Source: Cristatella mucedo (taxonomy: Eukaryota > Bryozoa > Phylactolaemata > Cristatellidae). Taken from it: DNA of 64,000 nucleotides. A program made the translations under genes and the position numbers. The stretch is taken from the NCBI GenBank assembly GCA_009760855.2, contig WPIO01000071.1, positions 1,340,001-1,404,000 on the forward strand. Reading direction: 5' to 3'. A model generated the notes under the pieces. The model was not told the DNA's origin, searched no databases, and saw nothing but the letters and a program-made list of their open reading frames with translations. Of this stretch, positions 1-64,000 are shown one piece after another. Positions within the stretch are counted from its first letter, which is position 1. Each line of letters opens with the position of its first letter.

Positions 1-764
1 CCTTCGCCTATACTTTCTAAGTGAGAATGCACAGAATGAAGCGGGCGAGCGTCCGATTCGCCGGCGCTTCTACACCCTGAACTCGCTTAATATAAAAAGA
101 CCATGCGACCGTTAAATGGAGCGTGAATACACTCCAAAGGGCATGGCGAAATCAGGTAGTAGCTCTTTTTGCAATATTTCTCGACTCATTCATGCCAAAT
201 AGTAATAATCATAATATCACAGTTGATAAAGCGATCTCAGAGAACTCAATCTCTTTCTAGGCTCTTCATATTTTTTGCAAAGGAAACACCCATTGTCAGC
301 GCGGCCTTGAGAGCTATTGTGGCCGGGCACGACAGCTATGCTCGCACTGCACGAAGCAGACGGCGGCGGGTTCAAATCCTGTAGCAGGCGATGGTTGCTT
401 GTCCGATACTAAGGAATCCAGGCCACCAAGGCCGCTCAAGGCCGCTACGTTAAAGAAGCGTTTTTTTTTACCACAACACAAATTTGGCAAGAGTAAAAAC
501 TTTTCTGCTGCAGTATATCCTTTCATTTAATGTAAACCTGATTGCATCTAATACGGGATCCCGTGCGAGAGCGAATGTCACGGACGATCGACATCGAGCT
601 GCCGGGGCTCAAACTCCGCCCGCTGTCAGAGATTATCCAATGATGGCGTCACCCCGTGTCGCCCTGTCCCCCTTCGCAGCGACGGAGCGCGAGCACCCCT
701 GCAGCTCATTTCTCCCGTCGCTTGGTATTCACTCCCGCCCTAGGTTGGTTGCTACCTCCTTCGG

Positions 765-840
765 TTGCTCTTCACGACCACGGGACCGAGGTCGTGAATA
801 GCAACCGCCTTACCCAGTGCGCCATCGCGGCTCACTGAGA
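765..840 (-). mobile_element. SINE type 1 tRNA-like head, minus strand
   Basis: It reads in reverse as gagccgcgatggcgcactgggtaaggcgg, with the paired cgacctcg/cgaggtcg segment. The duplicate copy at 21605-21672 has the same head. Confidence 0.5.
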
Positions 841-973
841 TCACGTGATCTACAATCACGCGCACGCTGATTGTATTCCTCCAAGAGGTGATTCATGTAT
901 TACTATATTGTATTACTATACGCAATCACATTTAATTTGTTATTATACGCGATCGTATTTCAAGCAGTTACGG

Positions 974-2248
<1,275 letters not shown>

Positions 2249-2301
2249 AGGTTTGTAAAACTAAAGAGAACTGAAAGCTAAGCCGGATGCGAGTGCAGGT
2301 G

Positions 2302-2488
2302 ATTGGTGAGCCGTGATGGCACACTAGGTAAGGCGGTTGCTTTCACGACCTCGGTCCCGAGGTCGTGGGTTCGATTCCTGTGGTGGGCGATTCTTTATCG
2401 CCACTGCAAGCGGTGGTGATAGCCGTAAAGGCTCTTCTGTCGCTATACAAAAAGAGGCTGTTTAATCAGCTAGGATTGTGCTAAGCAG
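2302..2488 (+). mobile_element. tRNA-derived SINE type 1
   Basis: The Pol III A-box-like gatggcacactaggtaagg and the perfect B-box ggttcgattcc (2369-2379) are followed by a conserved body (gccgtaaaggctcttctgtcg) ending gtttaatcagctagga. Related copies are at 60633-60800 (+), 47040-47212 (-) and 45664-45740 (+, body only). Confidence 0.75.
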
Positions 2489-3179
2489 AAGGCAACCTTT
2501 AACATTTGACGTTTGGCTACTGCCGGTCGCTTGGGAAATAAAGCACACCTAGTTTAACGGCCAAGAAATTCAGTTCGCTGATGATGCTATGCTAATATGT
2601 TATTGTAGCATCATTATTATTGCTAAAACCCCAAGTTCGCATCACTGATGCGTAAATGCATTTGCCCGAAAGGATGGGGTGAATATTTTGATCGCCATTA
2701 TCGATTATTATTATTATTATTATTATTATTGCTTATCGTCTATGTCGCACTTGTATTCGACCTTCTCCACGCACTTGCACCGAAGCCTCGGAATCGAGGA
2801 CCAGCTGCAGCAGCTTTGGTCGCTTGCTGGCGATGACTGACACGGGTCGAAGATCAAACGTGTTGTGGCGTTGAGTCATGTCAGTCATTGCCTGCATCGT
2901 GTTGGATGTAAGCCGTGAAAGTCATTCTGCCACTCAGTGAACAAGGCTTCTGCTTTACCTTTAAAATGCAACGTTGAGAAATTTGCTTGAATAATAAGAA
3001 TACGAAAGTGCAGCAGCAGTAGCATGGCCTCCACGGGATCTGAGGTTGGAGGTCATGCAGCACGCAGGATGCAGCAGTAGCATGGCCTCCAAAGGATCTG
3101 AGGTTGGTTATGTGTGTAGATCTCCGATTTGACTGAGAGCATTGGTTCTACGGTGTGGGGGAGTCTATCCCAAAGTCAG

Positions 3180-3430
3180 AAAGTCACAAAGGTCAGTGAC
3201 AGGAACTTAAAATTGATGTGCAGCTTTATGAGTAGGTCAGAGGGAACTAGTATGACGTGGCAGTTGCGACGATGGCAACATGAATCGCCTAGCAGTCCGA
3301 GTTATGCACCAACCGCAAGCGTTTCATTGCAAAGTGGCACATTTTTGCAAGGCATAAGCTGCAGAAGTCTGGACATGATGACGCGACGAATGCATGTAGT
3401 GCCTGGGCTATCGGTATAATTGTATTAGTA
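3180..3430 (-). mobile_element. Old LINE-A-related fragment
   Basis: It resembles the reversed LINE-A thumb region (tggcagttgcgacgatggcaac) but is more diverged. The duplicate is at 22185-22455. Confidence 0.45.
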
Positions 3431-3449
3431 ATCCCAAATTTCCGGCCAC

Positions 3450-3451
<2 letters not shown>

Positions 3452-3538
<87 letters not shown>
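3452..3538. repeat. (AT)n-(GT)n compound microsatellite
   Basis: About 20 AT units are followed by about 23 GT units. Confidence 0.95.
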
Positions 3539-3541
<3 letters not shown>

Positions 3542-3639
3542 AATATAACTACATACAACTAGGACTTTCATAGTTTCATAGCTCATTCAAGAGCCTTATT
3601 TATATAGCTCGAAAGGGGCTATCACTCCTACTTGTGGTG

Positions 3640-3950
3640 GACAAGACCAGCGATGCTCTGACCTGCCCTGCCCTGCACACCCGTATTGCCTGTCTATTTG
3701 CCAATGCAGGTCAGCACAGGTCAGAGCATCGCCGTTTGAATCGTGCGAGATCGGCATCGTTTGCACCGGAATTTCTGCCTGTCTGTTGGCTCAGGGCGAC
3801 ATTCCGAATGAGGCAGACAGCCTGAACGCACCCTGAGGTACTTGACCAGCTTGAGAGTGAAACGGCAGCTTCAACAAAACTAGCCAGTTTATGGCTGATA
3901 ACCATTGTTCGCGATTATAAAATTCAAAGATCACGTACGGTCGAGGCTGT
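3640..3950 (-). repeat. Unclassified repeat, partner at 29925-30735
   Basis: Read in reverse it matches 29925-30110 and 30565-30735 (cagacaggcagaaa.tccggtgcaaac; gacaggcaatacgggtgtgc). The partner is split by other insertions. Confidence 0.6.
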
Positions 3951-3952
3951 AC

Positions 3953-5680
3953 ATAACAATAATAATAATACACTTGATAAAGTGCCCTCAGAGAGAACTC
4001 AATCTCTTTCTAGGCTCTATACCTTTACTGCAAAGGAAACGTGATCGAATGGTGAGTGGAATAAATGATAAACAATATGAATAACATAGTTAAGGGTGCC
4101 ATGCACTGGGTTAGCATGTAAGTGTGGTTAGCTGCAGCATGCACGGTGTCGGCATGAATTCAGCATGCAAGTGTGGTTAATTGCAGCATGCACGGTGTCG
4201 GCCTGAATTAGCACATGAAGAACGGATCACACGGACCCACTGAATGCTGTCCTAAATAGGTGTATTTTGAAGTTCTTTTTAAATATGGTTGTCAGGGTAT
4301 GTTCTGACGCAAGTCGGGAGGGCGTTCGAGGCTTTGGGAGCATACGAACTAAATGCACGGTCTCCGAAGGATTTGAGGTTTGTACGAGGTATTGGTAAAC
4401 AGTTAGATTCCAAAAAGCGGGTGGTGCGATGCTTGGCCTGGTGGGGGAGTCGATTTAACAGGTAGGCTGGACCCTAAGAATGGATTGACCTAAAAGTGAG
4501 CGACTAAACCTTGAAGTCTATCCGTTGCTAGAGTGTCAGCCAGTGTAGGTCGGCGAGAAGTGGTGTGATATGGCAATTGCGACGCTCACGACAGACAAGA
4601 TTAGCTGCAGAGTTTTTCACCAGCTGTAAGCGCCTGATTGCACATGCCGGTAGGCCATCAAGCAGTGAGTTACAGAAGTCAAGACTGGAGGTCACAAATG
4701 CATAGACCAACTTAGATGTTGTATCATTATCTCAACAAGCCCAAATTTTAGTAACGTTATGTAGCTGAAAGTAGACACACTTGATTGTGGAGCTGATGTG
4801 TTCGTCGAACGAAAGGTCACTTTGAAATGCGACACCTCGATTTCGACCAAATTCAACAGGAGATATGATGGCAGAGCCAATTTTGAGCGTTAGTCTTGTA
4901 AATTTTAGAATCGCACTTGGTTTGCCCATAACCAATAACTTAGTTCTTTCATCATTTAATTTTAGAAAGTTTGCTGCCATCCATGTGAGGACCGCATCAA
5001 TACATACAGCAAGGGTAGAAAATTCAACGTGCTCGAAGGCTGGGAGGAATCAAAGCAATGAGACAACTGCGTATCATCGGCATAGAAGTGAAAGCCTAGA
5101 TTGCGCTTGGCAATCACACTGGCAAGAGGGAGAGTTTAGGTCTTGAAAAGAACCGGACCTAGCACACAGTCCTTAGGTTTCCCAGATTAAGAGGTACCAC
5201 GAATGGTATTTATCCGTTCACATCAATACTTAGGATTCTCCCACTGAGATAGGACCTGAACCATTGAAAAGCAGTGCCAGTGATGCCAGATGAGATGAGA
5301 AACGCTATTTAGAATAATTTGGTGACCGGTAGTGTCAACAACAAGCAGAGATACTCTAAACATGTCTGCATTCATAAGTAGGTCATTGTGCACCCAAAGC
5401 AATGCTGACTCTGTGGTGTGGTTAGCTCTAACAACAAACTGGAACTTACTAGCAAAGGTTGAAGTTTCAATAAAAAGTTCAGCCGGTCTGTCACGACTCT
5501 GTACAGTGTCTTTGAGAGAAATGATAGAAGGGAGACTGGGCGGTAGTCTCTCAAGTTCTCTTGGTTTAGTGTCACTTTCTTGAGAAGTAACCTGATTACA
5601 GTTTCTTTTTGAAAGATACTGGGACATGACCTGAGGCTAATGACATATTTGTGACGTTCGCTTTGCGTGGCAGCAGCAGA
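3953..5680 (-). mobile_element. LINE-A copy, minus strand, RT to 3' tail
   Basis: The (AAT)n tail and the reverse of the LINE-A 3' end are at 3953-4030. Minus-strand translations give NLRDYRPVSLLSFLSKTL (near 5540), VLSQWENP-type RT motifs and the thumb RLQLVKNSAANLVCRERR (near 4600). There are many frameshifts. Confidence 0.75.
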
Positions 5681-5919
5681 TCAATGCAACTTAGGAGCAG
5701 GACAGTGGGAATATTGTCCAAATAATTGAAGTTGCAATATGAGAAGTGTGTTTAATTTTATGGCGATTTTGACATAACACAACGTGTATTATCTACAGAG
5801 TAAGAAGCCTTTGCTGCCGGCATTAGTACGGCAGAGCAGACACTTACGTGGATCCGATGTCAAGTTGGCAAAAAAACTTTGACATTTTTTAAGATACAAT
5901 GAAACGAATAGTCTGGTAG

Positions 5920-6469
5920 ATTACCTTAAATATTTCATTAAAGTTTCAAAGCCATCAACTAAGTTCCAGTAAGATTTACGAGCTAAGCACTCAGATAAGT
6001 CAGCGTTGCTTCGGCTGCATAATTGCATGATGCATAACCTTATCAAGAATTCCGATTTAGGTAAAGTATCTCGGCTTGTTTTAATTGATCGTACAGCAGC
6101 GTGTGACACTGTTAATTCCACTTTCTTCTCTACCGCCTCTCTTATCACTTGAGCATCACTGACACTGCACTGCAATGATTTTGTCTATATCTCAGTGGGA
6201 GACTAGATCTTTATGGGAGCGGACGAACGAGGCGAAGTATAGCTGCATTCAGTCTCTCCCTGTGATTCGACCTTAATACGCTTGTGCTTGCTGGCGGTTT
6301 TATATGCTGCCACTAAACACACTTGCGTGCTGACCCTGTGCAGGTCACTCCTAACCATGCTATCTATTTTCCTTATCAAGCAAGCTACCTCTCACCATTC
6401 CATCGTGTTTACTTTGCAGCCAATGTAAAGCGCCTAGAGATTGAGTTCTCAGATGGCGCTTTATCAAGT

Positions 6470-6502
<33 letters not shown>
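5920..6502 (+). mobile_element. LINE-A copy with internal deletion
   Basis: RT-like reading (DLRAKHSDKSALLRLHN, RTAACDTVN) runs to about 6200 and then jumps directly to the 3' UTR and tail with (ATT)n at 6475-6502. The whole thumb is missing. Confidence 0.65.
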
Positions 6503-6529
6503 GATGAACCACTGAAGTACGAGTAACTC

Positions 6530-7510
6530 AGTGGTATGTACTGAGTCCTTTTTTACTACAGTTTATTCTATCATTCTTGCCAATGTGATCTCTAATCACA
6601 ATCTATGCGTTCATTCCTATGCAGGTGGCACTCAGTTGTAGCATTGAGTTGATCCCTCCCAGCCTTCGATTGTGGCATCCATTACTAATGTGCTTACGCA
6701 GATTGCAGCATAATTTCTAAAAATTGAATATGCACTTCAAAACTATATTTCATTTCAATATCAATAAAAACTACTAAATTTCAATCAAGGCACTTGACAA
6801 TTGCTGCAAGGCTTGAGCCCATGACTTTTATCGTAAAGGTGAGAACCTTGACCTCGGTCGTAAAAGGCGGGCACCTGAGCCCATTGGCAGTTTAAAAAAT
6901 TGGAAAATCTATCCCAAAAACTGGCCAGCTCAATTGATGTTGCATCTGCTCAAAGCCCAGGGGTCTTGTTCCAAAGTGACTTTTCACTTGATGACCATAT
7001 TCGCTCCATAGTCATGTCTACATACTTTCATCTACAAAGCACAATTACTATTCGGGACTGCTTAATCAGAGGTACTGCATCCGAGGCGATCCATGCATTT
7101 TTGATATCCCGTATTGACTTCTGCAAATCACTGCTTGCAGGTTTATGGGCCTTTTCAACCAGGTACTTACAGTCTCTTTTAACTGAGCAATGAAAGTGCT
7201 TTAAATCTTTTGCAGTTAGTGCCTCTAGTTCGTATGGTTCCAAAGCCTGGAATTCACTGCCGACTCACGTCACGACATCCCCTGACTAGACGATACTTAA
7301 AAAGAAGTTAAAACGGCACCTGTTTCTCACAGCTTTTGGTTGTTTCTTGTGATTTATCTATATGTGCTAATGTGAGCTCATGTGGTGCATGTGTTTTCTA
7401 ACTACGTTGACATGCCTTCCTTTCAGCATATTTAAAGTGCCTCGAAAGAGATTAAGCTCTCTGAGGCTGCTATGCAAATGTATTTTGCTCATTCTTTTTT
7501 ATTATTGTTA
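6530..7510 (+). mobile_element. LINE-A copy, degenerate
   Basis: RT remnants near 6540-6660 and LFQSDFSLDDHIRS near 6965 are followed by the thumb and a 3' tail ending about 7510. A tRNA-like fragment (minus) seems to sit at 6805-6890. Confidence 0.6.
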
Positions 7511-7870
7511 CTTAACTCACTGACACCGGCTTAACTACCTGAACTGCTTGCCCCTTACGTGTTCATTCATATCATATGAAGTCATCCCGAAAGATGTGGT
7601 TAAAACTATTTGTTGATCCAGTCTTTAATCGTATGTTCCACAAGTATGAAATCATATTTCAGGTAGGTGGCTACTTGTAGTGACCTTGCATACTTTGTAT
7701 CTCAGGAAAAGACGAATCAATTCAGCTTTCTCTTCCACGCGATATAGATATCCCAGTACAATTGCCCCCTAAATATTCGATCGCATTTCCTTTGCAGCAA
7801 ATGTAAGGTGGCTAGAAAGAGACTGGGTTCTCTGAGGGCGCTATGTCAAACGTACTAGTATTAATAATAT
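7511..7870 (+). mobile_element. LINE-A-related 3' end (subfamily with ggtggctagaaagagactggg tail)
   Basis: The segment ends in a variant of the LINE-A 3' signature. Homologous copies lie at 31580-31970 and 32535-32752, each followed by the same downstream sequence. Confidence 0.55.
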
Positions 7871-7924
7871 TCCCAGTGTCATTTTTTTCCTGTGTGGTAA
7901 GTGCATGGCCGTGCAGGATTCAGT

Positions 7925-8640
7925 TTATTTCACTTGCCACAGATTTTTCTAGTTGGTATACTAACGTAATGTAGCTACAATGCCACAATGGCTACGTGGG
8001 CGTTACCCTGGAGGGTTCTCTAGGGTACACTTAAAGCCTAAGCGGCTGTCAGTGCATACACCGCAACTGAAAGATTTCATCTTATGTAATATTAAGAACA
8101 ACAATAATAGTAATAATAATTTATTTATCTAGCGCTCTAAGGAAACTTAGTCTCTATTCATTACATTACATATTCAGGCACTTCACATATGCCTCGGGCT
8201 CGAGCCCACGACCTCAGTCAGACCTTAGTCGGGGCGAGCACCTTAGTCGCTAGACCAAACCATCTCGGCGTAACAGAACGTATGGAACAGAAAGAGCCTG
8301 AGTAGCGTAGTCTAGTCAGAAGGGCAGTCGAGGAAGTGAGTTGCTTGGAAGTAGCAGCTCTGGACGGCTAGAAACGATGCGCCACAGTCGCCAGCTGAAC
8401 ACGAGATGTCGTCGAGTAAGAATCAAATTAGGGAGCTCCACGTTTTGGGACCGGCAGAGCAAAAGCTTGGTCGTAAGTGTCTTCGTGTTTGCTTCAACAT
8501 TAAACTAAGGGTGCTACTTGCTACTTGCTTCATCTCGCTCGATATCTGATTGACACGTCACTAACCTATGGCTATTTACGCTCTTGCAGCGAGTTTTGCA
8601 AAGCTCCTCAACAAAGACTAAGTTCTCTTATGGACGCTTA
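7925..8640 (-). mobile_element. LINE-B variant 3' part, minus strand, split by a SINE
   Basis: The reverse of the LINE-B 3' end (taatgtagctacaatgccac; agcggctgtcagtgcat) covers 7960-8090 and 8270-8640. A SINE at 8110-8275 interrupts it. The uninterrupted equivalent lies at 32995-33480. Confidence 0.6.
8110..8275 (-). mobile_element. tRNA-derived SINE type 2, minus strand
   Basis: In the reverse direction it shows a tRNA-like head with a B-box (GGCTCGAGCCC region), then a LINE-A-like 3' tail with AAT repeats at its left end. It lies within the LINE-B variant. Confidence 0.6.
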
Positions 8641-8649
8641 ACAAAGACC

Positions 8650-9045
8650 TACTAATAGTAGTAATGTAATGTAATGTATGTAATGTATCTCCGTCTGTAA
8701 CTCCACAAAGTCATAAAGACTATGTGAGTGTTACGCAGGAGAGTTTTGTATAGCGCACTCACAGCCTGAGCGGCTTTCGGTACGCATTCGGTAGCCAACA
8801 GACTTCGTCTCACGCAACAAAGAGAAAGTGGGAAGCATAGCAGAGTCAGGAGAGCAGTTGAGGTAGTGAGTAGCATAGAAGTAGCAGCTCAGGACCGCTG
8901 AAAAAGATGCGCCATAGTCGGCAGTAGCAGAGTAGTTGTCGTTGCGTAAGAATTGTGGAAGCGAGATCCACAGTCTAGGACCTGCAGAGCTAAAGCTTCT
9001 GTCGCCAACTGTCTTTAAGCGGAGGAATGGGACAGCTAGTAGTAA
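8650..9045 (-). mobile_element. LINE-B 3' end, minus strand
   Basis: The (TAATG)n tail is at 8660-8690. The minus-strand translation gives VPFLRLKTVGDRSFSSAGPR and continues as the LINE-B C-terminus. It matches copies at 20816, 33490 and 56966. Confidence 0.75.
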
Positions 9046-9194
9046 CACGGATCGGACAGTTGCTCTATCTGTATCAAATCGACTGCGTAATTACATATCT
9101 TGGACCAGTTTGCAGCCCAAGCTAATCTCATGGCAATATTGAAAAAGAGACGTCCAAGTACATTATAATTAAGTAAATGTAAAAACACACACAT

Positions 9195-9278
9195 ATAGTA
9201 GTAATACATTTGTCATATATCCCATAGAGATCTCAATCTCTTGTTAGGCACTTTACGTTCGCTGCAGAGGAAGGACGC
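9195..9278 (-). mobile_element. LINE-A 3' tail fragment
   Basis: The reversed LINE-A terminal signature (agatctcaatctcttgttaggcac) stands next to AGT/AAT repeats. Confidence 0.4.
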
Positions 9279-9289
9279 TTGAGTGGCTA

Positions 9290-10915
9290 GCGGTAGCGTG
9301 CTCACTGAACAACCGAGCAAGGAGGAAGAGGAGGGCGAGTCAAATCGGCTCGGCAGGACGCAGCTTCAGGCCCGAGTAGTGCAGCGTGATCGCGAGACGA
9401 GGCTGCGGCGCCATCTCGGCCTCGATCACTCTGCAGCGGCTGTGCATTCCAGAGCTTCCCGAGGGCACCTTCTCGCGACACCTAGGAGCCCCGCAAAGGC
9501 TTGGGCAACCCCAGGCCGAGATAGGGCAGGCCTGCGACTCCCTCATGAGGGACGTCAACCTTAAGGCCTGCCTTCTCGCCCCGTGGCCAAAAGCTCGACG
9601 CCTCTGCTCCTTCGGCTCGACTACCTCTTCCGTGCACGCACGGTCGCCCGGGCAGCTCTGAAGCCGGCCGACGAAGCCCTTGTCGACCAGCGACGCTCGT
9701 TTGCCCCGCCTGCCTCGTGCGGCCTTGGCCTCGTCCGCTTCCGGTGAAGCGTCCTCTTCCGGTGAGACTTCTCGCGACCCAAGCCTGCAGGATGCTGAGC
9801 TCGCCGGGCAGGTCCGTGTCGGCAGTCGCCCGCCACCGTTTCGGCAAGGCCATCGCCATCGCCGGCGACGATTTAAGATTTACGTTCTGACTATTTGGCG
9901 ACGATTTACGTTCTGACGAGGAGCATGCGTGCTTCCTCAGCCCGGCAGCGGCAGCGGCCCCCGAAACAGGCTCTGCCCGGCATCGCTCTGGGCCCAGGCA
10001 CGCAAGTGCTTGATCGGCCTGCGGGCTCGCCTTGACCTGACCGGCGAAGTGGTGACGGTGGCCGTCACGGACCTCGAGGCGCTGGAACACACCGTCGTTC
10101 CGCGCTTCATATTGTCCAAGCTCAGCAAGTTTGCTCGCCTGGCCGAAGGCCTGGCCTGGGCAGACCAGCCTCAACAAGGCAGGGTCAGCCGCTGCTTGGC
10201 GACGGATCCGTTCGCGACCCACAGGCACTTCATGTTCGCCGGTCTCGGGCTGTCGTGCCGGGCGTGGCGGCCCTTCGCCTTCCCACGGCTTGAAGTGCTT
10301 CCGGTCCGCTCGGTGATCTCGCTCTCGTTCCCCGGGGCAAAATCCAGCTGCCGGGCGAGCGGCTACTCGCACGAGTCAGTAAGCCACGTGCTGAGCCACT
10401 GCCGGCCTATGCTATATGCCGTCACCGCTCCCCACAACACCGTCCTGGGCCGCCTGATTGCCACTGATTGCCGCCGATTGCCGCCTGAGCGCACTTTGTG
10501 CCCGTACGACGATCCGGACGATGCATCTGCCGCCTGCGTGAAGCGTGACCTCACATCGTAGACAATGGCTTGAAGGCGGTCGTCGTTGATGTCACGATCC
10601 CGTTCGACAACGACGCCGATGCAAGCTCTGAGTCGCGGATAGGGCGAAAGTGGAAAGTAGCGGGCATCGTCAACGCCCTGCTGTCGAGCGGCCCTTGGTC
10701 GGCGGTGGTGAGGCCGTTTGTCAGCGGCGCCCTCGGCAGCTGGTTCTCGGCAAACGAGGACTGTCTCGCTGACCTCGGCATTTGGCATTTCGAGCACGCG
10801 GCGCTTAGGCGGCTCTGCGTGTCGGACGCTGCATCCGGGTCCGAGACCGTGTGGACCATCTACTGAAGCCGTGAGTCGTTGGTTGCACCCGAGCCGGTCA
10901 TGGCACGCCTGACTA
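9290..10915 (+). mobile_element. Degenerate R2/NeSL-clade non-LTR retrotransposon (3' part of ORF)
   Basis: Translations in shifting plus frames give, in order: an RT thumb-like stretch (ELPEGTFSRHLGAP near 9460, then QAEIGQACDSLMRDVNL and LLRLDYLFRART near 9620); a zinc-knuckle remnant SHVLSHCRP near 10381, where one expected Cys is Ser; and the restriction-like endonuclease core VVVDVTIPFDND near 10579, followed by FVSGALGSWF. This order is diagnostic of elements with a C-terminal restriction-like endonuclease. Frameshifts and stops show it is dead. It is GC-richer than its surroundings, and the AT-rich end at about 10920 may be its 3' terminus. Confidence 0.8.
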
Positions 10916-10934
10916 ATTGTAAATACATATTCAA

Positions 10935-11376
10935 GTTCTTAATAAATCTTTTAACATGGTTCGAGGTGACATGCACAAGGTGAGCATGCAAATATGGTTA
11001 GTGGCAGTATGCACAGAGTGTCAGCACGAATAAGTTTGTAAAGAACGAATTAGATGGACCCACTAAATGCTGTGATGAAAAACATCCGTTATTAGTTTCT
11101 TTGTACGTGTGGTTAGGTCAGGAGACGTCGTGACGCAGGTCTGAGGGAGTTTCAGGCTTTGGGAGCGTACTAGCTAAAGGCACGGTCTCCAAGAAATTTC
11201 AGTTTCGTAACAGGTAAATCTAAACGATTGGATTCCGGAAATCGGGTGGTACGACGCTTAGCCTCTCGGGAAAGTAGATCTTATAGGTAGGCGGGAGCCA
11301 AAGAGTTAAGGGACCTAAAAGTGAGTGACGGAACCTTGAATTCGATGCGTTGCTTGACTGGGAGTCAGTGCTAAAC
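10935..11376 (-). mobile_element. LINE-A fragment, minus strand, tailless
   Basis: It is the reversed LINE-A 3' UTR and end of ORF (gacatgcacaaggtgagcat... to gcttgactgggagtcagtgc). It begins just after the R2/NeSL element. Confidence 0.6.
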
Positions 11377-12250
11377 AATATATACATATCTAAATAAAAA
11401 AATATACATGTCAGTCTAGTTCGCAAGTTGGCAAGTCAGTATAGGGGCCCATTTTATTTTATGCACCAAAAGACAGTAACAGAAACTGCCAGAAGTACGC
11501 TTCACTGCGAGGCTCGAGCTTCCGGGAGAGTGGTGTCGGCTGGCACCCAGAAACGCTCCTAGACATTGAGACGCTTCTTTGAGAAAAAAGAAATACGCGT
11601 CCCAGACGTCCAGCGCGCCGCGACAAAGCGTCTTATCAATTGTACGTCGGGCGATAAGAAAAAGCAGGGGGAGGGACCGGTCGGTAGCTTGCGGCGAGCC
11701 GCTGCAGACGAAGCGCTTGGCTCTGAAGCGCCACCTAGCGACGCCCCGTTCAGGTTCTACCATCGTGTCCCTGCAGCAGTGGAGTCCGAATGGCGCAGAG
11801 CTCGAGGTAAGGAAGGACGAAGGCTACGACGGCTGCTTAAAACGAGTGAGTCTTCCGGTCTAGTATTCGGGGCTTCCGGTCCAGCCCTTCAGCGCTTCCG
11901 GTCCAGCCCACAAGGGCGTTGTAGGCTTCATCTGCTCGAGACTTTTCGGAAATCGGAAAGCAAGCGACTCAATTTCGCTCCGCCGAGTCTCGCAAGATTG
12001 ATTGGTTTGCTGCGTCCACGTGTCGTTCAAGCACTCTGAAGTCACTGGTCACTAGAAAACACGCTTTCGATCGCCTCCGCTTTAGCTATGTGTGCCGCCA
12101 TAACAGCGCCCTGGCGCATGAAAAATAAGATTTACATTCTCAACATTCTCCCTTTTCCGCTCGTCAGTAACTGCAGCTCGCATTCGCGTGATGATTACGC
12201 TTCGATCACTTGGTCTTTCACCGTTCCTCGTACAGTAGAGTGCGACCGAG
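11377..12250. other. No gene supported
   Basis: The segment has moderate GC and overlapping open frames in several directions, with no recognisable domain. A short repeat of gcttccggtccagccc type is present near 11866-11910. Confidence 0.4.
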
Positions 12251-12254
12251 CACG

Positions 12255-12684
12255 TCATGGCAGCGACTCCCTGGGAGCGACGTTGTAGAGGTCGTTCTCG
12301 ACCATGTGAAGTGCATCCTGCGACAGCGAACTTTCATTGCAGCGGCCAGCCTGTGACGTGTCATGCGTACCCAATTCGCTTGTTAACGTGCAGTACGCGT
12401 AATCGTATGTGGTCTGCTCCAACGCCGCTCCAGACAGTTCAAGCGAGAAGTACGCATTGTCAGCCGGTTCGTTCCGCTCTAGTTGATGATGGCGGGAGCT
12501 TGCGTTTCGAACTGTCACTTCAGCCCTTGCCGTGATAGGATCAACAATCTCCGTGACCTTGAAGTCGGCATGGCGTTTCTGGCTGTCAGTTGGGGAGACG
12601 CCGTCAAAGTTGATAAAATTGCCATTTGATCGATCCACATGCTGTACCTTGAACATGTCTTGCAAATGTCGAAGCGAAATCTTC
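12255..12684 (-). CDS. Candidate terminal exon with tyrosine-motif cytoplasmic tail
   Basis: The minus-strand acceptor cgattttttccag|G is followed by 142 codons and a TGA. The protein is hydrophilic, with tyrosines in signalling-like contexts: DNAYFSLEL, YDYAYCTL and ENDLYNV. YxxL/V motifs of this sort occur in cytoplasmic tails of immune, phagocytic and adhesion receptors. No transmembrane segment is on this exon. The open frame extends upstream to 12824, but the acceptor suggests the exon starts at 12684. It could be the 3' end of the gene that starts at 19505 on the same strand; intermediate exons, including a membrane span, were not identified. Confidence 0.45.
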
Positions 12685-12834
12685 CTGGAAAAAATCGGCC
12701 CTCGATAAATATTCTGTAAGACGCTTGGAATTACACTCACGGAAATTTCTGGAACTCTAATGAGAATATATTTGTATAACGCCGTAAGCGAATTTGATCT
12801 CGTTAAAGGCGCACGGAAATTCACTTACATGGTC

Positions 12835-12960
12835 ACAGTAAGGTTACACCGAGGTTAATTCAAGGTTACCGCAAGGCCACTTCTAGGTTACAGCAAGGTA
12901 ATAGCAAAATGACAGCAAGGTTACACCTAGGTTACACCGAGCTTACAGCAAGGTTACTAC
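12835..12960. repeat. Imperfect minisatellite, aggttacagca/aggttacaccg units
   Basis: About ten degenerate units of 11-14 bp built on aaggttaca are visible. Confidence 0.6.
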
Positions 12961-13484
12961 AAGAGTACTGTACAAGGCGCTTACTCGTCAAGAGTTCATG
13001 TCGACGGCATCACTTTGCTTACAAGGTCACAGCGTTGGCCGTTTACTCAAGCCTACGGCAATTTCGCAAATGGATATTCGCATTCTCAGCATTATAGATG
13101 CCTTAATAGCAGTTGAATTAGCTATCACAATTTATGGTCTGGATATCTATAATCGTGACTTAAGATTATAATACTAGCATGTCTGTATAGCGCCATACGA
13201 GAACTAAATCTCTGTCGCTCTCACTAGCTACTCTCTAACGCCTACTTGTTAGCCTATCAATTTCTCGCGGTGATTACACGAAATTTAAGCGGCACCCAGA
13301 AGAAGCACCCAAAGGAAACAATAAATGCTCGTGGGTGCAGATTCATTTGAAATTTTTCAAATCGGCAGGTGTTTTTATTTTTGTCGGTGGTAAGCTCCAG
13401 ACTTTGGGTTTACGACAATCGATGGCATCGCCTGCAAATGACTTCATGGCGGCTAGAGGCATACCACAGCAACTTGAGTTTTCC

Positions 13485-13595
13485 CCGGTTTAGCCCAACG
13501 GTTGCCGTGCTTGCCTCGATTAAGGTCAAGGTTAATGCACTTGACGACCAGGCTCATGGACTCGGGCTCCACAGGACTTGTGAGGGACGAGAGAG
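13485..13595 (+). mobile_element. Diverged tRNA-derived SINE type 2 head
   Basis: The stretch ggtttagcccaacggttgcc ... catggactcgggctccac resembles the A-box and B-box region of the SINE at 30183. No clear tail was found. Confidence 0.35.
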
Positions 13596-13689
13596 CTCTT
13601 TAAAATTCGTAATATAATACAACTTCATTATCAGTATAAAGTCAATATGACAAGGTCAATGTCGTTTCACGCCTACTACCTACATTTTG

Positions 13690-14165
13690 ATATGCTACTT
13701 GATGTGGACTTAGTGCAGGTCAGTAAGAAGTGGCGTAATACGGAAGTTCCGACGTTCACGATAGATGTTCAGAGTTTGTCACAAACAAGGTAGAGTTTCT
13801 CAGCTTTACGAGCAGAGTTTCTCACAAACAGGGAGCGCATTATTACACGGTCAGCAGACTCGCGAGTGACGACCATGGTCGTGGGCTAGAGCCTCGCTGC
13901 ACATATGAAAGAGCACGTATAAAAAGAGACTACCCCCCACTTTCCCTTCTACAATTCCTATCAAAGACACTGTAAAGAGTAGTGACAGACCAGCTGAACT
14001 CATTTATTTAAACTTCAAACCTTGCTAGTAAGTACCAGTCTGATTTAGGAGCTAATTACTCCAGAGAGTCAGCATTGCTTCGGGTGTACAACGACCTACT
14101 TAGGAATGTAGGCATGGGTAGAGTATCTCTATACAGTTATCATGTTCCAAAGTGACTTTTCGTCA
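13690..14165. mobile_element. LINE-A fragments in both orientations with a SINE-like piece
   Basis: 13690-13780 is minus-strand LINE-A. 13855-13915 resembles a type 2 SINE (tggtcgtgggctagagcctc). 13935-14165 is plus-strand RT (YQSDLGANYSRESALLRVYN). Confidence 0.5.
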
Positions 14166-14199
14166 GACGAACGGTATGATGCTTGCTGTCATTTTGCAT

Positions 14200-14915
14200 A
14201 TTCGCACTAACCATCAGATCATGCTTCATTTATTTAGCATATTTTAAGTGTCTAGAAAAAGATTAAGTTCATTCAGGGTCCTATACAATCAGGCAATTAC
14301 AGGTGGTGCAAAACTCTGCCGCTATGCTTGTCGGTCGTTAACGTCACAATTGCCACATCACACCACTTCTCCCCGACCTGCACTGGATACCAGTCAAGCA
14401 ACGGATGGACTTCAAGTTTTTTTTTGTCGCTCACTTTTAAGTCACTTCAATCTTTGGCTCAAGCCTATCTCTCAGATTTCCTCACCCACCAGGCCAAGAA
14501 TCACACCAACCGCTTTCCCAATCTAACTGTTTATCTATACCTCGAACAAACCTCAAATCCTTTGGAGACCGTGCATTTAGTTTGTATGCTCCCAAAGCCT
14601 GGAACTCCCTTCCGACGCATCAGAACAACTCCTGACTTCACTACATTTAAAAAGAACGTAAAACCGCACCTATTTAGGACAGCATTTAGCGGGTCCCTGT
14701 GATTCGTCCTGCATGTGCTTACGCATGCTGAAACTGTGCATGCTGCCCCTAAGAACACTTGTATGCCGACCCTGTGCATGTCACCCCTAACCATGTTATT
14801 CATGATGTTCATCAAGCATGATATTACTCAAAATTCAACCTTGTTGCCTTTGCAGTAAATGTAAAGAGCCTAGAAAGAGTCTTAGTTCTCTGAGGGCGCT
14901 TCATCAAGTGCACTA
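14200..14915 (+). mobile_element. Composite LINE-A: 3' tail fused to thumb domain and second tail
   Basis: A LINE tail-like segment (attttaagtgtctagaaaaagattaag, 14232-14262) runs directly into the LINE-A thumb and on to a full 3' end at about 14915. The same junction exists at 49755-49830. A further isolated tail follows at 14930-15005. Confidence 0.6.
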
Positions 14916-15121
14916 TTGTTATTTTTATTCCTTTATAGCAAATGTGAAGTGCCCAGATAAAAATTGAGTTCTCACTGGCCGCTGTTAAACTCGTTATTAT
15001 TATCACCTGGCAACCGCTACCCGTAAATAGCTACTGGTGTGTGAGCGGTGAGTCTCGATGCGAGCAAAAGCACGGTCTCTGCTCTGCTTCTCTGCTAACT
15101 CTTGCCCCACTCATTTCTAGG

Positions 15122-15324
15122 GTCTCTTATTAGAATTGTCCACACTTTCAGGAACTTCCGATGCAAGGAAGTTGATTCGAAAGAGTCCTGATAGCAGTCG
15201 GGTCTCTGTGCTGACTAAAAAGTACTTCCACGGTGAACTGAGCTGTCTGTATCTGTCTCTGCACAACCACTGCACGGAGGATATTATTTTGCATTACTGT
15301 ATATTACACCCACTTTTCTATTGA
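15122..15324 (+). CDS. Possible terminal exon, unknown product
   Basis: A strong acceptor-like run (cttgccccactcatttctag) is followed by an open frame of about 67 codons to a TGA, including TSDARKLIRKSPDSSRVSVL. No domain is recognised and no partner exon was found. The second half (LHNHCTEDIILHYCILHPLF) looks less protein-like. This is a weak call. Confidence 0.2.
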
Positions 15325-15369
15325 ATACATTATTTTTTATTTAATTTCAAATTTAGCCCCCAACCCATA

Positions 15370-15515
15370 TAATTCATTTGTATGGCGCCCCGGGAGAACT
15401 TAATCTCTATTCAGGCGCTTCACATTTGCCTCGGGGGCTCGAGCCCACGACCTCAGCCAGAGCTTGGTCGGGGCGAACTCATTAACCGCTGGACCAAACC
15501 AGCTCAGGGCTGTAG
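15370..15515 (-). mobile_element. tRNA-derived SINE type 2, minus strand
   Basis: The reversed tail (gggagaacttaatctctattcaggcgctt) is followed by the reversed tRNA-like head (ggctcgagcccacgacctca ... ccgctggaccaaacca). Confidence 0.65.
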
Positions 15516-17220
15516 GAGTATCGATGTGGAAACCACAAACAAGTACACAACGTTTCCGCACGAACGCAGACCGAAAAATCACCTCCGTCGGTATTTTATT
15601 GAGGTGGACCGCGAGCATACTTTCTACCTTTTCCAGAGACAGATTGTGACTCCTCCACCTAGCAGAACGATCGCGCCGACGCAGACTGAGACGTAAACCG
15701 TAGTTTCGATGCTTCCTTTTTCGGTCGCGCCATCTTCAACGAAATTTTGTCACACGTCGCAGTGTGGCTTTGTAGCACGGCTCAACAGTAACCGCCATCG
15801 AGTCACACAAATAGCTGCGATGCACTGCGATACAACTGCGATACAACGTTTCAGATATAAACTTATGAAATAAAGTTTTTTATTCAAAATTATACAGATA
15901 GATGTTTCGGGTTAATCCAAGAGATTTCGCGCATTTGCTCAATTACGCAATTTCAGGCTATGAACGCGTCCTGGCTGAACGTGCAAGCTCAGTTTCGTGA
16001 AACTTGTTCTGCATAATTTAAAATCAAAACCGCCATCTCCCGAAGCTTTTTTGTGGAAATGGTAGCTGTATGGCAGTGTATCGCATTATATGGCAGTTTA
16101 TCGCATTCTATTTGCAGTTTACCACAACTCTTCGCGTGACACGTCACGACTAGCTTGCCGTCGAGAAGCTAATGAAAGATTACATAACGCTGCTGAATCA
16201 GTCAAGCAAAATGCACCCATGACTGTCGATTTTGTTGCGGATGCAGTACGTAGCAGCTCAGGAGTTGCATCTTTTGACTGCAAGACAGCAAGCGTGACAA
16301 GTGCCAGATCTCAAGACCGCGTGACTGGATGCAGAAGTAACTCGGCAGCCGCGACAGAAGCAGCTTCAATGTGCTCAAATGGTCGATGTAAGGAGCTGGC
16401 GTGACGAAATGGACAGTGCCCGGTGCCTCGCTTATAAGTGTTCCTGCTTTCTCGACATCCGGCTAGGCAGTGCAAAGTGTGAGGTTCAGTGGCAGGGCGC
16501 TGTCAGGGTTGCTTTCAAGGTCGCTTTCAGGGTCTCCGATCGATCGGTGACCTTGAAAGCCCCTTTGTCCTTGGATCTATCTTGGCACTATCTTGGTCAC
16601 GGTATATTCGAAAGCCAGTACTTGTTATTCAAACAGTGCAACTGATCGGCAGCTACTTCTGCTCTCTGCTGCCACTTCCGGGAGCTGCAGATTTTGCAAG
16701 CGGGCGAGTTTTGCAATGCATAACGCTAAACATTTAGTTTCGCGTCGAGGCTAAGTTTTCGGACAAGAGTGCTGCGTAATGATAATAATAATAATAGCAG
16801 CATCGAATTGGTATAGCGCCACGAGAGAATGAATTTAATCTCTATGCTATTTGATCGTACCGCTAGGAAAGCCGCTCACGTAGCCATAAAATTGTCAGCA
16901 CTCATAAGCGAGCACGGCATAGGGCTCAGCATGATGGAGAAATAAGGATAATGACAATAGGTCGTTTTTAATAAGAATAACAATGGCAATAAGATTGTAT
17001 GCATAGAGTCTTAAGCGAACCTAATCTCTCTCAGACGCTTTACAACTCAAAAGAGAGCTAGTACCCAAGTTGTGAGTGGCATGATGAACACACACGCACT
17101 CACGTGTGAGGACATGATAGACTCGTGTGATCTAAAGCATCGGCGAAAGCGAACGCGTATCGTTCTCAGGCCAAAGAAAACTTATGGCGACACTTATGGC
17201 CTGCGGCTAGTAAGGCCTAT
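15516..17220. other. No firm gene; two SINE/LINE tail fragments
   Basis: Reversed tails occur at 16782-16855 and 16975-17055. An open frame at 16090-16404 (+) and a minus-strand acceptor-like site near 16278 were seen, but nothing supports a gene. Confidence 0.4.
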
Positions 17221-17224
17221 GGCT

Positions 17225-17355
17225 AGTTGAGCATGCACAGGTATTCACTCACAGGTAAGCGTGCACAGGTAAGCGTGCACAGGTATTCACTCACAGGTAA
17301 GCGTGCACAGGTATTCACTCACAGGTAAGCGTGCACAGGTAAGCGTGCACAAGAA
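17225..17355. repeat. Minisatellite of cacaggtaagcgtg / cacaggtattcactca units
   Basis: Alternating 14-16-bp units are repeated about eight times. Each cacaggtaagcgtg unit contains CAG|GTAAG, a consensus 5' splice site. Confidence 0.75.
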
Positions 17356-17733
17356 GGCATGTAAGACCGGCATGCAGGACAATCAGGAACAAAAGCGGCA
17401 ATTGTAAAACTGCTGCTTGAAGAGGAAGCTGGCCGCAAAGCGTACGTTGCTAGGTGCACCTTACAAAAAGACACCGGGTCATCTTAGGAAATGGGCTTCA
17501 AAAGAAGTAACTTCAAGACTTTCCGTGCAAGAAAAGTGATAGCCTGGTCACTAAAACGTTTGCGTTTAGTGAGCCCCTCGGCCAGACCACTGAAGGCGAG
17601 AGAGCGGGCGGTTCGAGAGCGACGCCGGAAGGAGGAACTCGGAGCTCCGGAGGTTCACACGTTCTGCCCCTACACAACGCCCGGAGTGACGCTCGGGCGA
17701 GCTGACGAGGCATTGCTTGGCGAACGCTCGTAC

Positions 17734-17919
17734 CCGCTGATAAGGCATTGCTTGGCCAGACGGTCGTTGGAGCTGTCGACGCATTCCACAGAGAGACTAT
17801 CGTGTTGGCTGATGATGTAGTTGTTTGCGGTACGCTCGTGCGAGCTGATGGCACAGTACTTGCTTTCGAGACGCTATTAGTGGTTGACAACGCCGAGTTC
17901 TTCTTCGTTGTAGGTTTTG
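17734..17919 (-). CDS. Candidate Ser/Thr-rich (mucin-like) exon following the signal-peptide exon
   Basis: The minus-strand acceptor caactgcttttctag|CA has the correct phase after the 19424-19505 exon. The frame reads KPTTKKNSALSTTNSVSKAS, then runs rich in Ser, Thr, Ala and Pro with an N-glycosylation sequon (WNAST). Such stretches form O-glycosylated stalks. The donor GCGG|GTACGA at 17734 is a guess; the frame continues to 17513. Short repeats of the SNALSAGTSV type are visible. Later exons were not found. Confidence 0.42.
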
Positions 17920-18435
17920 CTAGAAAAGCAGTTGAAAAGCGAGAGTTTGAGAAAGCGTGAAGAAGATCGAGGACTGACTTTCCATCGACGGGCGAGCGAG
18001 GAATACAGAATATCGTATAAAAATGTCCTAGCGAAGCCAGAGTCTAGCTTCCATCAACGCATCAAAGACTCAAAAGTGCACAATCAAAACAGATGGTGTT
18101 TTCCATTACCAATCTTCATCTCCTTAATCGTTCCTATGCTAGCTCCTTACCTAGTCAATCTTGTGGGGATCTAGTAGACTGCATCTCCTGTTCGTATGTC
18201 GGCTGGCTGGATAAGATCAGAGATTAAATACCAAAGGTCACAGCCTCTTCAACAGTTCTTCTCTCGTTCAACTCAACAGCGAGTTTCTACTCGTCAATTC
18301 TTTTATGAAGAATGACTATGAAGTTTCTTAAGCACTGCAGCTCAACCGATAAAATGACAAGCTGAATGCGAACCGCTGCAGATCTCGTCTCTCATCCCTG
18401 ATCTCGCTTGTGCGGTGAATTGACCGGTACAACTT

Positions 18436-18720
18436 AACAATAATAATAACAACGATGATGCACTTGATAACTCGCGCTCAGAGAACTCAATCTCTCTCTA
18501 GGCGCTATAGATTCCCTGCGAAGGCAACATGTCGCTGCGGCCTTGAGAGCCAACTTGGCCAGCGGGCACTCGACGACGGCGGCGCTCGCTCTTCACGAAA
18601 CCTCTTCACGAATCCTGCAGCAGGCATCGCCTGCTGCAGGATCGGACAAGCAGCAGGCGATGCCTGCTGATGATTGGACAAGCAGCAGGCGATGCCTGCT
18701 GCTTGTCCAATCCTAAGGAG
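18436..18720. repeat. Composite repeat: reversed LINE-A-like tail plus tRNA-like/palindromic unit
   Basis: The reversed tail (gatgcacttgataactcgcgctcagagaactc) is followed by gcggccttgagagcc. The same order occurs at 200-440 and 20545-20815. In this copy the end is rearranged into perfect hairpins. Confidence 0.55.
18612..18711. repeat. Cluster of perfect hairpins
   Basis: 18612-18642 has 14-bp arms around a 3-nt loop. 18673-18711 has 18-bp arms (attggacaagcagcaggc) around a 3-nt loop. Both are built from the gcagcaggcgatgcctgctg motif. Confidence 0.85.
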
Positions 18721-18739
18721 TCGACGTCAACGAAGGCCG

Positions 18740-19060
18740 CTACGCAACGGCTACGTAGCCGTCGCTCGCTCGAGCTCCCGTCCGCCAGCGAGGCTGACTC
18801 GTCATTCGACGCCGCGGCTGCTGCCCGTGCGGCGGCGGCGGCAACGAGCGCGGCGAGGGCGACGGCTGCGGCGGCGGCATCAGCGTGCACGCTCGCTGCT
18901 GCGGTTCTCCGCAGCGTGGTCGCCGGCTTCCGCTCGCGGAAGACGCCGCGGTCATGAACGAGAGTCGGGCGTCGCGTGAGCCCGAAGACGGCGCGCATCG
19001 CGCCTTCGGCGGCGGCGGCCATCCGTGGTGGCAGCCAACTTCTTGATTCCATTCCCACTA
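18740..19060 (-). pseudogene. Degenerate duplicate of the signal-peptide exon region
   Basis: This stretch parallels 19390-19640 on the minus strand. Its translation keeps LVHDRGVFRERKPATTLRRT, against TFVHDRSAFRDRKPATMRWR in the other copy, followed by an Ala-rich core. The initiator ATG has become ACG and the GTGAGT donor is absent. The Ala-rich part has expanded (GCG repeats). It looks like a local duplicate that cannot start or splice as the intact copy does. Confidence 0.45.
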
Positions 19061-19423
19061 ATCTACTTCTGCGGATGCATAGATCTGCGGCTGCCATGCA
19101 TAACTATATAATGATTGAGTTCTTATCTAAAAGTCTTGTTTTTCACATTTTTAGCTGCTGTTAGGCTAATTATTAAGGCGGATACGATAGAAAAGGCAAC
19201 TTAACATATTTGCGCCCAGTCTCCCTATCGCTGTTCCGATCGACGACAGTAAACCAGCTTAACTCTTAAATGAAGACTTCAAATGTTGCAGATACCATAT
19301 GATACGAGTATCAGTCGCACTTAAGTATACGACGCATCCTAAATTTACGGACGTCATTTTTTGAAAAAAGTGAAACGCTCGAGCGCTCGCTAGAGCGGCC
19401 TTCTCCGAGCGAGGCCGACTCAC

Positions 19424-19505
19424 CGCTCCTGCTGGCGGCGTCGGTGACGAGCGCGGCGAGGGCGGCGGCCGCGAGCACGCTCGCTGCCGCGGGTCTCCAC
19501 CGCAT
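19424..19505 (-). CDS. Candidate signal-peptide first exon (secreted or membrane protein)
   Basis: On the minus strand an ATG in strong context (GCGACCATGC) opens MRWRPAAASVLAAAALAALV then TDAASRSG. This is a typical signal peptide: basic n-region, 14-residue hydrophobic core, small residues before the cleavage site. It ends AGCG|GTGAGT, a good donor, phase 1. It lies in a CpG-rich block. The next minus-strand candidate exon (17734-17919) begins with the two bases this phase needs. The product is otherwise unknown. Confidence 0.5.
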
Positions 19506-19639
19506 GGTCGCCGGCTTTCGGTCACGGAAGGCGCTGCGGTCGTGAACGAAAGTCAGGCCTAGCGCGAGCCCGAAGATGAGGCCGATCGTGCCACCTTGGG
19601 TGGCTGCGGCGGCCGTCCTTGACGGCAGCCAGCTTCCTG

Positions 19640-19780
19640 GTCTGGGCTGCTGCGGCGGTCCGGCGCTGCTGCGGTCCGGCTCTGCGGCGGTCCGGCGCTG
19701 CGGCTGTCCGGCGCTGCGGCGGTCAGGCGCTGCGGCGGTCAGGCGCTGCGGCGGTCCGGCACTGCGGCGGCCGACCAGGA
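19640..19780. repeat. GC-rich minisatellite (ggcggtccggcgctgc units)
   Basis: About eight degenerate 15-18-bp units are visible. Confidence 0.7.
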
Positions 19781-19963
19781 AGCTGGAAGGACGACCGGAA
19801 AGCAACGGCGGCAGCAGCGGCGGCGGCCGAAAAGCGCCACCTGGCGGTATTTTTGTCCGAACCCTGGCCATTCATTTTCGGTGCCTGGCGCGGCTGGAGG
19901 CGAGCGCCTACTCGGCTCGCATCTAATTGCAGCAGCCGCCGCAGCAGCGGCGGCAGCCGCCGC

Positions 19964-19964
19964 C

Positions 19965-20031
<67 letters not shown>
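19964..20031. repeat. (CAG)n microsatellite
   Basis: About 22 uninterrupted CAG units follow mixed CCG/CAG triplets. It lies roughly 460 bp upstream of the minus-strand signal-peptide ATG, so it would read as (CTG)n on that transcript if transcription starts further out. Confidence 0.9.
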
Positions 20032-20032
<1 letters not shown>

Positions 20033-20033
20033 T

Positions 20034-20500
20034 CTACGTGAGTGACAGAGGGCGGGGCAAGGCTGCTCGCGACGCCAGTCGTGCAGCGACCGCACGCCGC
20101 GGACGAGCGCGGACAAGCGAAAGCTTCGTCGAGGCTTCCGCTCCGCTCTCCGCTCGTCCGGTGCGAGCACAGAGCGGAAGCCCTCCGAGCGTCGCCGCAC
20201 GACGACGACGACGACGACGCCCAGCAGGCGGCGCAGGTCGCGGAGGCTGAGCGGCGGGAGGATCGCGGAGCATCTGAGCTCGGGGCTCGTAGAGCCAGCG
20301 AGCGGAGGTCAAGGCCAAGTCTGGCCGATGCGATTCGTCGCTGGTATTCGCTTGCACTTTGCAATTGAGAATGCACAGACCGAATGAAGCGCGCTAGCGT
20401 CCGATTTGCCGGCGCCCTGCACTCTGAACTCGCCTAATCCAAAAAGACCACGTGATTATCTAATGGAGCATTGAGTACGCTCCAGAGGGTGCGGCGAGAT
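20034..20500. repeat. Unit X, present in three copies in the window
   Basis: A GC-rich segment that continues into gagaatgcacagaccgaatg. A partial copy is at 1-170 (same strand) and an inverted copy at 23935-24368. Several frames are open but none is favoured. Confidence 0.6.
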
Positions 20501-21963
20501 CAGGTAGTGGCTATTTTGTAATCTTGCTTGCTCGGCTCATCAGCACTTGATAGTTATAGTAATAATAATAGCAACACACGTGATAGAGCGATCTCAGAGA
20601 ACCCAATCTCTTTCTAGGCGCTTTACATTTCCGGCAACGGAAACGCCTATTGTCGGTGCGGCCTTGAGCTATCTTGGCCAGGCGTTACGGTAATGCTCGA
20701 ACTCAATGAAGCAGACGGCGAGTTCGAATACTGCAGCAGTCGATGCTTGCTTGTCTGATGCTAAATAGTCAAAGCCACCGAGGCCGCTCAAGGCCTAATA
20801 AAGCCGCCCGAGGCCTTACAAATTAGCTGTCCCATTCCTCCGCTTAGAGACAGTTGGCGACAGAAGCTTTAGCTCTGCAGGTCCTAGACTGTGGAACTCG
20901 CTTTCACAATTCTTACGCAACGACAACTACTCTCCTACTGCCGACTATGGCGCATTATTTACAGCGATCCTGAGTTGTTACTCCCATGCTACTCACTGCC
21001 ACAACTGCTCTCCTGACTCTGCTATGCTTCCCACTTTCTCTTTGTTGTGTGAGACGAAGTCTGTTGGCTACCGAATGCGTAACGAAAGCCGCTTAGGCTG
21101 TGAGTGTGCTATACAAAACTCTCCTGCGTAACTCCCACATGGTCTTTATGACATTGTGGAGTTACAGACGGAGATACATTACATTACATTACATTACATT
21201 ACAAGGCCGCTGTGTAAAGGAAGCTTTTTACCGTAATTTGACTTTGACAGGAGTAAACATTATCCTGCTGCAGTATTTCCTTTCACTTAACGTAAGCCTG
21301 ATAGAACCAGATACGGGATCCCGTGCGAGAGCGAATGTCACGGACGATCGACCGCGATTTGCGGGCTCAAACTCCACTCGCTGTCAGAGACGATTACGCT
21401 CCAATTACGCCGTAGCGCTACTCGACTGCGACTGCAGGCTGGACAGCTTTCACATACACCACTAGTCAGACACTGATGCAAATCGCGGCTGCTCGTTTCG
21501 CTACTTGCCATCGCCCAGCTCAGCCGCCGCTGGAGGAGCACGAGCACTCCTCCAGCGCATTCCCGCCCTCCCATGCTTGCTATTTGCTCCCCTACCGCGG
21601 CTGCTATTCACGACCTCGGAGGCCAAGGTCGTGAATAGCAGCCCCCTTACCTATTGTGCCATCACGGCTGACTGAGAGTGCTCTTCAGTTTCCTTGAAGA
21701 GGTGATTCATTTATTTATGTACGCGATCGTATTTCAAGCAGTTACGGTGAGGCATTTGCTTGAGATAATTTCAAATTGCCACTCTGAATGGCGTGTCTTT
21801 CGGGGAGGGGGTATTCCTCCGTATTTTCCAAGTTGGAAAGTACAGTAGTTATTCTTTTAAATGATTTCTATGCCAGTCTTCCGAGTCTTCATCCCCGCTT
21901 ATGGAAAGCTAGTCTCAGGTATACCTCTGTCTTAGGAAGAGCGATAAAGAGAAAGAGAAAGAC

Positions 21964-22003
<40 letters not shown>

Positions 22004-22570
22004 AAAGAGAGAGAGTTATATCTACATTTGTATGGTACGTTTACAAACAGGAAGAGAAATAGCATCGATGAGATCGGAGAGATCAGACAGATCGGAGAGA
22101 TTAAAAAAAGTCTGTCCCATTTGTACGGAAAGGCAGGACGATACAGAGCGACGGACGACTGGACAACGGACCTGAAGGTCAAAAGTCATAAAGGACAGTG
22201 ACAGGAACTTAAAGTTGACGCACAGCTTTATGGGTAGGTCAGAGGCAACTAGTGCGACATGGCAGTTGTAACGATAGCAATGGGAATCACATGGCTGTCT
22301 GAGTTATACACCAAACGCAAGCGTTTTAATGCAAAGTGGCTTATATCTGCAAGGCACGAGCGACAGATGTCAGGACGAGGTGCCGCGACGAATGCATGGA
22401 ACGATTGGGCTATCGGTATTATTGTCTTAGCGATTCAAAATTTCCGGCAACTTTAGATATGCGTAGAAGGCTATAATTTAACTACGTACGGCTAGGTCGT
22501 TCATAGCTGATTCGCGTGCCTTATTGATATAGGTCCAAAGGGACTATCACTCCCACTTGCAGTGAACAAG
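20365..22570. repeat. Segmental duplication, copy 2
   Basis: It is the partner of 1-3640. It carries a LINE-B insertion (20816-21206) that copy 1 lacks. Confidence 0.75.
20816..21206 (+). mobile_element. LINE-B 3' end with (ACATT)n tail
   Basis: The sequence gctgtcccattcctccgctt ... cagacggagatacattacatt is the C-terminal region, the 3' UTR and the pentanucleotide tail. It interrupts segmental copy 2. Confidence 0.75.
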
Positions 22571-23680
22571 ACGTAATTTTCATCTGCAGGATTCGAAAAC
22601 TTGTAATTATGAAAATCTAGATTTTGCAGTAGGTGATTGCCGCGGGCCAGAGAACATGCTAAAAGGCTTGAAAAATGTAAGAGGCGCTAGAGAATACCAC
22701 TGACCCCAGATCCTTCAACTACCAATCCCTCTCCAGCTTCGTCAAAGCTTCCTTCGGGATTGCATTATTCGTGAACCCTGGCATGGGCAGTTTCGTCAAG
22801 ACTGAGCATAATGGAACACAGACACAAACAAAGTGAATGTAAGCTTGACCATGACGCCTGCGTGGCATGCTTATGCTATAAACATGCGGTTAATAACGCA
22901 CCTATATGTTAATATTAATCTAATGCTTTTATTAATTTAATGTTAATATAATGTAAATATTACGTTAATATTTAAGTTAATATTTGCTATTAATGCCATA
23001 AAGATGCATGGTATCTTAAAAGATCCAGGTGCTGCCAGAGGCTCGCTGCAAGAGAAGAACTAACCGAGGCGAGATTTACATTCGTGGTATCTGCCTAGGA
23101 CGAGAATGCAAATATGGAAGCGAAATAGAAGACACCCAAGGCCGCCGGTTAGTAGGACTAGCGGCTTACCATAGGGGGACAGTGAGCACATGCCCCCTGG
23201 TGCTGAATCAGGGGTCGTGAAAATGGGTGCCTAATAAACTGGGGGATTGGGTGCTGGTGCCATCTGTTTAATTCGTCCCCGGGCGCACAATATGCTACGA
23301 GCGCCACTGAGTAGGACGCCGGGTCACTAGCAAGCACTAAAACGTTCACTTAGTAGCATGCAAACCAAGCCGGATACTCGCACGACGAGTTCATTGTGAA
23401 GGCGAAGGTGAAGCTGAGTGGAGCAGACGCGTATTTAGCCGCGAATTAAATGACAAAAATTGCGCACAAAAAGTGGTCAGAGAAGAAGGCGAAAGTGAGT
23501 TCGAGACTTTCGTTGCATACGAAGTGAAGGATGAATCGCCAACAATTTCAATGTAGTGCGACGAACCACGAGACGACTGAAGGTGAAGGATGCGGGGATG
23601 AAGGCGCCACGAGGCGAATGGAAGCCGTGAGGTGAGTGGTGCGAGAGCACTCTGGAAGGACACCGAGGTCAAGGACAGAT
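22571..23680. other. No gene supported
   Basis: An AT-rich stretch (22900-22995) is followed by a purine-rich gaaggtgaag-type stretch (23395-23660). Open frames look random. Confidence 0.4.
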
Positions 23681-23682
23681 AG

Positions 23683-24663
23683 GCAGATGCAAGCGAGTGA
23701 AGCGACCTGTTGGCTAGCGAGAAAAGCGGATGTCAGATCCTACTCGTTCCGACGAGAGAACGGCCTGGGATTTACAGTGTAAACATTGCTAAATTTAAAG
23801 ACAGATTCGTGCCTTAATTACCAGACTTTTTTTGTCAATACCAGTCACCCTCGGGAGCTGATTTGATTGGTGCTGTTTCGACTTAAGTGGGTGTAGTGGC
23901 GCATCGTGGTATAATCGTCAAAGACCTTGTCACCCGCACCCTCTGGAGCGTACTCGTGCTCCATTAGATAATCACGTGGTATTTTTATATTAAGCTAGTT
24001 CAGAGTGCAGGGCGCCGACGAATCGGACGCTAGCTGCGCTTCATTCTGTCTGTGCATTCTCAATTGCAAAGTGCAAGCGAATACCAGCGACGAATCGCAT
24101 CGGCTAGACTTGGCCTTGACCTCCGCTCGCTGGCTCTACGAGCCCCGAGCTCGGATGCTCCGCGATCCTCCGGACCAGCGCCGCCTACTGAGCGTCACCA
24201 TGCAGTGACGCTCAGAGGGCTTCCGCTCTGCTCGCACCACACGAGCTGAGCGGAAGCCTCGACGAAGCGCTCCGAGCTCGTCCGTGCGTCTCGCGCGTGC
24301 GGTCGCTGCACGACTGGCATCACGAGCAGCCTTGCCCCGCCCTCCTGTCGCTCACGTAGAGCTGCTGCTGGGCAGATGCGAGCGAGTGAAGCGACCTGAT
24401 GGCTAACGAGAAAAGCGGATGTCAGGTCCTCCTCGTTCCGACAAGATAACGGCCTGGGATTTACAGTGCAAAAAATTGCTAAAAATAACGGCCTGGGATT
24501 TACAGTGCAAAAAATTGCTAAATTTAAAGACAGATTCGAGCCTTAATCACTAGACTTTTTTTGTTACTACCAGTCACCCTGGGGAGCTGATTTGATTAGT
24601 GCTGTTTCGACTTGAGTGGATGTGGTGGCGCATCGTGGTATGGTCGTCTAAGACCTTGTCACC
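23683..24663. repeat. Direct repeats (about 250-290 bp) flanking an inverted unit X
   Basis: 23683-23934 and 24372-24663 are direct repeats (gcagatgcaagcgagtgaag ... aagaccttgtcacc). The right copy has an extra internal 35-41-bp duplication. Between them is the inverted copy of 20034-20460. Confidence 0.75.
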
Positions 24664-26050
24664 AATATAATGCTGACCGAATTTGTCGCTCAAAATCGGG
24701 CTATTCACGGGTGTCGGTACAGTTTCGCATTAGTCCTTTCTCTCCGATCTTTCGTCTTCACCGATCATCAGCCGACGAACGTCTATGACAGGGTCACAGA
24801 GACCATCGAAAATGAAGCCAAGAGGCCCGAGAATTGGGGTATAGGACGCCAGCCAGTCAAAGAGGCAGTGGATGGTGCATGGTGGATAGCAGATCTGCTC
24901 TCACATTAGAGCATTTGCTTCCTCCTCTCTTACCCAACGGCTAACAGAGGTTGTCACAACTGGGTTGTTACAACCGCAGCCGGCCCAGAGAACGTCCGTC
25001 AGCCTCGCCCACGCACGCGCCATTGCCGAGAGTCCGAAGCGAGCGAGACGTGACCCGGAAGTTCAACTGAAGTCTGACCCGAATGGCTTGGGTGCTCAAT
25101 TTGGGCGCACGGCTACAGGCGATGGAAGTATCCAATCTGTCAACGCGGGCGCTCTTCTGGCTGGATTCGGACTATATTCATTCGGATCTCGAGCGGCCGA
25201 GAACACGAGGGCATAAGTCTGCACAGTTTGCCTGGCGTTCGAATGGCCAGTTCACAACGTGGCGGCGAAGGTTTAGCCGGGACGTCTAGCCTATCCTCAG
25301 CCGGCTCATTCTATTGGACCGGCGCCTTAGTTAATTGTTTTCGAATGGGGGAGGGGGGGTTTCCCTTGTTCAGGTATGCTGGGCTACGCGTGGCTGCGCA
25401 TGAAGCGCTCGGGCCTTTCCGAGTCTCGGCCATGTGATGGCGTATACTGGAGAGCGAGGAGAGGGCTGCGCAGCAGTCGTAGCCGAGACGGGTACGTCAC
25501 ATCTCGCTCCTTCTCAGCCAGCCGAGGTCGTCAATGAGAAAAGGGATAATTACGGACTGGACGTCTTGCGTCTGTTTCATAACGACGACGCCGCCGATTT
25601 TGCAGGTGCGAGGCGAACAATGTAAGCTCACAGCTCAATCGCGCGTAGAGCGCCATGCTTTCCTACTGTCACTGCGTGTCCTGTGCTGGTGCTGCTGCTG
25701 CAGCAGTCGTTGTGTGTCCTGTGCTGCTACTGTCGCGGTGTGTTCTGTGCCGTATCTATCACCGTGCGTCCTACTTTGCTGCAGTGTCCTCGGGTCGCAT
25801 GCTGCTGCTGCTGATTTCACAGCGCGTCCTGTGCTGCCCAGCGGGTGATCGCTCGATCCCAGCGATCCATGGCTAAAAACTTTGCCCCGGACCCCGAGCC
25901 TGCAGGACGTCTGGCTAGCGTCGTCCCTAGAACAGTAGATGGTGACCGACAAGGTCCTATCGGAACGGTGCATTGCTCCGACAATAATGACTAGTTCGGG
26001 ATCGCACACTACAAACCGAGCGTAGTTTTCGTTAAACCCACCTCTTGCTC
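24664..26050. other. No gene supported; CTG-rich degenerate repeat at 25660-25840
   Basis: Open frames on both strands show no domain. 25660-25840 has imperfect gtgtcctgtgctgctg units. Confidence 0.4.
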
Positions 26051-26058
26051 TTGATCTA

Positions 26059-26242
26059 AAGCATTGGTTCTTAATCTTTCTAATTCCGCCACCCTTCAGT
26101 ACAGTTCTTCACGTTGTGCCGACCCCAAATGGAAAATTATCGTGGGCAAAATGTGGAAATGCGTGTTTTCGGGTGGACTTGGCGACCCCAGTGAAAGTGT
26201 CGTTCGATCCCCAAAGGGTTGCGACCCACAGGTTGAGAACCA
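26059..26242 (-). mobile_element. hAT-superfamily MITE (SPIN/Charlie-like termini)
   Basis: The 184-bp element is flanked by an exact 8-bp target duplication TTGATCTA (26051-26058 and 26243-26250), the length hAT elements make. Termini: left ggttcttaatcttt and right (reversed) tggttctcaacctgtgggtc with gcgaccc-type motifs, typical of hAT elements of this group. There is no coding capacity, so it is nonautonomous. Confidence 0.8.
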
Positions 26243-26250
26243 TTGATCTA

Positions 26251-26945
26251 GATCTTCATCGAGACTAGAGGGTCATGCGGTGTAGTCTCTCTCGCTTGCG
26301 AAAAGGGAATGCTGCTGGGTCGGTTCAGTGGCCTATTAATGGCCGCCAGCTGCCGGAGCTCAACGCAGCAGCTCTCAACAACGTTCTTAGCTGCTTCTCA
26401 GCTCTCAGTGCCGGCCGGAAACCGACCCTGTCGCTATTTTCTGGCATGCGATTCATCTCCCCTTTCTGCTGTTCGGTCTGTGGGTCCTGTACTGCTTCCT
26501 TCTGTTGATGGGTCGCCAGGATGCAGACTGTCGTGATGGCTGTCATGGCTGTGGTTACAAACGTGGCATGCGACTTCCACGTCCGGATAAGCCACAAACG
26601 CAGAGCTCACAATGGTGCCAATCGCAGCCACTGCCCGAGGAATAGCAGAGACGCCTTAACCTTGTAACACGGCTAGCCACTCGAATGTACCGAGTCGGTA
26701 TCCGTAATGTAGACAAGTCCATTTGACAGCAGCCGAGGGTTACTGGCGTGCAGCAGCTCCCGCCTCGTACACCGACGGCACAGTTGAGAGCTCCAACAGA
26801 GCTCAAATCTGCCCCTATGCCAATGCTCTGACCTTCGCTGACCAAAGCTGACCTGTGACCTGCAACAACGGCCATCTCGTACACCGACGGCTCTCCGACC
26901 TACAGCTCAAGTCAGCTCTGATGCCAAGTCTGGAATCACCAAGTT
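26251..26945. other. No gene supported
   Basis: A minus-strand open frame (26325-26597) has a short hydrophobic run but no recognisable family. Confidence 0.35.
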
Positions 26946-26949
26946 CATC

Positions 26950-28233
26950 TAGAGCGCATCTCGTCTGGCCTTGGAGTCACTGGCACTGCTCTGCAATGGT
27001 TCAGGTCCTATCTCAGTGGGAGACTCCAGAGTGTTGACGTGAATGGACAAAGATCATCTGAGGTACCTCTGAAATATGGCGTACCTCAGGGCTCCGTACT
27101 AGGTTCGGTTCTTTTCACGGTTTATACTCTCCCCCTTGCTGATGTGCTTGCCAAGCACAATCTAAGCTTTCAGTTCTATGCGGATGACACTCAGTTGTGA
27201 TCCCTCCCAGCCTTCGAGCACCTCGAATTCTCTCAACTCCCTTGCTGCATGCATCGATGACATCCGCATGTGGATGGCAGCAAATTTTCTAAAACTAAAC
27301 GATGATAAAACTAACTTGTTAGATGTGTGCAAACCCAGTGTGATTCCGAATTAGGAAAGGCTATCCCTCAAAGTCGGCTCTGCCAGCATATCTCCTGTTA
27401 AATCAGCTCGAAATCAAGGTCTCATGCTCCAAAGTGACCTCTCAGTAGACGACCACATTAGCTCCACGATCAAGTCTGCCTACTTTCAGATACATAACGT
27501 TTCTAAAATTCGGGCTTGTTTGGATATGAATACCACATCCAAGTTAGTAATTGCTTGACTTTTGTAACTCACTGCTTGCTTGGCTACCGGTATGTGCAAT
27601 CAGGCGCTTACAGCTGGTGCTAAACTCTGCACCTAGGCTTGTCTGTCATGAGCATTGCAGTTGCCAGATCACACCACTTTTCGCCAACCTGCACTGGCTA
27701 CCAGTCAAGCAACGGATCGACTTCAAGGCATTGTCGCTCACTTATAGGTCACTGTATTCTTTAGCTCCAGCGTATCTCTCAGATCTACTCCCCCACCAGG
27801 CCAAGCATCATACCACCCACTTTTCGGAATCCAACAGTTTATCAATACCTCGTACAAACCTAAAATCCTTTGGAGACTGTGCATTTAGTTCACATGCTCC
27901 CAAAGCCTGGAACTCCCTCCCGACTTGCGTCAGAACATTACATGACCTGACCTCATTTAAAAGGAACTTAAAAACACCTATTTAGGACAGCATGTAGTGG
28001 GTCCTCTGATTCGTACTTCATGTGCTTATGTATGTTGACACTGTGCATGCTGCCACTAACCACACTGGCATGCTAACCCCTTGCATCGCATCCCTAACCA
28101 TGGTATTCATGTTGTTTATCAAGCATGGTATTACTTATCATTCAATCGCGTTTCCCTTTGCAGCAAATGCATAGCGCCTAGAAAGAGATTGAGTTCTCTG
28201 AGGGCGCTTAATGAAGCGCATCATTATTAACTT
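26950..28233 (+). mobile_element. LINE-A (L2/CR1-like), 5'-truncated copy with RT and thumb
   Basis: The copy starts in the RT (LQWFRSYLSGRL-type) and continues GSVLGSVLFTVYTLPLADV and a YADDTQ-type site near 27180, then the thumb (open frame 27551-27985: LHWLPVKQRIDFKALS, LAPAYLSDLLPHQAK). The 3' UTR ends in the family tail (aaatgcatagcgcctagaaagagattgag...gcgctt) at 28233, where LINE-B abuts. There are many frameshifts. Confidence 0.8.
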
Positions 28234-28234
28234 A

Positions 28235-29895
28235 GCCCTGCCATAACCAAAATTTGTAGCACTTCTTTGGGAAAAGAGGTCGTTCCTAAGTCCTTCAAAT
28301 CGGCAATCGTTAGACATATTCTTAAAAAGCCTGGATTGGACACAGAGGTCCTAGCAAACTATCGCCCATTTTCCCTTATTCCTTTCTTATCAAAGATTCT
28401 TGAAAAAGTTGTTGCTAAGCAGCTGGTTAAACACATTGAAAATAATGGAATGTCAGAAACATTTCAATCAGGGTTCAAGAGCTACTCAAGCACTCTACTG
28501 AAACTGCTCTCCTCCATGTTAGCAATGACATTCTACGTGGCAACGACGACAGGAATGTCACTGCCCTAGCTCTGCTAGATCTGTCTACTGCCTTCTACAC
28601 CATTGATCACGAAGTTCTGCTTGAACGATTGAGAACAACGATCGGTCTGGCAGACGAAGCACTGGTATGGTTTAAATCATACTTGTCCAATCGTGTTCAA
28701 TCCGTGTCGTGTGGGGGTCATGTCTCAGACACGAGAAGGGTCAACTGTGGATTCCCTCGAGGGTCTGTACTCGGTCCCTTGCTGTTCTCCATTTATACAC
28801 AACCTCTGGGTAAAGTGATTAAGGCCCATGGGCTAGGATATCACTTCTATGCTGACGATACTCAATCGTATTTGTCATTCAAACCGTCGGAATCTGCTGC
28901 AGCAACTGAGAAACTGAATGCTTGCCTTGCCGATATTCGATCCTGGATGTCGGAAAACTTCCTGAAATTAAATGATGAAACTGAACTGCTGCTCATAGGA
29001 CACCCTAAGCGTGTGGCTGGATTAAAAGGCTTTGCCGTCCTAATAGGTGACGCTATAGTGCAGCCATCACCACGTACTCGAAATTTCGGTGTCGTGTTCG
29101 AAAGCTACCTCAATTTCAAAAGCTTCATTCAGAAGACTGCCTCTACAGCTAGCCATCACATCCGATCCCTGTCCAAGATTAGGAGCTGTCTCCCACAGTG
29201 GCTAGTAAAACATTTAACTAGCTCTCTAGTTCTGTCTTGGCTTGATTCTTGTAATTCCCTTTTAGCTGGGCTGCCAACGAAAGCTATTGCACCACTGCAG
29301 CGGACTTTGAATATGGCTGCAAGGCTAGTCTTCAAGTACCAGCGGTTTGAGCACGTGTCTCCTTTGCTGAAAGAGCTAGGATGGTTGCCGGTTGAGCAAA
29401 GGATACAGAGCAAAGTTTTTACGCTGACGCACAAGGCCCGCCACGGCTTGGCTCCATACCTAGCTGAACTGCTGCACCAGTTTCAGCCTGTTCGCGCCCT
29501 CAGGTCCTGTGTGGACAATAAATTAGCTGTCGCATTCCTTCGCTTAAAGACCGTTGGCGACAGAAGCTTTAGCTCTGCAGGTCCTAAACTTCGGAACTCG
29601 CTTCCACAATTCTTGCGAAACGACAGCTACTCTCCTGCTGCCGATTATGGCTCATCCTTTTCAACGGTCCTGAGCTGCTACTTCTAGGCTACTCCCTACC
29701 TCAACTGCTCTCCTGACTTCACTACATGCTTTCCACTTTCTGTTTGTTGAGTGAGACGAAGTCTGTTGGGTACCGAATGCGTACCGAAAGCAGCTTAGGC
29801 TGTGAGTATGCTATACAAAACTCTCCTGCGTAACACCCACATGGTCTTTATGACTCTGTGGAGTTACAGACGGAGATTCATTAATATTATTTAAT
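28235..29895 (+). mobile_element. LINE-B, best-preserved copy (CR1/L2-like non-LTR element, RT domain)
   Basis: Two open segments (28267-28569 and 28629-29687) carry the RT: ANYRPFSLIPFLSKILEKVV (fingers), RGSVLGPLLFSIY, then the catalytic FYADDTQ near 28845 and an intact thumb to VLSCYF. A frameshift or stop at about 28570-28630 separates them. The 5' endonuclease part is missing. The 3' end has the family's usual gagttacagacggagat signature followed by an ATT-rich tail. It begins directly at the 3' tail of a LINE-A copy, so it inserted there. Confidence 0.85.
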
Positions 29896-29924
29896 ATTAT
29901 CACAACTGCTGCCTATGTCATGGC

Positions 29925-30735
29925 ACTAGATTTTATACGGCCTCGATCGTACATTATTGCATAATTGCGTAATCACGAAAAATGGTTATTAGCCATTGTC
30001 TGGCTAGTTTAGCTGAAGCTGCCGTTTCACTGTCAAGCTGGTCATGTACCTATAGGTGTGTTCAGACTGTCTGCCGTAGTCTGTATTTTGCCCTCAGTCA
30101 TCCCCTAGGGCTGTCCCTGACAAGTGTGTCACCTGTCTGCCACACATTTGTCAGCCTCAGTCGTTGCCTGATCGCAGACCTGCAGAACTGGTTTGGCCTA
30201 GCGGTTAAAATGCTCATGCCGAACAAGGTCTGGCTGAGGTCGTGGGCTCAAGCTCCGAGGCATATGTGAAGCGCCTGAATAGAGATTAAGTTCTCTCAGG
30301 GCGCTATATATAAGGGAATTATATATAGCCTCCCAACAGCTGCGGCTCCGTCGTGGGAGTTGGAGGACTACGTGGTAGGGCACGATAAGCTGGTCCAACT
30401 AGCTCAGGCAGTTGCACAGCCGCCCCCCCTGCTTCGAAGATAAAGATCTGCAGAGGGGCAAACGTAGGGTCGACCTATGTACATGCTCAGGCACTGCTGA
30501 TAACAGCACGTAGTGCCTGAGTTGTACAGAGCAGATGCAGTTGTTCATGGTCTGGTGACCTTGGTGACCTCGACGGTTTTCGTTCAGACAGGCAGAAAGT
30601 CCGGTGCAAACAATGCCGAGCTGCTTGATTCAAAAGGGGGTATTCTCTGATCTGAGCTGACCTGTACTGACCTTTGCTGGCAGATAAACAGGCAATACAG
30701 GTGTGCAGGGCAGGGTGTGGCCGGCAGGGCTGGGT
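29925..30735 (+). repeat. Unclassified repeat, interrupted copy
   Basis: It matches 3640-3950 in inverted orientation. About 440 bp including a type 2 SINE lie inside it. Confidence 0.55.
30183..30330 (+). mobile_element. tRNA-derived SINE type 2, best copy
   Basis: A tRNA-like head (ggtttggcctagcggttaaa; B-box region gtgggctcaagctcc) is joined to a 3' end copied from LINE-A (gcgcctgaatagagattaag...gcgctatatataa). Confidence 0.75.
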
Positions 30736-31084
30736 GGTCGGTTGCTACCCGACGGTTGGCTGCGAACCGTCTGGTTCCAGCAGGCCGAGTTCGTATAGAG
30801 AGGTGCTTTCACCTCTTTCAGTGACTCATCGGCCCTGGAGAGCCTATCAGAAAGTGGTTGAAGCAGAACGACGTTTCCTTACCTCGCAGAACGAGCTATC
30901 ACTTACGACGTCATCAAAATGCTGTATTTAACAGCCCGAGCGCTGCAGGTTGCAGAGCACGGGCAAGCAAACGCCGTCGTCGGTCGGCGGATCGACGTTC
31001 ACCCGTCGCCTCCTTCTCCGAACCTTCGCCGATGTCCTCCTCGTCTCTCTTCCCTTGTCTTTCAGTTTCGATTATTGACGTTTG

Positions 31085-31580
31085 TACTTCTGACCGACTT
31101 GTACTGGCTCCCGATTAGGCAGCCGTATCGTATCGTAACGTATCGTCAAGCCCCATAGGTCATAGGTCGCTTCATTCTCTGGCTCCAGTCTACCAATCAG
31201 TCCTTTTCCACTACCGGGCTAGGTATTTCACCACCCAATAATCACATGACTCAAATATTTCAACTAAGCCTTGAAAGAACCTGAAATCGCTTGGAGACAG
31301 TGCCTTTAGTTTTGATGGCACCAAAGTCTAGAACTAACTGTGAACGACGTCACAACATCGCACGTCCTGACCATTCTTAGAAAGAAGTTAAAATGGCATC
31401 TGTTTCTGACAGCATTTTGTGGTTCCTTGTGATTATTATCTTAAATGTGCTGTGTGCTCATGCCGTGCATGTGATCTCTAACCATATTGACATGCCTCCC
31501 TTACAGCATATTTAAAGTGCCTCGACAGAGATTATGCTCTCTGAGGCTTCGGCGAAAATGTTTTATTCCTATAGTTTTTA
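31085..31580 (+). mobile_element. LINE-A 3' part
   Basis: The thumb begins near LYWLPIRQPYRI and continues to a variant 3' tail at about 31550. It resembles 7200-7510. Confidence 0.6.
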
Positions 31581-32245
31581 TTATTTTTACTTCACTTGCT
31601 AGCACCAGCATACCTATCCGACCGGCTTTCCCCTCACGTGCTCATTCACCATCTGCTCCTCAGTATAAAGTCATCTCGAAAGATTTGGTTAAAACTATTG
31701 GTTGATCTAGCCTTTAATCGTATGCTCCACAAGTATGGAATTCTATTCCGGTAGGTGGCTCTTGTAATGACCTTGCATACCTTGTATCTCAGCAAAAGAC
31801 GAATGAATCGATTCAGCACAGCTTTCTCTTCGACCCGATATTATTAATTATCCCGGTATAATTATCCACTAACTATTCGATCGTACTTCCTTTGCAGCAA
31901 ATTTAAGGTGGCTAGAAAGAGATTGGGTTCTCTGAGGGCGCTGTATCTAACGTACTAGTACTAATATCATTTTTATTTCCATTTTTTGTTCCTGTGTGGA
32001 AAGTGCATGCCTGAGAAGGATCTCTTCGACGCAGTGTAATTGTCATTCTTTGTTCCTGTGTGAGAGTGTGTGTGTGTTTTGAGTGCATGCCTGTGCATGA
32101 TTCAGTGTATTTTAGTTTCCACAGGTCTGCCTAACTGGTTTACTGTAATGTATCTATCATGCTCCAATGACTAGGTGGGCGTGAACTTGGAGGATTTTCT
32201 AGGGTGCACTTAAAGCCTAAGCGGCTTTCAGTGTCAATCTCGTCA
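31581..32245. mobile_element. LINE-A-related tail plus reversed LINE-B variant end
   Basis: 31581-31970 is the counterpart of 7511-7870. 32130-32245 is the reversed LINE-B variant end. Confidence 0.5.
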
Positions 32246-32264
32246 CTCAAAAGGCTTGAGAGTC

Positions 32265-32415
32265 TGAACAAACTGCATGCTAAGCCCCACGTGAATGCAG
32301 GTGACTGCAATGCAAGGGGCAACCTTTAACATATAGTCTTTGGCCACTGCTGGTCGTTTGGCAAATGAAGCGAGCCGAATTGAACGGCCACAAGATTCAG
32401 TTCTCTGATGGGGAT
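32265..32415. repeat. Unclassified repeat; SINE-free counterpart of 2265-2590
   Basis: It shares gcaaccttta acat...tggccactgctggtcg and tgaacggccacaagattcag with the flanks of the SINE at 2302-2488. Confidence 0.5.
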
Positions 32416-32534
32416 TTCAAAATGTTGAGCGGCCGCTCAACGTGCATCGATTACATCAACGTGCACCAACGCGAAGCCGAAGTTGCTATTGCAGGCATTC
32501 CAGCACTCAGTCTGCCACTGGACGCATAAATCAA

Positions 32535-33480
32535 CCAAGTAGGTGGCTACTTGTGATGACCTTGCATACTTTGTATCTCAGCAGCAGACGAATCGATTCC
32601 GCTCAGCTTTCTCTTAGACGCTATATAGTCATCCCAGTATAATTGTCCACTAGCTATTCGATCGCACTCCTTTGCAGCAAATGCAAGGTGGCTAGAAGGA
32701 GATTGGGTTCTCTGAGGGCGCTATGTCAAACGTACTGCTATTATTATTATTACCAGTGTCATTTTATGTTCCTGTGTGAAAAATGCATGGCTGTGCACGA
32801 TAATTAATAACAATAATAATTCACTTGATAAAGCGCCCTCAGAGAACTTAATCTCTCGCTAGGCGCTTTACATTTGCTGTAAAGTGAAATGCAATTGAAT
32901 GGTAAGTAAAATCATGCTTGAAAAACAAACGACGAAATGAATAATATGGTTAGGGGTGACAAGCACAGGCTCAGCATGCATATTCAATTCAAACGATTTA
33001 GTTTATTTCACTTGCTACGGGTCTGTCTAATTGGTATACTAACGTAATGTAGCTACAATGCCACAATGACTACGTGGGCTTTACCCACGAGGAGGGTTTT
33101 CTAGGGTTCACTGAAAGCCTAAGCGGCTTTCAGTGCATTCACCGCAGCCAACAGACTTCCTATTACGTAACAGAAAGAGCCTTAGTAGCGTAGTCTAGTC
33201 AGAAGGGCAGTCGAGGAAGTGAATCGCTTAGAAATAGCAGCTCTGGACGGCCAGAAAGGATGTACCAAAGTCGTCAGCTGAAGAGAAGATGTCGTTGAGT
33301 AGGAATCGAGGTAGTGAACTCCACGTTTTGGGACCCGCAGAACAGAAGCTTGGTCGTAAATGTCTTCGTGTTTGCTTTAGCAGGCACTAAGCTACGTGCT
33401 ACTTGTGGCGTGCTTCATCGCTCTTGATACGTGACACGTCACTAACTAACCCAAATCTACTCATGCTCGTGCAGCGAGTT
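32535..33480. mobile_element. Third copy of the LINE-A tail / LINE-B-variant composite, interrupted
   Basis: 32535-32752 is the LINE-A-like tail. 32803-32990 is a reversed LINE-A 3' end inserted inside. 32995-33480 is the reversed LINE-B variant, uninterrupted where the 7.9-8.6 kb copy has a SINE. Confidence 0.55.
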
Positions 33481-33489
33481 TTTGCAAAG

Positions 33490-33855
33490 CTCCGGACTTT
33501 AAGACCGTTGGCGACAGAAGCTTTAGCTCAGCAGGTCCTAGACTGGAACTCGCTTCCACAATTCTTAGGCAACGACAACTACTCTCCGACTGCCGACTAT
33601 GGCTCATCCTTCATTCATCTTTCAGCGGTCCTGAGCTGCTACTTCCACGCTACTCACTACCTCAACTGCTCTCCTGACTCTGCTACGCTTTTTAATTTCT
33701 GTTTGTTCCCTGAGATGAAGTATGTTGGCTACCGAATGCGTACCGAAAGCCTCTTAGGCTGCGAGTAGACTTTACAAAACTCTCCTGTGTAACACCCAAG
33801 CAGCCTTTATGGCTTTGTGGAGTTACAGACGGAGATAGATTACATTACATTAACA
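33490..33855 (+). mobile_element. LINE-B 3' end
   Basis: The sequence ttaagaccgttggcgacaga ... gagttacagacggagatag continues into attacattacatt. Confidence 0.7.
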
Positions 33856-33994
33856 GAGATTAAGTTCTCTTGTGGACTTTGCATAAACCATCGGCAACGT
33901 TGCTCTATCTGTATCAAATGGGTTGAGTAACTACATTCCTCAGACCGGCATGTAGTCCAATGTAATATAATAGCAACATTTAAAAGGAGATGCC

Positions 33995-33998
<4 letters not shown>

Positions 33999-34045
<47 letters not shown>

Positions 34046-34145
34046 CATATAGAACTACAAAATAGTACAATTGATATAGCGCCCTCAGAGAACTTAATCT
34101 CTGTTTAGGCGCTTTACGTTTGCTGGAACAGAAGCTGGGCCACAA
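33999..34145. repeat. (TA)n microsatellite and reversed LINE-A tail
   Basis: (TA)n occupies 33999-34042. The LINE-A terminal signature in reverse is at 34065-34130. Confidence 0.75.
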
Positions 34146-35073
34146 AAAGTTTCCTGCTGCTAAGTTTCAAAGAAGAAAACAAGTTTCAAAATCAGGCTAA
34201 ACTATTTTTATCAGTTAGGTTTGCTTCAATGTATTGCATAGATCCATGCAGCAGTAGAGCAGTTTTTGGAAAACAGGAAGGCTATTTTCTTCGAAGATTA
34301 CATGCAATCGACTGTATGAATACGTATCATAACGCAAGACCCACTGAGATACTGAAATACTTACCCACCATGCGGAAGTAGTGTTAATAATGGACTTTCT
34401 AACTTACTAATGGTGATTCATGGACTTTCTAATCTGATTTCTTATCTATTCTTTCTAATCTAATCTAATTTTGATGTAGACTGACTAAAGTGTACGTATG
34501 GGTATAGCCCATAGCAGATCTGATATTGCTGTATGAACAAGTTGCAACAGCAATCGCAGCCGCCGCACGGGGGAGGCTCGCAGGATTGGCTGCTGGGCGG
34601 CAAGACCCGTGGCCTTGATCTTGAGGGACTGAGGTGATTCGGCTAAAGCTTCACTCACCAGCGAACCTCAAATTATCATTCCTGACCTCGATCCGGACCC
34701 TGACCCTGACCGTCGACCGCTTGGCTGATCGTCGGCTAATTTCGTGACTTTCCTTGTGCGACCACCTGTCTACCGTTCGTTTTCCTCGGCTTCTCGTGCA
34801 GCTCGCCGACCCCGTACCCCCTACACCTACGTCTCGGTAGCGATTGTTGCAAGAACGATCTCGCACCGAGTGCTAGTCGCCTGGTCGGTCTCCCAGCAGC
34901 CCGGGCACCGGCGCTGAGCTACACCATTACTCAAGCAGCAGCTGGCAGCTCGGCGGCTCCAGCACAGTTCCTGGAACGATGGCTTAGCCAAACTAACGAA
35001 AACCTACTCAGCAGACTTGGCAGTTGCCGTTAGGAAGCTGGTATAGAGTGGACATAGATCCTAAGCACGAGAT

Positions 35074-35080
<7 letters not shown>
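34146..35080. other. No gene supported
   Basis: A short ORF starting MNKLQQQSQPPHGGGSQDWL near 34532 is Gln-rich; its role is unknown. The region could hold 5' sequence of the CARD-TRIM gene, but no exon can be supported. Confidence 0.35.
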
Positions 35081-35152
<72 letters not shown>

Positions 35153-35167
35153 ACGCGCGCGCGCGCG

Positions 35168-35212
<45 letters not shown>

Positions 35213-35265
35213 GCAAATACACACACACACAAGCAAATGCACACATGCATGTACAAACATACACC

Positions 35266-35317
<52 letters not shown>
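35081..35317. repeat. Compound microsatellite (GA)n-(CG)n-(CA)n-(GA)n
   Basis: About 35 GA, 12 CG and 18 CA units, a degenerate CA part, then about 23 GA units. Confidence 0.95.
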
Positions 35318-36002
35318 TCATGGGAACGCTCTCGTCAGAGGTATGACGAGCTGCTGCTATTCTGCAGCTAGTTATGCTTCTAGACTAGCAATTGATAGGT
35401 TAAATATGTTGGCTTATGTTGACTAGTTATTCCCGCGTGAGGAAATTGCAGGATGCTCTTTGAAAGGTTGATCAAGCTCCCGTTGAAGCAAAATAATCAT
35501 TTGGGCTAATCTACCTGTCAATCTAGCCTGTTAACCCAATCTATCTCCTTCAGCTAATTACTTAGTATAGCGAGCGAATGAATATGAATTTTCCCCATGG
35601 CCACAAATCTGATTGTAGCCGTGTAGGAGCTTTATGTAACTTTTAACTGACTCTCATACTGATAGAACCAACATAACCCTGCAGTCAGCCTTATCAAACC
35701 ATCGGTAACTTACTGTGCAAGGCTAACTCGTCGCGTCGATAGCTCAATAAGAGTTAGCCTCCCCTCTAGTAGCGATATGGAAGCTATGCTGGTCATCACC
35801 CGGTCAAATATTCTAAATTCGCTAGCTAGTACCGTTGGTAATTGCCCCATGCAGCCACAATGATGAAGCTTATTTAATAATAGGCTGAGTAGTTTGTCCA
35901 TTTTACAGCCCGACGACTAAGCTTCGCTTTTGAGGTCTTCAGAATTTTCCCTTCTATTGGCTGCAGGTGTAATGCACTACGCCTATTAACCGCAGGTGTG
36001 AA

Positions 36003-36179
36003 ATGAATGTAAGCGACATGTCGGACGAACAACTCTGCACAGCCATCAGTGAAGAGGATTTCAAGAGCTGTCTAGAGAAACTCAAGAAATGTTCCTGGTC
36101 GCAAAGTGTGCCCGTGCTTCTTCTCTGCATAAAAGACTCGATTACCGCCGACGAAACGGAGCGGCTAAGCAGCTTGAAG
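36003..36179 (+). CDS. CARD-TRIM gene exon 1 (first half of CARD 1)
   Basis: The exon has 59 codons from an ATG with purine at -3 and ends AAG|GTACGA, phase 0. The protein has a charged helix followed by VPVLLLCIKDSITADETERL, which fits CARD helices 2-3 (LL..l....lt..E.e.i). The exon stops exactly where helix 4 should begin, and exon 2 supplies it. It was too short to stand out as a gene by itself; it is supported by phase and by the continuing fold. DED or another death-fold subfamily is an alternative to CARD. Confidence 0.72.
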
Positions 36180-39100
36180 GTACGAATAAAATGATTGGAC
36201 GTTGCATTGGCACAAATCAAGTGATTGGACCTTGCATTGAAGGTAGAAATAAAATGACCGGACGTTGCTTTTAAAGTTGCTCGCCCCTGGAGTTTATTGG
36301 AGTTCAACAAAAGCTCGTGTTAATAATAATAATGCACTTGATAAAGCGCCCCCAGAGAACTCAATCTCTTCATAGGTGCTTTACATTTGCTGCAAAGAGA
36401 AGCCCAATTGAATCGTGAGTAATATCATGCTTGATAAACAACGTGATTAACGTAGTTAGGGGTTCGATGCACAGGGTAAGCATGCAAATGTGGTTAGTGG
36501 CAGCATGTACAGTGTCAGCTCGCATAAACACATGAAGAGCGAATCACAGGGACCCACTAAACGCTGTTCTAAAAAGATGATTTTAAGTTCTTTTTAAATG
36601 TGGTCACGTCAGGAGATGTTCTTACGCATGTCGGGAGGGAATTCCACGCTTTGGGAGCATACGAATTAAATGCACGGCTTCCAAAGGATTTGAGGTGTGT
36701 ACGAGGTATTAGTAAGCTTCTGGATTCTGAAAAGCGGGTGATACGATGCTTGTCCTGGTGGGGGAGGAGATCTGAGAGATAGGCTGGAGCCAAACAAGGA
36801 AATGACCTAAAAGTTAAAATGTGGTAAATTATATATGATATACATTATTAGAAGTATTATTATATAAATTATTAAATATTATTATATAAATTAATTTGCA
36901 TACTGTTTGCATATTTGTGCACTATAACGGATGATGAGTTGGTTACTTTTCAATAGTTTTTCAATAGTTCAACAGAGACGTAATTCGTGCTCCTAGTCGT
37001 TGTCTTGGTCCGACGAATACACGAGTATCAACTCAATTGGTGCTTCGATTTTGTATGACTGCACAACTTATCACATCTGTCCAGTCATCCGCATAGCTCA
37101 TGACCGGATGTCTGGACTTTGACTAGTTGTCAAAGACAGGAAATCCATATTACGGTATACCACAAATAAATTGGCCCATGTGTTTGTGACATCCCGTCTT
37201 GACTTCTGTAACTCACTGCTTACTGGTCGACCGGCCTGCCCAATCAGGTGCCTAGAGTCGGTGCAGAACTCTAAAGCTAAGCTTGTCTGTCGTGAGCATG
37301 GCAGTGGCCACATCACACTAGTTATTACCGACCTGCATTGACTTTCAATCCTGCTGCACATCGACTTCCAAGTTCTGTCACTTACGTTTGGGTCCCTTCA
37401 TTCTCTGGCTCCAGCCTACCTATCAGAACTTTTCCCCGCCAGGCCATCGTAACACCTGCTTTTCGGAATCTAATTTCTTACCAATACCCCATACAAGCCT
37501 CAAGTTCTTTGGAGAGCACACCTTTATTCGTATGCTCCCAAAGCCTGGAACTCACTTCCGACTTGCGTCACAACATTTCCTGACTTGACCACATTCAAAA
37601 AGTAACTAAAACGCGTCTTTGTATCACACAATTTAGTGGATTCATGCAGCAATCCTTTACGTGCTTATTCGTGCTGACACTGTGCATGCTTCCACTAACC
37701 ATACTTGCATGGAATAACCCTGTGCATGTCACCATTAACCGTGTTATTCTTGTTTATTGACCATGCTCCCACCAACCATTCGATCGCGCTTCCTTTGCAG
37801 CAATTGCAAATTGCCTTGAAAGAGATTGAGTTCTCTGAGGGCGCTTTATCAAATCCTTTATTATTACTATTATTACATGCATATTATTTCAGGCTCAAAT
37901 AATCCGGCGAATCTTGAATATCTTGGTGACTTAGTAAATGCCCTGTAACTGAATCATTAAACGCAACTAGCAGCCTTTTCGGCGACTCCCTGCAACATTG
38001 AGGTAAGATCGGACATGTATGTTTGAATACACGACTTGGTTTTTATGCTACGCTTATGACAAGTGCTGGCAAACTACTCCATTATAAGAGTTTATCCAAG
38101 AGGTCATTGCCAGTAGTTTTTGGAAGGTCTCCATTGAAAGTTCTCCAGCGACCTCTGCTCGCTGGTGGCCTAAGGTAATGGCCTACGTCTAGGTTTAGAG
38201 GTTTTGCATAGAACATTTTAGTAAAGTTGACTTTCATTGGCGACTAAACGTTAGAGTTAAGGAAAGAGCTGTCGGGTGAAGGCGGTTGTTTTAGTAAGTG
38301 TCCTTCACGCGATGTCACGCCACTGTATGGATGTCTGTTCTCCGACCTATTGCTGTTTTATTCACATAATCAGTCGCACCAGTGACACATAATAAACTTC
38401 TATTGGTAATCATGCTCACTTTTAACAGCCACTCACTTTTCAAATTTCCAGTTAATTGTGTGTCAGGACAAGTCAAACCGATCCATTGATGCTGTACAAG
38501 CTTGGATACAAGCTTGTTGACTAGGAAAGACGCTTGTCGTACCAGCCGTTGAAGATCAGTGTGCACCATGAACTTCTGTTTGCATTAAACAGCGACGCCT
38601 TCAATTGTAGGACAAACACAACCAGTCTCTTAATCATCTCATTGATTTCATATCCAAAAAGCCCAATGCGAGGCTGAAATTCATCGAAAGTCTGACGAAG
38701 AGTCTTGACAAGCCAGCGATTCATAGGCAGCTGATGGAAGAATTCCGGCAGGCAATTCGAGCGTCTCAGCCTTGCCGCGTCGAGCTGGTCGAAGAGTACG
38801 AAGAGCTGGCTGTTGTCCTCAGGTAGGTCAGTGGTTTATTGGGTCAGCGGTTCATCGGGTCAGCGGTTGGGTTAATTAGGCTGTGATGTTTTCCGCCTCG
38901 CATGTTTACTATACTGCTATCATACTTAACTTATCTACTTATTTTCTTGCTCTGAAAGTTATAGGTCTTCTAGTTAGGTGCCAGCTGAGGAAAGCGCCGG
39001 GGAACCTAAAATAAGAGCGGCATTTTAAGGAAAGAAAGTTGTTTTAGTTTCAAGACGAACTTGCTGTTGGTAGCTAAATTCAGGAGCACCAATTTATCGA

Positions 39101-42100
39101 AGGCCTGGAAAATTCTGGCTTCCGGTCTTTAGATGATTATCGTGCTATTCACATTGGTAGCCATTTACCAAGTCTCTTGATCACGAAAAATGTCTTCACC
39201 GGCGACCATCAAGTGTGCTCGAGTATCAAGTTTTGGGACATTACTCTACCCGTCGACCGGTCTCATGTCTTCGTATAAGGTTACCAACATCGAATTCGTA
39301 CAAGAAAATTAACTTAAAAAGCATCCCAGCCGAGAGATGTTTGCGATGCATGTCTCGATCTGCTATCAGACGCTGCTGCCATTTCGTTGACGTCGATGCT
39401 GTAAACTGGAAAGAGACGAGTGAGCACGAAATTTTGAATCAAAATGTCACCTTTCTTTTTACCAAATACCATCTGTAAAGGCGCCATATAAAACGCGGAC
39501 TATGAAATGCAGATTTAGGCTTGAGTTGGACATTGATCACTCTCCAAGTTAAAAAATGCGTCTGCGTCTATGTATACTTGGAAATTTAAGAAAGCCAAGA
39601 AGCTTTGTTAGCTAGCAAGCCGCCACTCCCCTTCGTTTGCTCTTTGCAGTCGTGGCACGCAGACCCTAAGCCAATTTACACGATGCTGAAATACTTTCTT
39701 AAATATAATGAACGATCAGACTATATTAATTATATTAATAATATTAATTATATTGTAGTATGCGGATATTAACTGTATGGCTGATATTGCATAGGCCTTC
39801 TTTTCTGAACGATACACACGTTGTTGTGCCTTATAGTGCCACCATTGTTGTGCCCCCACCCCTGCCTAATCTCAGAGTTCAGTCACATCTTGTAGCCTAC
39901 CTTAAGATATTTTGATTGGATACCCTGTATTAAGTAGGTCCCACAATTGAGGCCGGTCACATTGCTCGTCAGCTTCACCTTCAGACTCTGCACGACTCCA
40001 TCTTTGCTATTAACCGGTGGAGACACGTAGCCGTGAACCACGAAAAAAATAAAAAGAATTTCTTCTTATTGTCTCTTATTATTTATTGGCCTTTTCCAAG
40101 CCATTCAAATCGGCCATGGTTCAACCGATAATTTGAAAGGCTTGGTTAGATTCTGAGGCCCTAGCAAATTACTAAAACCCGGTGTTTCTTATTCTTATTC
40201 CTGAGAGTCTTCCTTAAGACTTAAAAGACATCTTAAGATCTAAAGATACTCTCTAAGATCTTAATCTAAACCTTAATCTAAAGATAATCTCAAAGATCTA
40301 AATCTAAAGACATCTAAAAGACAGCCTTAAGACTTAAAAGACATCCTTAAACATTTTTGTCTGAGTTTCACTGTCTCGTTGTAAAGCATCAAATCCACTT
40401 TATTATCCCATATCTTACCTACAAGGTACATCACGTAGTTGCACCAGCCTACCGATCTGACCTATGTTCCCGAAGAGTGTGCTCGTGCATCAGCCTTCCC
40501 GGCTTCCGGCTAATTCATCACGCTCTTGAAATCTTTTGATAATCTACAGCCTACAGTTCGTGTGCAAACAAAATCTGGAACTCACTTATGGCGTTTGTCG
40601 ACATCTGAGCTGACGTTGCATCATTTAAGTCTCGGCCAATCAAATCTGTTCCGCTAGGTATCCACCGGAAGCGCCACAGTGAACTCTTCCTTTTCCTCGG
40701 TGCATTACTAGCCTGTCACCTGACTTCATATTGCCTGTTCAATTACCTGTTCATGATTCAGTGGATGCTGTTATAAGGAATCGTATTAACCAGATGCCCC
40801 GAGTGTACTCTTGTGTGCTTTCATATGCATACTAAGAAAAATAATATCATTGAATTTCCCAAGTGCCCTCAACGAACCTGATCTTTTCTAGGTACTTTAC
40901 ATATGCTGTAGAGGAAGCATGATCATATGGTCAGTAGTAGCATGCACAATGCCAATAAGGACAACATGATTAGAGATGACATGCATAGGGTCAGTATGCC
41001 AATAGGACTAGTGACAGAATGCACAGTGTCAGTAGGCTTAAGCATACGAAAGACGAATCAAAAGGACCCACTAAATGCTGTCACAAATAGATGCGTTTGA
41101 GCTTTTTTAAATTTGGTCATGTCAGAGCATGTCGTGACGTCTGTCGGAAGAGAGCTACAGGCTTGGAGAGTATACGAACTAAAGGCACTGTCACCAAAGG
41201 ATTTGAGGTTTATATGAGGTGTATCTAAACAATTTCATGCAGACACTATCCTGGTGGGAGAGTGGTTCATGTAGATAGGCTGGAGCCAGAGAATAGATGG
41301 ACCTAAATGTGAGCGACAGAACGTGGAAGTCGATATGCTACTTGATTGGATGACAGTGCAGGTCGGCTAGAGGTGGTGTGATCTGGCAACTTCGACGCTC
41401 CCGACAGACAAGCCTAGCTGCAGAGTTTTGTACTGACCGTAATCGTCTTTTTGAACACGCCAGAGAGAACAGCAAGCAGTTAGTTGCAGAAATCGAGATG
41501 GGATGTTGCAAATGCATAGACCAATTTAGATGTAGTATTCCCTGTCTAAGCAAGCCCGATTTTAAGCAATGTTTTGCTGGCTAAAACTAAGCAGACTTTT
41601 CTCTAGAGCTAATGTGATCCTCTATGTAGAGGGAAGATTAGAAGCAGCTGACGTCAATAGTTGTATCTTCTTATGATTTCGTTAGTTGTGCAGCCAATCG
41701 CATATTGTTTGGTATCAGTGCTGCTTCGCTTGCCCAGAGCTGGACTTGCGGTGCTGACAGCTTCGTCACGTACCTATCGAATTCCTTTGCTGCGGATTCA
41801 TTTTTAATACTTGACAGCACCATTCAACCGGGCGTTTCTGCCTGAAGTGGCTGCTAGATGAGGAGCCCCATTATCTGCCAGTCCGTTACCTTTTCTTTTA
41901 GGCCCGACGAGAAAGCAAAGCTGACAGATAGAGACAAGATGCTGCTGTGTCCTGAATGTGATTGTGTTATGGTGCGACCGGTGCTTCTCAAATGCCTGCA
42001 TTCGTTATGTCGGGGCTGCGTAGAAAAACTCAATCATCTGGCGTCGAACAGCGGCTCCTCAAAGCCTAGCACGCCTGTAGACGGGGGCCAGGTTCACTCT

Positions 42101-45100
42101 CAGGTCGCTTTGGACTGTGATGGGAAGCAGTCGTCGACTGCGATCGCCGAATCCGAAGTCCACGGCAGCAGCCACAGCTTCCGATGCCCAGAATGCGATG
42201 AAGTGCACAGCGGCGAGCTCGTAGAAAATCGACACGTAACGTTCGGCATCATCTTGCTTGCTGAGCGTCTGAAAGGATGTCAGTGCCGCCGATGCAGTAA
42301 AGCAGTCGCCAGTAACGAGGGCGAAATGTTCCACTGCAGCCACTGCAGCGGCTACTTCTGCAGCAGCTGTGCACAGGCTTGCTCTGACAATGGGCATACA
42401 CTGCACGAGCGAGAAGCATTCATCGTCCAGAGCGTCCTGACTTGCAAGGAGCACGACTTACCGCTGGAGTTCCTCTGCGTGAACTGCAAAGCCTGGCTCT
42501 GCAATGACTACCCGAAGCGAACGTGTGGAGCCCATGAATTGAAACCGTTTTCTGGGTTCGGTCCCCCAGATTCGAGGGCACAAATAGAGGAGCTGCACGA
42601 CCAAATCGGAATGCGAATAGAGTGTGTCGACAGACTTTTAAAGTCGCTGACGGATGCTCATCAGTACGGCACGTCCATTCTTGACTCAAAAGATGGCTGC
42701 ATCTTAGAACAAGGACGACACGTTGTAACCCGGTTTCAAAGTTTGCTAGATCGGTCTCAGATCTTGAGCACACCTGAAAATCCAACGACCGGCCTAACAG
42801 AACAATGTGATAACTCCTTTTCCGAGCGTCGTATGTCGACGCCAGGCGACCGCGACTGTGAAAGAGTTGGACAAATGCCTGGTAAGCCACCGAGATTCGC
42901 ACTAGGACTTGTAAGCTGCGTCCGCCATTGATGTCCTATGCCTTCACAACTAGTGCTCTTACAGGAAACATGTGGTAACAGTATTCGATTCATCAAGCAT
43001 TTTCTTAGGCCAAGACCATTATAAACTCATTCATTTGTTGGATTGATCGCTTCCAAAAGATCAATGTTAAGTAAATACTCACTAATATGATACTAGAAAT
43101 GAGCACAGCAGGATATCACTTTTATGCTGACAATACTCAGCTGTATTTTTGCTGTATTTGTCAGCTGTATTTTTCATTCAAACCGTCGGAATCTGCTGCA
43201 GCAACTGAGAAACTGAATACTTTCCTTGCCAACATTCAATCCTGGATGTCGGAAAACTTCTTGAAACTAAATGTTGTGCGACCATCACCACGAGCTCAAA
43301 ATTTAGGTGTGGTTTTCGACAGCTGCCTAAATTTTAAAAGCTTCATTCAGAAGATTGCTTCTATAGCTAGTCATTATGTCCGATCCCTATACAAGATTAA
43401 GAGCTTTCTTCTGCCGTGGATTGCATACAATTTAACTAGCTCCTTAGTTCTATCTTGGTCGATTATTGTAGCTCTCTTTTGGCTGAGCTGCAAAGAAGGC
43501 AACTAGGCCACTGCAGCTGGCTCTGAATACTGCTGCTGCAAGGCTAGTCTTCAAATCCCAGAGGTTTGAGCACGTGTCTCCTTTGGAAAAAAAGCTAGGA
43601 TGGATGCCGGTTGAGCAACGGATACAGATTAAGTTCTCACGCTGACCCACAGGGCCCGCCACGGATTGGCTCCTTCTTACCTAGCTGTACTGCTGCATCA
43701 GTTTCAGCCTCTTTGCGCCCTCATGCCCTGTTTGGACAATAAATTAGCTGTTTCGTTGGCGACTAGACCGTTGGCGACAGATGCTTTAGCTATGCAGGTC
43801 CTAGACGGTGGAACTCGCTTTCACAATTCTTACGCAACGACAACTACTCACCTGCTGCCCAATATGGCTCATGCTTTTCAACGCTCCTGAACTGCTACTT
43901 CCATGGTACCCTTTACCTCAACTGCTCTCCTGACTCTGCTATGCTTCCCACTTTCTCTTTTTTGCGTGAGACAAAGTCTGTTGGCTACCGAATGCATACC
44001 GAAAGCTGCTTAGGCTGTGAGTGAGCTATACAAAACTCTCATACGTAACATCCACATAGTCTTTATGACTTTGTCGAGTTACCGACAGAGATAAATTACG
44101 TTAAGCTTAGGCCTGGCAATTCTAAGATTCTGATTCCATTAAAAATATAAATATTCATAAACATAATAGGTCAATAGTATGGCTCCCTAAGAGTTCTCCA
44201 TCAAGTCACTTGTCAACACGGGAAAAACAAAGCATGGTTTGACTATTTCTCTATACATCTACGAAGTGCTGCTTAAATGGCTTGCTTTTAATACGGCTGC
44301 CAGTGAATTTTTTATGTCATAAATCGCTCTAATAATGTGAAAAGATCTTCAAGCTCACAAGGGTTAGTTAGCTTCTACAACTATACTTTCAGTAGTGGAG
44401 AAATTTCTGAAGCACCTTACAATGTGTCGATACGCCTGGGCATTAAGTACTCAAGTCGGCATTAGCATGATTTATTATTAATTAATAAAATGCATATTAA
44501 ATAATAATTAGCAATATTAAATCAATGCATTCGTTTCAATAATTTTCAATATTGGGCTGAACCAAACAGGATTTTTTTATAGCTCTTTGCACACCGTGAT
44601 AATCAAACCATTGTCAATCATTTTGGTCATCATCAGTTGGCAGCTGTCACGAAAATGCCCAGAAACTGACACTGCATGCCGTATACACAGTAGTAAAAAA
44701 TTAAAGCAGCGGGACTCGCTGTTACAAAACGTGATTGTAGTGGTTTTTATAGTAATAATATATTAAAAATACGTTTTTAAAGTGCTCTCAAAGAACGCAG
44801 TCTCTTTCTAGCACTTCACTTTTGCTGGCACGCACATGGTCAGCATTCAAATATGGTCAGTGGCAGTATGCACAGTGTCAGCACGCATAAGCACACTAAG
44901 GTCAAATCGCAGGGACCCACTAAAGGCTGTGATGAATAGGTGCGTTTTTAATTTCTTCTTAAATGTGGTCATGTCAGGAGATGTCGTGGTGCAGTAGGGG
45001 GTGAATTCTAGGCTTTGGTAGAATACGAGCTAAAGGCACCGTTTACAAAGTATTTGAAATTTGTACTGGGTATAGGTCAACGATGGTATAGGTAAACGAT

Positions 45101-46145
45101 GGTACAGGTCAATGATTAGATTCCGAAAAGTGTGTGGGGTGGTGCTTAGACTAGTGGGGGAGTCGATCTGATAGGTAGGCTGGAGCCAGAGACTGAAGGG
45201 ACCTGAAAGTGAGTGAAAAAACCTTGAAGTCGTCGAGTTGCTTCACTGGGAGCAAGTAAGGTCGGCAATAAGTGGTGTGATGTGGCAACTGCGACGCTCA
45301 CTACAGACAAGCCTAGCTATATTTCCGGGTGAGCATGTCATTTATCTGCTGCAAAAGGACGATATTGTGCACTTGACTACTATCTGTTTTAAGTGCCCTA
45401 ACGCAATATATCTTTTATTTCCGAATCTCGTAGCGTACTTACAAGAAGACGAACTACAACTTTCAAGCCTCACCTGCGACGGCCTTGCACCCGGACAACC
45501 CTTAAGCCTCACAAGGAACCAACGTAATCCTGACAAGCCATTGCAGACCAACGACAGTGGCAGTATTATTTCGGAACTCGCAGAGCAAGAGAGGAGATGC
45601 GATCACGAAGACTTTGGGGTAACTTGTACTCTCCGTTTGTCCCTTCACTGTGTGACCGTAACTTGCAGTGGTGATAGCCGTCAAGGCTCTTACGTCGCTA
45701 TACAAAAGAGGCTGTTAAATCAACTAGTATTTGTTATCGCTAACCAGTTTATGTTCGTCCTCATTAATAATAATAATAATTATGATACTACACTTGATAT
45801 TTGACCCACAGGAAACTCAATCTTTTTCTAGGCACTTCGCATTTCCTGTAAAGGAAGCACGAATAAATGGTGATTGGTAGCATGCTCAATAAACAACAAG
45901 AATAAAACGGTTAGGATTGACATGCACAGGGTCAGCATGCAAGTGCGGTTAGTGTCAGCACGCATAAACACATAAAGGACGAATCACAGGGACCCACTAA
46001 ATGCTGTGATAAGTACATGCGTTTTTGGTTATTTTTAATGTCGTTTTTCTGTCTTATTCCATGTTAAGTGCCCGGAAAAGTATACAGTTTCCTTAGCAAA
46101 TATTGTTATAATACATACACACATATATATATATATATATATAAG

Positions 46146-46176
<31 letters not shown>

Positions 46177-49100
46177 ATATAAAATTAATTAAATATAACT
46201 ATTACACACACATTATATATATATATACACATATATATATATATATATATATGTTATACTAGAAAACTATATTAGTATTACAATATTATATGTTATTATA
46301 ATATTATATATGTATAGCGGAATAAGGGTGCTTGAGAAGTAGTACTTGAATTCACGACGAAGCTGCTCAACTGTGCTTGATCAGGTGCTCGACAATGGTG
46401 CTTGACAAAGGTGCTTGACAATAGTGCCAAGTTTTAGATGGACTGCATAGCTCTCAATATCAGGCCTTAACTTTTCTTTTTACACGATCCAGGCTACTTA
46501 CCGTTCTGGTATGCCCTTCAATTTTTAAGTTAAATGTGAAATTGTGTCGAGTGAGCAAGCCCTCTTATAAGGTCGCGGAAAAACTTGACAAGCGTCTAAA
46601 ACTTTGCTGCGGTATGCAGTATGGTGTAGCCTGCTTTCTGACTCAAACCCGCGATCAGGGTTCGTTATATATCACTGCAAACTTTACTTATCATCTTACA
46701 AATGAAATTTAAGAGATCAATATGTCGAAGTCAAGCGTCTTATCTCTTTAAACCACGCTTGTTTCAGTCCATGTAAGTGATATTGTCACGCTTTTTTTAT
46801 CAGACCTTAATGGACGAAGTGAGTCGCTTGAAAATATTGCCATCGTCAGTTTCACAACGTGATGGGTAAGCAATTTGAATAATTTTCATACGTATCCGTA
46901 TCAGTTGGTGGATGCACTGCAATTGTTTACACACACATCAATACACACACATACATTTTTACAGGTGTTCTTGTACAAGGCGTGGTCAGAGATGATTTTC
47001 TTATAAGAAAATTGATAATTAGAAGTAAATAAATAAAAAATAAATCCTAGCTGATTAAACAGCCTCTTTTTGTATAGCAACAGAAGAGCCTTTACGGCTA
47101 TCATCACCGCTTGCAGTGGCGATAAAGGATCGCCCACTGCAGGAATCGAACCCACGACCTCGGGGCCGAGGACGTGAAAAGCAACCGCCTTACCTAGTGC
47201 GCCATCACAAAAATTTTAATCTGGTCTGTAGATTATAGAAATCTATAAAATATAACGTTTATTAAAAGTTCTTTTAATATAATTCATTGTAGTTATCGCA
47301 AGCAATCATATCTAACGTTGAGCTCATGAAATAATGTAGTTTATTGTTGCCGTTCGTTGAATCCTGTCTTCTGAAATAATTTTTGCATGGCAAAAACCAT
47401 GCAAGACACTGAGAAACTAATTATCTTGCTATATATGTGTACATATATATGTACGTATATATAGATAGATTTATAGCATATAGATCACCAGATCGCTAAC
47501 CTCTAGGAAAGTCACAAGACTCTGGCATACGATCTAAGCAAATTTTGCGAAGCTCAGTAATGTGTTATTAAATGAGAATTACGTATAAATTTACAACCAA
47601 ATTTTTGAACATGTGCATATTTTAAAATTTTATCTCATGAAATAACTAGATGTGTGACTGCCCTTGTTAGTCCTATAGCAGCTCTTATTCAATATCTTTT
47701 AAGGAACGACATGAGATGGCTATGTCAAAACCTACTTTGAAAATAAGTTAACAATAACCTAACAATAATTTGACAGTGACCTAAGCTACACCGTGCTGTG
47801 AGCTACGGCGAAGTTAGCATGGCGCGATAGCTAGTCTTACTTCGGTATGATCTAGCAGAAAAGATGTCCGTGTTCCTGATATGCCAAAGCGTCATACATC
47901 AAAGAGCAGGTAGGACGTATGACGTGTAAATGTATGATGTATGACGTATATCTATACATCAAAGAGCATGTATGACGTGTACGATTCGCAGTCGCAGTAA
48001 GGAAAAAAGAGCTTGACCACCAGAATCAGGGCCCTGAGTAAAGTAGCATTGATTCAAATTTACATTTATTGCATTCACACTCAAAGTCGTGGAGTACATT
48101 TATTGAATGACTGAAATCGTATAATGCCTAAGTGCTCTGGGACACTCCAGCTTATTCTTGCATAGTATATGTTCACAGTCAACTCTCTACAGCGTATGAA
48201 GTGCCTAGAGAAATGTGCCAAACTCATATATCGTGATGAACAAAAAATAAAGTTTACAATTATATTTTATATTGCGCGAAATTCATCATTTTTCCCTGTG
48301 CTTCGTGCTGGAGCTTGGTTGTTAAGTTGTTAATCCCTGGTTTAGGGTGTGAAATGCCCTGACAGCAGGTGAGCCTTTCAGTCCCCTATTCTGGATAAAA
48401 ACAAATCCTTTTGGAGGCAGAATTAGGAAGTAACTATATCTTTAAAAATGTCTTTTATACTGATTTATTTGAATGCTACTTAATCTTAATGTATTTTAGC
48501 CTAAGAGTCTATTAAACCTGATAAAATTCGCAGCCGACAAACTTGAAGTAACAGAATTTGTTTGTTATCCTGTTTGTGGCTTACAAAGGAAAACCGACTT
48601 CCTGGCTACCGATGGCCGAATCCTGTTCTCCCCAGTATAGAATTGCTCAGCTCTACTTGTAAGCCACTCACAAAATGTTAAACTGGGCTACTTGGCGTAT
48701 TGTCCGTGTTTTTAAACTTATTTCAAGCATTACTGGCATTAGGTCGTTTATGTCGCCTACTTTTTGATGTAAAACTGCACTTTGGAATTTGCTAAGCCAC
48801 TTAATAAAATATACCATGGGAAAGCTTATCTAGTGACATTTCTGCATTGTTGCATGCTGATTGGATTCATACCGGACGCTTATGAAATAGAAAAATGGAC
48901 TCATTGGAAACTAATACGTCCTATCGTCATCGTCTCGCGTCCCGTTTTTCACTATATATGCATGAGAAATAGAACAGTAGAACAGTAGTCTCTTAATTTC
49001 ATCTTTTTCTGTACAAAATATTAGCAAACCGTAGACGACTCTAAGAGTTAGCCGCAGACCGCAATTACTATTCTCCTATATATCCTCATCCTGTTTCTAA

Positions 49101-50608
49101 TTCTATGTTTAATTCTGGTTAAATACGGAAGCCCTCCTGCAAGCATTGTACAGTTTAATGGCGTGTTACGTCGCTGAGCCCAAGGTAATTGCATTGACAG
49201 GTCTCAAGACTGCAGCCGACACCAGTGTGTCATCGGGGAGAAAGCTTTCAGAGAAGTTTCAGCCAAAATAGTGCGTCGTCTTACTATGCCTCTAACGAAA
49301 ATCATGACCGGGGCACTGCATGCCGCCAGCAGCTTGAACAGTGCAGAGATGGAACATATTCTGGTAAGATGGTGTCTCTGATCTGCATTCTCAAGATCAT
49401 AATAATCAACTACATAAAACTACATGACTGATTTGAACTACCAGACTAGCAATAAAGATGATAACGCTTCTTGAAAGTCACGTGTGTCGCGACATCTTCT
49501 GACGTCGCGAAGTTCTCTGACTTGATGATGACGTTTAACAGCAAGCTAAACATTTGCCCATTTCGTGCATCATTTGGTGGGCCCTTGTGATCTGTCATTC
49601 GTGTGCTCACGTGTGCTGACGCTACACACGCTGTTGCTTATCATATATACATGTTAACAATATGCACGTTGCCTGGAACCGTATGATGTGTGTTGTCATT
49701 GTGCATATCAGCACTAACCACCCGATCATTCATTTATATAGAATTTATATAGCTTCATTTATATAGCATATTTTAAGTGTCAAGAAAAAGATTAAGTTCT
49801 CTGATGGTGCTATACAATCAGGCATTTGCAGCTGGTGAAAAACTCTGCAGCTAAGCTTGTCAGTCGTGAGCATCACAGTTGCCACGTCACACCACTTCTC
49901 GCCAACCTGCACTGGCTACCACTCACGCATCGCATCGACTTCAAGGTTTTATCGCGCACTTTTAGGTGCCTTCATTCTTTGGCTCAAACCTACTTATCAG
50001 ATTTACTGCCCCATCAGTCTAAGCATCACACCGCCTGCTTTACGGAATCTCACTGTTTACCTATACCTCATACAAACCTCAAATCCTTTAGAGACAGGGC
50101 ATTGAGTTCGTATGCTCCTAAAGCCTGGAACTCACTCCCGACTTGCGTCACAACATCTCCTGACATGGCCACATTTAAAAAGAAATTAAAAACGCACCTA
50201 TTCATCACAGCATTTAGTGGGTCCCTGTGATTTGACCTCTATGTGCTTATGCGTGCTGACACTGTGCATGCCACTAACCACACTAACCACACTAGCATGC
50301 TGACTTTGTGTGTGTCACCTATAATCATACTATTCTTGTTATTTGTTGAGCATGCTACCACTTACCAGTCGATTGCACTTCCTTTGCAGTAAATGTAAAG
50401 CGCCTAGAAAAAGATTGAGTTCTCTGGGGGGTCTTTATCAGGTATATTATTATTATTATCAAAAATTGATTAATTTTATTATAGTCAGGGATTAACCACT
50501 GCAGTGTCTCTAATACTGCAATTTCGCTGTCTAGCCGCACATCTAAACAAGTTCACATCCCGTAGATGCACGTCTCTAGAGATCTCATGCATTTCGTTCC
50601 TATGCATG

Positions 50609-50693
<85 letters not shown>

Positions 50694-52163
50694 CTTATTT
50701 TCTAGCATGTGCAATTGCATATGCATTTGCAATGTCTGGAATAAGATTTATGCTCAACCACTGCCACGAGAGGATAATCCCATGCTCAACCACTGCCACG
50801 AGAGGATAATCCCATGCTCAACCACTGCCACGAGAGGATAATCCCATGCTCAACCACTGCCACGAGAGGATAATCCCATGCTCAACCACTGCCACGAGAG
50901 GATAATCCCGTGCAACGCTTACTTGACCTATTCACAGTCTCGACTCAGCTACATTTCTCAATCCGTCGATTACAATATCTATATAATATATATAATATTA
51001 ATAGTTTGTATTAACTTCAAATCCTTTGGAGACCGTGCCTGTAGCTCGTATGCTCCCGATGCCTAGACATCACTCCCGACTAGTGTCACTACCTCTCCTG
51101 ACTTGATTACATTTAAAAAGAAACAAAAACGGATCTACGTGTCACAGCATTTAGTGGCTCCCTCGGATTCAACCTGCGTGTGCTTGCGTGTGCTGACACT
51201 ATACATGCTGCCACTAACCACACTTGCAAGCTGACCCTGTGCATATCACCCTAACCTTGTTAATCCTGTTGTTTATTGACCGTGCTACCAGTTCGATCGT
51301 GCTTCCTTTGCAGCAAATGTAAAGTGCCTAGAACGAGATTGAGTTCTCTGAGGGTGCTATATCGAACATACTATTATTATTATTGTTATTATTATTGATT
51401 CAAATCCCTTGACGTGCATGACGATCCCGACTTCGACTAACCCTTATTAAATGACCGACGTTAAATTTAAGCCTCTAATAGGAGTGCATATATGGTAGAC
51501 TAAGTATATACAAGAATACACTTTAAATGAAAGTGCGGTGGGTGAGCTTTCATAATTTTTTTCAAGATAGTGTCATCTGTCACTGTCATATAAGTTCTCA
51601 ATTATCTCTGGCGTTCAGCATAGCGCACGCATTACACATATCTCTAGTGCCCCGTCGGTAGTGTCAAAGTCTACATTTGGGACTATAGGATTTTAGAGAA
51701 ATTATTAATATTAAGAGTGACTGAACGTGCGTTCGTGATGCTACCAAAGTTTTCCAACTACCTAACTGAGCCAAAGGCAATAGGACTGAAGCTGTTTTGA
51801 CCATACTTATGTCAAGCTGTGCCATTGTTTATAATTAGTCTCTGGATTTATATTTTCCCCGAGATTTCCTATATTTCTGTATTAACTGCATATATTTCCT
51901 CTTTGACTCTAGATCTTTTGATTGGTTAATAATCTTGAGATTTTTTTCAGGCTGTTGACGATGCTTTTTCTATGGCAAGCAGATTAATTGGAACACTTCA
52001 AATTAAGGGCATTAATGGGATCAGTGAATTATACAGGTTATTGAAAAAAGAAGACTGCGGTACATATGAACTATTTGCTGAGCTGCTTCAAAATTCAAAG
52101 CGGTGCAAAAATCCCACCCACTTTCCGAACACAGAATCCGAAGGATCTTTACCAATGCAATAG
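36003..52163 (+). CDS. Predicted CARD - RING - B-box - coiled-coil - CARD protein (TRIM-like E3 ligase), 8 coding exons
   Basis: Proposed coding exons are 36003-36179, 38611-38822, 41902-42881, 45434-45618, 46804-46865, 47856-47909, 49201-49363 and 51951-52163. Every junction has GT/AG ends and the phases agree, giving about 681 residues. Domains: CARD-like fold about 10-100; C3HC4 RING 146-228; B-box 1 about 258-298; B-box 2 311-341; coiled coil about 355-417; Ser-rich linker; second CARD about 572-658. Family knowledge: the RING of TRIM proteins recruits E2 enzymes for ubiquitin transfer, B-box and coiled coil drive oligomerisation, and CARDs make homotypic contacts in apoptosis and innate signalling. 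Inference: a cytosolic ubiquitin-ligase adaptor with two CARD interfaces. No SPRY, NHL or filamin domain is seen. Introns hold LINE-A, LINE-B and SINE copies. Exons 5 and 6 are the least certain. A 5' UTR exon may lie further upstream. Confidence 0.78.
36320..36815 (-). mobile_element. LINE-A 3' part in intron 1 of the CARD-TRIM gene
   Basis: It begins with the (AAT)n tail and reversed 3' signature. The minus-strand translation includes LAPAYLSDLLPHQ-type thumb sequence ending KSSF. Confidence 0.7.
37165..37885 (+). mobile_element. LINE-A 3' part in intron 1, plus strand
   Basis: The thumb (VTSRLDFCNSLL-type) leads to a 3' tail with ATT repeats. With the preceding minus-strand copy it forms an inverted pair about 350 bp apart. 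Confidence 0.7.
38611..38822 (+). CDS. CARD-TRIM gene exon 2 (second half of CARD 1)
   Basis: This short exon is open for 70 codons plus 2 nt. The acceptor is ...caattgtag|GAC and the donor CTCAG|GTAGGT. It encodes SLNHLIDFISKKPNARLKF and then ESLTKSLDKPAIHRQLMEEF, which fits CARD helices 4-6 (LLd.l..k...f..F...L....h..L...). The phase 0 entry matches exon 1, and the phase 2 exit joins to the single G that opens exon 3, making an Arg codon. An in-frame stop directly upstream of the acceptor supports this boundary. Confidence 0.7.
40085..40700 (+). mobile_element. Diverged LINE fragments in intron 2 with a minisatellite between
   Basis: 40085-40205 resembles the LINE RT start (aaaggcttggttagattctgaggccctagc). 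40208-40345 is a degenerate array of gatctaaaga / cttaaaagacat units. 40380-40700 resembles the LINE-A thumb (VAPAYRSDL). Confidence 0.5.
40838..41590 (-). mobile_element. LINE-A 3' part in intron 2
   Basis: Reversed 3' signature and tail at the left; the thumb lies at about 41300-41550 (SVQNSAARLVCRERRSCQIT). Confidence 0.7.
41902..42881 (+). CDS. CARD-TRIM gene exon 3: RING, B-box 1, B-box 2, coiled coil
   Basis: The acceptor is accttttcttttag|G and the donor CCTG|GTAAGC, phase 1. There are 326 whole codons. The RING ligands are C146, C149, C161, H163, C166, C169, then C225 and C228 (CPEC, KCLH, CRGC, CPEC); a 55-residue Ser-rich insertion separates C169 from C225, longer than usual. B-box 1 has CRRC and CSHC pairs at about 258-286. 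B-box 2 starts CKEH (311) and continues CVNC. Its expected CxxC/D pair is C-N-D-Y, so Tyr replaces a usual metal ligand and a later Cys (338) stands where His is common. A heptad-like segment (EELHDQIGMRIECVDRLL) follows, as in TRIM B-box C-terminal coiled coils. An ATG at 41858 upstream of the acceptor could give a shorter isoform without CARD 1, but it lies in the predicted intron. Confidence 0.9.
43085..44105 (+). mobile_element. LINE-B copy in intron 3
   Basis: A FYADNTQL site (Asp to Asn in the catalytic pair) lies near 43122, followed by a deletion to the MSENFLKLN region and then the thumb and a 3' end without a long tail. Confidence 0.75.
44755..45330 (-). mobile_element. LINE-A 3' part in intron 3
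   Basis: Reversed tail and 3' UTR up to gcgacgctcactacagacaa. It ends about 100 bp before the exon 4 acceptor. Confidence 0.65.
45434..45618 (+). CDS. CARD-TRIM gene exon 4 (linker)
   Basis: The acceptor follows a pyrimidine-rich run (tcttttatttccgaatctcgtag|CG). The first two bases complete the phase 1 codon left by exon 3. It has 61 whole codons, polar and acidic, containing QPLSLTRNQRNPDKPLQ and ELAEQERRCDHEDFG, and ends GGG|GTAACT in phase 0. The same open frame runs on both sides of the proposed exon (45238-45804) through LINE-A sequence upstream and SINE sequence downstream, so the boundaries rest on splice motifs and phase only. No known domain is seen. Confidence 0.6.
45664..46060. 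mobile_element. SINE type 1 body (+) followed by reversed LINE-A tail
   Basis: 45664-45740 has the SINE body (gtggtgatagccgtcaaggc). 45765-46060 is a minus-strand LINE-A 3' end with an AAT tail. Confidence 0.6.
46110..46320. repeat. AT-rich microsatellite cluster
   Basis: Several (AT)n and (TATA)n runs. Confidence 0.9.
46804..46865 (+). CDS. CARD-TRIM gene exon 5 (small linker exon, tentative)
   Basis: This 62-nt exon lies between a strong acceptor (cacgctttttttatcag) and a good donor (GATGG|GTAAGC). It reads TLMDEVSRLKILPSSVSQRD, entering in phase 0 as exon 4 requires and leaving in phase 2. It is too short for a homology call. Confidence 0.5.
47040..47212 (-). mobile_element. tRNA-derived SINE type 1, minus strand, in an intron
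   Basis: The reversed body (ctgattaaacagcctcttttt) is followed by the reversed B-box (ggaatcgaacc) and A-box (ccttacctagtgcgccatca). Confidence 0.8.
47856..47909 (+). CDS. CARD-TRIM gene exon 6 (54-nt symmetric exon, tentative)
   Basis: The exon is bounded by ...atgatctag|C and GCAG|GTAGGA. It is 54 nt long, phase 2 to phase 2, and encodes RKDVRVPDMPKRHTSKS. Being symmetric, it could be skipped without shifting the frame, since exon 5 also joins exon 7 in phase. Its 3' end resembles a sequence repeated about 60 bp downstream (catcaaagagca), so it may be a chance splice match. Confidence 0.35.
49201..49363 (+). CDS. CARD-TRIM gene exon 7 (first half of CARD 2)
   Basis: The acceptor is gcattgacag|G (weak pyrimidine tract) and the donor TTCTG|GTAAGA. 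One base plus 54 codons are open, in phase 2 to phase 0. The protein AFREVSAKIVRRLTMPLTKI leads to NSAEMEHIL, matching CARD helices 1-3 (helix 1 Val-Arg-Arg-Leu-Thr and a helix-3 E.E.I motif). Another open frame across the same stretch is Ser/Gln-rich with no recognisable fold; the CARD frame is preferred because it also joins exon 8 in phase. Confidence 0.68.
49560..50455 (+). mobile_element. Composite LINE-A in intron 7
   Basis: A tail-like segment at 49755-49810 fuses into the LINE-A thumb (open frame 49826-50230: LHWLPLTHRIDFKVLS, LAQTYLSDLLPHQSK) and a 3' tail with ATT repeats. Confidence 0.75.
50609..50694. repeat. (AT)n microsatellite
   Basis: About 38 pure AT units, then a short interrupted end. 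Confidence 0.95.
50750..50908. repeat. 32-bp tandem repeat, five copies
   Basis: The unit runs from tgctcaaccactgccacgag to aggataatccca. The copies are identical by eye, except that the last reads cccg. Confidence 0.95.
51010..51395 (+). mobile_element. LINE-A 3' end in intron 7
   Basis: The sequence aatcctttggagaccgtgcc ... gcctagaacgagattgagtt is followed by ATT repeats. Confidence 0.7.
51951..52163 (+). CDS. CARD-TRIM gene terminal exon 8 (second half of CARD 2)
   Basis: A textbook acceptor (gagatttttttcag|GCT) opens 70 codons to a TAG stop. The segment ASRLIGTLQIKGINGISELY followed by RLLKKEDCGTYELFAELL closely follows CARD helices 4-6 (rLldlL..kG..gf..L...L......ell). About 20 residues follow, ending SEGSLPMQ. 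The phase 0 entry equals the phase of the exon 1/exon 2 junction, at the same helix 3/helix 4 border as in CARD 1. Confidence 0.75.
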   Translation, partial: AVDDAFSMASRLIGTLQIKGINGISELYRLLKKEDCGTYELFAELLQNSKRCKNPTHFPNTESEGSLPMQ

Positions 52164-52423
52164 CCGCTATGCAATTATTTACCCCCGAGGTTAAAGACAG
52201 AGAGTGGCCAGTGCTTGTGCCAGCTACTATTTATTAAGACACCTTCAAGGCTTATTTCTGGAAGAAACATTCAAGCTATTGGTAATAATTGTATTGCTAT
52301 GTATATGCCATGATTAAGTTGAAGTTGTCACCCCAATTTCGCCACCATTGTCAGCGGAATCGGCTCTTCTTTTATATTAAATTTTGGCATACGTTCGAAC
52401 GGGTCAATTTTTAACTCAGCCGA

Positions 52424-52429
52424 AATAAA
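52424..52429 (+). terminator. Candidate polyadenylation signal of the CARD-TRIM gene
   Basis: AATAAA lies about 260 nt after the stop codon of exon 8, a reasonable 3' UTR length. It could be a chance match; a GT-rich element further on was not established. Confidence 0.35.
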
Positions 52430-53225
52430 AGCGTCTCTTCACAAGCATGCAAGTATTCGCAGAAACGGGCTTACTGGGCGAAGCAGTACAAAAGTAACTG
52501 TGTGCACGTCTCCGTTTCGTATTTATCGTCAAATGTGAGAGCATACCGTGGATTGCCAGTCAAGAGTACACTTTAGAATTATCCTCCTTTAACCTCTGGC
52601 TACGATTCTGCAGAGCTACGTTTCGCGTCTACGGTAGTCATTAACCTGATGGGATGAGGCTGCCATACTGTCCTTAATCCTGGAAAGCCAAGCGGCGGCT
52701 TAAGTCCGTTCAGTGGCTCGCGCGCGAGCCGTTGCCATTTCGAGAATCCATAAACAATAAAAATAAATACTGTATAGTAAAAATTAAAAAACATAAGTAC
52801 ATAAAATATACATTTTACGAATCAAAGCATGCACTTTTAATACGTGCCGTTGGGGTGCGATAGAGCCGTGATTACCGTAACATTTGAAATTGAATGCGTG
52901 CGTCTGAAGGGCCTCGCCAGACCGGACCGACCGACCAGAATTACCAGTACCTCTGTCGCGCATAGATATCAACCGTTTCGTGTGGTAGATAGGCCTCTCG
53001 CGCATAGATATACCTCCCGTGAACTAGTATCTCCCTTGAGAGCATGGATATCAATCTACCTCATGCGGAGTGGCACCGATGCATTGCTGCCTTACCTCGT
53101 CTTAACTCACGGTCGTTAAAGCTGGGCTACAATTTCGCCGACGACCAATCGTTTCGGGAGCCAGTGGCAATCACTGAAAGTCTCGTGCTTCTTATGTTAA
53201 AGTAGAATCCTCTTGAGAAAGGCAC
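52430..53225. other. No gene supported
   Basis: Open frames on both strands are short. A cgcgcatagatat motif repeats near 52955-53010. Confidence 0.35.
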
Positions 53226-53228
53226 CAC

Positions 53229-54410
53229 TAAAAATAATAATAATAATAATACACTTGATAAAGTGCCCTCAGAGAACTCAAATTCTTTCTATGCGCTTTA
53301 AGTTTGCTGCAAAACTAACACGATGGAATGGTGAGTGATATCATGTTTGATAAACATTATGAATAACATGGTAATGGGTGTAGGTGTGACAAGCACAGGG
53401 TCAGCAGGCAAGTGTGGTTAGCGGGCAGCATGCAGCAGTGTCAGCACGCATAAGCACATAAAGGACGAATCATTGGGACCCACTAAAGGCTGTGATAAAT
53501 AAGTGCGTTTTTCATTTCTTTTTACATGTGGTCAAGTTAGGGGATGTGCCGCAAGTCGGAAGTGAAATGAAGGCTTTTGGAGTATGCGATCTAAATGCAC
53601 GGTCTCCAAAGGTATTGAGGTTTGTACGAGGTATTGGTAAACAGTTGAATTCCGAAAAGCGTGTGGTATGATGCTTAGCCTGGTGGGGGAGTGGATCTGA
53701 TATTTAGGCTGGAGTCAAAGAATGAAGGGACCTGAAAGTGAGTGACACAACCTTGAAGTCGATCCGTTGCTTGACTGGTAGCCAGTAGTGGTCGGCGAGA
53801 AGTGGTGTGGTGTGGCAACTGCGACGCTCACGACAGGCGAGCCCAGCTGCAAAGTTTTGCACCAGCAGTAAGCGAATGATTGCACATGCCAGTAGACCAG
53901 CAATCAGTGAGTTACAAAAGTCAAGACGGGATGTCACAACTCCACGGACCAACTTAGATGTAGTATCCTTATGTAAACAAGCCCAAATTTTAGCAATGTT
54001 GTGTAGCTGAAAGTAGGCAAACTTGATTATGGAGCTGATGTGGTCGTCTAACGAAAGGTCACATGGAAAATGACACCTAGATTTCGTGCAGATTCAAGAG
54101 GCGAAATGCTGGCAGAGCCGATTTTGAGCGTTAACTTTTTCAATTTTTGAATCACACCTGGTTTTCCCGTAACAAGCAAGTTAGTTTTATCGTCATTCAA
54201 TTTTTAGAAAACTTGCTACCATCCATGTTCAGATGTCATCAATACATACGGTAAGGGAGTTGAGAGAATTCGAAGCGCTCGAGGGCCATTCGATCGTGCT
54301 TCCTTTGCACCAAATGTAAAGAGCCTTGAAAGAGATTGAGTTCTCTGAGGGCGCTATATTAAATGCATTATTGTGATTACTATTACTATTAGTATTATTA
54401 TTATTATTAA
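53229..54410. mobile_element. LINE-A minus copy (53229-54285) abutting a plus-strand LINE-A tail (54288-54410)
   Basis: (AAT)n and the reversed 3' end are at the left; the minus-strand thumb is near 53700-53950 (RLDFCNSLIAGL). At 54288 the forward tail ttcgatcgtgcttcctttgc begins and runs to ATT repeats. Confidence 0.7.
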
Positions 54411-55125
54411 AGGTGACGTTGCTCTTTGGCGGCCTCTAGCGGCCCATGGGACAACTTCACGAGCGTAGAGGCGTAGATTTAGATAGAGCGTAGGTTTCGA
54501 CTTGCTCGCTCGTATTTACCAGTTAAGCAGCCCCTTACATCCAAACTGAGAGCAATTTTTTTCAGAATTGAGGATCCAGGGGCTTAGGAAGGACCAAGTA
54601 AGCTGCATTGGCCAAAGTAAAGACCGTCTTATAAGCAGCGTCTTCGCTAACCCCTGAACGTCAGATGGAACTGGAATAGCAAGGCGCACTGTTAGTAATT
54701 GTACGCTGTAGTGCCTGCTGTCACCCAAGCCAGCAGGCCGCAAGACACAGCTTGACCCTAGCGGAAAACTAGCGGAAGCGCGATAAATACGGCGAAGAAG
54801 TACGTCTAAATATGGTGAAGCCTTCGCGCTGAAGAGCTGCTAACGAGTGGCAGCAGTCGAGTGCAGCTCGTACAATGCACCGAAAGTCGCGTACTCGCGG
54901 CCTCGATACTCGCCGGCATTCGGACGCTAGCTGAGCACGGCAGCAATAAAGAGTTTAATTTACAACTAATTCACGGCCGACAAATTCACGGTCGACAAGT
55001 TCACGGCCGACGCGTAGACCAGTAGTCTGATCGGCAGAGGGGCGTGCAAGGTGTCCAGCGGCAACCATAGCGGGCAACTCGCTTGAAAGACTTTATCGTA
55101 GATCATGACATGCCCGGTTCCTAAT
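54411..55125. other. No gene supported; possible LTR-like segment
   Basis: At 54945-55015, aataaagagtttaatt is followed by three ttcacggccgaca-type units. This could be a solo LTR, but no terminal pair or target duplication was found. Confidence 0.25.
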
Positions 55126-55127
55126 CG

Positions 55128-55331
55128 TTATGATACAGAAACCGCGAATAATATCTGAGAGGTCAGACAGAATATGGCTGAATCAGCATGCGTACGTTTC
55201 AAGGCGTAGTCTCTATAAAAGGGCAGTGGGCTAATCACTGGCGCCACCGCTTCCGGCCACAAGTTAAAAACCAAGATAGGTGCCGCGTTCAAAACTATTC
55301 TGAATTGTTGCGACGTGCCCAAGTATTTCAC
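55128..55331 (-). mobile_element. Fragment of another LINE lineage (thumb region)
   Basis: The minus-strand reading FRIVLNAAPILVFNL resembles the conserved LQ.V.NAAARLVFN of CR1/L2-type thumb domains but differs from LINE-A and LINE-B. Confidence 0.4.
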
Positions 55332-55711
55332 GGTGACGATTTTTTTTCAGTAGAGGCAAATGATCTGTCTTCATGAGGAGACCAACGTCGCAGGCGACGA
55401 CGCGGCTAGCTGCCATGCTTGCAGGCGTTGGGACAAATTGGACCGCTCAACGGAAATGCGGGTGTGCTTGTCTCCCGCGAGTTCTCGCTCAGCTCACGCG
55501 GTCAACCGCGGTTAATAGGCGGGTGATTTACTTACTTAGATAACTACGTGAAGGAGCCATTTATCAATCAACAAATTGATCTAAATTTATCCAACATTTT
55601 AAGGGATGGTTTTTCCAACGGTCCAATAAGTAGGAAAATAAGAACCGCGGTGGCTGCACTAATTTGCGTTACATAATCGAATTAGGAGTGCCGACGCAGA
55701 AACAATGGAAT

Positions 55712-57830
55712 AATATTAATAATAATACACTTGATCAAGTGTCCTCAGAAAACTCAATCTCTTTCTAGGCGCTTAAAATTTGCTGAAACAGAAACATGAT
55801 CGAATGATAAGTGGCATCATGCTTGATAAACAACAAAAATAACATGGCTAGGGGGTGACATGCACAGGGTCAGCATGCAAGTGTGGTTAGTGGAAGCATG
55901 CACAGTGTCAGCACGCATAAGTACACAAAGGTAGAATCGCAGGGACCCACTAAATGCTGTCGTAAATAGATGTGTTTTAAAGTTCTTTTTAAATGTGGTC
56001 AGGTCAGGGGATGTCGTGACAAAGTCGGGAGTGAGTTCCATACGAACTAAATGCTCGGTTGCCAAAGGATTTGAGGTTTGTACGAGGTATTGGTATAGAA
56101 TTAGATTCCGAAAATTGGGTTGTACTTTACTCGGCCTGGTGAAGGAGTAGATCCGATAGGTAGGCTGGTGCCAAAGAATGAAAGAACTTAAAAGTGAGTG
56201 AAAAAAACTTGAAGTCGATCCGTTACTTGACTGGTAGCCAGTGCAGGTCGTCGAGAAGTGGTGCGTGATGTGTAAGCAGCTAGGCTCACCATAGGCGAGC
56301 CTAGCTGCAGAATTCTGCCCCAGCTTTAAGCGCCTGATTGCACATGCCAGTAGGCCAACAAGCAGTGATTTACAGAAGTCAAGGCAGGATCTCACAAATG
56401 GATGGACTTACTTAGATGTGGTATCCCTATCTAAACAAGCCCGAATTTTAGCAATGTTATGTAGCTGGAAGTAGGCAGACTTCATTGTGGAACTGCTGTG
56501 GTCGTCTAAAGAGAGGTCACTTTGGAGCATGACACCTAGATTTTGTGCAGATTCATCAGGGGATTAGCAGGCAGAGCCAATTTTTATCGTTAATCTTTCC
56601 CATTTCTGAATCGTACTTAGCTTGCCCATAACTTGTAAGATAGTTTTATCAACATTTAATTTAGGAAAATTTGCTGCAATCCAAGTGCGGATTTCATTCA
56701 TACATTCAGCAAGAGATTTGAGAGAATTCGTCAGAATGGCTAGGAGGGATCAAAGCAAAGGTACAACCGAGTGTCATCCGCATAGAAGTTAAAGCCTGAA
56801 TTGTGCTTGGCAATCATATCGGCGAGAAGAGGGTATAAACCGTGAAAAGAACCGGACCTAGCATGGAGCCCTGAGGTAACTGATGTTTCAGAGGTACTTT
56901 GGATGATTTGTGTCCATTCACATCAATACTGTGGAGTCTCCTCTGAGATAGGACCTTAACCTTTGCAGGTGTCGTGTTCGACAACTGCCTCAATTTCAAA
57001 AGCTTCATTCAGAAGACTACCTCTACAGCTAGCCATCACATCCCATCCCTATCCAAGATTAGGAGCTGTCTCCCACAATGGCTTGCAAAAAAATTAACTA
57101 GCTCTTTAGTTCTGTCTCGGCTTGATTATTGTAATTCCCTTTTGGCTGGGCTGCCAAAGAAAGCTATTATGCCACTACAGCGGACTATGAATATGGCTGC
57201 AAGGCTGGTCTTCAAGTCCCAGCGGTTTGAGCACGTGTCACCTTTGCTGAAAGAGCTAGGATGGTTTCCGGTTGAGCAAAGGATACAGAGCAAAGTTCTT
57301 ACGCTGACCCACAAGGCCCGCCTCAGCTTGGCTCCTTCGTACCTAGCTGAACTGCTACATCAGTTTCAACCTGTTTGCGCCCTCAGGTCCTGTGTGGAAA
57401 ATAAATTAGCTGTCCCATTCCTCCGATTAAAGACAGTTGGCGACAGAAGCTTTAGCTCTGCAGGTCCTAGACTGTGGAACTCGCTTCCACAATTCTTACG
57501 GAACGACAACTACTCTCCTACTGCCGACTATGGCTCATCCTGGTCAGCGGTCCTGAGCTGCTACTTCTATGCTAATCACTACCTCAACTGCTCTGCTGAC
57601 TCTGCTATGCTTCCCACTTTCTCTTTGTTGCGTAAGACGAAGTCTGTTAGCTACCGAATTCGTACCGAAAGCCGCTTAGGCTGTGAGTGAGCTATACAAA
57701 AGTCTCCTGCGTAGCACCCACATAGTCTTTATGAGTTTGTGGAGTTACAGAGGGAGATACATTACATTACATTACATTAGAGCAGTGCCAGTGATGCCCA
57801 GATAGTGTTCAATCGGAAACTGTCATGGCG
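55712..57830 (-). mobile_element. LINE-A copy, minus strand, interrupted by LINE-B
   Basis: (AAT)n tail and reversed 3' end at 55712; minus-strand thumb and RT (QLPQGSMLGPVLFTVYT near 56850). The copy stops at about 56965 (cctttgcag) and resumes at 57778 (agagcagtgccagtgatgcc), which is contiguous LINE-A sequence in other copies. Confidence 0.8.
56966..57777 (+). mobile_element. LINE-B inserted into LINE-A
   Basis: It starts in the thumb (GVVFDNCLNFKSFIQKT-type); the open frame 56974-57690 runs to the end of the ORF. The 3' UTR and (ACATT)n tail end at 57777. Confidence 0.85.
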
Positions 57831-57885
57831 TGGCCGAGAAATGTGTATTTGTCGTCTGCCAGTGCTTCCGCTGCTCATTTTTTGT

Positions 57886-57963
57886 GTGCGTGTGTGTGCG
57901 TGCTTGTGCGTGCGTGTGGGTGAGTGTGTGCATACATGTGTTTGGGAGGGCGTATGTGTGTGA

Positions 57964-58003
<40 letters not shown>

Positions 58004-58050
58004 ATGTGTGTTCGCGCCTGTGTGCATGCATGCATGCATGTGTATATTTT
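57886..58050. repeat. (GT)n-rich tract
   Basis: Interrupted GT/TG repeats with a (GCAT)n end. Confidence 0.9.
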
Positions 58051-58149
58051 TGGGTGCGTGACCTCAGCTAGATTACACAATTGCTGCCGCTCGTTCCGCC
58101 TTAGCTATGGGTTGAAGAACTGGTTGATTTGTTGGAACTGTGAGAGCGA

Positions 58150-58350
58150 GGCAGCCAAGCGATTGGGCGGGGCCGCCAAAGAGTCCTGACATGACGTCGC
58201 CTGACGTAGCCGCTTTCCTTTCCTTAAGTTTGCGACGGCGATCGGGCGATCGGAAAGAAACGAAAAAAGCTGGAGCGAGCGACTTTTGCATGGCACGTGC
58301 TCAGGGGGCGGGACGAAGTTGTCGGTCAATGGCGGACGTCGTCACCGGCT
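58150..58350. promoter_or_regulatory. CpG-rich promoter-like segment
   Basis: A close set of vertebrate-style promoter motifs is visible: an inverted CCAAT box directly next to a GC box (CGATTGGGCGGGGCC), a CRE-like ATGACGTCGC with a second TGACGT, another GC box (GGGGGCGGGA) and a YY1-like CAATGGCGGA. It stands at the left edge of the GC-rich 58-63 kb block. Direction and target gene are unknown. Confidence 0.3.
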
Positions 58351-58386
58351 GAAGCCACCGACAATAGACCAACTCGGAATTCCAGT

Positions 58387-58515
58387 CTTAATAATAATAA
58401 TAATAATAATAATAATGCACTTGATAAAGCGCCCTCAGAGAACTCAATCTCTCTCTAGGCGCTTTACATTTGTTGCAAAAGGAAATGCAATTGAATGGTG
58501 AGTAAAATCATCGTC
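58387..58515 (-). mobile_element. LINE-A 3' tail fragment
   Basis: (AAT)n is followed by a well-preserved reversed terminal signature. Confidence 0.65.
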
Positions 58516-59760
58516 TTGACGGGAAACGCCTGCCAAAATGCTTGTATAGCGTTCTCTTCTGAGGGGGAAACCACGTGACGGGGGAATTAGGTGACGGCGA
58601 CGACACGCGCACAATGCGGCCCCCTCCGCTGACAGACGATGAAGCTTAGCGTCCACGGCGCGACGCCCAGCGACGAGCCTCGTTAACTTCACGCTCACAG
58701 TCGCTGGAATGCGTAAAATAAAAACTAACCAAAGACCGACTCCTTCCGCGGGCGCTCCGGTCACCGCGCCTGCGCGACTGGAGCGCCAGCAGAGGGCGTC
58801 ACCCGAGGGTGCGGTTACTGCTTCTAGCAGTCGCCGCCGCTCTCGTTGCCGCCGTCGCTGCCTGTCGAGTCAGTCGCGTGGTCGCTTCGCACTATACGGT
58901 GTGCGTTCGGTTCTCGCGCGAGGCAGCGCCTAATTGCGCTAATTTTCGTGCACATCTCTCGACGACGGCATTTAGCCGCGCGAGCTTCTCTGCGCGTCAC
59001 GAACCCGGAAGTCACATGACCCGCCGCGGTCGCTGGCGGCGGCCGCGAGTCTCAAACCTTCTGCATTGGCGGCCCCGGGACACTGCGGTACTGCGGCGCC
59101 CAGCTCTGTACGGCAGCGTGCGCCGCCGCCGCCCCCCCCCCGAGCCATCGTAAACGGCCGCGACATCCGGAGGCGCGAGCGACTTGCTCCCACGCCCACC
59201 ACTGCAGGCCGTCTGCGCGCCAGCCTCGGCCTATTATTCGCGCCGCACCGGCGATCTGCCGACGTCTCGAGTGCCGTTGCAGCGCTCGCGTAATCGCGAA
59301 GCGCTTCGAGACGCTCCGCGAGCCATTACAGCGGCGCGACGGCGTCTCTTCAGCACTTCAGCCTGCGGTGCCCGTCAGCACTTCACCTCATCGTGTGTAC
59401 CCTGCCCTCTAAGCGTCAGCAGCTTTCTTCCCTTCGAGCTCCAGTCACGCCGCTAGACGGCGCGCCGCTAGCGGCCCGAAGGCGGCTGCGGCGTCCGCCA
59501 GCCCTGGCCGTAGCTAGCGGCCGCGAGCGCGCGGCCGAGCCGGACTTTGGCAGATCGGGCGCACCAGCTCGCGTACGCCGTACTTGGCGCTCCTGTTCGT
59601 GCACCTGTTTGCGCTGCCGCGGGCCGGCGGTGAGAGCGCGACCCCTGGGAGCGACCCCGCGACCCGCTCCAGCCGCCGCGTCAGCGGCTCGCAGCGAGTG
59701 TGAGGCGGGTGGAGCTGCTGCGGCAGCGTCCGTCGACGGCGAGCTGCCTCGGCTGCAGCG
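58516..59760. other. CpG-rich block without a supported gene
   Basis: Very GC-rich, with CpG frequent and many chance open frames. A frame at 58809 looks like a signal peptide but starts at GTG. Confidence 0.4.
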
Positions 59761-59764
59761 GCCG

Positions 59765-60312
59765 CCTGCCCTGTATCTCCGTCTGTAACTCCGCGAAGAC
59801 CACGTGGGTGTTACGAAGAAGAGTTTTGTATAGCGCACGCACAGCCTAAGCGGCTTTCGGTACGCATTCAGTAGCCAGCATACGTCGTCTCACGCGACAA
59901 AGGGAAACTGGGAAGCACAGCCGAGTCAGGACAGCAGTTGAGGTAGTGAGTAGCGTGGAATTAGCACTTCAGGACCGCTGAAAAGGATGAGCCGTAGTCG
60001 GCAGCAGGTGAGTAGTTGTCGTTGCGTAAGAATTGTGGAAGCGAGTTTCACAGCCTAGGACCTGCATAGCTAAAGCTTCTGTCGCCAACGGTCTTTAAGC
60101 AGAGCAATGGAACAGCTAATTTATTGTCCGCACAGGACCTGAGGGCGAGAAGAGGCTGAAACTGGTGCAGCAGTTCAGCTAGGTCGAAGGAGCCAAGCCG
60201 TGGCCTTGGCCTTGTGGGTCAGCGTAAGAACTTTGCTCAACCGGCATCCACCCTAGCTCCTTTAGCAAAGGAGACACGTGCTCAAACCTTTAGGACTAGA
60301 AGACTAGCCTTG
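59765..60312 (-). mobile_element. LINE-B 3' part, minus strand, within the GC-rich block
   Basis: The reversed 3' end (ctgtatctccgtctgtaact) continues through the thumb to agactagcctt. No pentanucleotide tail remains at the left end. Confidence 0.75.
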
Positions 60313-60334
60313 AACCTCGATGCAGCGCCGCGGT

Positions 60335-60392
60335 GCGGCACGCCGCGGGGAGACAACGCCGCGGGGAGACAACGCCACGGGGAGACAACGCC
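60335..60392. repeat. GC-rich tandem repeat, gccgcggggagacaac unit
   Basis: Three to four 16-bp units. Confidence 0.8.
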
Positions 60393-60632
60393 CGCCCGAT
60401 CGCTGGCGGCTGCTTTCGAGCGCGGCCAGAGAGACAGGCGCCGCCGCAGGCGCCGCCGACCGACGTCGCACGGCGGCACTTTGTTGTGCAAACTTGAATG
60501 TGTAAGAGCGGACAATATTAAATATTGAGCTTTGACCGATCTACTTTCCGGACCTTCGCCTACCTAAGCGCACATGTAACTGGAAGTGAACAACTTTTCG
60601 TCGAAATTCGTGTGTGCAGTCTTTTCCTGCTA

Positions 60633-60800
60633 GCCGTGATGGCTCACTAGGTAAGGCGTTTGCTTTCACGACCGAGGTCCCGAGGTCGTGGGTTTGATTC
60701 CTGCGTTGGGCAATTCTTTATCGCCACTGCAAGTAGTGGTGATAGCCGTAAAGGCTCTTCTGTCGCTATACAAAAAGAGGCTGTTTAATCAGCTAGGATT
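60633..60800 (+). mobile_element. tRNA-derived SINE type 1
   Basis: A-box-like gatggctcactaggtaagg and B-box-like ggtttgattcc (one change from consensus), then the body to gtttaatcagctagga and an ATTT-rich end. Confidence 0.75.
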
Positions 60801-61033
60801 TATTTATTATTTATTTAAACTGTACAATTGGCATTTCCAGCGGGCTGTTGTGGGCGTGTGCGCGCGCATCTATGTACTTGTTTAGGAATGTCTGGTCGGT
60901 AAATTCTCAGAAATTGAGACGTTTATCGATCAGGTTGTCACATTACCTAATTTTGCGGTGCACTAAGATGCTCGCCTTTAATGACGCTTCGGGGAGAAGT
61001 GGTCACGTCGCTCGCGACGTGACGCCGCGAAGT

Positions 61034-61332
61034 TCAGCCCGAGGCGGCGGCGGCGGTGCAGACGAGTCGAGACCATTTTGCCTCAACAGAGCGTATTTCA
61101 GCGTCGGGATGAATGCGCCGCCGGCGTCGGCTTTCGTCGCATGCGCGCGCGCGCAGTGCGTCAGCTCGTTCTCGCTGCTCCTCGAGAGCGGCGAGAACGC
61201 CGTCCAGATCCGCGCAGCGAAGCATCCGCGCCGCCGCCCTTCGGATCCGGGAATGCCGACTGATCCGGCGAGCTGATCCGGTGGGCTGAGCCATCTGGTG
61301 CCTCATGCCATCGGTTTCCGGCATCTGCCAAC
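61034..61332 (-). CDS. Candidate terminal exon, coiled-coil-like
   Basis: On the minus strand the acceptor attcgctttttag|GT is followed by about 98 codons and a TGA. The segment CADLDGVLAALEEQRERADA and the later EIRSVEAKWSRL have helix periodicity reminiscent of spectrin-type repeats, but this is only a resemblance. It lies downstream of the 62525 minus-strand ORF and could belong to the same gene, though no fitting donor was found there. Confidence 0.28.
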
Positions 61333-61407
61333 CTAAAAAGCGAATATTCATTGCAAACGAGTGACTTTACAGCGAGCCTCTGCCACCCGTCGCCCGATAG
61401 CGAGCGC

Positions 61408-61482
61408 GCGCCCAGCGGCCGGAGCGGCGCTCACCGGCCGGAGCGGCGCTCAGCGGCCGAAGCGATGCTCAGCGGCCAGATG
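61408..61482. repeat. 21-bp tandem repeat (cggccggagcggcgctca units)
   Basis: About 3.5 units, diverging at the right end. Confidence 0.7.
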
Positions 61483-62076
61483 GACCGGAAGCTCTGGAAC
61501 GCCGTGCGAGATACGGGGTGGAAGCACTCGCCTGCCACTCCTGCAGAGGCGCGGAGGTCGCGCGAACTCGACGCAGCCATTGAAACGCAATTAAGGTCAA
61601 GTCAAATGACAGATGCCACACAAGATCGCGCGGCCGGTGCTGCCGGGGGTGCGGGCGCTCACATCCAGACGACCGGGCGACGCCTCCGCCGCCGCCGCCG
61701 CCGCTCTCAGAGCGCCGGCGTGGCGGCGGCGGCAGCGCGGGCCGTTGAGACGCGAGCCCGAACGCCCGCTCCGCCCACCAGGCGAAGCCCCGGAAAACGG
61801 GGTCGACGCAAAAACGAGGAGCCGCCGGCGGTCGGCTCGTCGACGCCTCCGCGCGGCACCGGTCCGCGCCGGCTGTCGCTCGTCAAAAACCGGTCACGGA
61901 ACCGAAGCGTCGTCCGCTTACGCCGGTGGGAGCCGGCGGCGGCTGTGGCGGCGACTTGCCGCACCCGCTCGCCACAATGCCAGCCGCAGCAACGGAGCCG
62001 CGCCGCCGTCGCCGCCGCGGCACGCGGGCTCACCTCGCAGAGCCTCGTCGCGAGGCGGGTCGCGGCTGTCGTCTAG
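61465..62076 (+). CDS. Low-confidence plus-strand ORF, Arg-rich
   Basis: The open frame extends upstream to 61351; the ATG at 61465 gives 203 codons. The first part (MDRKLWNAVRDTGWKHSPAT) looks natural, then it becomes Arg/Ala/Pro-rich. It starts inside a 21-bp tandem repeat and overlaps the end of the minus-strand ORF. In such GC-rich DNA long open frames arise by chance. Confidence 0.15.
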   Translation: MLSGQMDRKLWNAVRDTGWKHSPATPAEARRSRELDAAIETQLRSSQMTDATQDRAAGAAGGAGAHIQTTGRRLRRRRRRSQSAGVAAAAARAVETRARTPAPPTRRSPGKRGRRKNEEPPAVGSSTPPRGTGPRRLSLVKNRSRNRSVVRLRRWEPAAAVAATCRTRSPQCQPQQRSRAAVAAAARGLTSQSLVARRVAAVV

Positions 62077-62525
62077 GCGTCGTTGCCTCTGCCGCCGCCG
62101 CCGGTGGCTTGCGACGCGCTGCGCCGCCGGCGGCGCTCTCGGACATCAGACTCCTGCATCCGCTGGCGTCGTTGCTGCCGCTCGAGGTAGTCGCGCGCCG
62201 CCTCGCACACTTCCACGTATCGACGACGCAGCGCTTCGTCCGAGGCCGCCCGCGTGTCGCCCAGTCGGTTGGCGCCGTACAGCCACGACGGCCGCGGCGG
62301 CTGGCGCTCGCCGCCGCTGTTGCTGCCGAGGCTGAGCGCGTCCGTCTCGTCGCAGCACGAGGCCGAGGCGGCCGCCGCGGCGCTCCGCTCGGCCTCGCGG
62401 CGCTGGAGGTCGCGCGCGGCGGCGGCCAGCTCGAGCTGTCGCCGGCGCTCGCGCTCCGACCGCTCGCAGTCACGCGCCCTCGCCGCGCCGTAGTACCATA
62501 CCGCACCGCTCCCCTCGCCGCTCAT
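62073..62525 (-). CDS. Hypothetical basic/Ala-rich protein in CpG-rich region
   Basis: An ATG at 62525 (minus; purine at -3) opens 150 codons to a TAG at 62073. The sequence has Glu/Arg-rich helical stretches (SERERRRQLELAAAARDLQR) and an amphipathic part (RRRYVEVCEAARDYLERQQR), with Trp and Tyr, unlike the Arg/Pro/Ala noise of the other frames here. No family is recognised. It may be a single-exon gene, a first exon or chance coding in GC-rich DNA. Confidence 0.35.
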   Translation of the reverse strand: MSGEGSGAVWYYGAARARDCERSERERRRQLELAAAARDLQRREAERSAAAAASASCCDETDALSLGSNSGGERQPPRPSWLYGANRLGDTRAASDEALRRRYVEVCEAARDYLERQQRRQRMQESDVRERRRRRSASQATGGGGRGNDA

Positions 62526-62559
62526 CTCTCCCGCTGCGGCGTCGCTCGTTGAGCGCAAA

Positions 62560-63415
62560 AGTGAGCGTTCGCGCGCCTCGCTGAAGCGCAGTAGGTCAGC
62601 CGCCGGCGTCCTCAGCCGGCGTCCGCTCCGCCGCCGCTTTATTGCCGCTCGCTGAACCGCCGCGGGACGGCGAACCGAGACTGCGCGTCACGTGACGAGG
62701 GGTCGCGGCATCGCGTCGAGTTGTGCGAGCGGCGGCGGCAGCGCTGAGCTTTAATTTCGTCGACGTTGAAACGAGATTTAAACGTGACGAGCCAGTCTGG
62801 CTGGCGGCAAGCAGCACGGGCCCGCCCACCCCTCATCCGGTTGTTCTCACTCTGCCCAGCCCCTCCCCCTCTATGCCGGCCATCTGCCTGGACCACCTGC
62901 CCTCGAGGAGAAATAGCCCGCCGTCGGAGGTGGAGGTCACGTGAGATCGTCGGGAGCACACGCTAGCAACTCTCCGTCCGCCCGACGGCCTTCGCGACGG
63001 CCGTCGGTCAAACGAAAAGGAGCCTGCATTTCCTGCCAAGGTAGTTTTGGTCAAAGGTCAGGCAAGCAGACAGGACAGCAGGAACCGCACTCATGCGTGA
63101 AGCTTCTGCTCTGGGCGAGCGATGCAAGTGGCTGCGGGGCACAGAGCGAACTGACGTAGCCGACGCGAAATTGCCCAATCCAGTCGCCGCGTACCCGTGC
63201 CAGCCAGGAAGCTTTGCTCTGTCGTACCGGACGTGAGCTCCGACGCCGACGCCTGACGGAATCCTTCCGTTTGAATGGCTCGCCCACTCTCTTTGTTGTT
63301 CGCCGATAGGCAAATAAAGGCCAGCTCCATCGGTCGCAATCTCTCAGTTTCGTCGGCCGCTACTGGCGTTGCCATTGTAGACGGCTGCCGGCACAGTAAG
63401 CAGCGCCTACCTTAG
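62560..63415. other. No gene supported in GC-rich flank
   Basis: Overlapping open frames on both strands without recognisable domains. Confidence 0.35.
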
Positions 63416-63429
63416 ACGGCTCCTCGAAC

Positions 63430-64000
63430 TAGTGCTGCTCCTGCTCCTAGTGCTTCTGCAACTCCGGCTGCTCTTGCTCCTAGTGCTGCTGCTCCTGATA
63501 CTGCTGCTCCTGCTCCTGGTGCTGCTGCTCCTGCTCTTGGTGCTCCTGCTCCTGGTGCTGCTGCTCCTGCTCCTGGTGCTGGTGCTGCTGCTCCTGCTCC
63601 TGGTGCTCCTGCTCCTGCTCCTGGTGCTCCTGCTCCTGGTGCTGCTGCTCCTGCTCCTGGTGCTGCTGCTCCTGCTCCTGGTGCTGCTGCTCCTGCTCCT
63701 GCTCCTGGTGCTCCTGCTCCTGGTGCTGCTGCTCCTGCTGCTGCTGCTCCTGCTCCTGCTGCTCCTGCTGCTGCTGCTCCTGCTCCTGCTCCTGGTGCTG
63801 CTGCTCCTGGTGCTGCTGCTCCTGCTCTGGTGCTCCTCCTGGTGCTGCTCCTGCTCCTGGTGCTGCTGCTCCTGCTGCTGATGCTGCTCCTGCTCCTGGT
63901 GCTGCTGCTCCTGCTCCTGGTGCTGCTGCTCCTGCTCCTGATGCTGCTGCTCCTGCTCCTGGTGCTGCTGCTCCTGCTCCTGCTGCTGCTGCTCCTGCTC
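63430..64000. repeat. CTGCTCCTGCTCCTGGTG-type minisatellite, runs off the window
   Basis: An 18-bp unit with 12-, 15- and 18-bp variants. All three plus frames are mostly open. One reads Ala-Pro-Ala-Pro-Gly-Ala repeats and begins after an acceptor-like cgcctaccttag at 63415. The poly-Leu frame is less plausible as protein. Coding status is undecided. Confidence 0.85.

Follow-up and report, generated by a model that had tools for sequence, protein, structure and literature searches.

A predicted seven-exon gene of Cristatella mucedo encoding a TRIM protein with a C-terminal CARD and a probable N-terminal CARD

Caspase and inflammasome platforms are built by death-fold domains, and TRIM ligases act on them as external regulators. 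Pyrin/TRIM20, which acts in inflammation and cell-death signalling, consists of an N-terminal PYD, a B-box/coiled-coil part and a C-terminal B30.2 domain and is not known to have a RING. cIAP1 and cIAP2 have BIR and UBA domains and one internal CARD, and are not known to have a B-box or a coiled coil. 'Pyrin' is a class in the figure legend of PMC3137616, and TRADD-N-TRIM is presented in the sections consulted of PMC8195603 as a death-pathway domain fused to TRIM in invertebrates. The cIAP1 CARD is able to restrain the RING, as stated in the relevant section of PMC8917759, which cites Lopez et al. 2011. The locus described here lies in a stretch of 64,000 nucleotides of the Cristatella mucedo contig WPIO01000071.1 (hereafter the window), for which a first-pass annotation had proposed an eight-exon gene with a TRIM exon flanked by two CARDs.

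In-phase joining of seven exons on the forward strand between positions 36003 and 52163 of the window produces 663 codons free of stops, and all introns of the predicted gene are bounded by GT and AG. The phases are compatible, as the first-pass annotation had claimed, but seven exons already satisfy them, and so the eighth was dropped as a requirement. Exon 1 (36003–36179) contains the ATG and the first half of an N-terminal CARD-like domain (residues 1–59), with an in-frame stop at 35970 on the 5' side of the ATG, and ends in a phase 0 donor among the top 1.5% of GTs. The second half of this domain (residues 60–129) is encoded by exon 2 (38611–38822; phase 0 in, 2 out), which has a weak acceptor (top 9.9%) and a strong donor (top 0.4%). 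Exon 3 (41902–42881; phase 2 in, 1 out) is the TRIM exon, with an acceptor in the top 0.09% of AGs and a donor in the top 0.7% of GTs. Exon 4 (45434–45618; phase 1 in, 0 out) encodes a linker (residues 457–518), and because its open frame extends past both borders (45217–45801), these borders are set by the splice sites alone (acceptor top 9.6%, donor top 5.5%). Exon 5 (46804–46865; phase 0 in, 2 out; acceptor top 0.5%, donor top 2.2%) adds a short linker (residues 519–538) and is the least certain exon of the gene model. The first half of the C-terminal CARD (residues 539–593) lies in exon 6 (49201–49363; phase 2 in, 0 out), which has a donor in the top 0.8% and, like exons 2 and 4, a weak acceptor (top 11%). 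Exon 7 (51951–52163; acceptor top 0.2%) completes this domain and ends with the stop codon (residues 594–663), and the first AATAAA 3' of the stop codon on the same strand, at 52424–52429, is a possible polyadenylation signal. No second copy of the gene was found within the window by tblastn.

Comparison with null open frames has shown that exons 1 to 4 and 7 are protein-like. None of 2000 null frames equals exon 1, and the null fractions are 0.002, 0.0185 and 0.0035 for exons 2, 4 and 7, respectively; the coding signal is weak in exons 5 (0.086) and 6 (0.0555). The antisense strand of exon 2 is as protein-like as exon 2 itself. When forward-strand open stretches of at least 35 codons in the region from 34 to 54.5 kb are ranked by protein-likeness, exons 3, 4, 2, 7 and 1 supply five of the first six frames, and they still supply five of the first seven among the 308 stretches of both strands. 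The protein-likeness of the exon frames thus exceeds chance.

The clear TRIM exon of the first-pass annotation is borne out by the ligand patterns of a RING and two B-boxes in exon 3. The RING (C146–C228) retains all eight C3HC4 ligands around a 55-residue insert, B-box 1 (residues 258–298) has eight of eight ligands in a loose pattern, and B-box 2 (residues 311–341) has seven of eight, with Tyr333 replacing one. Amphipathic stretches after the B-boxes, within residues 358–413, are consistent with a probable short coiled coil at about residues 354–418. An AlphaFold prediction of exon 3 alone gives two helices in a low-confidence model (pLDDT 36) that speaks neither for nor against the predicted protein. 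The nearest PDB matches of the RING are TRIM34, PML and TRIM21, and exon 3 is homologous to other TRIM exons of the same genome. A profile search of the joined protein, proposed earlier as a check, brings the CARD over its Pfam cut-off but leaves the RING and B-box under theirs. The Pfam E-values are 4e-4 for RING_UBOX and 0.0016 for zf-B_box, both under cut-off.

The CARD match of the whole 663-residue protein scores 29.2 bits against a cut-off of 23.9. Exons 6 and 7 joined reach 23.2 bits (E 6.9e-5), 0.7 bits short of the cut-off, and Pfam gives no CARD match for exon 6 alone or exon 7 alone. Their join ranks first on the CARD profile among 4409 splice-joined peptides of the window, remains first of 5605 when the joining limits are loosened, and is matched in score by one of 20000 shuffles. 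With a profile extended by the CARDs of two loci of this genome, C659 and C133, the join scores 10.6 bits and is again ranked first, with 2 of 20000 shuffles. In hhalign against ten CARDs the C-terminal part has a probability of 8.8% and the N-terminal part 1.5%, and a PDB sequence search with either part yields no CARD match. One of these PDB searches raised repetitive designed armadillo proteins through summed weak matches. The profile match supports the prediction that the last two exons encode a CARD.

A CARD-like fold at each end had also been claimed; the C-terminal one stands, but the first exon pair stays under the cut-off and is suggestive only. Exons 1 and 2 joined score 13.9 bits on the CARD profile (E 0.057), and the other Pfam families listed for them, Nipped-B_C (E 0.005), Dredd_N (0.0068) and ParE_toxin (0.17), are under cut-off as well. 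The join ranks 10th among the 4409, and an unrelated join (13692–13789 with 17035–17209) outscores it with both the original and the extended profile. The extended profile brings no gain (6.3 bits, rank 11 of 4409, 167 of 20000 shuffles). Exons 1 and 2 are therefore regarded as a probable CARD, for which the evidence within the gene itself is suggestive only. The best support comes from a TRIM relative, G000:C659 (C659), found in a search of the 572 Mb genome, since it has a CARD-like exon pair just 5' of its TRIM exon with the same intron phases (0, 2, 1). This pair is the best of 2896 joins there, and CARD is the only Pfam family listed for it (14.8 bits, E 0.029, under cut-off). The introns splitting both CARDs of the window gene are in phase 0 at profile positions 44 to 47, about the same place as in C659. 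A phase-2 acceptor is common among TRIM exons of the family, and so part of the phase agreement is ordinary TRIM homology; a phase-1 donor ending the TRIM exon occurs in C659, C114 and C81, three of the 18 loci examined by donor pattern. Direct similarity between exons 1 and 2 and the C659 pair was not detected by tblastn, and a pairwise MAFFT alignment of both N-terminal regions was left out since it misplaced the exon junctions. The six best joins of C659 include no 3' CARD, and C114 has no CARD within 20 kb (best join 3.3 bits). The 3' exons of C659 and C442, of about 360 codons, look propeller-like by eye; in Pfam, that of C659 gives only E 0.21 and that of C442 no match. Used as tblastn queries, neither of these exons has a counterpart in the window (best E 0.64).

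These observations make it an even call that the locus is one gene with seven coding exons, whose 663 residues form a CARD-like domain, RING, B-box 1, B-box 2, a short coiled coil, a flexible linker and a CARD, and which belongs to a branch of an expanded TRIM family with a CARD 5' of the TRIM exon. Jointly with that reading, and equally balanced, the last exons of the window gene would form a second CARD. The exons may instead belong to a row of separate genes: a CARD-only adaptor (exons 1 and 2), an intronless or otherwise spliced TRIM, and a CARD gene made of exons 6 and 7 with unseen 5' exons. Read-through of the exon 2 donor meets a TAG immediately and would give a CARD-like protein of 130 residues. 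An ATG at 41858 is in frame with exon 3, whose frame continues to a TGA after 42928, and exons 4 to 6 are the weakest links in splice sites and coding signal. However, the exon 3 acceptor is among the strongest of the window and its donor is strong, the arrangement of exons 2 and 3 recurs with its phases in C659, and exon 6 is unable to begin a protein with a whole CARD: it requires a phase-2 exon 5' of it because an in-frame stop lies directly upstream and no ATG precedes the CARD. Such a row of genes is thus rather unlikely.

It is improbable that the only CARD is the C-terminal one and that exons 1 and 2 form a different helical domain. Nipped-B_C tops their Pfam list, and 114 of 20000 shuffles equal them on the CARD profile, but two of the four families, CARD and Dredd_N (the caspase-8 N-terminal domain), are death-pathway families, and a CARD-like pair occupies the equivalent place in C659. 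Decay of a duplicated TRIM gene, whose exons are still open and no longer make a working ligase, would accord with the sub-threshold RING and B-box, the lost B-box 2 ligand and the repeat-rich surroundings. The 663 codons, however, contain no internal stop and all RING ligands are retained. By eye, Tyr also occupies the B-box 2 ligand position in C659 and C114, and so this replacement is not decay private to the window gene. Decay is accordingly considered very unlikely.

If the seven-exon gene is correct, its product may be a TRIM ligase brought by its CARDs to complexes of caspase-like or adaptor type. The protein would dimerise through its B-box and coiled-coil part, and the CARDs would attach it to CARD-bearing partners in the same cell, such as proteins with a CARD and a caspase domain; the genome encodes at least two of these, plus other CARD proteins. 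The RING would then ubiquitinate the docked CARD complex and adjust its assembly, and CARD contacts may restrain the RING before docking, as has been reported for the cIAP1 CARD. There is a tentative possibility, short of an even chance, that a TRIM branch gained CARDs by exon gain at conserved phases and that a ligase bracketed by two CARDs bridges and ubiquitinates CARD assemblies, combining adaptor and ligase in one chain. If so, ubiquitin tagging would be set directly onto cell-death and immune signalling complexes, and a chain with both CARDs and TRIM would allow a direct test of how ubiquitination targets CARD assemblies. It would also illustrate how TRIM proteins diversify, with terminal domains gained or exchanged as whole exons and intron phases kept.

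The predicted protein would resemble pyrin/TRIM20 in its probable death-fold domain N-terminal to a B-box/coiled-coil TRIM part, but it keeps the RING ligands and ends in a CARD, and Pfam lists neither PYD nor B30.2 for it up to E 10. It would share with cIAP1/cIAP2 (BIRC2/3) a CARD and a RING within a single chain; unlike in these proteins, Pfam finds no BIR up to E 10. The TRIM-exon sequence is common to further TRIM genes of this genome, of which C659 and C442 differ in the 3' exons that look propeller-like by eye. The TRIM classes in the consulted part of PMC3137616 agree with the earlier claim that a double-CARD layout is non-standard, but death-pathway domains fused to TRIM exist in pyrin/TRIM20 and in TRADD-N-TRIM (PMC8195603). 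As described in the sections consulted of that source, TRADD-N-TRIM proteins likewise combine death-pathway adaptor domains with a TRIM E3 module and occur in animals whose innate immune families are expanded, but carry TRADD-N, usually with a DED, and the order CARD–RING–B-box–CARD is absent from that account. Fusions of a death-pathway domain with TRIM are therefore already known, and the predicted CARD–TRIM–CARD layout is a new variation on them.

The candidate CARD-TRIM ubiquitin ligase gene at 36003-52163 on the + strand of the window is read from the sequence as seven exons (36003-36179, 38611-38822, 41902-42881, 45434-45618, 46804-46865, 49201-49363 and 51951-52163) with GT-AG borders and compatible phases of 0, 2, 1, 0, 2 and 0, and their joined reading frame spans 663 codons, uninterrupted by any stop. 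The first-pass annotation had proposed a TRIM protein with a CARD at each end encoded in eight exons of compatible phases. The compatibility stands with seven exons, an eighth not being needed for it; support is sound for the TRIM module and for the CARD at the C-terminus, a CARD at the N-terminus is probable, and we infer that the seven exons belong to one transcript. Exon 3, the TRIM exon, keeps 8/8 ligands of the RING, which has an insert of 55 residues, 8/8 of B-box 1 and 7/8 of B-box 2. Among PDB chains, the exon scores best against the RINGs of TRIM34 (E 3.4e-4), PML (0.021) and TRIM21 (0.049). Pfam lists RING_UBOX, zf-C3HC4 and zf-B_box on this region, each under its cut-off, and AlphaFold yields no usable model of exon 3 alone (pLDDT 36).

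Pfam places a CARD on the whole protein at 29.2 bits (E 9.2e-7, cut-off 23.9), a score summed over two stretches. Exons 6 and 7 together give 23.2 bits (E 6.9e-5), slightly under the cut-off, and neither exon searched alone yields CARD. Scored with a ten-member CARD profile, built from six human sequences (matched to PDB chains) and four of the same genome, the join of exons 6 and 7 reaches 12.1 bits and ranks first among 4409 unique spliced peptides of both window strands, a score reached by 1 of 20000 shuffles. The same splice-join procedure recovers a split CARD gene on another contig, C133, which is absent from the profile, at 67.7 bits, indicating that the procedure works and that the C-terminal CARD of the window gene is divergent. 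The exons of this control lie at 20130-20280 and 22955-23149 (coordinates on the fetched records L008-L011 end to end), and its CARD intron is in phase 1, not 0. The hhalign probability of the C-terminal pair against the same ten CARDs is 8.8%, which counts against a CARD.

Exons 1 and 2 by themselves are suggestive only. Pfam lists Nipped-B_C (E 0.005), Dredd_N (0.0068), a family described as caspase-8 N-terminal domain, CARD (0.057) and ParE_toxin (0.17), all under cut-off. Their join scores 6.7 bits with the ten-CARD profile and ranks tenth of 4409 window joins, below an unrelated one at 7.4 bits; it ranks 11 when the profile includes the relative on contig C659, and a shortened join (36076-36179 with 38611-38823) ranks second of 5605 under looser limits. 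The score is reached by 114 of 20000 shuffles (118 in a repeat run), and the hhalign probability against the ten CARDs is 1.5%.

The window lies on contig C656 of a genome of 572 Mb in 688 contigs, whose introns, CARDs, caspase domains and retroelements point to an animal. Exon 3, searched against this genome, recovers its own locus plus 40 further matches at E <=10, of which three reach E <=0.001. By blastp, 18 fetched records match exon 3 at E <=7e-5 within that small set; they represent 17 loci, L035 and L040 being one locus, and the fetched record L034 is left out of the count (19 other records were fetched). The best relative, on C659 (E 8e-13), also has a RING insert, and both it and the relative on C114 share with the window gene, by eye, a Tyr at the same B-box 2 ligand position. 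On C659, 1 kb upstream of the TRIM exon, there is a CARD-profile match (E 8e-4), the only one better than E 1 among 488 sense-strand open frames in the combined C659 and C114 stretches. The six best of 2896 spliced joins at C659 (15.8-16.9 bits) all include this match and an exon ending at 7505, the first half of the CARD, which contributes only about 2 bits and has a weak donor. CARD is the sole Pfam family listed for the pair (E 0.029, under cut-off). At C659 the intron within the CARD is in phase 0, the one before the TRIM exon in phase 2 and the one after it in phase 1, as in the window gene. Since the phase-2 acceptor is common to several other relatives, the telling likeness is the position of the pair and its phase-0 intron; a pattern search finds the phase-1 donor at the TRIM exon end in 3 of the 18 loci examined (C659, C114 and C81). 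The N-termini of the window gene and C659 show no direct similarity at corresponding places by tblastn, and the best join in the C114 CARD search has just 3.3 bits.

The TRIM-exon family is expanded, with members on C659 (L052 and L053), C114 (L054 and L055), C442 (L038 and L056), C30 (L029/L043), C75 (L036) and C99 (L037 and L047), and several of its exons begin with MAQEL and end near GTPKLTTG. Candidate exons of about 360 codons each lie 3' of the TRIM exons on C659 and C442 and look propeller-like by eye, a reading weakened by Pfam, which gives E 0.21 for the former and lists nothing for the latter; used as tblastn queries, the two have no counterpart in the window.

The protein-likeness of the residues given the base composition of each exon was scored with residue frequencies against 2000 equally long stop-free stretches from elsewhere in the window, and the fraction at least as protein-like is 0 for exons 1 and 3, 0.002 for exon 2, 0.0185 for exon 4, 0.086 for exon 5, 0.0555 for exon 6 and 0.0035 for exon 7. 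In a model-free ranking of + strand open stretches at 34-54.5 kb, the top six are exons 3, 4, 2 and 7, the stretch 35316-35423, the only non-exon among them, which adjoins a repeat, and exon 1. On both strands (308 stretches), the frames of exons 1, 2, 3, 4 and 7 are within the top seven; exon 2 antisense ranks just above sense (13.3 vs 13.2), and so the signal there cannot tell strand. The open frame of exon 4 extends beyond both exon borders. With scoring matrices, the donors rank within the best 0.4-5.5% of 3663 GTs, the acceptors of exons 3, 5 and 7 within the best 0.5% of 4335 AGs, and those of exons 2, 4 and 6 within just the best 10-11%. The donor of exon 2 and the acceptor of exon 6 are both in phase 2, which would allow an isoform that skips the TRIM part and joins the two CARDs.

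A dispersed repeat occurs ten times in the window (11055, 14674, 36549, 41063, 44912, 45989, 50202, 51139, 53475 and 55942; <=3 mismatches allowed, 0 copies expected by chance), 6/10 copies lying in introns of the gene, and by eye the copies look like retroelement 3' ends. Reverse transcriptase stretches (Pfam RVT_1) lie at 26922-27197 and 28446-29684, and in the last intron a 32-base unit is repeated five times in tandem (50750-50913).

With its RING ligands kept, the protein may have ubiquitin ligase activity; the B-box and probable coiled coil would support dimerisation, and CARD-CARD contact would provide recruitment. By analogy with cIAP1, a CARD may autoinhibit the RING until docking releases it. 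Four loci of this genome are candidate partners. L001 (C111) and L002 (C518) have a CARD and a clear caspase domain (Peptidase_C14). The caspase active-site Cys motif is QACxG, and the corresponding motif is EASRG in L001 and ESSQG in L002, suggesting that these two may be inactive caspase relatives. In L003, which has a CARD, a long polyglutamine run stands at the end of the open frame, and L004 combines a CARD with leucine-rich repeats.

Among the titles and abstracts returned by full-text searches confined to the open PubMed Central library, none was recognised as dealing with a CARD-RING-B-box-CARD protein, a weak indication that none has been described. No CARD-TRIM fusion was encountered in portions of PMC5094078, PMC2575513 and PMC9334734. 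In cIAP1, the CARD is reported to restrain the adjacent RING (sections of PMC8917759), and so autoinhibition released by docking would be a specific, testable version of the mechanism. TRIM classification follows the C-terminal domain, with pyrin included (sections of PMC3137616), and work on invertebrates describes TRIM ligases that carry fused death-pathway adaptor domains, as well as shuffling linked to retrotransposons (sections of PMC8195603).
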